Source: Rosa chinensis (Eukaryota > Streptophyta > Magnoliopsida > Rosales > Rosaceae). Taken from it: a DNA stretch of 64,000 nucleotides. Position numbers and translations under genes: made by a program. Under the pieces are notes generated by a model, which saw only the letters and a list, made by a program, of their open reading frames with translations, had not been told where the DNA came from and searched no databases. The first letter of the stretch is position 1; each line of letters opens with the position of its first letter. Shown here piece after piece: positions 1 through 64,000 of the stretch. The stretch is from positions 62,001 to 126,000 of the forward strand of contig NW_020126816.1 of NCBI RefSeq assembly GCF_002994745.2, read 5' to 3'.

Positions 1-1
1 G

Positions 2-1636
2 ACGGCCAGGACCAAGATAGATGTGTATGATGGCTCTCTCACCATGGAATTTGATGGTGACGTTATTGGCTTCAACATATTTGAAGCTATGAGGTATCCT
101 CTTGATGTTCATGATTGTTTTTCTATTGATATTCTGGACAACCTTGCACAGGAAATGTTTGATATCATGAATGAGGATACTTTGGTCACCACACTGGAGC
201 AAGGAGTGGGATACACCAAAGATGGCGTCACACTCCATGAAGATGTGCTCAAGGAAACATGTGAGGACGAAATCATTGCTAATGTGTCCTTCCTTGAGGC
301 ATCATCCTTTGTAGGTAAGTCTCCTCCACCCTTGTCCATTCAGTTATCTGCTAATAAGACTTTACCTTCAGTGATCCAGGCACCAGAACTTGAACTTAAA
401 CCTTTACCAGACCACTTGAAGTATGTCTACTTAGGAGACAAGGAGACTTTACCAGTGATTGTATCCTCCTCTCTTACTTCGTCTCAAGAGGAGAGATTGG
501 TGGAGATGTTAAAGCAACACAAGACCGCCATAGGATGGACATTGGCGGATATCAAGGGAATAAGCCCTACTACTTGCGTCCATAGGATACTTCTTGAGGA
601 GGGGACAAAACCCACTAGAGAGGCTCAACGTCGTCTCAACCCTCCTATGATGGAAGTTGTGAAGAAGGAGGTCATCAAACTCCTAGATTGTGGCGTCATA
701 TACCCCATTTCAGACTCCAAATGGGTGTCCCCAGTTCAAGTTGTACCTAAGAAGTCAGGAGTGACTGTTGTGAAGAATGCAGAAAACGAATTGGTACCCC
801 AAAGGACAGTTACTGGCCACAGAGTTTGCATTGACTACAGGAAGCTCAACGCAACAACAAGGAAAGATCACTTTCCTCTTCCATTCATTGATCAGATGCT
901 TGAGCGTTTGGCTGGACATGATTACTACTGCTTCTTGGATGGCTACTCAGGGTACAATCAGATTGCCATAGCCAATGAAGACCAAGAGAAGACGACATTC
1001 ACGTGTCCCTTTGGAACATTTGCTTATCGTCGTATGCCTTTTGGACTATGCAACGCCCCAGGTACCTTTCAAAGGTGTATGGTAAGTATATTTTCGGATT
1101 ATATTGAGAAAATCATAGAGGTATTCATGGATGACTTTTCTGTTTTTGGAAAAAGCTTTGATGATTGTCTTAATAATCTGGAAATTATTTTAAAGCGTTG
1201 TGTGGAAACTAACCTTGTGCTAAATTGGGAAAAGTGTCATTTTATGGTTAGACAAGGTATAGTTCTAGGACATATTGTCTCTTCTAGGGGAATTGAGGTT
1301 GATAAAGCTAAGGTAGACCTTGTGCGTTACTTACCCTCTCCCACTTCTGTGAGAGAGATTCGTTCTTTTCTTGGCCATGCAGGGTTTTACAGGAGATTTA
1401 TCAAGGATTTTTCCAAGATTTCGAGACCTCTATGCCAACTACTCCAAAAGGATGTGTCGTTTGTGTTTGACAAGGAGTGTCAAGAGGCCTTTAACAAGCT
1501 CAAGGAGTTATTGACGTCTGCCCCTATCATGCTACCTCCAGATTGGTCCTTGCCCTTTGAGTTGATGTGTGACGCCTCTGACTATGCAGTTGGAGCTGTT
1601 TTAGGGCAAAGGAAGGACAAACGACCGTATGCCATC
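2..1636 (+). CDS. Element E gag-pol, partial: end of protease, reverse transcriptase, start of RNase H
   Basis: Open from the window edge (frame starting at base 2) to the insertion point of element A, about 545 codons with no stop. The first residues (TARTKIDVY) correspond to the end of the aspartic protease in elements A and F. The reverse transcriptase core is clear: [20 protein letters not shown], then a FMDDF active site (F variant of YxDD) around residue 375. The frame ends in RNase H just after [13 protein letters not shown] and reads PYAI at the break. The remainder continues at 16069. The product would reverse-transcribe the element RNA in the virus-like particle. There is no lesion in this part except the inserted element. 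The true start codon lies upstream of the window. Confidence 0.9.
1632..1636. repeat. Target-site duplication of element A, left copy
   Basis: CCATC at 1632-1636 is repeated at 16064-16068. Removing one copy plus the element rejoins the E reading frame. Confidence 0.95.
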
Positions 1637-2650
1637 TGATAGGAGCATAAAATGCGACGTTAATAATGATTAAACCCTATATTTTGCTAAGTTATTTCCT
1701 TTATCTCGATCAATTTAACTTAGTTAGTGTTTTTCAGGTGAAAATGGAGTCTCAAAGTCCAAAAATGGCTAAGGAAGGCACAAGTGGCGCAGAAATGAAG
1801 AGAAATGAAGAAATGGAAGTTCTCCCAGTTTGACTAGGAAAAGGAATCCTAGTTGGAGTAGGAATCAGAAGCTGACTTGGATTCAAACTCTTAAGTCGCG
1901 GAAATTAGAAGTTCTACTTGGACAGGGAAACCCAATTCTACTCAAATATGGAATCCTAGTGTGATAAGGAGTCCCTGTTGGATAAGGATTACTCAAGAAG
2001 GTTCCGGAAGAGTGTAGAAGAATCGCAGAAAAGGAAGCAGTATTCAACTAGGAAACCTACTTGCATATGGAGTTCTACTCATACTAGGAGAGCTATGGAA
2101 CGATCATGAAGCATCTAGAAGTCTCAAGAAGGTCATATGCCGTGCACATGGAAGAGGAAGCAACAAGAGATTCGAATTACAAAGCAATATGGAATTTGGA
2201 CTTCTTGTTGAGTAAGGATTGGAATTGCCGTGAGATTCTTGAAGGTTCTAGGGAGTTCTTGACGTTTCTACTTCAGAATAGGCGTGGAAGGCATGTGAGA
2301 GGCATGTGATGTGAAGGAAAACCGAATTGGACTCAACTTGTGCATTAAAAGTCAAATCCATTACAGATTCGGAAATCTGCCTGTGCAGATCAGTCAACTT
2401 CAACGGAGTGTCAAAAATCGCTCAGAGCTCAGAAAATTATGATCTTTATATGGTTGGAAAGCTACGGATGTCTAGTTTCCAAATATTTTTACGGTTCATC
2501 AATAGCTATTTTCTAGAGGAAGTTATGGACGTTTTAGTGGACTGAGGTCAATCCTGCCGGAAATCTGTTTTGTGCCAAAGGAGTCCTAAATCAACACGAA
2601 CTAAGAGAAACCAAGTAGAAACGAATTGGGAGTGCCTTGAGACGTTCTAC

Positions 2651-2658
2651 TATATATA
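2651..2658 (+). promoter_or_regulatory. TATA box 1, LTR A
   Basis: TATATATA, repeated at 14401 in the 3' LTR. It aligns in order with the single TATA box of the B-type LTRs, so it is the likely ancestral U3 promoter. Confidence 0.55.
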
Positions 2659-3989
2659 CCTTGTGTATTAGACGTTCAGGGTTGACACATTATTCTCCAC
2701 AATTTCGTTTCTCACCGGTTTGCTCTTGAGTTTCAGGTTTTTGCATCTACAAGTTCCTAGCCGTGCCATCCTCCATCCTTGCCGTGATCTTCACCTTGTG
2801 CCACCACCTTGGAGCTGCTTTGGAACCTTGGGACGTGTCTAAGGGTTGTTCTTACCATCTTCATCATGTTTTCCTTACGGTTTTGTAACTTGTTTGATAT
2901 AAATTCTGTTTTTGATTTCCTTATGTGTAAAACCGAAACCATGAGATAACTTTCTGATTTTTGGATGCGATTTGGATGTTCTTTTCTATGATTGATGTGT
3001 TTGTGTGTTCTTGATCTTGATTAATTGCCGAAATATGGATTGATAATCTGGTTTTGTTTTATAGATAACTTTTATGTGTTCTTGTTCTTTGGTTGCAAAC
3101 TTAGGATGATTGCATGTAATTGGAGCTAGTAATTAGGTTAAACGCTTCGTGACCCTAATTCAATATAGTAGTAAAGGCTTTGGACAAAGGTCGAGATCAG
3201 ATTATGCATGTAATGAAAAGATTCGCTTCGAGTACTTGAATTTGCATGTTTATTGACTAAACTTTCACTTGCTCTTAATGATTTGAATGCATGAGATTAT
3301 GAGTCGCTTCGATTGTGTGATACTTGCATTTGGAATATGTTGGTTTGGCGCTTCGTCGATCAATTGTGTAAAGGGAAGTCATATAAGGGACATTGGGCGC
3401 GTGTAACTTTGTTTCTTGGTTGATATCTTTCCATGGTAATTAACAAGATTAAGGGATGCATGAATATGTTGTTCTTGAATTGTTCTTGATGAATTGTTTT
3501 CCAAAAATCTTTCTTTTCCCACCTATGTAAATAAAAACGTTTTCAATCTTTTAATGTTTTCGAAATTTTATGTTTTCAATCTTCAAAAAACCCCCCATCT
3601 TTATGTTTTCTTGTTTGTGTAAATAAATAAAATTAACTTAGATTTTTAGGTAGCATGTTAACCTAGTTAAATAAAAATAATAATAAAAATAAAATAAAAA
3701 ATAAATGTTTTTAATTTCGTGAATAGTGTCTCCGTGAATAGTAAATATGTGTTTGTTTTAGTTTTAGTGTTTTTTAGGAGTTTGTTATGAGTTTGTTATG
3801 TGCTCCTATTTTTTAGGGATTAGCTCCTAAATTTTAGGGAAAGTAGTTAGAGTTAGTTTTGACTTAGTATTTTGTGTTTGACTTGGTCAATAATTTGTTT
3901 TCTTAGTAATTAAGTAATCCTAATTAGTATATAACTAGTAATCCTTGTTGTATATGGATTCCCAATGTGATATGGACTTGTAAATTGTG

Positions 3990-3999
3990 TATAAATAGG
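3990..3999 (+). promoter_or_regulatory. TATA box 2, LTR A
   Basis: TATAAATAGG, a near-consensus plant TATA box, repeated at 15740 in the 3' LTR. It lies in a segment of roughly 600 bp that the B and D LTRs appear to lack. Confidence 0.5.
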
Positions 4000-4318
4000 A
4001 GTAGGATTTCTAAACCTTTTCTAACTTGTTTTCTCTCTTATTTTCGTCCATGCCTATATATATACTTGTATATTTTTGTTGTTTTCTCATTCTTTGTTCT
4101 CTAACTTTGTGTTAAATGTATGTCTTTCTAATTCTCTCTAATTTTCGTGTAACTTGTAAAGTGTTCTTATAATTTTGTAAATTGTATATTATTTTCTTTA
4201 AATTGTTTCTCACATGTTAGCACCCTCAATCCCCGGCTTGAACGATCCCTGCTTATTCTATACTAACAACTACATTTTTCAGGGTTTAAATTGGCGATGC
4301 TTTGCACGTATCAATTTT

Positions 4319-4337
4319 TGGCGCCGTTGCCGGGGAT
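4319..4337 (+). other. Primer-binding site of element A (tRNA-Asp)
   Basis: TGGCGCCGTTGCCGGGGAT starts 5 bases after the LTR end. It is complementary to the last 19 nt of plant tRNA-Asp(GUC), the usual Athila primer. The next bases, TGA, do not fit the tRNA but do fit the U5 segment at 4226. Confidence 0.93.
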
Positions 4338-5298
4338 TGAAAAGTCTTCATGTGATGAAAACGCCACTAAGGTATGATTTTGGTAAGGGATTTTGAACTA
4401 TTATGGAATAGGTGAAGTCTCGTTTGTTGATACTAGCCTTAACCCCTTATTAGCACCTGATTCAGGTCTTTTAAGGTTGAGGGCGGCTTTTATTAACACT
4501 TGAAAAATGTCTTGCACTTAGGCCTTTTCTTATCTAAGTAAGTATAGCCTATGTGAAATGGTGACTAGGAAGGGGACAACGTCCATGATGGGTTTTGAAT
4601 CCAGAAGTGCAATCAAACGAGCCTAAACCACTATGTGGGAGTAGCTTGTGCCAAAATGGTTTCTACCTCTCGTGTTCGTCCTCCCCCGCACTGGCCATTT
4701 CAGTAAGGTTGCCCAAAGGATTTGAGAAGAAATATGTGTAGAGGCAAGGACTTGGGCCGCACGTCCAAAACAATGGTTCATTATGTCTTATTGAAGTCAT
4801 ACACTTAGACAATTTTTGAAAGAATTGGTTTTGGTAAGAAGGATGTGAGTCATAACGGAATAGGTGAGAGTTCTTTTATTAATACTTGTCAAGCAACTCC
4901 TTTTATCTCTGCGGCGCACCTTAGTAACACAGGGTGTCTAGGTTGATTGGATACGAGAAGTGCTTACAAGAGGGCCAAAACCACTATGTGGGAGTAGCTC
5001 CGCCAAAATCGTTCCTCTACTACCTGGCTCTGTGCCAAAAGAGTTACCAAAAGATAAAGGGGGGGAGACTTGTATTAACATTAGAATCTCTGGGCCGCAC
5101 GTCCAAACCTTGACTTGCAAAACTCTTATTGAAATTGATTAATTCGAAAATTGTAGAAGATTGTAACTAACCACTATCAATTTTCGTTGGCCTTGTGTAT
5201 ACTTGTTTATATGTGACGTTTTTGATGTGTGTACCTTGGTCCACGTCTTGTTTATATCTTACTAACTATATTCTTTCATTCTATAACAGGATCAATGA
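4338..5298 (+). other. Element A 5' leader
   Basis: Non-coding, 961 bp. It holds two diverged copies of a leader module (about 4600-4770 and 4955-5110), each with GTGGGAGTAGCT, a GCCAAAAT segment, a pyrimidine-rich stretch and GGGCCGCACGTCC. A G-rich purine run lies at about 5054-5070. It ends with a 3'-splice-site-like ATAACAG directly before the gag start and the overlapping ATGAATG. Confidence 0.7.
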
Positions 5299-8200
5299 AT
5301 GTCTGGACCATCTGAACCACCTAAGTACACCAAAACGCCTCTTCACGTCATCAAAGATAGACTTGAGAGATTGAAGAAGAACTCAGACATATTTGACGTT
5401 CCAGTGACCACACCTCTTCAATTCCGTGAGCTTCAATTAGATAGTGAAGGGAATAGAGTAGAGGGAGGATCAGAAGTTTCTGACACTTCAGTTAACCCAT
5501 CACCACACCAAACGCCACCTCCATCACCTCGTGCACTCTTAGTCGTCCCACCACCACCACCACCAATGGCTCTCACCATCAGGCAACTCTCTACATCTGT
5601 CATTCCACCTGGTGGAGTGCCAACCTGCATAACCTACCCTGCTGCAGCTGAGGGATTAACAGCTGATTTTGAGTTGAAGTCTGGGCTACTTCATCGTCTT
5701 CCTACATTCCATGGACTCTCTATGGAAGATCCCAACAACCACTTGATGGAATTTCAGTTCATCTGCACTAGCATGAAGCCTCAGGGAGCTGATGAGCATA
5801 TTTTGAAGTTAAAAGCCTTCCCATTTTCGTTGGCTGACAAGGCAAAGCAATGGCTTTATGAGTTGCCAAGTGGACGGATTACATCTTGGGCTGATATGAT
5901 GAAGGCGTTTCTTGAGAAGTATTTTCCTACATCTCGCATCATCATGTTAAGGAAAAAGATAAGTGGAATTCAACAAGGGCAAGATGAGTCCTATGCAGAT
6001 TACTATGAAAGGTTCAAGTCTCTCACCACGCAATGCCCTCAACATGGCATGAAGGATGAGACCTTGCTCACTTGTTTTTATGATGGGCTCACCAACTTGG
6101 AAAGAGACATGCTAGATGCAGCTTCTGGTGGATCGTTTGTTGATAAGGAACCTGCGGCTGGAATGGTTCTAATTGAGAATAGGGCCTTGAATCAACAACA
6201 ATATGGAAGCTCTAGGCCCAAATCCACCACCACACGTGAAAGGGTCCATGAGGTAAGTACTTTAGCCCAATTGGAGGATAAAATTAACAAACTTACTTCT
6301 CTTGTGTCCCAGGGATCACATGGTCAAGTCATGGTGTGTGGAGTTTGTTCTATGCAAGGGCATGTGTCTGATCAATGCCCTCAACTCATGGAAAGTGGAG
6401 GACAGGAAGGTGTTAACGCCATAGGTTTCCAACAAGGGTACCAACGTCCTAGGAATGATCCTTACTCGAATACCTACAATCCTGGATGGAGGGATCACCC
6501 CAATTTTCGTTGGAAGGACAATGACAACGTTCAAAGTTCACCTCAAGGGTTCCAACAACGTCCTCAAGGCTTTTATCAAAAGCCTCAACCTCCTAACCCT
6601 ACTCCTTTCAATTCAAATTATAATTCAAATGCTTCTTCTTCTTCTTCTAATGATGAATTGATCCGAACTCTAACCAAGTCTACTCAAGCTTTAATTGCAG
6701 GTCAAACTCATCATGGGAATCAAATCAATGCTATATCTACGGATGTGAATGAGATGAAGAAGCAAATGAGTCAAGTTGTGGAGTTTATGGGTAAGTTTCA
6801 TGAGCAAGGTAAGCTACCAAGTGGTACCATCCCAAATCCTCACTTTGAGCAAGCCAAAGCCGTCACTACAAGGAGTGGTAAGACCCTTGTAGATCCTCCA
6901 ACGCCTCCCAAAAAGATCTCAACATCCATTTTAGAGGAGGAGGATGACCCTGCAACGTCTAAGGCTCATGTGACACCTCCTACTGCAGAACCGAAACCTA
7001 AAGGACAAGTTTCTAACTCTTTCAATTCGGTTATTACTAATCCATCTTCTTCTCCTTTGCCTTTCCCAAGCAGATATGCAAAGTCCAAGAAGGATGAAGC
7101 CGAAAAGGCCATCTTGGAAACTTTTAAGAAAGTGCAAATCAACATTCCTCTCCTTGAGGCAATTAAGCAAATTCCTAAGTATGCCAAATTTTTGAAGGAA
7201 CTTTGCACCACAAGGAGACAGAACCGTGAGAAAGAAGTGGTGAAGGTAAGTGAGAATGTCTCAGCTGTGCTTCAACGCAAAATGCCTGAAAAGTGTAAGG
7301 ATCCAGGGAGTTTTTCTATCCCTTGTGTTATTGGAACCACTAGATTCGAAAATGCCATGCTAGACTTAGGTGCTTCTATAAATGTTATGCCATATTCTAT
7401 TTATGCATCTCTAGGTCTAGGTGAACTTAAACATGATAATGTTATTATTCAATTGGCAGATCGATCTAATGCATACCCTAAGGGGTTAGTTGAGGATGTA
7501 CTTGTGCAGGTGGGTGAGCTAATCTTCCCAGCTGATTTTTACGTCCTAGAAATGGAGGAACCCTCTCCCAAGTCAACGCCACTTTTGCTAGGTCGTCCAT
7601 TCATGAGGACGGCTAGGACCAAAATTGATGTTTATTCTGGCACCTTGTCAATGGAATTTGATGGAGAAGTTGTTGGCTTCAACATTTTCGAAGCCATGAG
7701 GTATCCATTAAGTGACTTTCAATCATGTTTTTCTATTGATATACTTGATGATCTTGCGCAGAAATTCATGGAAATAATGGAGGAGGATACCATGGTCTCA
7801 ACCATTGCAAGTGGTGTTGGTTTCATGGAAGATGGTGCCACCATACCTAAGGAAGACCTCACGGATTCTTATGAATCCATCCACCTAGAAAACGTTGCTT
7901 CTCTTGAGGCAACGTCCTTTGTAGGTAAGTCAAATCCTTCTTTTTCACTTCCCATCTCTACTAATAAACCTCTACCTTCAGTGATTCAGGCACCTACCCT
8001 AGAACTTAAGCCATTGCCAGATCATTTGAAGTATGTTTACTTGGGAGATAAAGAGACGTTACCTGTGATCATATCCTCATCATTGACGTCTACTCAAGAG
8101 GATAGACTTGTGGAGATGCTTAAGAAACACAAGACTGCGATTGGTTGGACCTTAGCGGATATCAGGGGAATTAGCCCTACTACTTGTGTGCATCGGATTT

Positions 8201-10902
8201 TGCTTGAGGAGGGAGCCAAGCCAACAAGGGAGGCTCAAAGACGTTTGAATCCACCCATGATGGAGGTTGTGAAGAAGGAGGTTATCAAACTCCTTGATTG
8301 TGGCGTCATATACCCTATCTCGGACTCTAAGTGGGTTTCACCAGTTCAGGTTGTGCCAAAAAAGTCTGGGATAACTGTTGTGAAGAATGCAGAGAATGAG
8401 TTAGTGCCTCAGAGAACGGTGACTGGACATCGAGTTTGCATAGACTATAGGAAGCTCAACGCCACTACTAGGAAGGATCACTTCCCTTTGCCATTCATTG
8501 ATCAGATGCTTGAGAGGTTAGCAGGTCACGAGTTCTATTGCTTCTTGGATGGATATTCTGGTTACAATCAAATCGCCATTGCTCATGAGGATCAAGAGAA
8601 AACGACCTTCACTTGTCCTTTTGGAACGTTTGCCTACAGAAGAATGCCATTCGGACTATGTAACGCCCCAGGTACGTTTCAAAGGTGCATGGTAAGTATC
8701 TTCTCTGATTTTATTGAGAAAATTATTGAGGTTTTTATGGATGACTTTTCTGTCTTTGGTAAAGATTTCGAAAATTGCTTAAGTAATTTAGAATTGATAC
8801 TTGAACGTTGTGAACAAACTAACCTTGTTTTAAATTGGGAAAAATGTCACTTTATGGTTAAACAAGGAATAGTTTTAGGGCATATTATCTCTAAACGTGG
8901 AATTGAAGTAGACAAAGCTAAAGTAGATCTTGTTAGATACTTACCATACCCCACAAGTGTGAGGGAGGTCCGTTCTTTTCTTGGACATGCAGGTTTCTAC
9001 AGGCGCTTTATCAAGGACTTCTCCAAGATTTCTAGGCCCCTATGTCGTCTACTTCAAAAGGAAGTGGCGTTTGAGTTCAAGGAGGATTGCAAGGATGCAT
9101 TCAATGCTTTAAAGGAGCTTCTGACGTCTGCTCCTATCATGCTTCCTCCAGATTGGTCTCTTCCCTTTGAGATCATGTGTGATGCCTCAGATTATGCCAT
9201 TGGGGCCGTGCTAGGCCAAAGGAAGGACAAGAAGCCTTATGCCATCTACTATGCGTCAAGAACCCTCAATGATGCTCAACTCAATTATTCTACAACTGAA
9301 AAAGAACTCTTAGCTGTTGTTTTTGCCTTAGAAAAATTTCGATCTTATTTATTGGGTACTAAAGTTATTATTTATTCTGATCATGCAGCTTTAAGGTACC
9401 TAATGTCAAAGAAGGAGGCAAAACCTAGGCTAATTCGTTGGATACTCTTGCTTCAAGAGTTTGATGTTGAGATCAAGGATAAGAAGGGCTCTGACAACGT
9501 TGTGGCAGACCACTTGAGTAGGCTAGTGAGTGAGGAGGACGCCATACCCTTAGTGGAGATGTTTCCGGATGAACAACTCTTCGGAATCCAGGTAAGTGAG
9601 CCTTGGTATGCAGATATTGTTAATTATTTGGTGTCTAAAACGTTTCCTAGTCATATGCAAAGTGCTCAACGTGATAGACTTAAGTTTTTAGCTAGACAAT
9701 ATGTTTGGGATGATCCTTACTTGTGGAAATATTGTCCTGATAAATTGATAAGGAGATGTGTGCCTAATAATGAACAAAAAGCTATACTTGAGTTTTGTCA
9801 TTCTAAACAATGTGGTGGTCACTTTGGCTCGGATAGAACTGCTAGGAAGGTGTTGGAATGTGGTTTTTATTGGCCTACTATATTTAAAGATGCATATAAT
9901 TTTTGTATGACATGTGATAAGTGCCAAAGAACTGGTAATTTAGGACCTAGAGATCAAATGCCTTTAACTCCTGTTATAATAGTCGAAATCTTTGATGTTT
10001 GGGGTATAGATTTCATGGGTCCTTTTCCTTCATCTAATGGGTTCCTTTATATTCTCTTGGCTGTTGATTATGTTTCTAAGTGGGTGGAAGCGAAAGCCAC
10101 CAGGACTAATGATTCTAAGGTTGTTGCAGAGTTTATAAAGTCTAACATTTTTAGTAGGTTTGGCATGCCTAGAGCAATCATTAGTGACGGAGGTTCTCAC
10201 TTTTGCAACAAGACCATTGAGGCTTTGCTCAGGAAGTACAACGTCACTCATAAGGTTTCCACGCCTTATCATCCTCAAACGAGTGGACAAGCAGAAGTTT
10301 CAAATAGGGAAATAAAGCGGATACTTGAGAAAACCGTGGGACCTTCAAGGAAGGATTGGAGCCAACGCTTGGAGGATGCATTGTGGGCGTATAGGACTGC
10401 CTTTAAGACGCCAATAGGGATGTCTCCATTTCGGTTGGTGTATGGAAAAGCGTGCCACTTACCTGTGGAATTGGAGCATAGAGCATGGTGGGCAATTAGA
10501 ACGTTCAACATGGACTTGGATGAAGCTGGACTTCATAGGAAGTTGCAACTCAATGAGCTTGAGGAAATTCGAAATGATGCCTATGATAGTGCTCGGATTT
10601 ACAAGGAAAAGACAAAGGCTTTTCATGATAAAATGATTCGTGGAAAGGCTTTTGTAATTGGTCAAAAAGTTCTTTTATTTCATTCTCGATTAAAGCTTTT
10701 CCCTGGTAAATTACGTTCTAGATGGGTTGGTCCTTTTATAGTTACTAACGTTTTTTCTCATGGTGCTATACAGATAAGGAGCCCTGCAACTGGAAGTGAG
10801 TTCAAGGTAAATGGCCATCGTCTTAAGCCTTATTATGAGGCATTTGTGGAGCACAATGTGGAGGATGTACCCCTCCAGGAGGCGCCACCAACTGAGGACT
10901 AA
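5299..10902 (+). CDS. gag-pol: Element A gag-pol polyprotein
   Basis: A single 1867-codon frame. Order of domains: Gag core around residues 160-280 ([27 protein letters not shown]); a CCHC zinc knuckle [14 protein letters not shown] near 346; aspartic protease with DLGAS near 690; reverse transcriptase with [20 protein letters not shown] near 1045 and FMDDF near 1146; RNase H with [13 protein letters not shown] near 1293 and SDHAALRYL; integrase with a zinc domain ([18 protein letters not shown]) near 1500-1545 and D, D, E residues near 1568, 1627 and 1662. No chromodomain is seen. Gag and Pol are in one frame, so no frameshift or readthrough is needed. I took the second ATG of ATGAATG because only it opens the long frame. 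All key residues look intact. Confidence 0.96.
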
Positions 10903-13371
10903 ATGAAGGTGCAAGTCTAGGCTGAAAGACTTTAAACATTAAGCGCTGCATGGGAGGCAACCCATTTCATCCGTAGCTGTGGAGGAGCCATCAACGCAGA
11001 TTTGCATTCTTGAACTCTTCCCTTCTCTTTTATTTTCGAGAACTTTGTCTTTATTTTTAGATTTCTTGCGTTAACTCTTATGCCATGCTTGATTGATGTT
11101 TTGTATGCTTTATACTTGTTTATACATTGAGGACAATGCATGATTCAAGTGTGGGGGAAGGGTATAACGTTTCACTTTGTTTTTAGGAGCTAGTTTTGTG
11201 GTTATAAAAAAGAAAACAAAATAAAAAATCGGAAAAATCAGAAAATAAAAAAATTTTGCGTTAACTTTTGTTTTAGGTTTTGTGTTATATGTTTTGGTTT
11301 TTATACTTATATGTTTTGTTTGTTTATTCTTAGAGTCAAAATGAATTTTGGGTAAATATCTTCTTCATCGTAGGCGCATCCAATGGGATGTGATATCTAA
11401 GGTTCAGTTTGGATATGAGAAGTGCTGACAAAGGGTCTCGTCCCCTGTCAATCAAGTGAGCTGAGCTCCGCCAAAATCGTTCCTCTCTTCACCTGGTCAT
11501 GTTCCAAAGGAGTTACCGAAAGGAGAAGGGAAATATCCCTAAGTCCAAAACGTTTTTGTCTTGTTTGTGCGTCATTTACATGGTTGTTTTTGTGTTTGTT
11601 TTGTGATCGAGTCTTAGGATGCCCTTTTAACTGTCTAGGATGAGCTTATATCTCTGAAATTAAGGCTAAAAGAGGATCACAAGATTGAGATAATGTTTGA
11701 TGATATTCTTTGGTTAATTATGATGTATGAAAAGCATATGAATGTGTAGTAGATATGGTGCATGCGTAACTTTGGTACAGAATATGAACATGTGGAAGAT
11801 AAGTTGTGATTCATAATAACCCTTGTGAGAATTTGAGCCATGTGCCCTTTCTTTGTTGAGTGATTAATGAAAAAATGAATTATACTCTTATTTTCTTGGC
11901 GATGATTTTGTTGATCTCATTATTCTTTCATCTTGATTGATTACTTGCCATAGATTAAGTTTGATGGACTAGAGAATGCTAGAATTCACTTTTATGCTTG
12001 TTGAGACATTTATGATCAATATATGGCCCTGATTCTGGAAAGGATAAAGGTACTTACTTAGGATTTTACCACCATAGCCAAATATAGCCTGTGTCCCTAA
12101 TTGTGCCTGTCGTGGGACTCCCCTAGTTTAACCATTTTGAGCCTACATTAAGCCTTTTCTTTCATCACCCTCAAAATTCCTTAAACCTTAACCCTAGTAT
12201 AGTTATATCCTTACCCTTTGTTCTAAAGACTTAGTGGAGCATATTTTTGAGACTTTGCTTGGAGTTTTGGCGTCAAGGAAGAATTTTGAAGACATGAAGA
12301 AGTTCAAGTGTGGGGGTAGACTTGTCCATATGTAATCTTTGTATGTTATTGCCGAAAAAGAAAAAAAAAAGAATGAAATCGTAAAAAAATTATCAAGAAA
12401 AGAATATTTCGGCAATTAAGAGAAAATGTGTGATATTGTTTAAGTGTTTATGGATTTTAGTCCCCTATACTTGGTGAATTTGGAGTTTGTTTTAAATTGA
12501 AGGCCCATTGTTGAAAATTTTGGTCTTTGTCCAATTCACTTGTTCGGAAGAAGGTTAGAATGAAGTTTGGGCCCAACATGATGATACTTGGCGTCTACAT
12601 GCTTTGGTGGATTAGAAATTTGGTCTCTCTACATCTACAAGTGCTCTACTAGGTTTTTAGGATACTTTGTGATTTTCCTATCCCTTCGTTTCTTTTAACC
12701 TTAAGCCTTGGCCCCATTACAACCTTAAATTGTAAGACCTCTTTGATCCTTAAGATGGGACAGCCTTTGATCTGTGGAGATGAGTTATAACTGTTGAACT
12801 TATGGCTTGGGTTCATCTGTGCATGTAGTCGATATCTTTCATGAGATCTTTGAAAAATATATATGTGCTTTCGTTTCTTATATGTATGTGATTTACTTGC
12901 TATTCTTTCACATATACTTGAGTGAATAAGCTTTTAAGCATGAGCTTTGAATCTGAGAGAAGAAAGAGTGATATATCCATGTGAGGTTTGAATCATGACT
13001 TGTTTGAAATATGTTAAAGAAACCACCACCATTGTTTACCCCCAAGTCTTACATGCTTATATGTGAATTATATCTTGTAATTAACTCTTGAATATCTTGA
13101 TGATGTGATGCTTGGTTAAGTGCTAATCTTGGTGACTTGAAAGTAAGAGATTTCTGAGACAATATGTTAAAGGGCGTAGAAGTCATATGTATGTGTCTTT
13201 GGTTTGTGACGTTTTTATCTTGATTTTTGTTTAAGTGTTTTTACGTTTTTGAGTCTTTGTGTCCTTGTGTTTTTCGTTTTCTATACTTAGTTTATTTTCG
13301 TAGTTTCTTTGTTTTGTGTCTTAGTCTTTTTGGTTTGTTATGTTGATTTTGCTAAGGGACTAGCAAAAGCT
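10903..13371 (+). other. Element A 3' non-coding region
   Basis: 2.47 kb with no env-like frame. It contains a hairpin pair right after the stop (10913-10965), tract-like AAGTGTGGGGG copies at 11147 and 12306, and the CTCCGCCAAAATCG module at about 11418-11530. Much of the rest matches the equivalent regions of E, D and F block by block without coding periodicity. Confidence 0.75.
10913..10965 (+). other. Conserved hairpin pair after the pol stop, element A
   Basis: Hairpin 1: AAGTCT (10913-10918) pairs with AGACTT (10927-10932). Hairpin 2: ATGGG (10950-10954) pairs with CCCAT (10961-10965) around an AGGCAA loop. Equivalent elements lie at 17736-17787 (E), 41932-41983 (D) and 56127-56178 (F). 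In E and F hairpin 2 reads TTGGG/CCCAA, a compensated change. Confidence 0.6.
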
Positions 13372-13386
13372 AAGTGTGGGGGAATT
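13372..13386 (+). other. Polypurine tract of element A
   Basis: AAGTGTGGGGGAATT directly before the 3' LTR start at 13387; plus-strand primer site by position. Confidence 0.88.
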
Positions 13387-16063
13387 TGATAGGAGCATAA
13401 AATGCGACGTTAATAATGATTAAACCCTATATTTTGCTAAGTTATTTCCTTTATCTCGATCAATTTAACTTAGTTAGTGTTTTTCAGGTGAAAATGGAGT
13501 CTCAAAGTCCAAAAATGGCTAAGGAAGGCACAAGTGGCGCAGAAATGAAGAGAAATGAAGAAATGGAAGTTCTCCCAGTTTGACTAGGAAAAGGAATCCT
13601 AGTTGGAGTAGGAATCAGAAGCTGACTTGGATTCAAACTCTTAAGTCGCGGAAATTAGAAGTTCTACTTGGACAGGGAAACCCAATTCTACTCAAATATG
13701 GAATCCTAGTGTGATAAGGAGTCCCTGTTGGATAAGGATTACTCAAGAAGGTTCCGGAAGAGTGTAGAAGAATCGCAGAAAAGGAAGCAGTATTCAACTA
13801 GGAAACCTACTTGCATATGGAGTTCTACTCATACTAGGAGAGCTATGGAACGATCATGAAGCATCTAGAAGTCTCAAGAAGGTCATATGCCGTGCACATG
13901 GAAGAGGAAGCAACAAGAGATTCGAATTACAAAGCAATATGGAATTTGGACTTCTTGTTGAGTAAGGATTGGAATTGCCGTGAGATTCTTGAAGGTTCTA
14001 GGGAGTTCTTGACGTTTCTACTTCAGAATAGGCGTGGAAGGCATGTGAGAGGCATGTGATGTGAAGGAAAACCGAATTGGACTCAACTTGTGCATTAAAA
14101 GTCAAATCCATTACAGATTCGGAAATCTGCCTGTGCAGATCAGTCAACTTCAACGGAGTGTCAAAAATCGCTCAGAGCTCAGAAAATTATGATCTTTATA
14201 TGGTTGGAAAGCTACGGATGTCTAGTTTCCAAATATTTTTACGGTTCATCAATAGCTATTTTCTAGAGGAAGTTATGGACGTTTTAGTGGACTGAGGTCA
14301 ATCCTGCCGGAAATCTGTTTTGTGCCAAAGGAGTCCTAAATCAACACGAACTAAGAGAAACCAAGTAGAAACGAATTGGGAGTGCCTTGAGACGTTCTAC
14401 TATATATACCTTGTGTATTAGACGTTCAGGGTTGACACATTATTCTCCACAATTTCGTTTCTCACCGGTTTGCTCTTGAGTTTCAGGTTTTTGCATCTAC
14501 AAGTTCCTAGCCGTGCCATCCTCCATCCTTGCCGTGATCTTCACCTTGTGCCACCACCTTGGAGCTGCTTTGGAACCTTGGGACGTGTCTAAGGGTTGTT
14601 CTTACCATCTTCATCATGTTTTCCTTACGGTTTTGTAACTTGTTTGATATAAATTCTGTTTTTGATTTCCTTATGTGTAAAACCGAAACCATGAGATAAC
14701 TTTCTGATTTTTGGATGCGATTTGGATGTTCTTTTCTATGATTGATGTGTTTGTGTGTTCTTGATCTTGATTAATTGCCGAAATATGGATTGATAATCTG
14801 GTTTTGTTTTATAGATAACTTTTATGTGTTCTTGTTCTTTGGTTGCAAACTTAGGATGATTGCATGTAATTGGAGCTAGTAATTAGGTTAAACGCTTCGT
14901 GACCCTAATTCAATATAGTAGTAAAGGCTTTGGACAAAGGTCGAGATCAGATTATGCATGTAATGAAAAGATTCGCTTCGAGTACTTGAATTTGCATGTT
15001 TATTGACTAAACTTTCACTTGCTCTTAATGATTTGAATGCATGAGATTATGAGTCGCTTCGATTGTGTGATACTTGCATTTGGAATATGTTGGTTTGGCG
15101 CTTCGTCGATCAATTGTGTAAAGGGAAGTCATATAAGGGACATTGGGCGCGTGTAACTTTGTTTCTTGGTTGATATCTTTCCATGGTAATTAACAAGATT
15201 AAGGGATGCATGAATATGTTGTTCTTGAATTGTTCTTGATGAATTGTTTTCCAAAAATCTTTCTTTTCCCACCTATGTAAATAAAAACGTTTTCAATCTT
15301 TTAATGTTTTCGAAATTTTATGTTTTCAATCTTCAAAAAACCCCCCATCTTTATGTTTTCTTGTTTGTGTAAATAAATAAAATTAACTTAGATTTTTAGG
15401 TAGCATGTTAACCTAGTTAAATAAAAATAATAATAAAAATAAAATAAAAAATAAATGTTTTTAATTTCGTGAATAGTGTCTCCGTGAATAGTAAATATGT
15501 GTTTGTTTTAGTTTTAGTGTTTTTTAGGAGTTTGTTATGAGTTTGTTATGTGCTCCTATTTTTTAGGGATTAGCTCCTAAATTTTAGGGAAAGTAGTTAG
15601 AGTTAGTTTTGACTTAGTATTTTGTGTTTGACTTGGTCAATAATTTGTTTTCTTAGTAATTAAGTAATCCTAATTAGTATATAACTAGTAATCCTTGTTG
15701 TATATGGATTCCCAATGTGATATGGACTTGTAAATTGTGTATAAATAGGAGTAGGATTTCTAAACCTTTTCTAACTTGTTTTCTCTCTTATTTTCGTCCA
15801 TGCCTATATATATACTTGTATATTTTTGTTGTTTTCTCATTCTTTGTTCTCTAACTTTGTGTTAAATGTATGTCTTTCTAATTCTCTCTAATTTTCGTGT
15901 AACTTGTAAAGTGTTCTTATAATTTTGTAAATTGTATATTATTTTCTTTAAATTGTTTCTCACATGTTAGCACCCTCAATCCCCGGCTTGAACGATCCCT
16001 GCTTATTCTATACTAACAACTACATTTTTCAGGGTTTAAATTGGCGATGCTTTGCACGTATCA
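13387..16063 (+). repeat. 3' LTR of element A
   Basis: Same 2677-bp length as the 5' LTR and identical wherever checked. Ends GCACGTATCA, followed by the target duplication CCATC. The last bases happen to extend the downstream E pol frame leftward from 15964, which is a reading-frame coincidence. Confidence 0.95.
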
Positions 16064-16068
16064 CCATC

Positions 16069-17724
16069 TACTACGCCTCAAGGACTCTGAATGATGCACA
16101 ACTGAACTACTCAACTACAGAGAAAGAGCTCCTTGCAGTTGTTTTTGCCCTTGAGAAGTTTCGTTCCTACTTACTTGGTACCAAGGTGATTATTTATACT
16201 GACCATGCAGCTTTGAAGTACTTGATGACCAAGAAGGAGGCGAAACCAAGGCTCATTAGATGGATCCTACTCTTGCAAGAGTTTGACGTTGAAATCAAGG
16301 ACAAGAAGGGTAGTGAGAACGTGGTAGCTGACCACTTGAGTCGTTTGGTGCACGCAGAAGACCCTCTCCCTTTGGTGGAGACGTTTCCAGATGAACAACT
16401 CTTTGGAATCCAGGTAAGTGAACCATGGTATGCGGATATTGTGAATTACATTGTTTCTAGGAAGATTCCTGATACCATGTCACGTGCTCATAGGGATAGG
16501 CTTAAGAAAACTGTTAAGCAATATGTTTGGGATGAACCTTATCTGTGGAAATATTGCTCTGATCAATTGATTAGGAGATGTGTGCCTGAACATGAACATA
16601 ATGCCATACTTTCTTTTTGCCATTCTAAAGCATGTGGAGGTCACTTTGGGTCTAAGAAAACTGCGTTTAAAGTGTTGGAATCTGGGTTCTTTTGGCCAAC
16701 CTTATTTAAGGATGCATATGCATATTGTTTAACTTGTGATAGATGCCAAAGAACAGGAAATCTAAGCTCTAGAGATCAAATGCCTTTATCCAATATCATA
16801 ACTGTTGAAATATTTGATGTCTGGGGTATAGATTTCATGGGACCTTTTCCTTCATCTTTTGGATTTCTCTATATCTTGCTTGCTGTGGATTATGTGTCGA
16901 AATGGGTGGAGGCAAAAGCCACTCGAACTAATGACTCTAAGGTTGTTGCAGATTTTATCAAGTCTAACATCTTTAGCAGGTTTGGCATGCCTAGAGTTCT
17001 CATTAGTGATGGTGGTTCCCACTTTTGCAATCGAACGATTGAGGCTCTCTTGAAGAAATATGATGTGACACATAAGGTTTCTACACCTTATCATCCACAA
17101 ACAAGTGGACAAGCTGAAGTCTCAAATCGTCAAATCAAGGGAATATTGGAGAAGACTGTGAACCCTAACAGAAAGGATTGGTCCTTGCGTTTGGAGGATG
17201 CTTTGTGGGCCTACAGAACTGCATACAAAACTCCCATAGGTATGTCCCCATATCGAATTGTCTATGGCAAACCGTGCCATTTACCTGTGGAGTTAGAGCA
17301 CAAAGCTTGGTGGGCTGTGAAGCAGTTTAACATGGATCTAGATGAGGCTGGGCTTCATAGGAAGCTACAATTGCAAGAGTTAGAGGAGATTAGGAATGAT
17401 GCTTTCGAAAGTGCCAAGATCTACAAGGAAAAGACTAAGGCCTTCCATGATAAGATGATTCGTAGGAAGATTTTTGTTGTGGGACAGAAAGTTCTTTTAT
17501 TCCATTCTCGTCTTAAACTCTTTCCAGGTAAACTTCGTTCTCGTTGGATTGGACCTTTTGTTATTACTCATGTGTTTCCTCATGGAGCTGTGCAGATAAA
17601 GAGTGAACAAACAGGTAACGAGTTCAAAGTGAATGGCCATCGCCTCAAGCCATACTATGAGACGTTTGTGGAGGATGAAGTGGAGGATGTACCCCTCCAA
17701 AACGCTCCACAACATGAGGATTAA
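16069..17724 (+). CDS. Element E pol, continuation: RNase H and integrase
   Basis: This is the downstream half of the E pol gene, resuming in frame right after the second copy of the CCATC target duplication (16064-16068). It starts [20 protein letters not shown], the same RNase H stretch as in A and F. A zinc-binding integrase domain follows ([10 protein letters not shown] then CLTCDRCQ), then the catalytic core with D in [11 protein letters not shown] in [10 protein letters not shown] and E in [12 protein letters not shown], and a C-terminal stretch with [18 protein letters not shown]. No stop or frameshift is seen to TAA at 17722-17724. Open frame can be read upstream from 15964, but that part lies inside the LTR of element A and is not native. 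Confidence 0.92.
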
Positions 17725-19968
17725 TTGGAGGTACAAGTCTAGGCTGAAAGACTATAAACATTAAGCGCTGCTTGGGAGGCAACCCAATTCAGAAGTAGCT
17801 GTGAAGGAGTCTACACACGCAGATTTGATTTCTCCTTCCCTATTTCTCTTTCTTTTCATATTTTCTTTTTTGAACTTAGTAGACATTTTCGTAAATCTCT
17901 ATCCTTTATGCTTATTTGTTCATTGCATGCTTATGATTGATTACATTGAGGACAATGCAATATTTAAGTGTGGGGGAAGGAATTTACACTTTTGTCTTGA
18001 GTCATATATATTGAAAAATACAAAAAAATCGAAAAATGTCAAAAAAATCAACAAAATTTCGTTGCTTTATGGAGTCATTGAGTCATGTTTTGGGTGAAAT
18101 AATTTCTTTATCGTAGGCGCATCTATTAAGGTGTGATGTCTAGGTTTGGTTTGGATACGAGAAGTGCTAGCAAAGGGTCTCGTCCCTCGCTAAACAAGTG
18201 AGCTGAGCTCCGCCAAAATCGTTCCCTTCCTTACCTGGTCACATCCCAAAGGAGTTACCGAAAGGAGAAAGGAAATAACCCTAGTCCTTAGTTAACGTCT
18301 ATTGAGTCCTTATCTTTTGTTATTTTGTTTTGAGTCTTAGGATGCCCTTTCAACTGTCTAGGATGATTCTATATCTCTGAAATTACGACTAAAAGAGAAT
18401 CACAAAATTGAGATGACTTTAAAATGGTATTCTTTGGTTAATTGAGATATATGAAAAATGTGTGCCTTGTAGTGGATATGGATTTCGTGACTTTGGTACA
18501 GAATATGAGCATGTTAAGATGAGTTTTGATTCATATAGACCCATGTGAGATAATTGAGCCCATGTCCCTTTTTATTGGAGTGATAATTGAAAATATATTC
18601 TTATTTTCTTGGCGATGTTTTGATAATCTCATTATTCTTTCATTTGATTGACTACTTGCCATAGATTAAGTTTGATGGACTAGAGAATGCTAGAATTCAC
18701 TCTTGTGCTTGTTGAGACGTTATATCAATACATGGCCCTGATTCTGGAAAGGATAGAGGCACCCTAGGATCACCACCATTGCCAAATGAACCTGTGTCCT
18801 TAATTGTGCCCGTCGTGGGACTCCCCTAGATAAACCCCTTTGAGCCTACGTTAAGCCTTTTCTTTCATCACCCTTAAAAATCTTTAACCTAAAACTTAGT
18901 ATAGCTATAACCCTACCCTTTGTTCTAAGAACTTAGTGGAGCTAAACTGAGACTTTACTTGAAGATTTTTGGCGTCCATAATGAAGAATAAGAAGGGGTG
19001 AAAGCTCAAGTGTGGGGGTAGACTTGTCCATAAGAGAAAAAATGTATGAAAAAGCCGAGAAAAAGAAAGTGAAAAAGAAAAAGTGTACGGCTAGAAAACA
19101 AAAAGAAAGAAAAAGATGAAATATCTATGGATTTTAGTCCCCCATACTTGGTGAGTTTGGAGTTTACTTTGATTTGAAGGCCCATTACAGAAAAATTTGG
19201 CCTTTGTCCAACTCATTAGTAACCAAAGGAAGTTTAGAGTGAAGTTTGGGCCCAACATGAAGACATTAGGCCCCTTTATAACGCCCCCATGGGATAGTGA
19301 CGTTTTTGCAGACTTGGTGGATTTCTAGAAGTCTCTCTACATTTGCAGGAGCTCTGCTAGGTTTTTAGAACACTTTGTTAAATTCCTTACCCTTCGTTTC
19401 TTTAAAACCTTGAGCCATGGCCCCATTACAACCTTTGATAAGACCTTCTTGATCCTTAAGATGGGACAGCCCTTGATGTGGAGATGAGTTACAAGAGTTG
19501 AACCTATGGCTTGGGTCCATCTGTGCAAGTAGTTGATATCCTTCATGAGATCTTTAAAAGAAATTTATACATGTGCTTTCGTTTCTTGCAATATGTGATA
19601 CACTTGCTATCTTTCACATATACTTGAGTGTATAAGCTTTTAAGCATTGCCATAATCTGAGAGAAGAAAGAGTGGATATACTTTGTGAGGATTTGAATCA
19701 TACTTGTTTGAAACATGCTTAACAGAAACCATCACCATTGTTCCAACCAAGTCCTACTTGTGTATATGTAGCTTATGTGTTTTAATTAACTCTCGAATGC
19801 CTAAACATTGATTCTTGGTGAAGTGCTAATCTTGGTGTTATGAAAGTAAGAGATTGCTGAGACAAATAGTTAAAGGGCAATAGAGTCTTTTATGTGTCGA
19901 GTCTTTAATTTTTGTTGAGTCGTAGTCGTGTTTGTGTTGTGATTTTGCTAAGGGACTAGCAAAAGCTA
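17725..19968 (+). other. Element E 3' non-coding region
   Basis: No env-like or other convincing reading frame. It holds blocks shared with A, D and F: a hairpin pair right after the stop codon (17736-17787), a polypurine-tract-like AAGTGTGGGGGAAGG at 17966, a repeated module with CTCCGCCAAAATCG at about 18160-18270, a second tract copy at 19008, and the context AGCAAAAGCT before the real tract. The rest is AT-rich and not recognised. Confidence 0.7.
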
Positions 19969-19982
19969 AGTGTGGGGGAATT
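19969..19982 (+). other. Polypurine tract of element E
   Basis: AGTGTGGGGGAATT lies immediately before the LTR start TGATAGG at 19983. By position and composition it is the plus-strand primer site. The same sequence sits at the same place in A and F. Confidence 0.85.
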
Positions 19983-22180
19983 TGATAGGAGCATTTTAAT
20001 GCGACGTTTTAACTGCATTTCCCTACATTTTTCTGCGCCATTTCCTTGAAAAATCCCTGTTTGGGAAAGTTTCCATTCTTTGATTGGGAAAGTTCCTTAT
20101 TGTAGAAAGTTTCCATTTTTGTCTTCATTTCTCATTTTTCATTTCTCATTTCTCATTTCTCATTTCTCATTTCTCATTTCTCATTTCTGGAAAGTTTCTA
20201 TTTTTCATTTTTAGTAAGTTTCTATTTTTCATTTTTAGAAACTTTCCATTTCTCATTTTTAGAAAGTTTCTATTTTTCAAATTAGGTAAGTTTCCATTTT
20301 TCATATTAATTTCTATTTTCAGGACCTCCGAGCTAAAAAGTGGAAATGAACGCACGAATGGAAAGAGGAGCTTGCGAACGTCAAGACGAACGAACTTGAG
20401 AGAAATTGGCCCACACATTTGAGCAGAAATGAAGAAATAAGCTTTCCTAATCCAACTAGGAAACCCTGCGAAATGGAGGAAGGCTTCCCGAGCAAGTTTC
20501 CAACGCAACCATGAAAAAGAAATGGAAAAATAATGAGTTTTGCGTTGGAAGATGAGAAGACTTGAAGTTGAAGCAACGAGGCCCAAGAACTCTATGGATT
20601 TTCGGCAAAATGGATCAAGGCCCATCAAAAGCCCATGGAATTAGGGTTTGTGACGCATGGAGGAAACCCTAGGGTTGCATTGCCGTGAAAATCAAAAGGA
20701 GGAGGCAAAAGTGGCGTGAAAAATCAAGGGAAGAATCAAAGATTACGCAAGAGATTTTCTAGGGTGGAGTTTAAGGAAAGAAATCAAGAAAGAGACCAAA
20801 TTGCGTCTAGGTTCATTCCTAGAAACCCTAAGCATGTTTTGGCCGAAATATCAAGAAGAAAATCAGAAAATATTCAAGGAATTTCGGCAAGAATATATTA
20901 GGGTATCTCCTTGGAGTTTTATGATTGGTTGGATGACACACTAGGGCTTACTTGGCAATTTCTCATTGGTGGAAGGCATGTGGAATTATTAATTTAATTC
21001 CTTGGTAAATAAATCAGAAAACTCACGGCTTGGAAGCCAAGACATGCCGTTCCCTATATATACACTCACCCTAGACGTCTCCAAAAACCACTTTACAATT
21101 CAGAAAATTCTCTCTACGCGCGGAAGCTCTCTCCATTCTCTAGTGCAACTTTTGGCGTTTTCAAGCAAGGAAGGAAGAAGCAAGCTTAGGCCGTGAGCAT
21201 CATCATCCATTCCACCTTGAAGCCGTGTACTTTGAAGCTTGCTTTCGAGTTTCATTAGTTCATCATTCGAGTTATTCATCCATCTCTCCATTCACGGTGT
21301 AATTCAACCTTCTTTCTTGTAATCACTTTTGATTCTCCTTGTTTGATTTCGTTGGAAGTTGTTCTAGTTAACGTTTATGTTTGAACAAGGTTTATATTCT
21401 GAAAATTTATGATTGATTAAGGATTTTCGATTTCTATGTTGTGATTCCAAAGTTGCTTATGTGTGATTGTTCGATTGAGTTTGCTTTATAGATAACTTTT
21501 GTATTTTAATCTTATGTGGTTCGAAACACTTAGGGTTTTGATATAATTGGTGCTAGGTTTAAGAACATGAAATCGACTTTTCGTTTTGTGTAAACTTGAA
21601 TCAAAGTAGTAAAGGTTTTGGACAAAAATCGAATTCAATTGAAGAGGATAGCAATTAGGTGAACTTATTCATACTAAGTTGTGCACTTGAGTTGATAGCC
21701 TTTCCTTGAACTTCTTGCGTTGAACATGTATGATTGACTAGCTTTCTAGGGTTTGATTACATGCTTGATAGGATTAGTCTATGTGCTTTCACTTAGATTA
21801 ATTAGCATTGAAAAGTAAAATATGGGAAATCGTTTGCTTTCGAATGTTTCACATGATCAACTCCTTTCACATGACTTGGAAGAACAATGTAGGTTTGTAT
21901 TCGAATTTAATCATGAAATCGGTTTTAATCTTTGTTTCTTACATATCATTCTTGTATTTGTGTTTTTGTTTATACTTAGTTTTATTCTTTCTTTTAATTT
22001 TCGAAAACCAAAACCTAAAACCCCCCTAATTCGTAAATTGTGTTTATATTGTGTAAATATTATACTTTGTTTTATTTTAATTGTTTATATTGTCCTACAT
22101 TGACAGGTGTACCCTCAATCCCCGGAATAGAACGATCCCTATTTGCTTATACTACTAATGATATTTAAAGGGTTAAATTA
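19983..22180 (+). repeat. 3' LTR of element E (family B), 3' end truncated
   Basis: Begins TGATAGGAGCATTTTAATGC like the LTRs of element F. A TATA-like CTATATATAC lies at about 21054. Near the 3' end is the conserved block with CAATCCCCGG and AACGATCCCT. The sequence departs from the F LTR after GGGTTAAATT at about 22179, so the last 25 or so bases, including the terminal CATCA, are missing. Inverted internal sequence of element G follows directly. Confidence 0.85.
20125..20188 (+). repeat. CATTTCT heptamer microsatellite in the E LTR
   Basis: About nine tandem copies of CATTTCT with small variants. The same place in the F LTRs (46530-46562 and 58249-58281) holds only a few copies, so the array has expanded or contracted between subfamilies. 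Confidence 0.85.
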
Positions 22181-22183
22181 TAC

Positions 22184-22468
22184 GTATGCCCTGTGAGTTT
22201 GGATTGGACTTGTTCGAAACATGCTATCATTCACTGTATAACTTAAGTTCTCCATATCTTGCTTAGTCATATGAATGTCACAGGTTTATTAACCATGGAA
22301 TTATCTATGCAATTTTGATTAAGTGTTTAACGTGAAAGCCATGAGTTTGGAGTCTCGGAGACAACAGTTAGGTGAAGTAGAGTCATTTACTTGTTTTTTG
22401 TCGAGTCGTTGTTTTGTTTTGTATTTTTGTTTTGCTAAGGGACTAGCAAAAGCTAAGTGTGGGGTAGT
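22184..22468 (+). repeat. Left arm of a 285-bp inverted repeat (element G 3' internal end)
   Basis: This segment is the reverse complement of 24138-24422, nearly base for base. It carries the end of an Athila-like internal region up to the polypurine tract (AAGTGTGGGGTAGT) in plus orientation. It is joined on the left to the truncated E LTR and on the right, through AAAAAT, to the inverted LTR C. Confidence 0.9.
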
Positions 22469-22474
22469 AAAAAT

Positions 22475-24137
22475 TGATGCGGCTGAAATAGCCACACAAT
22501 TTAACCCTGCAAAATGTAGTTGTCAGTATAGGATAAGCAGGGATCGTTCAGTCCGGGGATTGTAGGGTACGCCTACACAAAAAGGTCAATTAACAAATAA
22601 AAGAATAAAATGGGGGGTTTTGAAATTTGTTTCCTAATCTACTTAAAATAAAAACAAAACAAATAAAACTATATACAATGATCGACTTCCCTAACCTTGA
22701 TGATTCCACTTGGAAATTACTAAGTGTAAAAACAGAAAATCCATTTCAACATGCTACAAAAATGTGCCCATCTTTAATGCCTAGATAAGAGCTCAAATGG
22801 AAAGCCTCAGCGGATCAATCCATTTATCTGATTCGTTCTAATGTAGGATTGGATCGGAAAAGTCCTTACCAAGCCTAATACTACTAATTTTCGAAAACAC
22901 TCAGCGTAATTCTCTTAACTAGTAGTATTATCTAACCCTCGAATCAACTCACACGTGCAAATTAACCATTAGACATAGAATTTAACACGTAATTTCCAGA
23001 ATCGTTTAACCATTGAACATAGTTTTTACCACTTTTTAGAACTAATTGCTACTTGTTTAACTCAGCGCCTTAACAAATAACAATTACTCTTGGCAAATTA
23101 AGAAAACACACAAGAACTCTCACCATTATTCTAGCATGCAAACTTATTAACCTAACTCTGAAAATTACCTAAACACGTAAAAGGGCACAAGATTGTAACA
23201 TGCATCATAAAAGAATTCTCGAAATTAACTCAATAATAAACTGAAAATCTCAAAAATATTAATAAAAATATTCTGAAAATTCCATGTCTCCAATTACACA
23301 ACTCGCAAATTGAAACACACAAAACCGAAACAAAAATTATAAGTAGAGTCATAGTTACACTTTGAAGCTTTCCTCAGCGGCTTAGCAACAAGGTGATGAA
23401 CTTGTCTCTGCTATGGTGGTGGAGCGTCCTTGACTCAGCGCCTAAGAGCTTAGTAGATTGATGGATGGATGGTGTCACGGTCTTGTAGGTGATGGAAGTT
23501 TAAGAAGTGAATTGGGCAGTCTTGGAATGGTTTTTGGCCAGGAAGTGATGCCAATTCTATTCTGGACATTGCCTATTTATAGGGGAGCATTGGTTGGCTT
23601 TCCCAACTGAAACGTCTCCTTTATGACCTTAACTCCTCTCATAATGGGGCAATTCCTTTAATTTCCAAGCTGAAACGTCTTTCTCTTATTTATTTTTCCA
23701 GCTGAAACATCTTTTTCTTTTATTCCTCAATTGAAAACGTCTTTTCTCCTTTATTCTTCAGCTAAAAACGTCTTTCTCCTTTATTTCCCTTCTTCATTGC
23801 TTGGTCAAATGTCTTAATGCTTTATTTTATGACTCCATCATTGTTGTTTCCAAGAGTTCCACCAGGCAAGGTTTCCTACAACAAGCAGGAGAATATCAGA
23901 ATTTTCTAGAGAAAATAAAGGGAATTAAAATGTAAAGACCGCAAAAATAGTTGACAGTTAGGAATCTTGATCCAGCTAGGATTTTTCATGAATTTTACTT
24001 TTTTCGCCTATTTCACTCCAAACACTCTACAAGACTCTCAAAATGACTCGATGACTCAAAACACGAAACTTAAGGGAGAAACAAGGCTAAAATGGGGCAC
24101 ATATTCAATAATATCGTCACAATTTTTTGTCCTATCA
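22475..24137 (-). repeat. LTR C (1663 bp), 3' LTR of element G, minus strand
   Basis: On the minus strand it starts TGATAGGACAAAAAATTGTG at 24137 and ends CAGCCGCATCA at 22475. It contains a TATA box CCTATAAATAGG (minus, about 23574-23585) and the conserved CAATCCCCGG block near its end. The end resembles family D LTRs (GCCGCATCA) but the 5' part is distinct from A, B and D. The six bases AAAAAT at 22469-22474 are the complement of the ATTTTT spacer that normally separates LTR and PBS. Confidence 0.85.
23574..23585 (-). promoter_or_regulatory. TATA box of LTR C
   Basis: CCTATAAATAGG on the minus strand, in the middle of the LTR as expected for a U3 promoter. Confidence 0.5.
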
Positions 24138-27021
24138 ACTACCCCACACTTAGCTTTTGCTAGTCCCTTAGCAAAACAAAAATACAAAACAAAACAACGA
24201 CTCGACAAAAAACAAGTAAATGACTCTACTTCACCTAACTGTTGTCTCCGAGACTCCAAACTCATGGCTTTCACGTTAAACACTTAATCAAAATTGCATA
24301 GATAATTCCATGGTTAATAAACCTGTGACATTCATATGACTAAGCAAGATATGGAGAACTTAAGTTATACAGTGAATGATAGCATGTTTCGAACAAATCC
24401 AATCCAAACTCACAGGGCATACTCTCGATTTTTCTCTCAGAAATGGCTATGCTTAAAAGCTTCACTCTCAAGTATATGCAAGAGAATAAATTTTAAGGCA
24501 ACAAACAGCTTGCATATTTCATCAACAAACGCATTTTGTGAAGAATTATTAAAGACCTCAAGAAATGACTAAGTGCACAAATGGACCTAAACCATAAGCT
24601 CGACTGCGTACCTGACTCCACTAACCAAAGACTGCCCATCTCAAGGATCAAGTCAGCATTTAAAACAGGTTGTAATGGGGCTAAGCTAGGGTTTTTGAAA
24701 TGAAGATTAAGGATACAAAAATCTAAAGGACCTAGCAGAGCATATATGGACCACCTTATGTCATCATTTTTGCAGACCAAATATCATTGTTTTGGGCCAA
24801 ACCTTCACTCTAACCAACATGGGAATGGACAAAGGCATAATTTTCAACTTTGAGCCTTCTACAAATTTGAAAGTCCAAAACCACAGTTCAACAATTTCCC
24901 AAGAGTTTTCTTTTCAATTTTTCCTCCTCTTTTGCCGCTTTTCTTTCTTCCTTTTTCATTTTATTTTTACGGCAAAATTTTTTTTCTTTCTTTTTTTTTT
25001 TTTCTTGGATTTTCCCCACCCCACACTTGTCTTTCATCGTCACCCCTACATACTATGTCATGCTCTACTAAGTCCCTAAGACAAGGGTAGAGATATCCTG
25101 TACTAAGCTCATGGTAGGGTAGTGAGGGTGATGAAACAAAGGTTTTCAACGTAGGCTCAAAGGGGTTCATTCTAAGGAGTCCCACGACGGGCACAGTTGG
25201 GGACACATGCTTGTTTGGCTATGGTGGTTACCCTAATGCCTTCTATCCCATCCAGGATCAGTGCATATTATGGCATACAAGTTTTGACAGTCACAACAGC
25301 CGAGTTCTAGTACTCTCTAGTCCATTAAAATCTATGGCACATGATCATTGGATTTTCAAAGAATGATAAGGTTTTGCAAATACAGCCATGAAATTTTGAA
25401 TTTATCAATAAGCACTCGAAAAGAAAGTATTTTAGCTCAACAGCTCACTTAGGGTAAAATGAATCAGACTTAATCCTAGCATGCTTAATGAACCAAGTTA
25501 CAATCCTATCTCAAATCTTCATACAAGCATTACAATGTCGATTAACCACAGAATTCAATTAAGTCCTATTTCGATTGTGAAAACCTTCAGCCATGAATTC
25601 AGAGACATGTTCATCATAGACGTTAAGGGCATCCTAAGACTCAAACAAACAAAAAGACTCTAAAACCAAAGATTTTTTATTTATTTTTTTATTTATTTAT
25701 TTTTTTTTTGGTGAACTAAAATAAAGGTGTAAGTCATTCATAGAGATCCTGAACATTTTTAAAAATTAGAGAAGTTAGTAAATTGTATAGTGAACTAAAT
25801 ACAAGTGAATGATTTATACATAAACGTCACTATTCACGAGTCACTATTCACGATTTACTATTCACGAATTTACAAGTATAGAGAGAAGTATAAATTACAA
25901 AAATTTCACAAAGTATGATGTTACATATATACAAATTTTAGTTAGGGTATGGCATAGTTAATAAAAGTTTGAATCCCATTATAAGCCCTTAACCAAGGTT
26001 TAGACGTGCGGCCCAAGGGCTCGATCCTTAATACTAGTCGCCCTCCTCAATCTTTTGGTAACTCTTTTTACATAGAGCCAGGTAGTAGAGGAACGATTTT
26101 GGCGGAGCTCAGCTCACTTGTTTAGCAGGGGACGAGACCCTTTGCTAGCACTTCTCGTATCCAATCAACCTAGACACCCTATGCTACTAAGGTGCGCCAC
26201 ATGAAAGAGAAGGGTGCAAGACTAATGTTAAAGACAAAGTCCTTCACCTATTCCATTATGGTCAAAAACTTATAATAAAATTCATACTCTCATAAACCTG
26301 ATTTTTACTATTCACGAAAATTTTATACAATTATTTCTTTTTCTTTTCTTTTCTTTTATTTACAATTATTTCAACACTTAGGTACGGGAACAGGGAGTCT
26401 CGATGTGCAATCGGACTGAAACAGCTACCCTTTTCAAGACTATGTTTAATCCAATATACCTTAGTGTATCACAACATTTTCTTTTGTTATACATATCATT
26501 GATTTCGAATTAAATTCCAAGTGGTAAATCAAGTGGACGTGCGGCCCAAGTATAGTTGTCTCGACACAAAGTCCCTCCTACATCCTTTGGGCAACCTTAC
26601 TGAAATGGCCAGGTAGGGGAGGGCGAACACAAGAGGCAGAATCCATTTTGGCATGAGCTACTCCCACAATGTGGTTTAGGCCCATTTGTAAGCACTTCTG
26701 GATCCAAAACCTGTTATGAACGTTGTCCCCTTCCTAGACACCATCCCACATAGGCTATACTTACTTAGATGAAAAAGGTCCTAGGTGTGAAGACAGTTCA
26801 ATGAATATTAATAAAAACCGCCCTCAACCTTAAGGGACCTGAACTAGGTACCAATAAGGGGTTTAGGTCAATATTAATAAACACGACTTCACCTATTCCT
26901 CGTTAATTTACAACTCACAATAAAACTCGTATTCAATAATATAAATAACAACCTAAGTATTTTCTTTACTAAATTTCGATCACAATATGAACATATATAT
27001 AATATTTACGAAAACAACAAT
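24138..27021 (-). mobile_element. Element G internal region (gag-pol-less Athila derivative)
   Basis: Read on the minus strand from 27021, it follows the leader of element F (RNA modules at about 26530-26710 and 26020-26170, GTGAATAGT repeats at 25810-25880) down to the gag start TATGAATGAC at about 25737. It then jumps to the 3' non-coding region (GAGTCTTAGGATGCCC at about 25640) and runs to a polypurine tract at 24138. The whole gag-pol gene is absent. Low-complexity A/T runs lie at 25675-25710 and 24970-25003. No reading frame is supported. It would depend on other elements for proteins. Confidence 0.75.
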
Positions 27022-27026
27022 ATTCA
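27022..27026. repeat. Target-site duplication of the solo LTR, left copy
   Basis: ATTCA here and at 62410-62414, directly next to the two LTR ends. Confidence 0.85.
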
Positions 27027-27355
27027 TGATACGTGCAAAAGCAATCGCCAATTTAAACCCTGAAAATGTCGAGCGTTAGTATAGAGTAAGCAGGGATCGT
27101 TCAAGCCGGGGATTGAGGGTGCTAACATGTGAGAAACAAATTAAAGAGAAAGAATATACAAAAGTTACGAAATTAAAAGAACACTTTACAAATTTTACAA
27201 AAATTAGAATTTTACAAGTTACAAGCATGCATAAAATTAGAACAAACAAAAGTTAGAGAAAGAGCACATACATGTTACGAATTAGAAAACAAAGAATGAG
27301 AGAAAAACAAAATATACAAGTATATATATAGACATAGAATTCGAAAGAAACAAAG

Positions 27356-27360
27356 AAAAC
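27356..27360. repeat. Target-site duplication of element D, left copy
   Basis: AAAAC here and at 45991-45995. The target is the solo LTR A, whose sequence continues correctly across the two copies. Confidence 0.85.
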
Positions 27361-28016
27361 TGATAAGAGCATAAAGTGTGACATTTTAATTATGTATTTT
27401 CCCTCATTTGGTTAAGTTATTCTCTTAAAATTAATAATTATAACACAGTTTATGTTTTTAGGTACTTCAAGGACAGAAATGGAGAAAACAGGCAAAAAAG
27501 AGCAGAAATGAGCATAAATTAAGGACAAGTCATTTTAGAAACTTTCCTCTTTCATTTTAGGAAATATTTCCTATTTTGTTTTAGGAAACTTTCTTCATTT
27601 GAACTTTTTTATTTCTGATTTTTATATTTTAATGAGAGTCCATCACATTAAGAACTCTTGACTGATGAATTCAAGGAAAAATCATGAAGAATTCAGGGAG
27701 ATAAAAGGGAGTGTTTATATTCAATATTTATTATTGATTATCTTATTTACTATTGATTATAACACTAATTAAATTCTGATTTTTCTTGATTGTAGGAGTT
27801 CATTATGTGCACAATTGGAAGAAGATATTAGTGCAATTTAAAGGAGAAGAATAAGGGATGTATCTGGTCACTATTCAAGGAATATACAATGAGTCATTAA
27901 GGGGAAAAGAGATCAGAAAAATCAAGACTTTGTCATGAGAGAATCAAGTAAATTTGGAGGAGAAATCACCTCAAGATGATTGGCCATGATTGCATCACAA
28001 GAGATGACAAATCCAC

Positions 28017-28025
28017 TATAAATAG
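28017..28025 (+). promoter_or_regulatory. TATA box of LTR D
   Basis: TATAAATAG, repeated at 44862 in the 3' LTR. Probable U3 promoter. Confidence 0.5.
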
Positions 28026-28655
28026 CAGCCATTCTCTACTCTAAAATCATCACTTCTTCATACAAAATTCAGTTCATTAGCTTAGCTCTCTTCTCTCCAA
28101 AACCCTCTCGAAATATTCAGAAAAAGCCTCTGATCGTGAAGAGCTTTAGGACTTCTCCAAGGCTGTTCGTGTTCTTGAAGGCCAAGCCTTGTGTTCTCTT
28201 GACGTTCTCCAAGCTTCCTTGAAGATCAAAAAGTGTAATTCATGGCCCTTATTTCTGTTTTCGTACTCTTTAGTATTGAATTTCAGATTTCGTTTATGAC
28301 CTTTATTATTGGAATTGGATTTTTGTTGAGAACGAGTTTATGTTAGTAATTTTCAGATTTGTTTCTTTATGTTCTTGATTTGTTTATGATATCTTTATAA
28401 TATGATTTTGTGCCATCCTTTATATCTTTAAGCATATGATTTTGGTTGAATAACTATGTTAATCTGCAGGTTAATAAAGCCAAATTTGTGTTCTGATTCA
28501 CCTAATCGTTTTGGGGCATAAATTGAAGTGGTAAAGGCTATGTACAATGGTCGAGATTATATGCTACATGTTTGTGCGTTTGTAACTTCTTATGGATGCA
28601 TACATGTTTGAATTCATAATTCTAACTGCACTTAATGATTCATATTTAATGTTGA

Positions 28656-28660
28656 CGGAT
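28656..28660. repeat. Target-site duplication of the Tekay-like element, left copy
   Basis: CGGAT here and at 37650-37654. The uninterrupted site is visible at 45501-45505 in the D 3' LTR. Confidence 0.95.
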
Positions 28661-31600
28661 TGTGATGCCCCAGAAATTCGTATTTATTTTCCGAGGATTT
28701 TCCGGAATTTAAATTGTGGGTATCGGACCGTTTCGTGGCTCTTGGATGGAGCGGAAGTATTTCGGGCGAATAATTAATTGAAGAATATGGTTTTAGGGGG
28801 GTTGCCAAAGGTTGACTTTTTATTCGTTGGGATTCTCTGAAAACTTCCTCCACGAAAGTTGTAGAGCGCGTCGATACGAGTTCGTGGACATGTGGAACGC
28901 GGAAATCGGAGTTCGTATGAGAAAGTTGTGAGTGTTTGAAAAATTTGGAAAGTTACTATATATAGGGGTTTCCCTTTCGGGAAAGTTACTATTCTCATTT
29001 GGTAAGTTTCCATTTTCGGAAACTCTCATTTCTCTCCGTTCTCTCTCCTGATTTTCGACTGACCCGACCCAGACCCGGTGGATCCGACCCGGATTTTCCG
29101 ACGAGCTCCGGCGACGGCGGACCACCAGACGAGGCCAGATCTGTTCGCCTCCTCCGTGCGCTCCTCCCTGTGGTGTTGGTTTTCACGGCGGTTCACCGGA
29201 AGGTAGTGATCGGAGCCGCTACAGTAGACGAATCGGGACCCGACCGGAAATCCACTTTTCCGGCGACGTCTCAGCCGATCCTTCTTGGTTTTGGAATCTC
29301 CTCCTCCTTCTGATCATCCTCATGCCCGCCTTGAAGGACGATTTTGTGTGTGGAGTGGAAGATCTAGGTTTGAAAATCTGCGGTGCACAACGAATCTGGG
29401 GTTTGATCAGACGGCTGCGATTGGCCGATCTTGTAAGCTTGATCTAGGACGATCTTGGCCGAACCAGACTTAGCTCCAGGTATGAAAGTTGCTCTACTCT
29501 TCATGATGAACATTTCTGGTTGGCTTGATTGTTGTGGTTTTGAGTTTTGGTCGGTGGTGGTTGTGGTGGTTGCACCGCCGACTGTGGCGGCGTTATGGTG
29601 GCCTTCCGGCCATGTGATGGTTAGTTTCTGGTATTGTATATCATCCACTCGTCGATACGAGCGTTTTGATATATAATACGCAATTTTTGGAGATCGTATG
29701 ATTATATTGTGATTTTTACGGTTTCGGACCGTCTGATGCTTCGATCCGTGAGGATCCGAGCGTCCGATCGACTTGTGGTTTGGACATATCGATCGTAGAA
29801 GTATTCCGGAGACATTGGGTGGTCTCGGATGTGGTTTCGCCTCGATTGGCGTCACTTTGGGGATTTTAGTTCAAAACGGGGGTTTCAGACTTAAATCGTT
29901 TGTGGATTGTTGCTAAGTTGAAACCGTATGTGATTAGGTGCTTGACGAGGTATCCTTGGACGGTTGTTTTGTGGTGTGGCTGCCTTGTTCAGTATTGAAG
30001 ACGCAGCGGGAGTTTCGAGGTGAGTAATCTCACAAGGTTCATTATGAACGGAATTACCATTATTGTTTTGGCGTTAATTATTTAACTGCAAACTATAGTT
30101 GGTATTAATAGGCATTCCTGAGCGAATGACTACGTATATATATATTTACGTGAAATATATATATTCTTGTGGATGATGTGTGATGAATAATATGCATGAT
30201 GGGTTCATATTATTGTTGAATTGGACTTTTCATAGAAACAATATTGTGGAAAAAGATGTTTTCTATTGTTTGAAAAGCATTGAGTTTGATGTTACATTTT
30301 GGAGTCAAGCGTGACTCATTTTAAATGTATTGGTCTTTGTACCAAGGGTCACAGATGGTGAGCAGGGATGGGGAAAGCCGGAACTAGATGGTCGTAACGT
30401 TTTTAGGTCAGATGTGACTTACTTAACGTTGACTTGAGACCAGATGGGGTTTGAAAAGCATGGGTCGCAGATGGTGACCAACTGTTGGTTCTAAGACCAG
30501 ACGGGGTATGAAAACCAAGAGTCACAGACGGTGATAGGTTGCAGATGGTAACCAATGATTTATCTGTGTTATGAGTCTAGTTACCATAGATGTATTGTGG
30601 CATTTCTGAGTGAATGAGTATGTGTGTACATATATATATTATGGGGTATATATATGTACATATGTATTCATGTATTGGTTGCATTTCTGAGTGAATGACT
30701 ATGTGTGTACATATATATACATACGTATTCATGTATTAGTGGCTTCGTGGTGAATCTGTGTTGATGTGTTGTGTGTCTAGGTTGGACTGATTTGTTGTTG
30801 GTACATCATGGGGTTAGTGGGGAGCTATCTGATGCTCATGAGTACGTGTTTCTTTAAAAGAGAGTTTCGGGGATTCTTTCTTTTAAATGTCCTGGGAGGA
30901 CTTGTGAATCATATTATATATGTCACAGATGGTGACTAATGGTTGATATGAGACCAGATGGGGTCTGAAGATCATATGTCACAGATGGTGATCGGTCGCA
31001 GATGGTGACCAATGGTTGATTTCGAGATTGAATGGGGTCTGAAGATCATATGTCACAGATGGTGACAGGTCGCTGATAGTGACCAAGGCAAGAAATAAGG
31101 AATCACGCAGTTAGCCGGGCGAGTGGTTACGATAAGCTAGAGTGCTAGTATGTCTGCCATGGTACCTCATGGATCTAAGTAGGTTACTTATGATTCCTGG
31201 GTACGTATTTTGTCCAGGTTGGACTAAGAATCATATGCTATTTGTTAGGTTAACGATAGGTATGATTGATGTGCGTGTGTGTTTTATCCAGGTTGGATCA
31301 ATTAATCATATTTGAATTGTGATGTTACGATTTATATGATTTTGTCACGGTGTGGCTTTTGTGTTTTCCTTTTTGGGAAAGAGTATTGTTTTGGGAAGCA
31401 TGGTATGTTTTCCTTATTCTCGAGTCGAAAGGTTTTCCTCGTATTGGCGTGAGTTGTGCGGGCTTTTATCCCGTAAATTGGTGTGAGTTATTTTGAGTTA
31501 CTCATACGGGCTTGCAAAAGCTTACCGGGTTTGTTGTGTGACAACCCGGTGCACTATTCAAACGGTGTAGGGGTTAATCTTGCAGGTCAGGGAAATCGTG

Positions 31601-31927
31601 GCTGAAGCTGAGGTATCTAGTTGGCAGCAGAACTGGTAGGAAACAAATTTGATCTGGCTTTGCCATTGTTATGACTTCCGCTTTGTAGGGAACTCTGAGG
31701 AGTATTTACGTTTTATTTTGTGATGGCAATTTAATTCGTAAACTTATGTAATATATAACTCTGTTGAGCGAGTGTATATTAATTTGGATTGGTTCAGTGC
31801 ATCAGTATGTACTTGTTTTAAGGGAAAGATGTTTCTAAGTATTTTGTATTGATGGCTGAACATTTCACGCATATATAATTATGGGGTTATATATCGATTT
31901 ATTGTGTATAAAATCAGGGGCGTGACA
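28661..31927 (+). repeat. 5' LTR of the Tekay-like element
   Basis: 3267 bp. TATA box CTATATATAGG at about 28958. A GC-rich part lies at 29040-29300. A motif with CTGAGTGAATGA followed by TA repeats occurs about three times (about 30117, 30604, 30685). Between 30349 and 31085 there are about ten short hairpins with an AGATG or similar loop, related to the array in the internal region. Small open frames here recur exactly in the other LTR and are not supported as genes. Confidence 0.93.
28958..28968 (+). promoter_or_regulatory. TATA box, Tekay-like LTR
   Basis: CTATATATAGG about 300 bp into the LTR, repeated in the 3' LTR at about 34681. Confidence 0.5.
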
Positions 31928-31930
31928 GTT

Positions 31931-31942
31931 TGGTATCAGAGC
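31931..31942 (+). other. Primer-binding site (initiator tRNA-Met)
   Basis: TGGTATCAGAGC three bases after the LTR end, the common plant PBS complementary to the 3' end of initiator tRNA-Met. The match fades after about 12 bases (GTAAGG follows). Confidence 0.85.
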
Positions 31943-32514
31943 GTAAGGTACATATTTGGTGATAATCAGTACTATCCGAGTGATGGCCCGTCTGCAGCGG
32001 ATCCCCATCTGATGCTCTTCAGTATTGATATAATCATTGGGTATGTAGGAGTGTTGGTTGTGGGTTAGAATGTAGAATTGTCAGAGCATTGGTTTGCTCT
32101 GTTGGTGAAGTTGTGAACCTAGGTGTTGGTTCTTTGAGTTGCAGTCATTGAGGAATGGGAACCTCTGGATTGAACTCTGGTGGGGTGATAAGGATTGTTT
32201 TCGGGGAAAACTATACCCTTTCACACGAGCTTAGTTGTTAGATTGTTGTAGTCATGTTGTTTGACTTAATGTGACCTCCTGAACTAAATTATATGCAGGG
32301 GTTACTATGAATTGTTTTGCTTGTTTTAAATTGTGATCGCCTTGTTTTCTTCTTGATTTGATTGATTGTTGGCTTAATTTGTGTAATGGAACGCTAGTTG
32401 AGAATCTAAACATGAGGCTGTAGTCACCAGTTGACTTATGTAGGCACGATATGGAAGATTATGGAATTGATGGCCGTAGGTGTGAGCTATGTGTATATCG
32501 TGTCTAGGTTGAGG

Positions 32515-33382
32515 TGACTGATCACAGATGGTGATCGATATTGAGTCACAGATGGTGACTGATCACAGATGGTGATCGATATTGCGTCACAGATGGTGAC
32601 TGATCACAGATGGTGATATATTGCGTCACAGATGGTGACTGATCACAGATGGTGATATATATTGAGTCACAGACGGTGACTGATCACAGATGGTGATCGA
32701 TATTGAGTCACAGACGGTGACTGATCACAGATGGTGATATATTGCGTCACAGATGGTGACTGATCACAGATGGTGATCGATATTGAGTCACAGACGGTGA
32801 CTGATCACAGATGGTGATATATTGCGTCACAGATGGTGACTGATCACAGATGGTGATCGATATTGAGTCACAGATGGTGACTGATCACAGATGGTGATCG
32901 ATATTGCGTCACAGATGGTGACTGATCACAGATGGTGATATATTGCGTCACAGATGGTGACTGATCACAGATGGTGATATATTGAGTCACAGATGGTGAC
33001 TGATCACAGATGGTGATATATATTGAGTCACAGATGGTGACTGATCACAGATGGTGATCGATATTGCGTCACAGATGGTGACTGATCACAGATGGTGATA
33101 TATTGAGGTCACAGATGGTGACTGATCACAGATGGTGATAGATATTGAGTCACAGAAGGTGGCTGATCACAGATGGTGATATATATTGAGTCACAGATGG
33201 TGACTGATCACAGATGGTGATAGATATTGAGTCACAGAAGGTGATTGATCACAGATGGTGATATATATTGAGTCATAGAAGGTGACTGATCACAGATGGT
33301 GATATATTGAATCACAGATGGTGACTGATCACAGATGGTGATATATTGAGTCATAGACGGTGACTGATCGCAGACGGTGATC
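32515..33382 (+). repeat. Tandem array of about 21 units of 39-41 bp, each with two hairpins
   Basis: Each unit contains GTCAC-AGATG-GTGAC and GATCAC-AGATG-GTGATC, joined by TATTGAG or similar. Both are perfect or near-perfect stems around the same 5-nt loop. Units vary slightly in spacer length (GATATATTG against GATCGATATTG) and in a few loop bases (AGACG, AGAAG). Confidence 0.93.
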
Positions 33383-34366
33383 AAGGCAGGAAATAGGTAA
33401 TCACGTCCTTGGCCGGACGAGTGGTTACGATGTCAGTCAGAGTTCTTGTCTGTCTGCCAGGATAGTTTATGGGAGTAACGGTCGAGGTTGCTGGAGACTC
33501 ATAAGTATGTAATTATAGGAGAATTCCGAGAGTATTCTTCCTTTATTGTCTAGATGAGACTTGATTTGCTTCTTGATGGTTAAGTTAGCAAATAGAACAT
33601 TGTCACAGCGGTGATTTATGTTTTTCTTTAGATGGAAAGGTTATGGAGTGCTAGATGGAATCATGGTTGCATGGTTTCCTCAAGCTGATGTGTGTGCGGA
33701 TAAGAAAGTACCTTATCTAATTCTGCTTGTGTGCTAGAATAATGTGTGATAGTTGTGTACTTCTTTCCATGTGTGGTTTTGTGTTGAGTTTTGTCTGTTG
33801 TCTATAGTTAGACTTTTGAGTGTGGCATGTGATGTGATGCATCCTTCATTGTTGTGGTAGTAGAGGGTCTATACCACTTTGATTGTAACTACAATGACAG
33901 GTGATGATGTGTGTGCGGGTCAGGCTGGGCCAGACCTTAGCTTGATTTTGTGTTCCCAGGTTGGGTAGACACTTATTAAGTTGTGATGCATAGGTTCGAG
34001 GTGAGTTGAAATGAAGGTTTCATTTTCAATTCTTGTAATGCAAGGTTTGCATTATTGGTGATATGATGCAGATACTGTTGTGATAACAGGATTCTGGACT
34101 CTTGTGTGATCTGTGTGTAATGCTGCAGTCACAGAGTCTTTGTTGGATAGTGTACGAGGACGAGATCCATGAAATGATTGGGTTACCACCGAGCGGTGTG
34201 GTAAAGATTCCTAGTGTTGTGATACTAGGTAGGGTACCTGTATCCATTATTGAGCTAAGGTATTGTACAGCGAGGCAAGAACAGATTGTTGAGGAATGAG
34301 AATTGGATGTGGGGATGATTTATACGTACTGTGGGAGTGGTACGTGTAAATTTCGGGACGAAATTT

Positions 34367-34383
34367 CTTTAAGGGGGGTAGAA
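34367..34383 (+). other. Polypurine tract, Tekay-like element
   Basis: CTTTAAGGGGGGTAGAA immediately before the 3' LTR; plus-strand primer site. Confidence 0.88.
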
Positions 34384-37300
34384 TGTGATGCCCCAGAAAT
34401 TCGTATTTATTTTCCGAGGATTTTCCGGAATTTAAATTGTGGGTATCGGACCGTTTCGTGGCTCTTGGATGGAGCGGAAGTATTTCGGGCGAATAATTAA
34501 TTGAAGAATATGGTTTTAGGGGGGTTGCCAAAGGTTGACTTTTTATTCGTTGGGATTCTCTGAAAACTTCCTTCACGAAAGTTGTAGAGCGCGTCGATAC
34601 GAGTTCGTGGACATGTGGAACGCGGAAATCGGAGTTCGTATGAGAAAGTTGTGAGTGTTTGAAAAATTTGGAAAGTTACTATATATAGGGGTTTCCCTTT
34701 CGGGAAAGTTACTATTCTCATTTGGTAAGTTTCCATTTTCGGAAACTCTCATTTCTCTCCGTTCTCTCTCCTGATTTTCGACTGACCCGACCCAGACCCG
34801 GTGGATCCGACCCGGATTTTCCGACGAGCTCCGGCGACGGCGGACCACCAGACGAGGCCAGATCTGTTCGCCTCCTCCGTGCGCTCCTCCCTGTGGTGTT
34901 GGTTTTCACGGCGGTTCACCGGAAGGTAGTGATCGGAGCCGCTACAGTAGACGAATCGGGACCCGACCGGAAATCCACTTTTCCGGCGACGTCTCAGCCG
35001 ATCCTTCTTGGTTTTGGAATCTCCTCCTCCTTCTGATCATCCTCATGCCCGCCTTGAAGGACGATTTTGTGTGTGGAGTGGAAGATCTAGGTTTGAAAAT
35101 CTGCGGTGCACAACGAATCTGGGGTTTGATCAGACGGCTGCGATTGGCCGATCTTGTAAGCTTGATCTAGGACGATCTTGGCCGAACCAGACTTAGCTCC
35201 AGGTATGAAAGTTGCTCTACTCTTCATGATGAACATTTCTGGTTGGCTTGATTGTTGTGGTTTTGAGTTTTGGTCGGTGGTGGTTGTGGTGGTTGCACCG
35301 CCGACTGTGGCGGCGTTATGGTGGCCTTCCGGCCATGTGATGGTTAGTTTCTGGTATTGTATATCATCCACTCGTCGATACGAGCGTTTTGATATATAAT
35401 ACGCAATTTTTGGAGATCGTATGATTATATTGTGATTTTTACGGTTTCGGACCGTCTGATGCTTCGATCCGTGAGGATCCGAGCGTCCGATCGACTTGTG
35501 GTTTGGACATATCGATCGTAGAAGTATTCCGGAGACATTGGGTGGTCTCGGATGTGGTTTCGCCTCGATTGGCGTCACTTTGGGGATTTTAGTTCAAAAC
35601 GGGGGTTTCAGACTTAAATCGTTTGTGGATTGTTGCTAAGTTGAAACCGTATGTGATTAGGTGCTTGACGAGGTATCCTTGGACGGTTGTTTTGTGGTGT
35701 GGCTGCCTTGTTCAGTATTGAAGACGCAGCGGGAGTTTCGAGGTGAGTAATCTCACAAGGTTCATTATGAACGGAATTACCATTATTGTTTTGGCGTTAA
35801 TTATTTAACTGCAAACTATAGTTGGTATTAATAGGCATTCCTGAGCGAATGACTACGTATATATATATTTACGTGAAATATATATATTCTTGTGGATGAT
35901 GTGTGATGAATAATATGCATGATGGGTTCATATTATTGTTGAATTGGACTTTTCATAGAAACAATATTGTGGAAAAAGATGTTTTCTATTGTTTGAAAAG
36001 CATTGAGTTTGATGTTACATTTTGGAGTCAAGCGTGACTCATTTTAAATGTATTGGTCTTTGTACCAAGGGTCACAGATGGTGAGCAGGGATGGGGAAAG
36101 CCAGAACTAGATGGTCGTAACGTTTTTAGGTCAGATGTGACTTACTTAACGTTGACTTGAGACCAGATGGGGTTTGAAAAGCATGGGTCGCAGATGGTGA
36201 CCAACTGTTGGTTCTAAGACCAGACGGGGTATGAAAACCAAGAGTCACAGACGGTGATAGGTTGCAGATGGTAACCAATGATTTATCTGTGTTATGAGTC
36301 TAGTTACCATAGATGTATTGTGGCATTTCTGAGTGAATGAGTATGTGTGTACATATATATATTATGGGTATATATATGTACATATGTATTCATGTATTGG
36401 TTGCATTTCTGAGTGAATGACTATGTGTGTACATATATATACATACGTATTCATGTATTAGTGGCTTCGTGGTGAATCTGTGTTGATGTGTTGTGTGTCT
36501 AGGTTGGACTGATTTGTTGTTGGTACATCATGGGGTTAGTGGGGAGCTATCTGATGCTCATGAGTACGTGTTTCTTTAAAAGAGAGTTTCGGGGATTCTT
36601 TCTTTTAAATGTCCTGGGAGGACTTGTGAATCATATTATATATGTCACAGATGGTGACTAATGGTTGATATGAGACCAGATGGGGTCTGAAGATCATATG
36701 TCACAGATGGTGATCGGTCGCAGATGGTGACCAATGGTTGATTTCGAGATTGAATGGGGTCTGAAGATCATATGTCACAGATGGTGACAGGTCGCTGATA
36801 GTGACCAAGGCAAGAAATAAGGAATCACGCAGTTAGCCGGGCGAGTGGTTACGATAAGCTAGAGTGCTAGTATGTCTGCCATGGTACCTCATGGATCTAA
36901 GTAGGTTACTTATGATTCCTGGGTACGTATTTTGTCCAGGTTGGACTAAGAATCATATGCTATTTGTTAGGTTAACGATAGGTATGATTGATGTGCGTGT
37001 GTGTTTTATCCAGGTTGGATCAATTAATCATATTTGAATTGTGATGTTACGATTTATATGATTTTGTCACGGTGTGGCTTTTGTGTTTTCCTTTTTGGGA
37101 AAGAGTATTGTTTTGGGAAGCATGGTATGTTTTCCTTATTCTCGAGTCGAAAGGTTTTCCTCGTATTGGCGTGAGTTGTGCGGGCTTTTATCCCGTAAAT
37201 TGGTGTGAGTTATTTTGAGTTACTCATACGGGCTTGCAAAAGCTTACCGGGTTTGTTGTGTGACAACCCGGTGCACTATTCAAACGGTGTAGGGGTTAAT

Positions 37301-37649
37301 CTTGCAGGTCAGGGAAATCGTGGCTGAAGCTGAGGTATCTAGTTGGCAGCAGAACTGGTAGGAAACAAATTTGATCTGGCTTTGCCATTGTTATGACTTC
37401 CGCTTTGTAGGGAACTCTGAGGAGTATTTACGTTTTATTTTGTGATGGCAATTTAATTCGTAAACTTATGTAATATATAACTCTGTTGAGCGAGTGTATA
37501 TTAATTTGGATTGGTTCAGTGCATCAGTATGTACTTGTTTTAAGGGAAAGATGTTTCTAAGTATTTTGTATTGATGGCTGAACATTTCACGCATATATAA
37601 TTATGGGGTTATATATCGATTTATTGTGTATAAAATCAGGGGCGTGACA
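34384..37649 (+). repeat. 3' LTR of the Tekay-like element
   Basis: 3266 bp. It differs from the 5' LTR by C/T near 34572, A/G near 36103, and one G fewer in a G run near 36366, as read by eye. Confidence 0.94.
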
Positions 37650-38144
37650 CGGATGCTCTTCAGTATTAACGTGATGTTTTATATGAAATATTTTAAGTTA
37701 CGGACTTTTCCTAACTTAGGAGATTAAAGAAGAATTAAAGTGGTACTCGATCTCTTCAGACTTGTACTTCGAATTCATTTCTGATATTTAGTGTTGGCAC
37801 GATTTTAGGTTGTTTAGATTGAGATCATTCATTGCATGTTGATATGGTTTGGAAATTCTGATTTGAGTGTGAAGAAGTCGATCACATGTATATATTTATC
37901 TTTTGTTTTATTTCGTAGGAACTTAGAAACCAAAAGTTGAATTCCCCCTTTTTTATGGTTGTTTCTTGTGTAAATTTGTAGATAAATACTTGTTAATATT
38001 TGTTTTATTAATTACTAATTTAAATTGACTTTTTTGTTTAGGTGTACCCTACAATCCCCGGACTGAACGATCCCTGCTTATCCTATACTAACAACTACAT
38101 TTTGCAGGGTTAAATTGTGAGGCTATTTCAGCCGCATCAATTTT

Positions 38145-38214
38145 TGGCGCCGTTGCCGGGGATCGAACCCGGGTCACCCGCGTGACAGGCGGGAATACTT
38201 ACCACTATACTACA
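38145..38214 (-). tRNA. tRNA-Asp(GTC) cDNA copy, 5' end truncated, in element D
   Basis: Read on the minus strand it ends CCA and carries an intact T arm (CCGGG, loop TTCGATC, CCCGG), an anticodon arm CCCGC-CTGTCAC-GCGGG with anticodon GTC, and a D arm. Only the first 5 nt of the tRNA are missing, judged against the known plant tRNA-Asp. On the plus strand it begins exactly at the PBS of the D LTR, in the place where normal copies diverge after 19 nt. It is therefore a reverse transcript of the primer tRNA, not an ordinary tRNA gene. Internal A and B box sequences are present, so a gene finder may call it; the 5' acceptor strand is broken and no T-run terminator follows. Confidence 0.93.
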
Positions 38215-39797
38215 CAAGAAACAACCATAAAAAGGGGGGATTCAAGTTTTGGTTTCTAAGTTCCTACGAAATAAAACAAAAAGATAAATATATACATGTG
38301 ATCAACTTATTCACACTCAAATCAGAATTTCCAAACCATATCAACATGCAATGAATTATTTCAATCTAAACAACCTAAAATCGTGCCAACACTAAATATC
38401 AGAAATGAATTCGAAGTACAAGTCTGAAGAGATCGAGTACCACTTTAATTCTTCTTTTGAATCTCCTAAGTTAGGAAAAGTCCGTAACTCAAAAATATTT
38501 CATATAAAACATCACGTTAATACTGAAGAGCATCCGTCAACATTAAATATGAATCATTAAGTGCAATTAGAATTCTGAATCCAAACATGTATGCATCCAT
38601 AAGAAGTTACAAACGCACAAACATGTAGCATATAATCTCGACCATTGTACATAGCCTTTACCACTTCAATTTATGCCCCAAAACGATTAGGTGAATCAGA
38701 ACACAAATTTGGCTTTATCAACCTGCAGATTAACATCATTATTCAACCAAAATCATATGCTTAAAGATATAAAGGATGTCACAAAATCAGATTGTAAAGA
38801 TATCATAAACAGATCAAGAACATAAAGAAACAAATCTGAAAATTACTAACATAAACTCGTTCTCAACAAAAATCCAATTCCAATAATAAAGCTCATAAAC
38901 GAAATCTGAAATTCAATACTAAAGGGTACGAAAACAGAAATAAGGGCCATGAATTACACTTTTTGATCTTCAAGGAAGCTTGGAGAACGTCAAGAGAACA
39001 CAAGGCTTGGCCTTCAAGAACACGAACAGCCTTGGAGAAGTCCTAAAGCTCTTCACGATCAGAGGCTTTTTCTGAATATTTGGAGAGGGTTTTGGAGAGA
39101 AGAGAGCTAAGCTAATGAACTGAATTTTGTATGAAGAAGTGATGATTTTGGAGTAGAGAATGGCTGCTATTTATAGTGGAATTCTCCTCCAAATTTGCTT
39201 GATTTTCTCATGACAAAGTCTTGATTTTTCTGATCTCTTTTCCCCTTAATAATTCATTGTATATTCCTTGAATAGTGACCAGATACATCCCTTATTCCTC
39301 TCCTTTGATTTGCACTAATTTCTTCTTCCAATTGTGCACATAATGAACTCCTACAATCAAGAAAAATCAGAATTTAATTAGTGTTATAATCAATAGTAAA
39401 TAAGATAATCAAGAATAAATATTGATTATAAACACTCCCTTTTATCTCCTTGAATTCTTCATGATTTTTGTTTTAAGTTTTCCTTGAATTCATCAGTCAA
39501 GAGTTCTTAATGTGATGGACTCTCATTAAAATATAAAAATCAGAAATAGAAAAGTTCAAATGAAGAAAGTTTCCTAAAACAAAATAGGAAATATTTCCTA
39601 AAATGAAAGAGGAAAGTTTCTAAAATGACTTGTCCTTAATTTATGCTCATTTCTGCTCTTTTTCGCCTGTTTTCTCCATTTCAGTCCTTGAAATACCTAA
39701 AAACATAAACTATGTTATAATTATTAATTTTAAGAGAATAACTTAGCCAAATGAGGGAAAATACATATTAAAAATGTCACACTTTGTGCTCTGATCA
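38211..39797 (-). repeat. Inverted, diverged copy of LTR D
   Basis: On the minus strand it starts TGATCAGAGCACAAAGTGTG at 39797 and runs to about 130 bp short of the usual LTR end, meeting the tRNA copy in a shared TACA (38211-38214). Compared with the outer LTRs it has many substitutions and lacks about 50-60 bp just upstream of the TATA box (near 39180), so it came from a different family member. Confidence 0.9.
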
Positions 39798-40424
39798 AAT
39801 ACCCCCACACTTAGCTTTTGCTAGTCCCTTAGCAAAATCAAAACAAAAGACTCAACAAAAGCAAACACGTCACTACTAGACTCTACACAAGTGACACACA
39901 AAGACTATATTTGCCCTTAACATTTGTCTCATAAATCCTTACTCTCATGGCATCAAAATTAGCACTTAATCAAGAATCAATATTTAGATATTCGAGAGTT
40001 AATTGAAGCATATAATCCACATATAAATAAGTAGGACTTGGGTGTAACAATGGTGATGGGTGGAGCTCAGCATGTTTCAGACAAGTATGATTCATATCCT
40101 CACAAGGTATATCCACTCTTTCTTCACTCAGATCAAGGCAATGCTTAAAAGCTTATAAACACTCAATTATATGTGAGAGAAAATATTTTGAGGCAATCAA
40201 ATAGCTCACATATATAAGAAGCGAAAAGCACTTTGTGAATTTAATTTTTCAAGATCTCATGAAAGATATCAACTACTTGCACGGATGGACCCAAGCCATA
40301 GGTTCAACTCTTATAACTCATCTCCACAGATCAAAGGCTGTCCCATCTTAAGGATCAAAAAGGACTTTAAAGGGTTGAAATGGGGCTAAGGTTCAAGGTT
40401 TTAAGAAACAAAGGTTAAGAGAAT
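39798..40424 (-). repeat. Inverted 3' internal region of a D-family element
   Basis: Continues the inverted LTR into its polypurine tract (complement of AAGTGTGGGGGTATT) and about 620 bp of 3' internal sequence, matching the reverse complement of about 43585-44205. It ends at the snap-back repeat. Confidence 0.88.
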
Positions 40425-40446
40425 AACCTTGAACCTTAGCCCCATT
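40379..40446. repeat. 22-bp perfect inverted repeat with a 24-nt loop
   Basis: 40379-40400 and 40425-40446 are exact reverse complements (core GGGGCTAAGGTTCAAGGTT). The sequence changes direction here, as expected if a nascent strand folded back and copied itself. Confidence 0.9.
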
Positions 40447-40510
40447 GTATTCCCGAAATTTGCTTGATTTTCTTGATTAAAATAGATGCATGATTTTCGC
40501 ATCAATTTTT
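40447..40510 (+). other. 64-bp segment of unknown origin ending like an LTR-PBS boundary
   Basis: Not matched clearly to a neighbour. Its end CGCATCAATTTTTGG resembles the LTR end plus the first bases of the PBS (GCATCAATTTTTGGCGCC), after which the sequence switches to the middle of LTR D at GG. Confidence 0.6.
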
Positions 40511-41496
40511 GGCTGTTCGTGTTCTTGAAGGCCAAGCCTTGTGTTCTCTTGACGTTCTCCAAGCTTCCTTGAAGATCAAAAAGTGTAATTCATGGCCCTT
40601 ATTTCTGTTTTCGTACCCTTTAGTATTGAATTTCAGATTTCGTTTATGAGCTTTATTATTGGAATTGGATTTTTGTTGAGAACGAGTTTATGTTAGTAAT
40701 TTTCAGATTTGTTTCTTTATGTTCTTGATTTGTTTATGATATCTTTATAATATGATTTTGTGCCATCCTTTATATCTTTAAGCATATGATTTTGGTTGAA
40801 TAACTATGTTAATCTGCAGGTTAATAAAGCCAAATTTGTGTTCTGATTCACCTAATCGTTTTGGGGCATAAATTGAAGTGGTAAAGGCTATGTACAATGG
40901 TCGAGATTATATGCTACATGTTTGTGCGTTTGTAACTTCTTATGGATGCATACATGTTTGAATTCATAATTCTAACTGCACTTAATGATTCATATTTAAT
41001 GTTGACGGATGCTCTTCAGTATTAACGTGATGTTTTATATGAAATATTTTAAGTTACGGACTTTTCCTAACTTAGGAGATTAAAGAAGAATTAAAGTGGT
41101 ACTCGATCTCTTCAGACTTGTACTTCGAATTCATTTCTGATATTTAGTGTTGGCACGATTTTAGGTTGTTTAGATTGAGATCATTCATTGCATGTTGATA
41201 TGGTTTGGAAATTCTGATTTGAGTGTGAAGAAGTCGATCACATGTATATATTTATCTTTTTGTTTTATTTCGTAGGAACTTAGAAACCAAAAGTTGAATT
41301 CCCCCTTTTTTATGGTTGTTTCTTGTGTAAATTTGTAGATAAATACTTGTTAATATTTGTTTTATTAATTACTAATTTAAATTGACTTTTTTGTTTAGGT
41401 GTACCCTACAATCCCCGGACTGAACGATCCCTGCTTATCCTATACTAACAACTACATTTTGCAGGGTTAAATTGTGAGGCTATTTCAGCCGCATCA
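40511..41496 (+). repeat. LTR D fragment, 3' 986 bp
   Basis: Matches 45006-45990 of the 3' LTR to the terminal GCCGCATCA. The U3 promoter part is missing. Confidence 0.92.
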
Positions 41497-41501
41497 ATTT
41501 T

Positions 41502-41520
41502 TGGCGCCGTTGCCGGGGAT
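41502..41520 (+). other. Second primer-binding site in element D (normal)
   Basis: TGGCGCCGTTGCCGGGGAT followed by TG, the usual element form, in contrast to the tRNA-extended copy at 38145. Confidence 0.92.
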
Positions 41521-44188
41521 TGTTAAAATCTCTAACACTTAAAGTGTCATTAATTTTGTTTTTTTTGTTTTTATATATAGAATTCATGCTTAATTTTTGT
41601 ACTGCACTTGTGGAATGGTGACAAATTGCAATTTATGCTAGGCCAAGCTATAATTGTGATTTAGTTTAAGTTTTATGAGTGTTACCAAATTAAGCATGTA
41701 TTTTATAATTGTTGTGCAATTTGGAGAAGTTTTTTTTTTAGCATGTTGTGAATTGTATGATTTTCACTTAGATTTAGCATGTTGTGAATTGTATGTGTTT
41801 CACTTAGATTAATATACTTAGGTTGTTGTGAATTTCGTTAAATACTTAATTGTTGTAAGTGTGTAAAAAAATTATAAAGAAAATTAACTCAAAAAAAGAA
41901 AAAGAAAAAATTGTTGTGACACAAGGAGAAGAGTCCAGGCTGAAAGACTATAAATATTAAGCGCTGCATGGGAGGCAACCCATTTCAACCGAAGCTGTGG
42001 AGGAGCCATCAACGAGAGTTTGACATTTCTATCCCTTCACTTGTTTAGGTTGAATTGTACTTGTGTCTTTTATTTTCGTTTTTGCTTCTTTGTTTTCGTA
42101 TTTATTTTCATAAATTCAATTCCTATATGCTTAATTATTTCATTGCATGCTTCTGATTGATTACATTGAGGACAATGCAATATTTAAGTGTGGGGGAAAT
42201 GATTTATACTTTTGTCTTGAGTCATATATATTGAAAATACAAAAAAATTGAAAAATGTCAAAAATGAAAAAATTTTGTTGCTTTTATTTATTTAGTCAAA
42301 ATGATTTTTGGGTTAAATACTTTGTTCAAAGTTGGCGCATCTGATGGGATGTGATGTCTAAGGTCTAGATTGGATCCGAGAAGTGCTGACAAAGGGTCTC
42401 GTCCCCTGTCAAACAAGTGAGCTGAGCTCCGCCAAAATCGGTCCCCTCTTCACCTGGTCATGTTCCAAAGGAGTTACCGAAATGAGAAAGGAAATAACCC
42501 TAGTCCAAAACCTTTTTGGCGTCAGTCGTAGTCTTTTGTTTTGTTTTGAGTCTTAGGATGCCCTTAACTGTCTAGGATGATTCAATATCTTTGAAATTAT
42601 GGCTAAAAGAGGATCACGATATTGAGATGATTTTAAATGATATTCTTTGGTTAATTGAGATATATGAAAAGCATATGCATGTGTAGTTGATATGGATTTC
42701 GTAACCTTGGTACAGAATACGAGCATGTTAAGTTGAGTTTTGATTCATAAAAAAACCATGTGAGATATTTGAGCCATGTCCCTTTTTCTTGGAGTGATAA
42801 ATGAAAAGTATTCTTATTTTCTTGGCGATGTTTTTTATGATCTCATTATTCTTCATTTGATTGATTGCTTGCCATAGATTAAGTTTGATGGACTAAAGAA
42901 TGCTAGAATTCACTCTTGTGCTTGTTGAGACTTTTATCAATACATGTCCCTGATTTTGGAAAGGATAGAGGCACCATAGGAATCACCACCATAGCCAAAT
43001 TAACCTGTGTCCCCAATTGTGCCCGTCGTGGGACCCCCTTAGTTTAATCACTTTGAGCCTACATTAAACCTTTTCTTTCATCACCCTTAAAATCCTTAAC
43101 CGTGAACCTTAGTATATTTACAACCTTACCCTTTGTTCTAAAAATTTAGTAGAGCTATCTTTTGAGACTTACTAGATGAGGGTGGCAAAGATGAAGATTT
43201 AAAAGAGGTGAAAGTTCAAGTGTGGGGGTAGACTTGTCCACGAAAAGAAAAATTATGTGGAAGCTGTGAAAATGAAAAAAATAAAGAAAACAATGTGTAC
43301 GGCTAGAAAAAAAAAAAAAAAATATGTCTATGGATTTTAGTCCCCCATACTTAGTGAGCTTGGAGTTTATTTTGAATTGAAGGCCCACTACAGAAAAATT
43401 TGGTCTTTGTCCAACTCACTAGAGTTCAAAGGAAGTTTAGGATGAAGTTTAGGCCCAACATGAAGACATTAGGCCCTTTTATTTTGCCTCTATGGGTGTG
43501 ATGTTTTGAATGCCTTGGTGGATTTCTAGAAGTCTCTCTACATCAACATGAGCTCTACTAGGTTTTTAGGATACTTTGACATTCCTTAACCTTTGTTTCT
43601 TAAAACCTTGAACCTTAGCCCCATTTCAACCCTTCAAAGTCCTTTTTGATCCTTAAGATGGGATAGCCTTTGATCTGTGGAGATGAGTTATAAGAGTTGA
43701 ACCTATGGCTTGGGTCCATCCGTGCAAGTAGTTGATATCTTTCATGAGATCTTGAAAAATTAAATTCACAAAGTGCTTTTCGCTTCTTATATATGTGAGC
43801 TATTTGATTGCCTCAAAATATTTTCTCTCACATATAATTGACTGTTTATAAGCTTTTAAGCATTGCCTTGATCTGAGTGAAGAAAGAGTGGATATACCTT
43901 GTGAGGATATGAATCATACTTGTCTGAAACATGCTGAGCTCCACCCATCACCATTGTTACAACCAGGTCCTACTTATTTATATGTGGATTATATGCTTCA
44001 ATTAACTCTCGAATATCTAAATATTGATTCTTGATTAAGTGCTAATTTTGATGCCATGAGAGTAAGGATTTCTTAGACAAATGTTAAGGGCAATATAGTC
44101 TTTGTGTGTCATTTGTGTAGAGTCTGGTAGTGAATTGTTTATTTTGGTTGAGTCTTTTGTTTTGATTTTGCTAAGAGACTAGCAAAAG
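41521..44188 (+). other. Element D internal region without gag-pol
   Basis: About 400 bp of AT-rich 5' sequence joins at about 41930 to the 3' non-coding region seen in A, E and F: a hairpin pair at about 41932-41983, tract-like copies at 42186 and 43218, and the CTCCGCCAAAATCG module at 42378-42485. No coding frame. Poly-A runs lie at about 41885-41910 and 43305-43322. Confidence 0.8.
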
Positions 44189-44205
44189 CTAAGTGTGGGG
44201 GTATT
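44189..44205 (+). other. Polypurine tract of element D
   Basis: CTAAGTGTGGGGGTATT directly before the 3' LTR. Confidence 0.85.
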
Positions 44206-45990
44206 TGATAAGAGCATAAAGTGTGACATTTTAATTATGTATTTTCCCTCATTTGGTTAAGTTATTCTCTTAAAATTAATAATTATAACACAGTTTATGT
44301 TTTTAGGTACTTCAAGGACAGAAATGGAGAAAACAGGCAAAAAAGAGCAGAAATGAGCATAAATTAAGGACAAGTCATTTTAGAAACTTTCCTCTTTCAT
44401 TTTAGGAAATATTTCCTATTTTGTTTTAGGAAACTTTCTTCATTTGAACTTTTTTATTTCTGATTTTTATATTTTAATGAGAGTCCATCACATTAAGAAC
44501 TCTTGACTGATGAATTCAAGGAAAAATCATGAAGAATTCAGGGAGATAAAAGGGAGTGTTTATATTCAATATTTATTATTGATTATCTTATTTACTATTG
44601 ATTATAACACTAATTAAATTCTGATTTTTCTTGATTGTAGGAGTTCATTATGTGCACAATTGGAAGAAGATATTAGTGCAATTTAAAGGAGAAGAATAAG
44701 GGATGTATCTGGTCACTATTCAAGGAATATACAATGAGTCATTAAGGGGAAAAGAGATCAGAAAAATCAAGACTTTGTCATGAGAGAATCAAGTAAATTT
44801 GGAGGAGAAATCACCTCAAGATGATTGGCCATGATTGCATCACAAGAGATGACAAATCCACTATAAATAGCAGCCATTCTCTACTCTAAAATCATCACTT
44901 CTTCATACAAAATTCAGTTCATTAGCTTAGCTCTCTTCTCTCCAAAACCCTCTCGAAATATTCAGAAAAAGCCTCTGATCGTGAAGAGCTTTAGGACTTC
45001 TCCAAGGCTGTTCGTGTTCTTGAAGGCCAAGCCTTGTGTTCTCTTGACGTTCTCCAAGCTTCCTTGAAGATCAAAAAGTGTAATTCATGGCCCTTATTTC
45101 TGTTTTCGTACTCTTTAGTATTGAATTTCAGATTTCGTTTATGACCTTTATTATTGGAATTGGATTTTTGTTGAGAACGAGTTTATGTTAGTAATTTTCA
45201 GATTTGTTTCTTTATGTTCTTGATTTGTTTATGATATCTTTATAATATGATTTTGTGCCATCCTTTATATCTTTAAGCATATGATTTTGGTTGAATAACT
45301 ATGTTAATCTGCAGGTTAATAAAGCCAAATTTGTGTTCTGATTCACCTAATCGTTTTGGGGCATAAATTGAAGTGGTAAAGGCTATGTACAATGGTCGAG
45401 ATTATATGCTACATGTTTGTGCGTTTGTAACTTCTTATGGATGCATACATGTTTGAATTCATAATTCTAACTGCACTTTATGATTCATATTTAATGTTGA
45501 CGGATGCTCTTCAGTATTAACGTGATGTTTTATATGAAATATTTTAAGTTACGGACTTTTCCTAACTTAGGAGATTAAAGAAGAATTAAAGTGGTACTCG
45601 ATCTCTTCAGACTTGTACTTCGAATTCATTTCTGATATTTAGTGTTGGCACGATTTTAGGTTGTTTAGATTGAGATCATTCATTGCATGTTGATATGGTT
45701 TGGAAATTCTGATTTGAGTGTGAAGAAGTCGATCACATGTATATATTTATCTTTTTGTTTTATTTCGTAGGAACTTAGAAACCAAAAGTTGAATTCCCCC
45801 TTTTTATGGTTGTTTCTTGTGTAAATTTGTAGATAAATACTTGTTAATATTTGTTTTATTAATTACTAATTTAAATTGACTTTTTTGTTTAGGTGTACCC
45901 TACAATCCCCGGACTGAACGATCCCTGCTTATCCTATACTAACAACTACATTTTGCAGGGTTAAATTGTGAGGCTATTTCAGCCGCATCA
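44206..45990 (+). repeat. 3' LTR of element D
   Basis: 1785 bp, TGATAAGAGC to GCCGCATCA, uninterrupted, followed by the duplication AAAAC. Confidence 0.95.
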
Positions 45991-46378
45991 AAAACCAAGT
46001 TAGAATGGGTTTAGAAATCCTACTCCTACTTAAATACATTTTACAAATCCATATCACATTAGAAATCCATATACAACAAGGATTAAGATTACTTAATTAA
46101 TAAGAAAACAAATTATTGACTAAGTCAAACACAAAATACTAAGTTAAAACTAACTCTAACTACTTTCCCTAAAATTTAGGAACCTATCCCTAAAAAATAG
46201 GAGCACATAACAAACACATAACAAACTCCTAAAAAACACTAAAACTAAAAACAAACACATATTTACTATTCACGGAGACACTATTCACGAATTAAAAACA
46301 TTTATTTATTTTTTTTTAATTATTTTATTTTATTTTATATGAACATGCTACCTAAAAATTCTAAGTTAATTTCATTTA

Positions 46379-46383
46379 TTTAC
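46379..46383. repeat. Target-site duplication of element F, left copy
   Basis: TTTAC here and at 60453-60457; the solo LTR A sequence continues correctly across them. Confidence 0.92.
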
Positions 46384-48734
46384 TGATAGGAGCATTTTAA
46401 TGCGACGTTTTAACTGCATTTCCCTACACTTTTCTGCGCCATTTCCTTGAAAAATCCCTGTTTGGGAAAGTTTCCATTCTTTGATTGGGAAAGTTCCTTA
46501 TTGTAGAAAGTTTCCATTTTTGTCTTCATTTTTCATTTCTCATTTTTCATTTCTCATTTCTGGAAAGTTTCTATTTTTCATTTTTAGTAAGTTTCTATTT
46601 TCATTTTTTAGAAAGTTTCTATTTTAAGTATAGTTTCTATTTTCAGGACCTCCGAGCTAGAAAGTGGAAATGAACGCACGAATGGAAAGAGGAGCTTGCG
46701 AACATCAAGACGAACGAACATGAGAGAAAATGGCCCACACATTTGAGCAGAAATGAAGAAACAAGCTTTCCTAGTCCAACCAGGAAATCCTACGAAATGG
46801 AGGAAGGCTTCCCTAGCAAGTTTCCAACGCAACCATGAAAAAGAAATGGAAAAATAATGTGTTTTGCGTTGGAAAATGAGAAGGCTTGAAGATGAAGCAA
46901 CGAGGCCCAAGAACTCCTTGGATTTTCGGCAAATTGGATAATGGCCCATCAAAGCCCATGACACTAGGGTTTGTGACGCAAACCCTAGCCCTAAAGATAT
47001 GTTTGCCGTGAAATTGCATGAGAGAAACAAGGAAGAGGCGTCCAAAAATCAGAAAATAAAGAAGATTTTCTATGGAGATTTTCTAGGGTTATTTTTATGG
47101 AAATAAATCAAGAGATAAAACCCTAGAAGACCTAGCCGTCCAAGCCAAGAGGAAAACAAGGGGATGCCGTGCAAACCCTAGGGAATTCGGCAAAAGATAA
47201 TGAAGAGAAAAACAAGGGTTTTGCCGTGAGGAAAAATCAGAAAAAAATAAAGAGATTTCGTGGAGATTTCTTAGGGAGCTTTTAAAGGAAAGAGAATATG
47301 TGTTGAACACAAAAAGCTCTCAAAGGAGTCTAGGTTCGTCCCCCTTTATTCTCTAAATATATTGTTGCCGAAATTGGTGAAGGAAATCAGAAAATATCTC
47401 TTTATATTTCGGCAAGATTATTTAGGGAATTCATATTGGAATTTTGTGATTGGTTGCACCACCTCATAGGGCTTATGTGGCAAGCAAGCATTGGAGGAAA
47501 TTATGTGGAGTTATATCATTGTGCCGTGAGTTTCATTAGGGTTAGACGGCTTGGAGAACAAAGGAAGCCGTGCTCCTATATATTCATCTCTTCTCTCAAC
47601 GTCAAGGGGTTCGAAAGTTCCACACTTTTACGTTTTACACTTTGAAGAAAAATCAGAAAACTCTCTCTAGCCTAGCCGTGTTCTTCTCCATCCTCTAGGG
47701 CAACCACGAAGTTCAAGCAAGGCCAAGGAAGAAGAAGACAAGCCGTGCACACCATCCATCACCACCCTTGGAGATTGCTTTCGAAATTCAAGAGTCCATT
47801 CATCACTTCATTCATCTCATCTTCATCACGGTGTAATCCGATTCTCCTTGTACCTTTGCTTTGTATTTTCGTTGGTTTTGCCTTAGTTGACACATATGTA
47901 TGAACAAGTATTGTTTTCTGAAATTTTATGATGAATTGTTAATTTTCAGATTCATATATTGCGATTTATGGTTGCTTTTGTGTGAGTGTTTGATTAAATT
48001 TGCATGATAGAAATCTTTTGTATGATTATCTTGAATGGTTCGAAACATTTAGGGTTTTTATGTGAATGTTGCTACGAATTTGAGAACATGAATCAACTTT
48101 TTGGTTTTGTGTTCTTGAATCGATAAGTAGTAAAGGTTTTGTACAAAAACCGAATTTAATCAAAGAAGATTGCAATTAGGTGGACTTTTTCATACTAAGT
48201 TGCACATTTGAGTTGATAGCCTTTCTAGGTGTTTATTGCGTTAAACATGACATGATTGACTAGCTTTCTAGGGCTTGATTGCATGTTTGATAGAATTAAT
48301 CTAGGTGCTTTCGCTTAGGTTAATTAGCATTGAAAGTAAAATATGGGAAATTGTTTGCTTTTGAACGTTTCACATGATCAACTCCTCTTGCATGACTATG
48401 ATGAACAATGATGAACTTGAATTAATTTTAATCATGAGTTTCGACTTTGATCTTTGTTCTTGCATTCCATTTGTATTTTTATGTTTTTGCATTTCAATTA
48501 TTTAGGTAACTTAGACTTTATTTTCGGAAATTAAAACCAAAAACCAAAAAACTCCCCCTTTTTCGTAAATATGTCTATATTTTGTAAATATTATACTTTG
48601 TTTTAATTTTAATTGTTCAATTGTTTGACAATGACAGGTGTACCCTCAATCCCCGGAATAGAACGATCCCTATTTACTTTATACTACTAATGACATTTCA
48701 GGGTTAAATTGGTCGCTCGATAAAAGCGACATCA
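46384..48734 (+). repeat. 5' LTR of element F (family B)
   Basis: Starts TGATAGGAGCATTTTAATGC, ends AAAGCGACATCA. A short inverted pair TCGCT...AGCGA lies just before the end. TATA-like TATATATTC at 47577. The conserved TCAATCCCCGG block is at 48646-48656. It is 150 bp longer than the E LTR, with extra sequence around 47100-47340. Confidence 0.95.
47577..47585 (+). promoter_or_regulatory. TATA-like box, LTR B of element F
   Basis: TATATATTC at the position matching the TATA box of the E LTR (21055); repeated at 59296. Confidence 0.4.
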
Positions 48735-48739
48735 ATTTT

Positions 48740-48758
48740 TGGCGCCGTTGCCGGGGAT
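48740..48758 (+). other. Primer-binding site of element F (tRNA-Asp)
   Basis: TGGCGCCGTTGCCGGGGAT, 5 bases after the LTR end. Confidence 0.93.
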
Positions 48759-49519
48759 TGAAAAATCATTTGCCATATTGTGAATATGTGTTTTGTTTAT
48801 ATTGTGACCGAAAAAAAAAAAAAAAAAAATTTACTTGTTAATTATTTGTAATTGTCGAAATTTAGTTAACTAATTATTTAGGTTGTTATTTATATTGTTG
48901 AATACAAATTTTTATTGTAAGTTGTAAATTAAAGAAGGAATAGGTGAAGTCGTGTTTATTAATATTGGCCTAAACCCCTTATTGGTACCTAGTCCAGGTC
49001 CCTTAAGGTTGAGGGCGGTCTTTATTAACATTCATTGAACTGTCTTCACACTTAGAATCTTTTTCATCCAAGTAAGTATAGCCTATGTGGGATGGTGTCT
49101 AGGAAAGGGGACAACGCTCATGACTGGTTCTTGGATTCAGAAGTGCTTACAAATGGGCGTAAACCTCAATGAGGGAGTAGCTCATGCCAAAATGGATTCT
49201 ACCTCTCGTGGTCGCCCTCCCCTACCTGGCCATTTCAGTAAGGTTGCCCAAAGGATGTAGGAGAGACTTAGTGTCTTGACGATTATACTTGGGCCGCACG
49301 TCCACTTGATTTACCGCTTGGAATTTAATTCGAAATCAATGGTATTTATATAACAAAAGAAAATGTTGTGATGCACCTAAGGTATATTGGATTAAACATA
49401 GTCTTGAAAAGGGTAGCTGTTTCAGCCCCATTGCACATCGAGACTCCCTGTTCCCGTACCTAAGTGTTGAAAATAATTGTAAAGAAAAGGAAAGAATAGA
49501 AGTAATTTTACTTAATTTC

Positions 49520-49555
<36 letters not shown>

Positions 49556-50455
49556 GATAATTAGATGTGAATAGTGACGTTTTGTTTGTTTGTGTGAGAG
49601 TTTTGTGTAAATGGTGTCTAATCTTGTTAAACAAAGGAAATGTAAAGAATTAATTATAAATATTGTTAAATTCTTGATTTATTATAAGTGTGTAAATTCG
49701 TATGAGTAGATAAGGGCCCTTTTGTTAATATTGGCCTTAACCCTTCATTAGTGCCTTTCTGAGGTCTCATGAGGTTGAGGGCGGCTTTTATTAGCATTTG
49801 GAGAACTGTCTAACACATGAGTTCTTTTCAAGCTGAGTAAGGGGCATATAGGTGGTGTCTAGGTTGAGACCCTGGGTGATGGGTTCAAATTGGATCTCAG
49901 AGATACTATAGACCGTGCGTAAACCACAATGTGGGAGTAGCCAATAGGGGCCTAAACCTCAATGAGGGAGTAGCCTCCGTAGTGTCACCAAAATGAGTCC
50001 TCCCTCTCACTTACCTCTTAATCTGGCCATCTAACCTTCTGAAACAAAGGAAAGTGACTTATGTCTAGGCGACTATCCCTAGATCGTAGCTCACCAATAG
50101 TAGTGGTTTCTATTGGGCTCGACTTACAACTTGTAATCAATTGAGATATTAACTTTATTTTGTAAAGATAATAAGATACTTGAACATAACCTCTACTTGT
50201 AAATTGTGTTTTTTTTTACATTTTATACTTGTATAAATTTCTTTTGTGGTTTATTTGTGAAAAGATTGTGGATAGTTTGTAATTTGTACTTCTCTTTATA
50301 CTTGTATAAATCATAAATAGTAAAGTCGTGAATAGTAACTTATGAATAGTGACTCGTGAATAGTAAGGTTGATGTATAAATCACTAATTTGTAATTAACT
50401 CACTTTATACTTTGCTAACTTCTTTGAATTTTGATGATGTTCAGGATTCCTATGA
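48759..50455 (+). other. Element F 5' leader
   Basis: About 1.7 kb non-coding. Poly-A runs at 48810-48829 and 49519-49550. Leader modules at 49138-49305 and 49890-50090, the second with an internal repeat of GAGGGAGTAG or GTGGGAGTAG. A cluster of GTGAATAGT-like motifs lies at 50310-50370. It ends with TTCAGG just before ATGAATG. Confidence 0.7.
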
Positions 50456-53400
50456 ATGACCGAGCCTTTTAGATCCTCTACACTAAAGGAAATTGAAGCA
50501 AGGCTCGCTCGCTTGAAGGGTCCTTCACTTCTTGAGCAGACAAGCCCTTCCCCTTCGACACACAGAGGGTACATCTTTAACGAACAAGGGAAGAGGACCT
50601 ACTGTTCTGAGGAGTCTACATCACCTACACCAAGTCCATCTCCTCCTTCACGTTCACCTTCACCTGTGATTTCGTCCAACTCTACACCACCACCTTCACC
50701 ACCACCTGAAGAAGTCGAAGAAGAGAGAATGGCATCTATTAGGGAACTTTCCACTGCAACTGTTGAAGGAGGACCCCCTACAGGCATAGTATACCCTCCC
50801 CCTGCAGCTGGAAGACAAGCAGAGTTTGAGCTAAAGAGTGGTTTGTTGCACAAGCTCCCTATCTTCCATGGACTTAATATGGAGGACGCTAACAAGCATG
50901 TTCGAGAATTTCAATCTGTTTGTGCAAACATGCAACCACAAGGGGCAGATGAGAACCTTCTTAAGATGAGAGCATTTCCATTCTCTCTAGCTGATAGAGC
51001 CAAGGATTGGCTATATGAACTCCCTGCAGGACGTATCACTTCATGGGAGACAATGAGAAAGGCCTTCTTGGAGAAATACTTCCCAGCTTCTAAGGTCATC
51101 ACACTCAGGAAGAAGCTCAGTGGAATAGAGCAAGCCCATGATGAGTCCTATGCTGCTTACTATGAGAGGTTCAATTCCTTACTTGCACAATGTCCTCAAC
51201 ATCAGATGAAGGATGAGACCCTACTCACATGTTTCTATGAAGGACTCTTACCCTTGGAAAGGCAAATGTTGGATGCTGCAGCTGGAGGAGCTTTTGTGGA
51301 TAAGTCCCCTACAGTTGGGAAGGAGCTGATAGCTAATCGTGCCTTGAACTCCCAACAATATGAGGGAGTAGGACACTCTACTCGTAGGGTGCATGAGATG
51401 AGCAAGAATACTGCAATTGAGGACCAACTGAATAAGCTTACTCTACTCATGAATCAAGTGGTAAGTTCCAAGGGACCAAGTGCAACAATAGCTTGTGGGG
51501 TATGCTCTATGCAAGGGCATGTTACAGATCAGTGCCCTCAACTTAATGAGAATGGAGGATGGGAATCTGCAAATGCTATTGGAGGATATCAAGGAGGATA
51601 CCAAGGAGGACCTCAACGTCCTAGACATGATCCTTACTCCAATACGTACAACCCAGGATGGAGGGACCATCCCAACTTCAAGTGGACCAACAATGATAAT
51701 GTTCAGAATCCTCTTGGTGGGAACTTCCAACGTCCTCAAGGGCCTTCATTCCAAGGATCATCTTTTCAAAGGCCCTACATGCCTCCGCCTCAACAGAACT
51801 CAGGACCTTCAATGTCTCACTATGACAAAACGTTGGAAGCCTTGACTAGTTCCACCCAAGCCTTGACAAACTCTACTCAAGCTTTGATTCAAGGACAACA
51901 GACCCACACTAAGGATATTGCAGATCTTAAGAAACAGATGGGCCAAGTTGTGGACTTCATGAGCAAGATTCATGAGACTGGGAAGCTTCCTAGTGGCACA
52001 ATACCTAACCCTAAGGGTAATGTGGAGAATGCATCAGTTGTGACTACGAGGAGTGGGAGACCATTTGTGGATCCACCCAAGCAACCCAAGAAGGTCCAAA
52101 TGAGCATAGAAATTGAGGAAGACCAAGAACCCACCAAGTTGGGTATTGAGAAGGACCCTGCAACGTCAAAGGAAGAGACCAAGGCATCCTCATCTTTAAA
52201 GGCAAAACCGGAAATCAAAGGTAATAATTCTAACTTATCAAATTCGGTTATTGCTAACCCTTCTTCTTCTTGCATGCCCTTCCCACGCAGGTTTGCCCAA
52301 TCTAAGAAGGATGAAAGTGACCAAGCTATCTTGGAAACTTTCAAGAAGGTGCAAGTAAACCTACCCCTCCTAGAGGCCATCAAGCAAGTCCCTAAGTATG
52401 CCAAGTTCCTCAAAGAGCTTTGCACTACTAGGAGAGTAAACCGTGAAAAGGAGGTGGTAAAGGTAAGTGAGAATGTCTCTGCCCTAATTCAGAGGAAGAT
52501 CCCTCCAAAGTGTAAGGATCCTGGAAGCTTTACCATTCCTTGTACTATTGGTAACTCTAGATTTAAGAATGCCATGCTAGACCTAGGTGCATCTGTTAAT
52601 GTTATGCCCTACTCTGTTTATGAAACCCTAGGTCTAGGGGAACTTAAATCTGACAATGTTATCATTCAGTTAGCTGACAGATCCAATGCATACCCTAGAG
52701 GTTTGTTGGAGGATGTGCTTGTACAGGTTAACCATCTTATCTTCCCAGCTGATTTTTATGTACTGGAAATGGAGGACTCCCCTGTAAGTTCCACTCCATT
52801 GCTTTTGGGACGTCCTTTCTTAAGGACAGCTAGGACGAAGATTGATGTGTATGAAGGCTCTCTTACAATGGAGTTCGATGGTGACATCATTGGCTTTAAC
52901 ATCTTTGAAGCCATGAGGTATCCCCTAGAGGTTAATGATTGTTTTTCTGCTGACATTTTAGATGAACTTGCGCAGAAAATGTTTGATGTTATGCATGAGG
53001 ATACCCTAGTCACTACCCTTGAGAGTGGGGTAGGCTATACAAAGGAAGGCGTCACCATCCCAGAGGACAAGTTGAAAGACACTTGTGAGGAGAAAATCAT
53101 TGAAAACGTCTCCTTCCTTGAGGCATCACCCTTCATAGGTAAGTCTGTTTCTCCCTTGTCCATTCAGTTATCCACTAACAAGACTTTACCTTCAGTGGTC
53201 CAGGCCCCAGAACTTGAGCTAAAACCTCTTCCAGACCATTTGAAGTATGTCTACTTAGGGGACAAGGAAACCTTGCCAGTGATTGTGTCCTCTGCACTAA
53301 CAACTCCACAAGAAGAGAAGTTGGTGGAAATGTTGAAGCAACACAAGACCGCCATAGGATGGACATTGGCGGATATCAAGGGAATCAGCCCTACAACTTG

Positions 53401-55552
53401 CGTCCACAGGATACTTCTAGAGGAGGGGTCTAAACCCACTAGAGAGGCTCAACGTCGTCTCAACCCTCCAATGATGGAAGTAGTGAAGAAGGAGGTTATC
53501 AAACTCCTTGATTGTGGGGTAATCTACCCTATTTCTGACTCCAAGTGGGTCTCTCCAGTTCAGGTCGTGCCCAAGAAGTCTGGGATCACTGTGGTAAAGA
53601 ATGCTGATAACGAACTGGTGCCCCAAAGGACAGTAACAGGCCACAGAGTATGCATTGACTATAGGAGGCTCAACGCAACCACAAGGAAAGACCACTTTCC
53701 TCTGCCATTCATTGACCAGATGCTTGAGCGCCTAGCTGGACATGACTATTACTGCTTCCTGGATGGATACTCTGGTTACAACCAGATTGCAATTGCAAAT
53801 GAAGATCAAGAGAAGACAACCTTCACTTGCCCCTTTGGAACATTTGCCTATAGACGTATGCCTTTCGGACTTTGCAACGCTCCAGGTACCTTTCAGAGGT
53901 GTATGGTAAGTATCTTTTCAGATTATATTGAGAAAATCATAGAGGTATTCATGGATGACTTTTCAGTTTTTGGAAAGAATTTTGATGATTGTCTTAATAA
54001 TCTGGAGATAATTCTGAAACGTTGCATGGAAACTAACCTTGTCTTAAACTGGGAAAAATGCCATTTTATGGTTAAACAAGGAATAGTTCTAGGACATATT
54101 GTCTCTGCTAGGGGTATAGAGGTTGATAAAGCCAAGGTTGATATTGTGCGTCACTTACCCTCTCCCACTTCTGTGAGAGAGATTCGTTCTTTCCTTGGTC
54201 ATGCAGGTTTTTACAGGAGGTTCATCAAGGACTTCTCTCAGATTTCGAGACCCTTATGTCAACTACTCCAGAAGGATGTGCCCTTCCACTTTGACAAGGA
54301 GTGTCAAGAAGCTTTTGACAAGCTTAAGGAGTTGTTGACATCTGCCCCCATCATGTTACCTCCAGATTGGTCCCTGCCCTTTGAGTTGATGTGCGATGCC
54401 TCTGACTACGCAGTTGGAGCCGTTTTGGGACAAAGGAAGGAAAAGCTGCCCTATGCCATCTACTACGCCTCAAGGACTCTCAATGATGCCCAAATGAATT
54501 ACTCCACCACAGAGAAAGAGCTCCTTGCAGTTGTCTTTGCCCTTGAGAAGTTTCGCTCTTACTTACTTGGTACCAAAGTTACTATCTTTACTGACCATGC
54601 AGCTTTGAAATACTTGATGACCAAGAAGGAGGCGAAACCAAGGCTTATTAGATGGATCCTACTCCTGCAAGAATTCGACGTGGAAATCAAGGACAAGAAG
54701 GGTAGTGAGAACGTGGTAGCTGACCACTTGAGTCGCTTAGTGCATGCAGAAGATTATCTCCCTCTGGTGGAGACATTTCCAGACGAGCAACTCTTTGGAC
54801 TTCAGGTAAGTGAACCATGGTATGCAGACATTGTGAATTATATTGTATCTAGAAAGATTCCTGATACCATGTCACGTGCTCATAGGGATAGGCTTAAGAA
54901 AACTGTTAAGCAATATGTTTGGGATGAACCTTATTTGTGGAAGTATTGCTCTGATCAATTGATTAGGAGATGTGTGCCTGAACATGAACATAATGCTATA
55001 CTTTCTTTTTGCCACTCTAAAGCATGTGGGGGACACTTTGGGTCTAAGAAGACTGCGTTTAAGGTGCTAGAGTCTGGGTTCTATTGGCCAACATTATTTA
55101 GGGATGCACATGCCTATTGTTTAACTTGTGATAAGTGCCAAAGAACAGGAAATCTAGGTCCTAGAGATCAAATGCCATTGTCCAATATAATAACTGTTGA
55201 AATATTTGATGTCTGGGGTATAGATTTCATGGGACCTTTCCCTTCATCTTTTGGGTTTCTCTATATCTTACTTGCAGTGGACTATGTTTCCAAATGGGTG
55301 GAAGCAAAGGCCACTAGAACTAATGACTCTAAGGTTGTTGCAGATTTTATCAAGTCTAACATCTTTAGCAGGTTTGGAATGCCTAGAGTTCTCATTAGTG
55401 ATGGAGGATCCCATTTTTGCAATCGGACGATTGAGGCTCTCTTGAAGAGATATGATGTCACACATAAGGTTTCTACACCTTATCACCCACAAACTAGTGG
55501 GCAGGCTGAGGTCTCTAATCGTCAGATTAAGGGATATTGGAGAAGACTGTGA
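50456..55552 (+). CDS. gag-pol: Element F gag-pol, truncated by a frameshift in integrase
   Basis: 1698 codons. Gag core near residues 140-280 ([16 protein letters not shown]), zinc knuckle [14 protein letters not shown] near 345, protease DLGAS near 706, reverse transcriptase [20 protein letters not shown] near 1065 with FMDDF near 1164, RNase [14 protein letters not shown] near 1311, integrase zinc domain ([18 protein letters not shown]) near 1519-1563 and D, D, E near 1587, 1646 and 1683. The frame goes wrong at about 55533, where one base is missing compared with element E, and stops a few codons later, just after the catalytic glutamate. The C-terminal third of integrase is lost. The start is the second ATG of ATGAATG. 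Confidence 0.95.
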
Positions 55553-56115
55553 ACCCCAACAGGAAGGACTGGTCCTTGCGTCTAGAGGATGCTTTGTGGG
55601 CCTACAGAACTGCATACAAAACTCCCATAGGTATGTCACCATATCGAATTGTCTATGGCAAACCGTGCCATTTACCTGTGGAGTTGGAGCACAAAGCTTG
55701 GTGGGCTGTGAAGCAGTTCAACATGGATATGGATGCAGCTGGGCTTCATAGGAAGTTGCAATTGCAAGAGTTAGAGGAGATAAGGAATGATGCCTTTGAA
55801 AGTGCTAAAATTTACAAGGATAAGACTAAGGCATTCCATGACAAAATGATTCGAAGGAAGACTTTTGTTGTGGGTCAAAAAGTTCTTCTTTTCCATTCTC
55901 GTCTCAAACTCTTCCCAGGTAAGCTTCGTTCTCGTTGGATTGGGCCTTTTGTTATCACTCATGTGTTTCCTCATGGAGCTGTGCAGATAAAGAGTGAACA
56001 TACAAACAACGAGTTCAAGGTGAACGGCCATCGCTTGAAGCCTTACTATGAGGCATTTGTGGAACATGAAGTGGAGGATGTGCCCCTCCAAAACGTTCCA
56101 AACCCTGAGGATTAA
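55537..56115 (+). pseudogene. Element F integrase C-terminus, detached by frameshift
   Basis: About 192 codons continuing the integrase in the next frame, from [20 protein letters not shown] through [18 protein letters not shown] to the stop at 56115. It matches the ends of A and E integrase and has no lesion of its own. It overlaps the end of the truncated gag-pol. The ATG at its start is accidental; translation from it is not expected. Confidence 0.92.
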
Positions 56116-58087
56116 ATGGAGGTACAAGTCTAGGCTGAAAGACTATAAACATTAAGCGCTGCTTGGGAGGCAACCCAATTCTGAAGTAGCTGTGGAGGAG
56201 TCATCAACGCAGATTTGTTTTATCTCTCCCTTTTACCTCTCCAATTTTTCTTTATGTTGGTAGTCATTTTCGTAAATTTCATCCCTATATGCTTAAGTGT
56301 TCCATTGCATGCTTTTTATTGATTACATTGAGGACAATGCAATATTTAAGTGTGGGGGAAGGGATTTACACTTTTATCTTGAGTCATATATTGAAAAATA
56401 CAAAAAAATTGAAAAATGTCAAAAATTTAAAAATTTTCGTTGCTTTTGTTTTTGTTTTGAGTCTTAGGATGCCCTTTCAACTGTCTAGGATGATTCTATA
56501 TCTCTAAAATCATGACTAAAAGAGGATCACAAGATTGAGATGATTTTTAAACATGGTATTCTTTGGTTAATTGAGATATATGAAAAATGTGTGCCTTGTA
56601 GTGGATATGGATTCGAAAACTTTGGTACAGAATATGAGCATGTTAGGATGAGTTTTGATTCATATAAGCCCATGTGAGATAATTGAGCCATGTTCCTTTT
56701 TCTTGGAGTGAAATGAAAAATATATTCTTATTTTCTTGGCGATATTTTGATGATCTCATTATTCTTCATTTGATTGATTGCTTGCCATAGATTAAGTTTG
56801 ATGGACTAGAGAATGCTAGAATTCACTCTTGTACTTGTTGAGACGTTTGTCAATACATGGCCCTGATTCTGGAAGGGATAGAGGCACCCTAGGAATTTCC
56901 ACCATTGCCAAATAAACCTGTGTCCCTAATTGTGCCCGTCGTGGGACTCCCCTAGATAAGCCCCTTTGAGCCTACATTGAGCCTTTTCATTCATCACCCT
57001 TAAAACCCTTAACCATGAAGCTTAGTATAGTTAAAACCCTACCCTTTGTTCTAAGAACTTAGTGGAGCTATCTTTTGAGACATACTTCGTGGGTTTGGTG
57101 CTAAGGATGAAAATTGAGAAGAGGTGAAAGTTAAAGTGTGGGGGTAGACTTGTCCATAAAAGAAAAATATATGAAAAAGCCGAGAAAAAGAAAAAAAAAA
57201 AAAAAGAAAAAAAATGTATACGGCTAAAAAGAAAAGAAAGAAAAATGTTTATGGATTTTAGTCCCCCATACTTGGTGATTTTGGAGTTTACGTTGAACTA
57301 AAGGCCCACTACAGAAAAATTTGGCCTTTGTCCATTCACTATAGTTCAAGGGAAGTTTACAATGAAGATTGGGCCCAACATGAAGACATTAGGCCCCTTT
57401 TATGTTACCTCTAGGGAAAGTGACGTTTTTGCAATACCTTGGTGGATTTCTTGAGGTCTCTACATCTACATATGCTCTGCTAGGTTTTTAGGACACTTTG
57501 ATAAATCCTTACCTTTCATTTCCTTAAACCTTAAGCCCTAGCCCCATTACAACCCTTGATAAGACCTTCTTGATCCTTAAGATGGGACAGCCTTTGAGGT
57601 GGAGATGAGTTACAAGAGTTGAACCTATGGCTTGGGTCCATCTGTGCAAGTAGTTGGTATCCTTCATGAGATCTTTAAAATAAATTATACATGTGCTTTC
57701 GTTTCTTGAATTATGTGATATACTTGCTATCTTTCACATATACTTGAGTGTATAAGCTTTTAAGCATTGCCATGATCTGAGAGAAGAAAGAGTGGATATA
57801 ACTTGTGAGGAATTGAATCATACTTGTCTGAAACATGCTTAACAGAACCGATCACCATTGTTACAACCAAGTCCTACTTGTGTATGTGAAGATTATGTGT
57901 TTTAATTAACTCTCGAATGCCTAAACATTTATTCTTGGTGAAGTGCTAATCTTGGTGTTGTGAAAGTAAGAGATTGCTGAGACAAAAAGTTGAAGGGCTA
58001 TAGAGTCTGTTTCGTGTCAAGTCTTTAATTTCTGTTGAGTCTTAGTGTGTGTCTTAGTTTGATTTTGCTAAGGGACTAGCAAAAGCT
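56116..58087 (+). other. Element F 3' non-coding region
   Basis: Hairpin pair at 56127-56178, tract-like copies at 56348 and 57134, a poly-A run at 57188-57215. It lacks the CTCCGCCAAAATCG module that A, E and D carry after the first tract copy. No coding frame. Confidence 0.75.
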
Positions 58088-58102
58088 AAGTGTGGGGGAA
58101 TT
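58088..58102 (+). other. Polypurine tract of element F
   Basis: AAGTGTGGGGGAATT directly before the 3' LTR. Confidence 0.88.
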
Positions 58103-60452
58103 TGATAGGAGCATTTTAATGCGACGTTTTAACTGCATTTCCCTACACTTTTCTGCGCCATTTCCTTGAAAAATCCCTGTTTGGGAAAGTTTCCATTCTT
58201 TGATTGGGAAAGTTCCTTATTGTAGAAAGTTTCCATTTTTGTCTTCATTTTTCATTTCTCATTTTTCATTTCTCATTTCTGGAAAGTTTCTATTTTTCAT
58301 TTTTAGTAAGTTTCTATTTTCATTTTTTAGAAAGTTTCTATTTTAAGTATAGTTTCTATTTTCAGGACCTCCGAGCTAGAAAGTGGAAATGAACGCACGA
58401 ATGGAAAGAGGAGCTTGCGAACATCAAGACGAACGAACATGAGAGAAAATGGCCCACACATTTGAGCAGAAATGAAGAAACAAGCTTTCCTAGTCCAACC
58501 AGGAAATCCTACGAAATGGAGGAAGGCTTCCCTAGCAAGTTTCCAACGCAACCATGAAAAAGAAATGGAAAAATAATGTGTTTTGCGTTGGAAAATGAGA
58601 AGGCTTGAAGATGAAGCAACGAGGCCCAAGAACTCCTTGGATTTTCGGCAAATTGGATAATGGCCCATCAAAGCCCATGACACTAGGGTTTGTGACGCAA
58701 ACCCTAGCCCTAAAGATATGTTTGCCGTGAAATTGCATGAGAGAAACAAGGAAGAGGCGTCCAAAAATCAGAAAATAAAGAAGATTTTCTATGGAGATTT
58801 TCTAGGGTTATTTTTATGGAAATAAATCAAGAGATAAAACCCTAGAAGACCTAGCCGTCCAAGCCAAGAGGAAAACAAGGGGATGCCGTGCAAACCCTAG
58901 GGAATTCGGCAAAAGATAATGAAGAGAAAAACAAGGGTTTTGCCGTGAGGAAAAATCAGAAAAAAATAAAGAGATTTCGTGGAGATTTCTTAGGGAGCTT
59001 TTAAAGGAAAGAGAATATGTGTTGAACACAAAAAGCTCTCAAAGGAGTCTAGGTTCGTCCCCCTTTATTCTCTAAATATATTGTTGCCGAAATTGGTGAA
59101 GGAAATCAGAAAATATCTCTTTATATTTCGGCAAGATTATTTAGGGAATTCATATTGGAATTTTGTGATTGGTTGCACCACCTCATAGGGCTTATGTGGC
59201 AAGCAAGCATTGGAGGAAATTATGTGGAGTTATATCATTGTGCCGTGAGTTTCATTAGGGTTAGACGGCTTGGAGAACAAAGGAAGCCGTGCTCCTATAT
59301 ATTCATCTCTTCTCTCAACGTCAAGGGGTTCGAAAGTTCCACACTTTTACGTTTTACACTTTGAAGAAAAATCAGAAAACTCTCTCTAGCCTAGCCGTGT
59401 TCTTCTCCATCCTCTAGGGCAACCACGAAGTTCAAGCAAGGCCAAGGAAGAAGAAGACAAGCCGTGCACACCATCCATCACCACCCTTGGAGATTGCTTT
59501 CGAAATTCAAGAGTCCATTCATCACTTCATTCATCTCATCTTCATCACGGTGTAATCCGATTCTCCTTGTACCTTTGCTTTGTATTTTCGTTGGTTTTGC
59601 CTTAGTTGACACATATGTATGAACAAGTATTGTTTTCTGAAATTTTATGATGAATTGTTAATTTTCAGATTCATATATTGCGATTTATGGTTGCTTTTGT
59701 GTGAGTGTTTGATTAAATTTGCATGATAGAAATCTTTTGTATGATTATCTTGAATGGTTCGAAACATTTAGGGTTTTATGTGAATGTTGCTACGAATTTG
59801 AGAACATGAATCAACTTTTTGGTTTTGTGTTCTTGAATCGATAAGTAGTAAAGGTTTTGTACAAAAACCGAATTTAATCAAAGAAGATTGCAATTAGGTG
59901 GACTTTTTCATACTAAGTTGCACATTTGAGTTGATAGCCTTTCTAGGTGTTTATTGCGTTAAACATGACATGATTGACTAGCTTTCTAGGGCTTGATTGC
60001 ATGTTTGATAGAATTAATCTAGGTGCTTTCGCTTAGGTTAATTAGCATTGAAAGTAAAATATGGGAAATTGTTTGCTTTTGAACGTTTCACATGATCAAC
60101 TCCTCTTGCATGACTATGATGAACAATGATGAACTTGAATTAATTTTAATCATGAGTTTCGACTTTGATCTTTGTTCTTGCATTCCATTTGTATTTTTAT
60201 GTTTTTGCATTTCAATTATTTAGGTAACTTAGACTTTATTTTCGGAAATTAAAACCAAAAACCAAAAAACTCCCCCTTTTTCGTAAATATGTCTATATTT
60301 TGTAAATATTATACTTTGTTTTAATTTTAATTGTTCAATTGTTTGACAATGACAGGTGTACCCTCAATCCCCGGAATAGAACGATCCCTATTTACTTTAT
60401 ACTACTAATGACATTTCAGGGTTAAATTGGTCGCTCGATAAAAGCGACATCA
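58103..60452 (+). repeat. 3' LTR of element F
   Basis: 2350 bp, nearly identical to the 5' LTR, ending AAAGCGACATCA, followed by the duplication TTTAC. Confidence 0.95.
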
Positions 60453-62414
60453 TTTACACAAACAAGAAAAAGTAAAGATGGGGGGTTTTTAAAGATTGAA
60501 AACAGAAAATTTCCAGAAAATAATAAAGATTAAAATCGTTTCTATACATAGATGGGAAAAGAAGAATTTTTGAAGAACACTTGTCAAGAACTCATCAAGA
60601 TCAATATTTTCATGCATCCCTTAATCTTTTTAATTACCATGGAAAGCTATCAACCAAGAACACAAAGATCCAAGCAACCATTGTCCCCTTTTTACTTTCT
60701 TTCTTAAGTCAAATTGAAAATCAAGTCAATTTTATTTTGAAAAGTTCGATATCAATAATGAAAAATCCCGTTTTCAAATCATTAAGTTCAAGAAAGAATC
60801 AATAGACATGCAAATCCAAGGGCGTCAATACTCATCATCACATGCATAATCTGATTTTCGACTCAAAGCAAGCCTTTACTACTTATTCGAATTAGGTTTC
60901 ACCAAGCATCAAACCTAATTACTAGCAAGTTACATGCAAGTCTTCCTTTTATGTTTGTCAGACCAAGTGAATCGTTAACATGTACTGAAGCACAAAAATC
61001 AGATTATCATTCCATATTCGGCAATTAATCAAGACAAAAGACACACAAACACATCAAACATTGAAAAGAACATCCAAATCGCATCCCAAAAATCAGAAAG
61101 TTATCTCATGGTTTCGGTTTTACACATAAAGAAATCAAAACAGAAAAAAACAAATACAAAAACACTAAACCGTGAAGAAAACATAGGGAAGATGGTATGA
61201 ACAACCCTTGACTACGTCCCAAGGTCCAAAGTAGATCCAAGGCAGCAACACAAGGTAGAATTCACGGCTAGGATGGAGGATGGCACGGCTAGGAACTTGT
61301 AGATGCAAAAACCTGAAACTCAAGAGCAAACCGGTGAGAAACGAAATTGTGGAGAATAATGTGTCACCTTGAAACGTCTAATACACAAGGTATATATAGG
61401 AGAACGTCTCAAGGCACTCCCAATTCGTTTCTACTTGGTTTCTCTTAGTTTATGTTGATTTAGGACTTCTTTCTCATGAAACAGATTTCCGGCAGGATTG
61501 ACCTCAGTCCACTAAAACGGCCATAACTTTCTCTAGAAAATAGATATTGATGAGCTGTAAAAAGCTCTGGAAACTAGACATCTGTAGATTTCCAACCATA
61601 TAAAGATCATAATTTTCTGAGCTCTGACCGATTTTTGACACTCCGTTGAAGTTGACTGATCTGCACAGGCAGATTTCCGAATCTGTAATGGATTTGACTT
61701 TTAATGCACAAGTTGAGTCTAATTCGGTTTTCCTTTGCATCACACGCCTCTCACATGTCTTCCACGCCTATTCTGAAGTAGAAACGTCAAGAACCTTCAA
61801 GAATCCTCAAGAATCTCACGAAATTCAATCCTTACTCAACAAGAAGTCCAAATTCCACATTGCTTTGTAATTCGAATTCCTTGTTGCTTCCTATTCCATG
61901 TGCACGGCATATGATCTTCTTGAGACTTCTAGATGCTTCATGATCGTTCCATAGCTCTCCTAGTATGAGTAGAACTCCATATGCAAGTAGGTTTCCTAGT
62001 TGAATACGAACTTCTTTTCTGCGATTCTTCTACACTCTTCCGGAACCTTCTTGAGTAATCCTTATCTAACAGGGACTCCTTATCACACTAGGATTCCTTA
62101 TCTGAGTAGAATTGGGTTTCCCTGTTCAAGTAGAACTTCTAATTTCCGCGACTTAAGAGTTTGAATCCAAGTCAGCTTCTGATTCCTACTCCAACTAGGA
62201 TTCCTTTTCCTAGTCAAACTGGGAGAACTTCCATTTCTTCATTTCTTTCCATTTCTGCGCCACTTGTGCCTTCCTTAGTCATTTTTGGACTTTGAGACTC
62301 CATTTTACCTGTAAAACACTAACTAAGTTAAATTGATCGAGATAAAGGAAATAACTTAGCAAAATATAGGGTTTAAACATTATAAACGTCGCATTTCATG
62401 CTCCTATCAATTCA

Positions 62415-62447
62415 CAATGCAACAAGTGATTTTTCAATCCCCGGCAA
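62415..62447 (-). other. Element G internal start with broken PBS
   Basis: On the minus strand the LTR end CGACATCA is followed directly by TTGCCGGGGATTG. The 13 bases that normally come first (ATTTTTGGCGCCG) are missing, removing the part of the PBS that pairs with the tRNA acceptor end. The solo LTR A lies 33 bp further in. Confidence 0.75.
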
Positions 62448-64000
62448 TGATGTCGCTTTTGGGAAGCGACCAATTTAACCCTGAAATGTCATTAGTAGTA
62501 TAAAGTAAATAGGGATCGTTCTATTCCGGGGATTGAGGGTACACCTGTCATTGTCAAACAATTAAACAATTAAAATTAAAACAAAGTATAATATTTACAA
62601 AAATATAACAAAATATATACATATTTACGAAAAAGGGGGGATTTTTGATTTTTGGTTTTCTAGTTTTAAACTAAGTTAAGAAAATAATTAAAATGCAAAA
62701 ACATAAAAATATAAATGGGATGCAAGAACAAAGATCAAATTCGAAACTCATGATTAAAATTGATTCAAGTTCATCATTGTTCATCATAGTCATGCAAGAG
62801 GAGTTGATCATGTGAAACGTTCATAAGCAAACAATTTCCCATATTTTACTTTCAATGCTAATTAACCTAAGCGAAAGCACCTAGATTAATTCTATCAAAC
62901 ATGCAATCAAACCCTAGAAAGCTAGTCAATCATGTCATGTTTAACGCATTAAGCACCCAGAAAGGCTATCAACTCAAATGTGCAACTTAGTATGAAAAAG
63001 TCCACCTAATTGCAATCTTCTTTGATTAAATTCGGTTTTTGTACAAAACCTTTACTACTTATCGATTCAAGAACACAAAACCAAAAAGTTGATCCATGTT
63101 CTTAAATTCGTAGCAACATTCACATAAAAACCCTAAATGTTTCGAACCATTCAAGATTATCATACAAAAGATTTCTATCATTCAAATTTAATCAAACACT
63201 CACACAAAAGCAACCATAAATCGCAATATATGAATCTGAAAATTAACAATTAATCATAAAATTTCAGAAAACAACACTTGTTCATACATATGTGTCAACT
63301 AAGGCAAAACCAACGAAAATACAAAGCAAAGGTACAAGGAGAATCGGATTACACCGTGATGAAGATGAGATGAATGAAGTGATGAATGGACTCTTGAATT
63401 TCGAAAGCAATCTCCAAGGGTGGTGATGGATGGTGTGCACGGCTTGTCTTCTTCTTCCTTGGCCTTGCTTGAACTTCGTGGTTGCCCTAGAGGATGGAGA
63501 TGAACACGGCTAGGCTAGGGAGAGTTTCTGATTTTTTTTTCTCAAAGTGTAAATGCAAAAGTGTGGAACTCCAAACGTTGAGAAGAGGGGAGGTTATATA
63601 GGGGACGGCCAACTTGGTCTCCAAGCCGTGAATTTCTTCTTTATTTTCCATGGAATTAATCTGAAAATGCCACATAGTTTCCTCCAATGATAGCTTGCCA
63701 CATAAGCCCTATGAGGTGGTGCAACCAATCACAAAATTCTCTTTTAATTCCCTAGAAATATTGCCGAAATTCCTTGAGATAATTTCTGATTTTTCTTGTT
63801 TAATTTCGGCCAACTTCCTTTAGGAATTCTAGGAATGAATCTAGACTCCTTTTTAGCCGTTTCTTGGTTCCCACCTTTTTCTCTTTCCTTAAAACTCTCT
63901 TAGAAAATATCTTTGCCGAAATCTTCTAGGTTCTTCTTTGATTCACATGGCAATTCTCTCTCCTTCCTTGTATTTCTCACGGCAATCCCTAGCTTCTCTC
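62448..64000 (-). repeat. LTR of family B, 5' LTR of element G, runs off the window
   Basis: Minus-strand LTR whose 3' end (GCGACATCA) is at 62448. It follows the B-type LTRs of element F closely through the CAATCCCCGG block, the TAGTAAAGG region and a TATA-like TATATAAC (minus, about 63595-63602). Its start lies beyond the window. It differs from the LTR C found at the other end of G. Confidence 0.8.

Follow-up and report, generated by a model that had tools for sequence, protein, structure and literature searches.

Primer over-extension is a reaction already known from retroviruses. Second strand transfer is thought to need a clean stop at m1A58, and the replication intermediates of Ty1 reportedly have untidy ends and extended, tRNA-containing cDNA; in this they would resemble the rose element described here, although Ty1 is a yeast copia element and its intermediates are said to be extrachromosomal. 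According to excerpts of PMC13191261, a modification brings plus-strand strong-stop synthesis to a halt once 18 nt of the primer have been copied, mutation of TRMT6-TRMT61A lets it pass A58, and some viruses carry an over-extension sequence matching the primer. In that mutant, with hypomodified tRNA-Lys3, the plus-strand strong-stop DNA of HIV-1 is over-extended and copies the primer past A58, as in the rose element; those products, seen in cells or in vitro, are cDNA that stops at psi55, U54 and A37 (PMC13191261, excerpts), whereas the plant copies are integrated, inherited and reach tRNA nt 1. Reverse-transcribed tRNA adjoining LTR ends is also described for a cloned circular DNA of M-MuLV, with tRNA-Gly between the LTRs (Colicelli and Goff 1986, via excerpts of PMC12220202). 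That was a cloned circle with a spurious primer tRNA, while the tRNA of the rose fusions fits their own PBS and the fusions are integrated, at 35 loci. Excerpts of the same source (PMC12220202) describe hairpin-induced tRNA-mediated recombination in HIV-1, where tRNA-Asp sequence, 63 nt of it in the variants, was likewise captured by reverse transcription, but at an engineered hairpin in nef and not behind the PBS. Helenus/TRIMp3 elements, finally, share with the rose element tRNA sequence in an LTR element; as far as excerpts of PMC10886601 describe them they have tRNA-like LTRs, and the tRNA lies within the LTR and has multiplied with the family. In the rose fusions it lies outside the LTR, behind the PBS, and every junction is different. 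Among plant elements 6% are primed by tRNA-Asp and 93.4% have target-site duplications (TSDs) of 5 bp (PMC6317226, excerpts). In titles and abstract openings of the open-access, as distinct from the subscription, literature we found no report of a plant element with an integrated read-through of its full primer, and none of a heritable genome-wide series of read-through fusions.

The window, by which we mean the whole stretch of 64 kb that was analysed (G000:C10:62001-126000), contains one compound insertion at 27361-45990 (Table 1), as seen from self-comparison and reading of the junctions. A sequence-only reading had described the fusion as part of an integrated, TSD-flanked element, and copies of AAAAC are indeed present on both sides; the extension of the insertion to 45990, with more switches inside it, lay beyond the view of that reading. 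Behind the left LTR, in register from its end through a 5-bp spacer and the PBS, runs antisense tRNA-Asp(GUC) from the CCA to nt 6, that is, 70 of 75 nt (CCA included) with 0 mismatches in the alignment (38145-38214); unlike the tRNA of Helenus, the copy starts within the PBS, 5 bp beyond the LTR end. The same reading had placed this copy here, ending 5 nt short of the tRNA 5' end and about 51 nt beyond A58, and the alignment gives just these values. It had also stated that the normal copies at 4319, 41502 and 48740 match for only 19 nt, and on reading these PBSs we found that they agree with tRNA-Asp through A58 and then continue with TG. ARAGORN and Rfam (RF00005, 44.7 bits) both report the copy, on the minus strand, as the single tRNA in the 64 kb, a warning for annotation since both thereby label a retrotransposon copy as a tRNA.

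Table 1. Parts of the compound insertion and its flanking duplications, in window positions.
Feature	Position	Strand	Remarks
Target-site duplication AAAAC, left	27356-27360		
Left (5') LTR, first 1300 bp	27361-28660	+	starts TGATAAG
Younger LTR element nested in the left LTR	28661-37649	+	TSD CGGAT, 28656-28660 and 37650-37654
Left LTR, last 485 bp	37655-38139	+	ends ...CGCATCA
PBS	38145-38163	+	complementary over 19 nt to the 3' end of tRNA-Asp, A58 included
tRNA read-through	38164-38214	+	51 nt more complementary to tRNA-Asp(GUC), ends at tRNA nt 6
TACA, switch point	38211-38214		present in both the tRNA copy and the acceptor LTR
Inverted LTR lacking its last ~167 bp	38211-39797	-	from another copy of the family
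Inverted PPT and 3' end of internal region	39798-40424	-	differs from 43578-44205 at 15 of 625 sites
Fold-back copy of 40379-40400, 22 nt	40425-40446	+	
Patch of 18 nt	40456-40473	+	identical to 39191-39208 (LTR antisense)
Patch of 16 nt	40498-40513	+	LTR end, spacer and first PBS bases; GGC common to the next segment
Partial LTR, direct	40511-41496	+	from LTR position 801; differs from the right LTR at 3 of 985 sites
Second PBS, normal	41502-41520	+	
Internal region, 2.7 kb	41521-44205	+	ends in PPT ...AAGTGTGGGGG
Right (3') LTR	44206-45990	+	
Target-site duplication AAAAC, right	45991-45995		

It is likely that the tRNA copied in the window element is its own primer. A genuine tRNA-Asp gene with LTRs on both sides, the case that the sequence-only reading had named against itself, was looked for and is ruled out. 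The window copy is without the first 5 tRNA nt (the gene's last 5 as read here) and without the gene's flank, and it has TGG at the CCA position, which is present in 0 of 22 tRNA-Asp genes of the genome and intact in 32 of 35 fusions (altered in L019, L076 and L082), although the PBS itself contributes a TGG whatever the state of the CCA in the tRNA. Furthermore, when the 450 bp upstream of the PBS were aligned with ten references, 29 of the 35 fusions proved to adjoin a known LTR end, one that in other places is followed by a normal PBS. An exact search for a 27-nt piece gave 0 matches in a scan of viral contigs.

These numbers come from a search of the genome (515-Mb assembly, 53 contigs, seven of them large) for the fusion pattern LTR-TGGCGCCGTTGCCGGGGANCGAACCCGGG and related patterns. 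A 22-nt tRNA-Asp pattern had 49 exact matches. The main pattern, from the TGG through nt 47 with any base at position 58 and at most 3 mismatches, had 66, which were sorted by hand into 44 sites at 35 fusion loci and the 22 tRNA-Asp genes. All genome counts are to be read as "at least", and fusions halting before about nt 47 are mostly missed by this pattern. Nine array copies on contig C8 were counted as one locus and so were two tandem copies in L059, and six loci (L062-L067) were excluded, being normal leaders on reading. There are thus 34 further junctions of the LTR-PBS-tRNA type besides that of the window, and the word unusual, used in the sequence-only reading, does not suit this genome, where such fusions recur. 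The LTR ends of the 29 verified fusions belong to at least three LTR families (like 4319, 41502, L062/L064 and L009). L039, L074, L075 and L077 have no matching LTR end among the ten references, and those of L078 and L082 match only each other. With exact patterns there are 19 fusion loci and, for comparison, 2,058 sites of the normal PBS-leader TGGCGCCGTTGCCGGGGATTG, which would put the fusions at roughly 1% of PBSs; the 2,058 do not include families whose leaders differ, so this gives the order of magnitude only. The recurrence at 34 other loci implies that the reverse transcriptase of the element likely overruns its usual stop repeatedly. It also bears on the possibility of an assembly chimera, which the location of the window on C10, a 643-kb contig in a repeat-rich genome, might suggest. 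With 35 loci whose junctions differ, of which the large contigs C1-C7 carry 29, and with intact TSDs at the window, L013 and L020, such an artefact is hardly credible.

The points where the copies end inside the tRNA are informative about the template. In 19 of the 35 fusions the end is at most 7 nt from the tRNA 5' end, and in the other 16 it lies between nt 9 and 43. The last nucleotide copied is nt 1 in eight (L009, L012, L013, L021, L061, L072, L074 and L081), which has P of about 8e-7 if ends are uniform over 45 positions; seven of the 29 verified loci end there (P about 3e-6), and L074 is among the eight in spite of its unmatched LTR end. A halt at the mature 5' end is expected from a tRNA template and unexpected from a gene template. 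Alternatively, a genomic tRNA-Asp gene could have been copied in during double-strand-break repair with the PBS as homology, since the PBS without its TGG has 16 identical letters in common with the gene and plant break repair is known to allow templated filler insertion. The eight fusions ending at nt 1 were compared with the 5' flanks of the 22 genes, and none follows any flank; the longest agreement is the 5 nt CTTGT in L021, just past nt 1, which equals the maximum of 3,000 shuffles. As the errors opposite A58 in the tRNA-iMet fusions and the U3/U3 insertions with TSDs (both below) also speak against it, we consider break repair very improbable. Immediately 5' of their coding part, several tRNA-Asp genes (e.g. 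L010, L036 and L038) share the antisense sequence CTTGTTG or TTGTTG.

Position 58 itself was compared between two primers. A tRNA-iMet pattern had 19 matches in the genome, 10 without TGG, taken as genes without reading of their context, and 9 with TGG. Five of the nine are clear fusions, with copies to nt 11 (L099), about 32 (L100), 19 (L101), 36 (L103) and 26 (L105); L102, L104, L106 and L107, with T, G, G and G at position 58, were left out as their agreement ends inside the 28-nt search pattern. Opposite A58 the five read T, A, C, T and A, so that three of five are wrong (P about 4e-4, given 9 mismatches in 251 as the background of these fusions), and all 10 matches without TGG have T. Only 2 of the 35 tRNA-Asp fusions (L059 and L080) are wrong at this position, which is no excess (P 0.25); a methylated A58 has therefore left no signature in them, and misincorporation there is not significant as a mark of the tRNA-Asp fusions. 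The difference between the two primers has a Fisher P of 0.009, on small numbers. Judged from the sequences, the pattern would fit a methylated tRNA-iMet and, as a hypothesis, a mostly unmethylated tRNA-Asp.

Taken together, we read 38145-38214 as primer tRNA-Asp that was overrun in plus-strand strong-stop synthesis, with a blocked transfer, a template switch and integration as the following steps, and we give this a probability of about 0.84. Read-through of the primer past A58 followed by a switch is also what the sequence-only reading had proposed, and it stands as the best reading. The plus strand (U3-R-U5-PBS) would go on copying the tRNA still joined to the minus strand, pass the usual stop at A58 and nearly reach the tRNA 5' end. 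In the normal copies read the PBS matches only 19 nt, so the minus-strand leader would offer the resulting tail, about 50 nt long, nothing to pair with, and the second strand transfer would not be extendable. The reverse transcriptase would then escape through TACA, four shared bases, onto the plus-sense LTR of a second, related copy, which as template would yield the inverted LTR-PPT-internal segment. Further patchy switches would bring synthesis back to a direct LTR-PBS-internal-LTR template, and integrase would insert the whole product, leaving AAAAC on either side. We infer that the template was the still-attached primer. Alternatively, the template could have been a free tRNA-Asp in the particle, reached by a jump of the reverse transcriptase at the PBS. 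Any tRNA-Asp has 19 nt to which the PBS is complementary, and other intermolecular jumps have occurred, in the window onto the second copy and in L018 and L059 onto LTR ends like those of other families. This, however, requires an extra jump exactly where the attached primer lies in line, and the fusions continue the PBS in register (L019 with 3 extra bases), so we regard the free tRNA as an unlikely template. In L018 and L059 the tRNA copy is followed by an LTR end resembling a different family and then by a leader, which makes switching between families possible.

The switch into an LTR of opposite orientation at TACA, as the sequence-only reading had it, is visible in the acceptor strand (...TTTACACAAGAAAC) and the product (...ACTACACAAGAAAC); the overlap was read by direct comparison of the printed strings. 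At L014 a microhomology script gave an overlap of 1 nt. The left and right outer LTRs differ by 1 mismatch in 1,784 aligned sites, with 2 gaps, and the inverted LTR by 44 in 1,572, and it is therefore from a different copy; with its PPT and internal sequence, together 627 bp, it follows the tRNA directly. Self-priming by fold-back on the same plus strand was rejected on the same figures. We also rejected a partial LTR that begins exactly at the RNA 5' end, as position 801 is about 115 nt past the start inferred from a TATA box at LTR position 657. An alternative for this second junction, under which the read-through itself stays, is that its end was joined to another cDNA end by ligation or end joining. 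The nt-1 run-offs followed by inverted leader or other sequence look blunt in L013, L061 and L072, and there is short patchwork filler at 40425-40510, which would also fit DNA end repair. Against this, TACA is shared at the window switch, and 15 of the 35 fusions return in plus sense to leader, LTR end/PBS or internal sequence as template switching predicts; end joining is to us the less probable route, with a chance of its own that is far from negligible.

At a substitution rate of 1.3e-8 per site and year, the outer LTRs would date the insertion to roughly 20,000 years. The nested element in the left LTR is young, its own LTRs having 2 mismatches in 3266 aligned sites, and holds tandem repeats at 32513-33382. 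The window element has Ty3/gypsy, Athila-like traits, namely TG...CA LTRs, a 5-bp TSD, a PPT and a tRNA-Asp PBS, but was not filed as an autonomous member since its internal region has no ORF of at least 220 aa starting with ATG, GTG or TTG. RT, RNaseH and integrase, in this order, are encoded by ORFs elsewhere in the window. Also in the window, at 22184-24422, an LTR in minus orientation (22469-24137) lies between two 285-bp inverted repeats that are 99.6% identical.

What follows the tRNA copy was sorted by hand, for L033, L039, L059 and L060 mainly from reading of the strings. The 15 plus-sense returns are L012, L014, L018, L030, L033, L039, L046, L048, L059, L060, L073, L075, L079, L080 and L081. 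Nine fusions (the window, L009, L013, L020, L028, L043, L061, L072 and L076) go on in inverted sense, and these two classes would be the escape routes taken genome-wide; one (L044) leads into a direct LTR, and ten have no assigned partner downstream (L019, L021, L032, L041, L047, L074, L077, L078, L082 and L083). None of the 35 shares an identical junction with another, so there is no sign of a fusion that was multiplied by retrotransposition.

Two of the inverted cases, L013 and L020, end in U3 at either side and are flanked by perfect target-site duplications. L013 (C2, 3,540 bp) reads ATATG, then TGATAGG...U5-PBS, a tRNA copy to nt 1 with one mismatch, inverted leader-PBS-LTR...CCTATCA and again ATATG. 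L020 (C4) has a similar plan with the TSD TCGAT; here the tRNA copy reaches nt 3, and tRNA sequence is briefly repeated before the inverted LTR begins. Rearrangement of a normal integrated element would not be expected to give such insertions, and we therefore take these products to have existed as cDNA before integration. The arms are 90-91% identical in L013 and 79-82% in L020, too diverged to tell one source copy from two. At the window the evidence for integration is the outer ends and the AAAAC duplication; an ordinary TSD does not prove that the inner junctions are older than integration, and their timing is judged from L013 and L020. The plan of the window recurs in another family in L009 (C1), where LTR, PBS and a tRNA copy to nt 1 are followed by 816 bp inverted, whose match lies downstream of the L012 fusion in what we take to be internal sequence, and then by an LTR from position 34 and a PBS. 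L061 was rejected as a third U3/U3 insertion, since its two arms stop at one and the same position inside the LTR and no TSD was seen, and for L072 the start of the left LTR was not found. L028 and L076 are inverted too, but continue into PPT and internal sequence; the two arms of L076 align over 185 bp only.

It is conceivable, though we hold this tentatively and at somewhat less than even odds, that the genome is an archive of failed plus-strand stops: full read-through of the primer would be a regular side path of tRNA-Asp-primed reverse transcription in plants, at about 1% of PBSs, its cDNAs would be competent for integration, some of them inverted with a U3 end at either side, and the fossils may record the methylation of A58, present in tRNA-iMet and largely absent in tRNA-Asp. 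With 35 inherited stop failures in one genome, the frequency of such failures could be estimated, and the set would show where the reverse transcriptase halts within the tRNA, which escape routes it takes (leader return, inverted LTR or direct LTR), which copies were together in one particle and, possibly, the methylation state of the primer.

Two of the fusion loci hold more than one copy. At G000:C8:556989-563369 (L044 and L045) nine matches stand head to tail at a spacing of 794 bp; four of the nine copies were read and the rest are matches at this spacing. This array of partial LTR, PBS and tRNA copy apparently grew from a read-through product. In L059 (G000:C2:78194152-78194253) a 73-bp unit, consisting of the tRNA copy and the LTR end resembling another family, is tandemly duplicated, and both copies read A opposite A58 of the tRNA.
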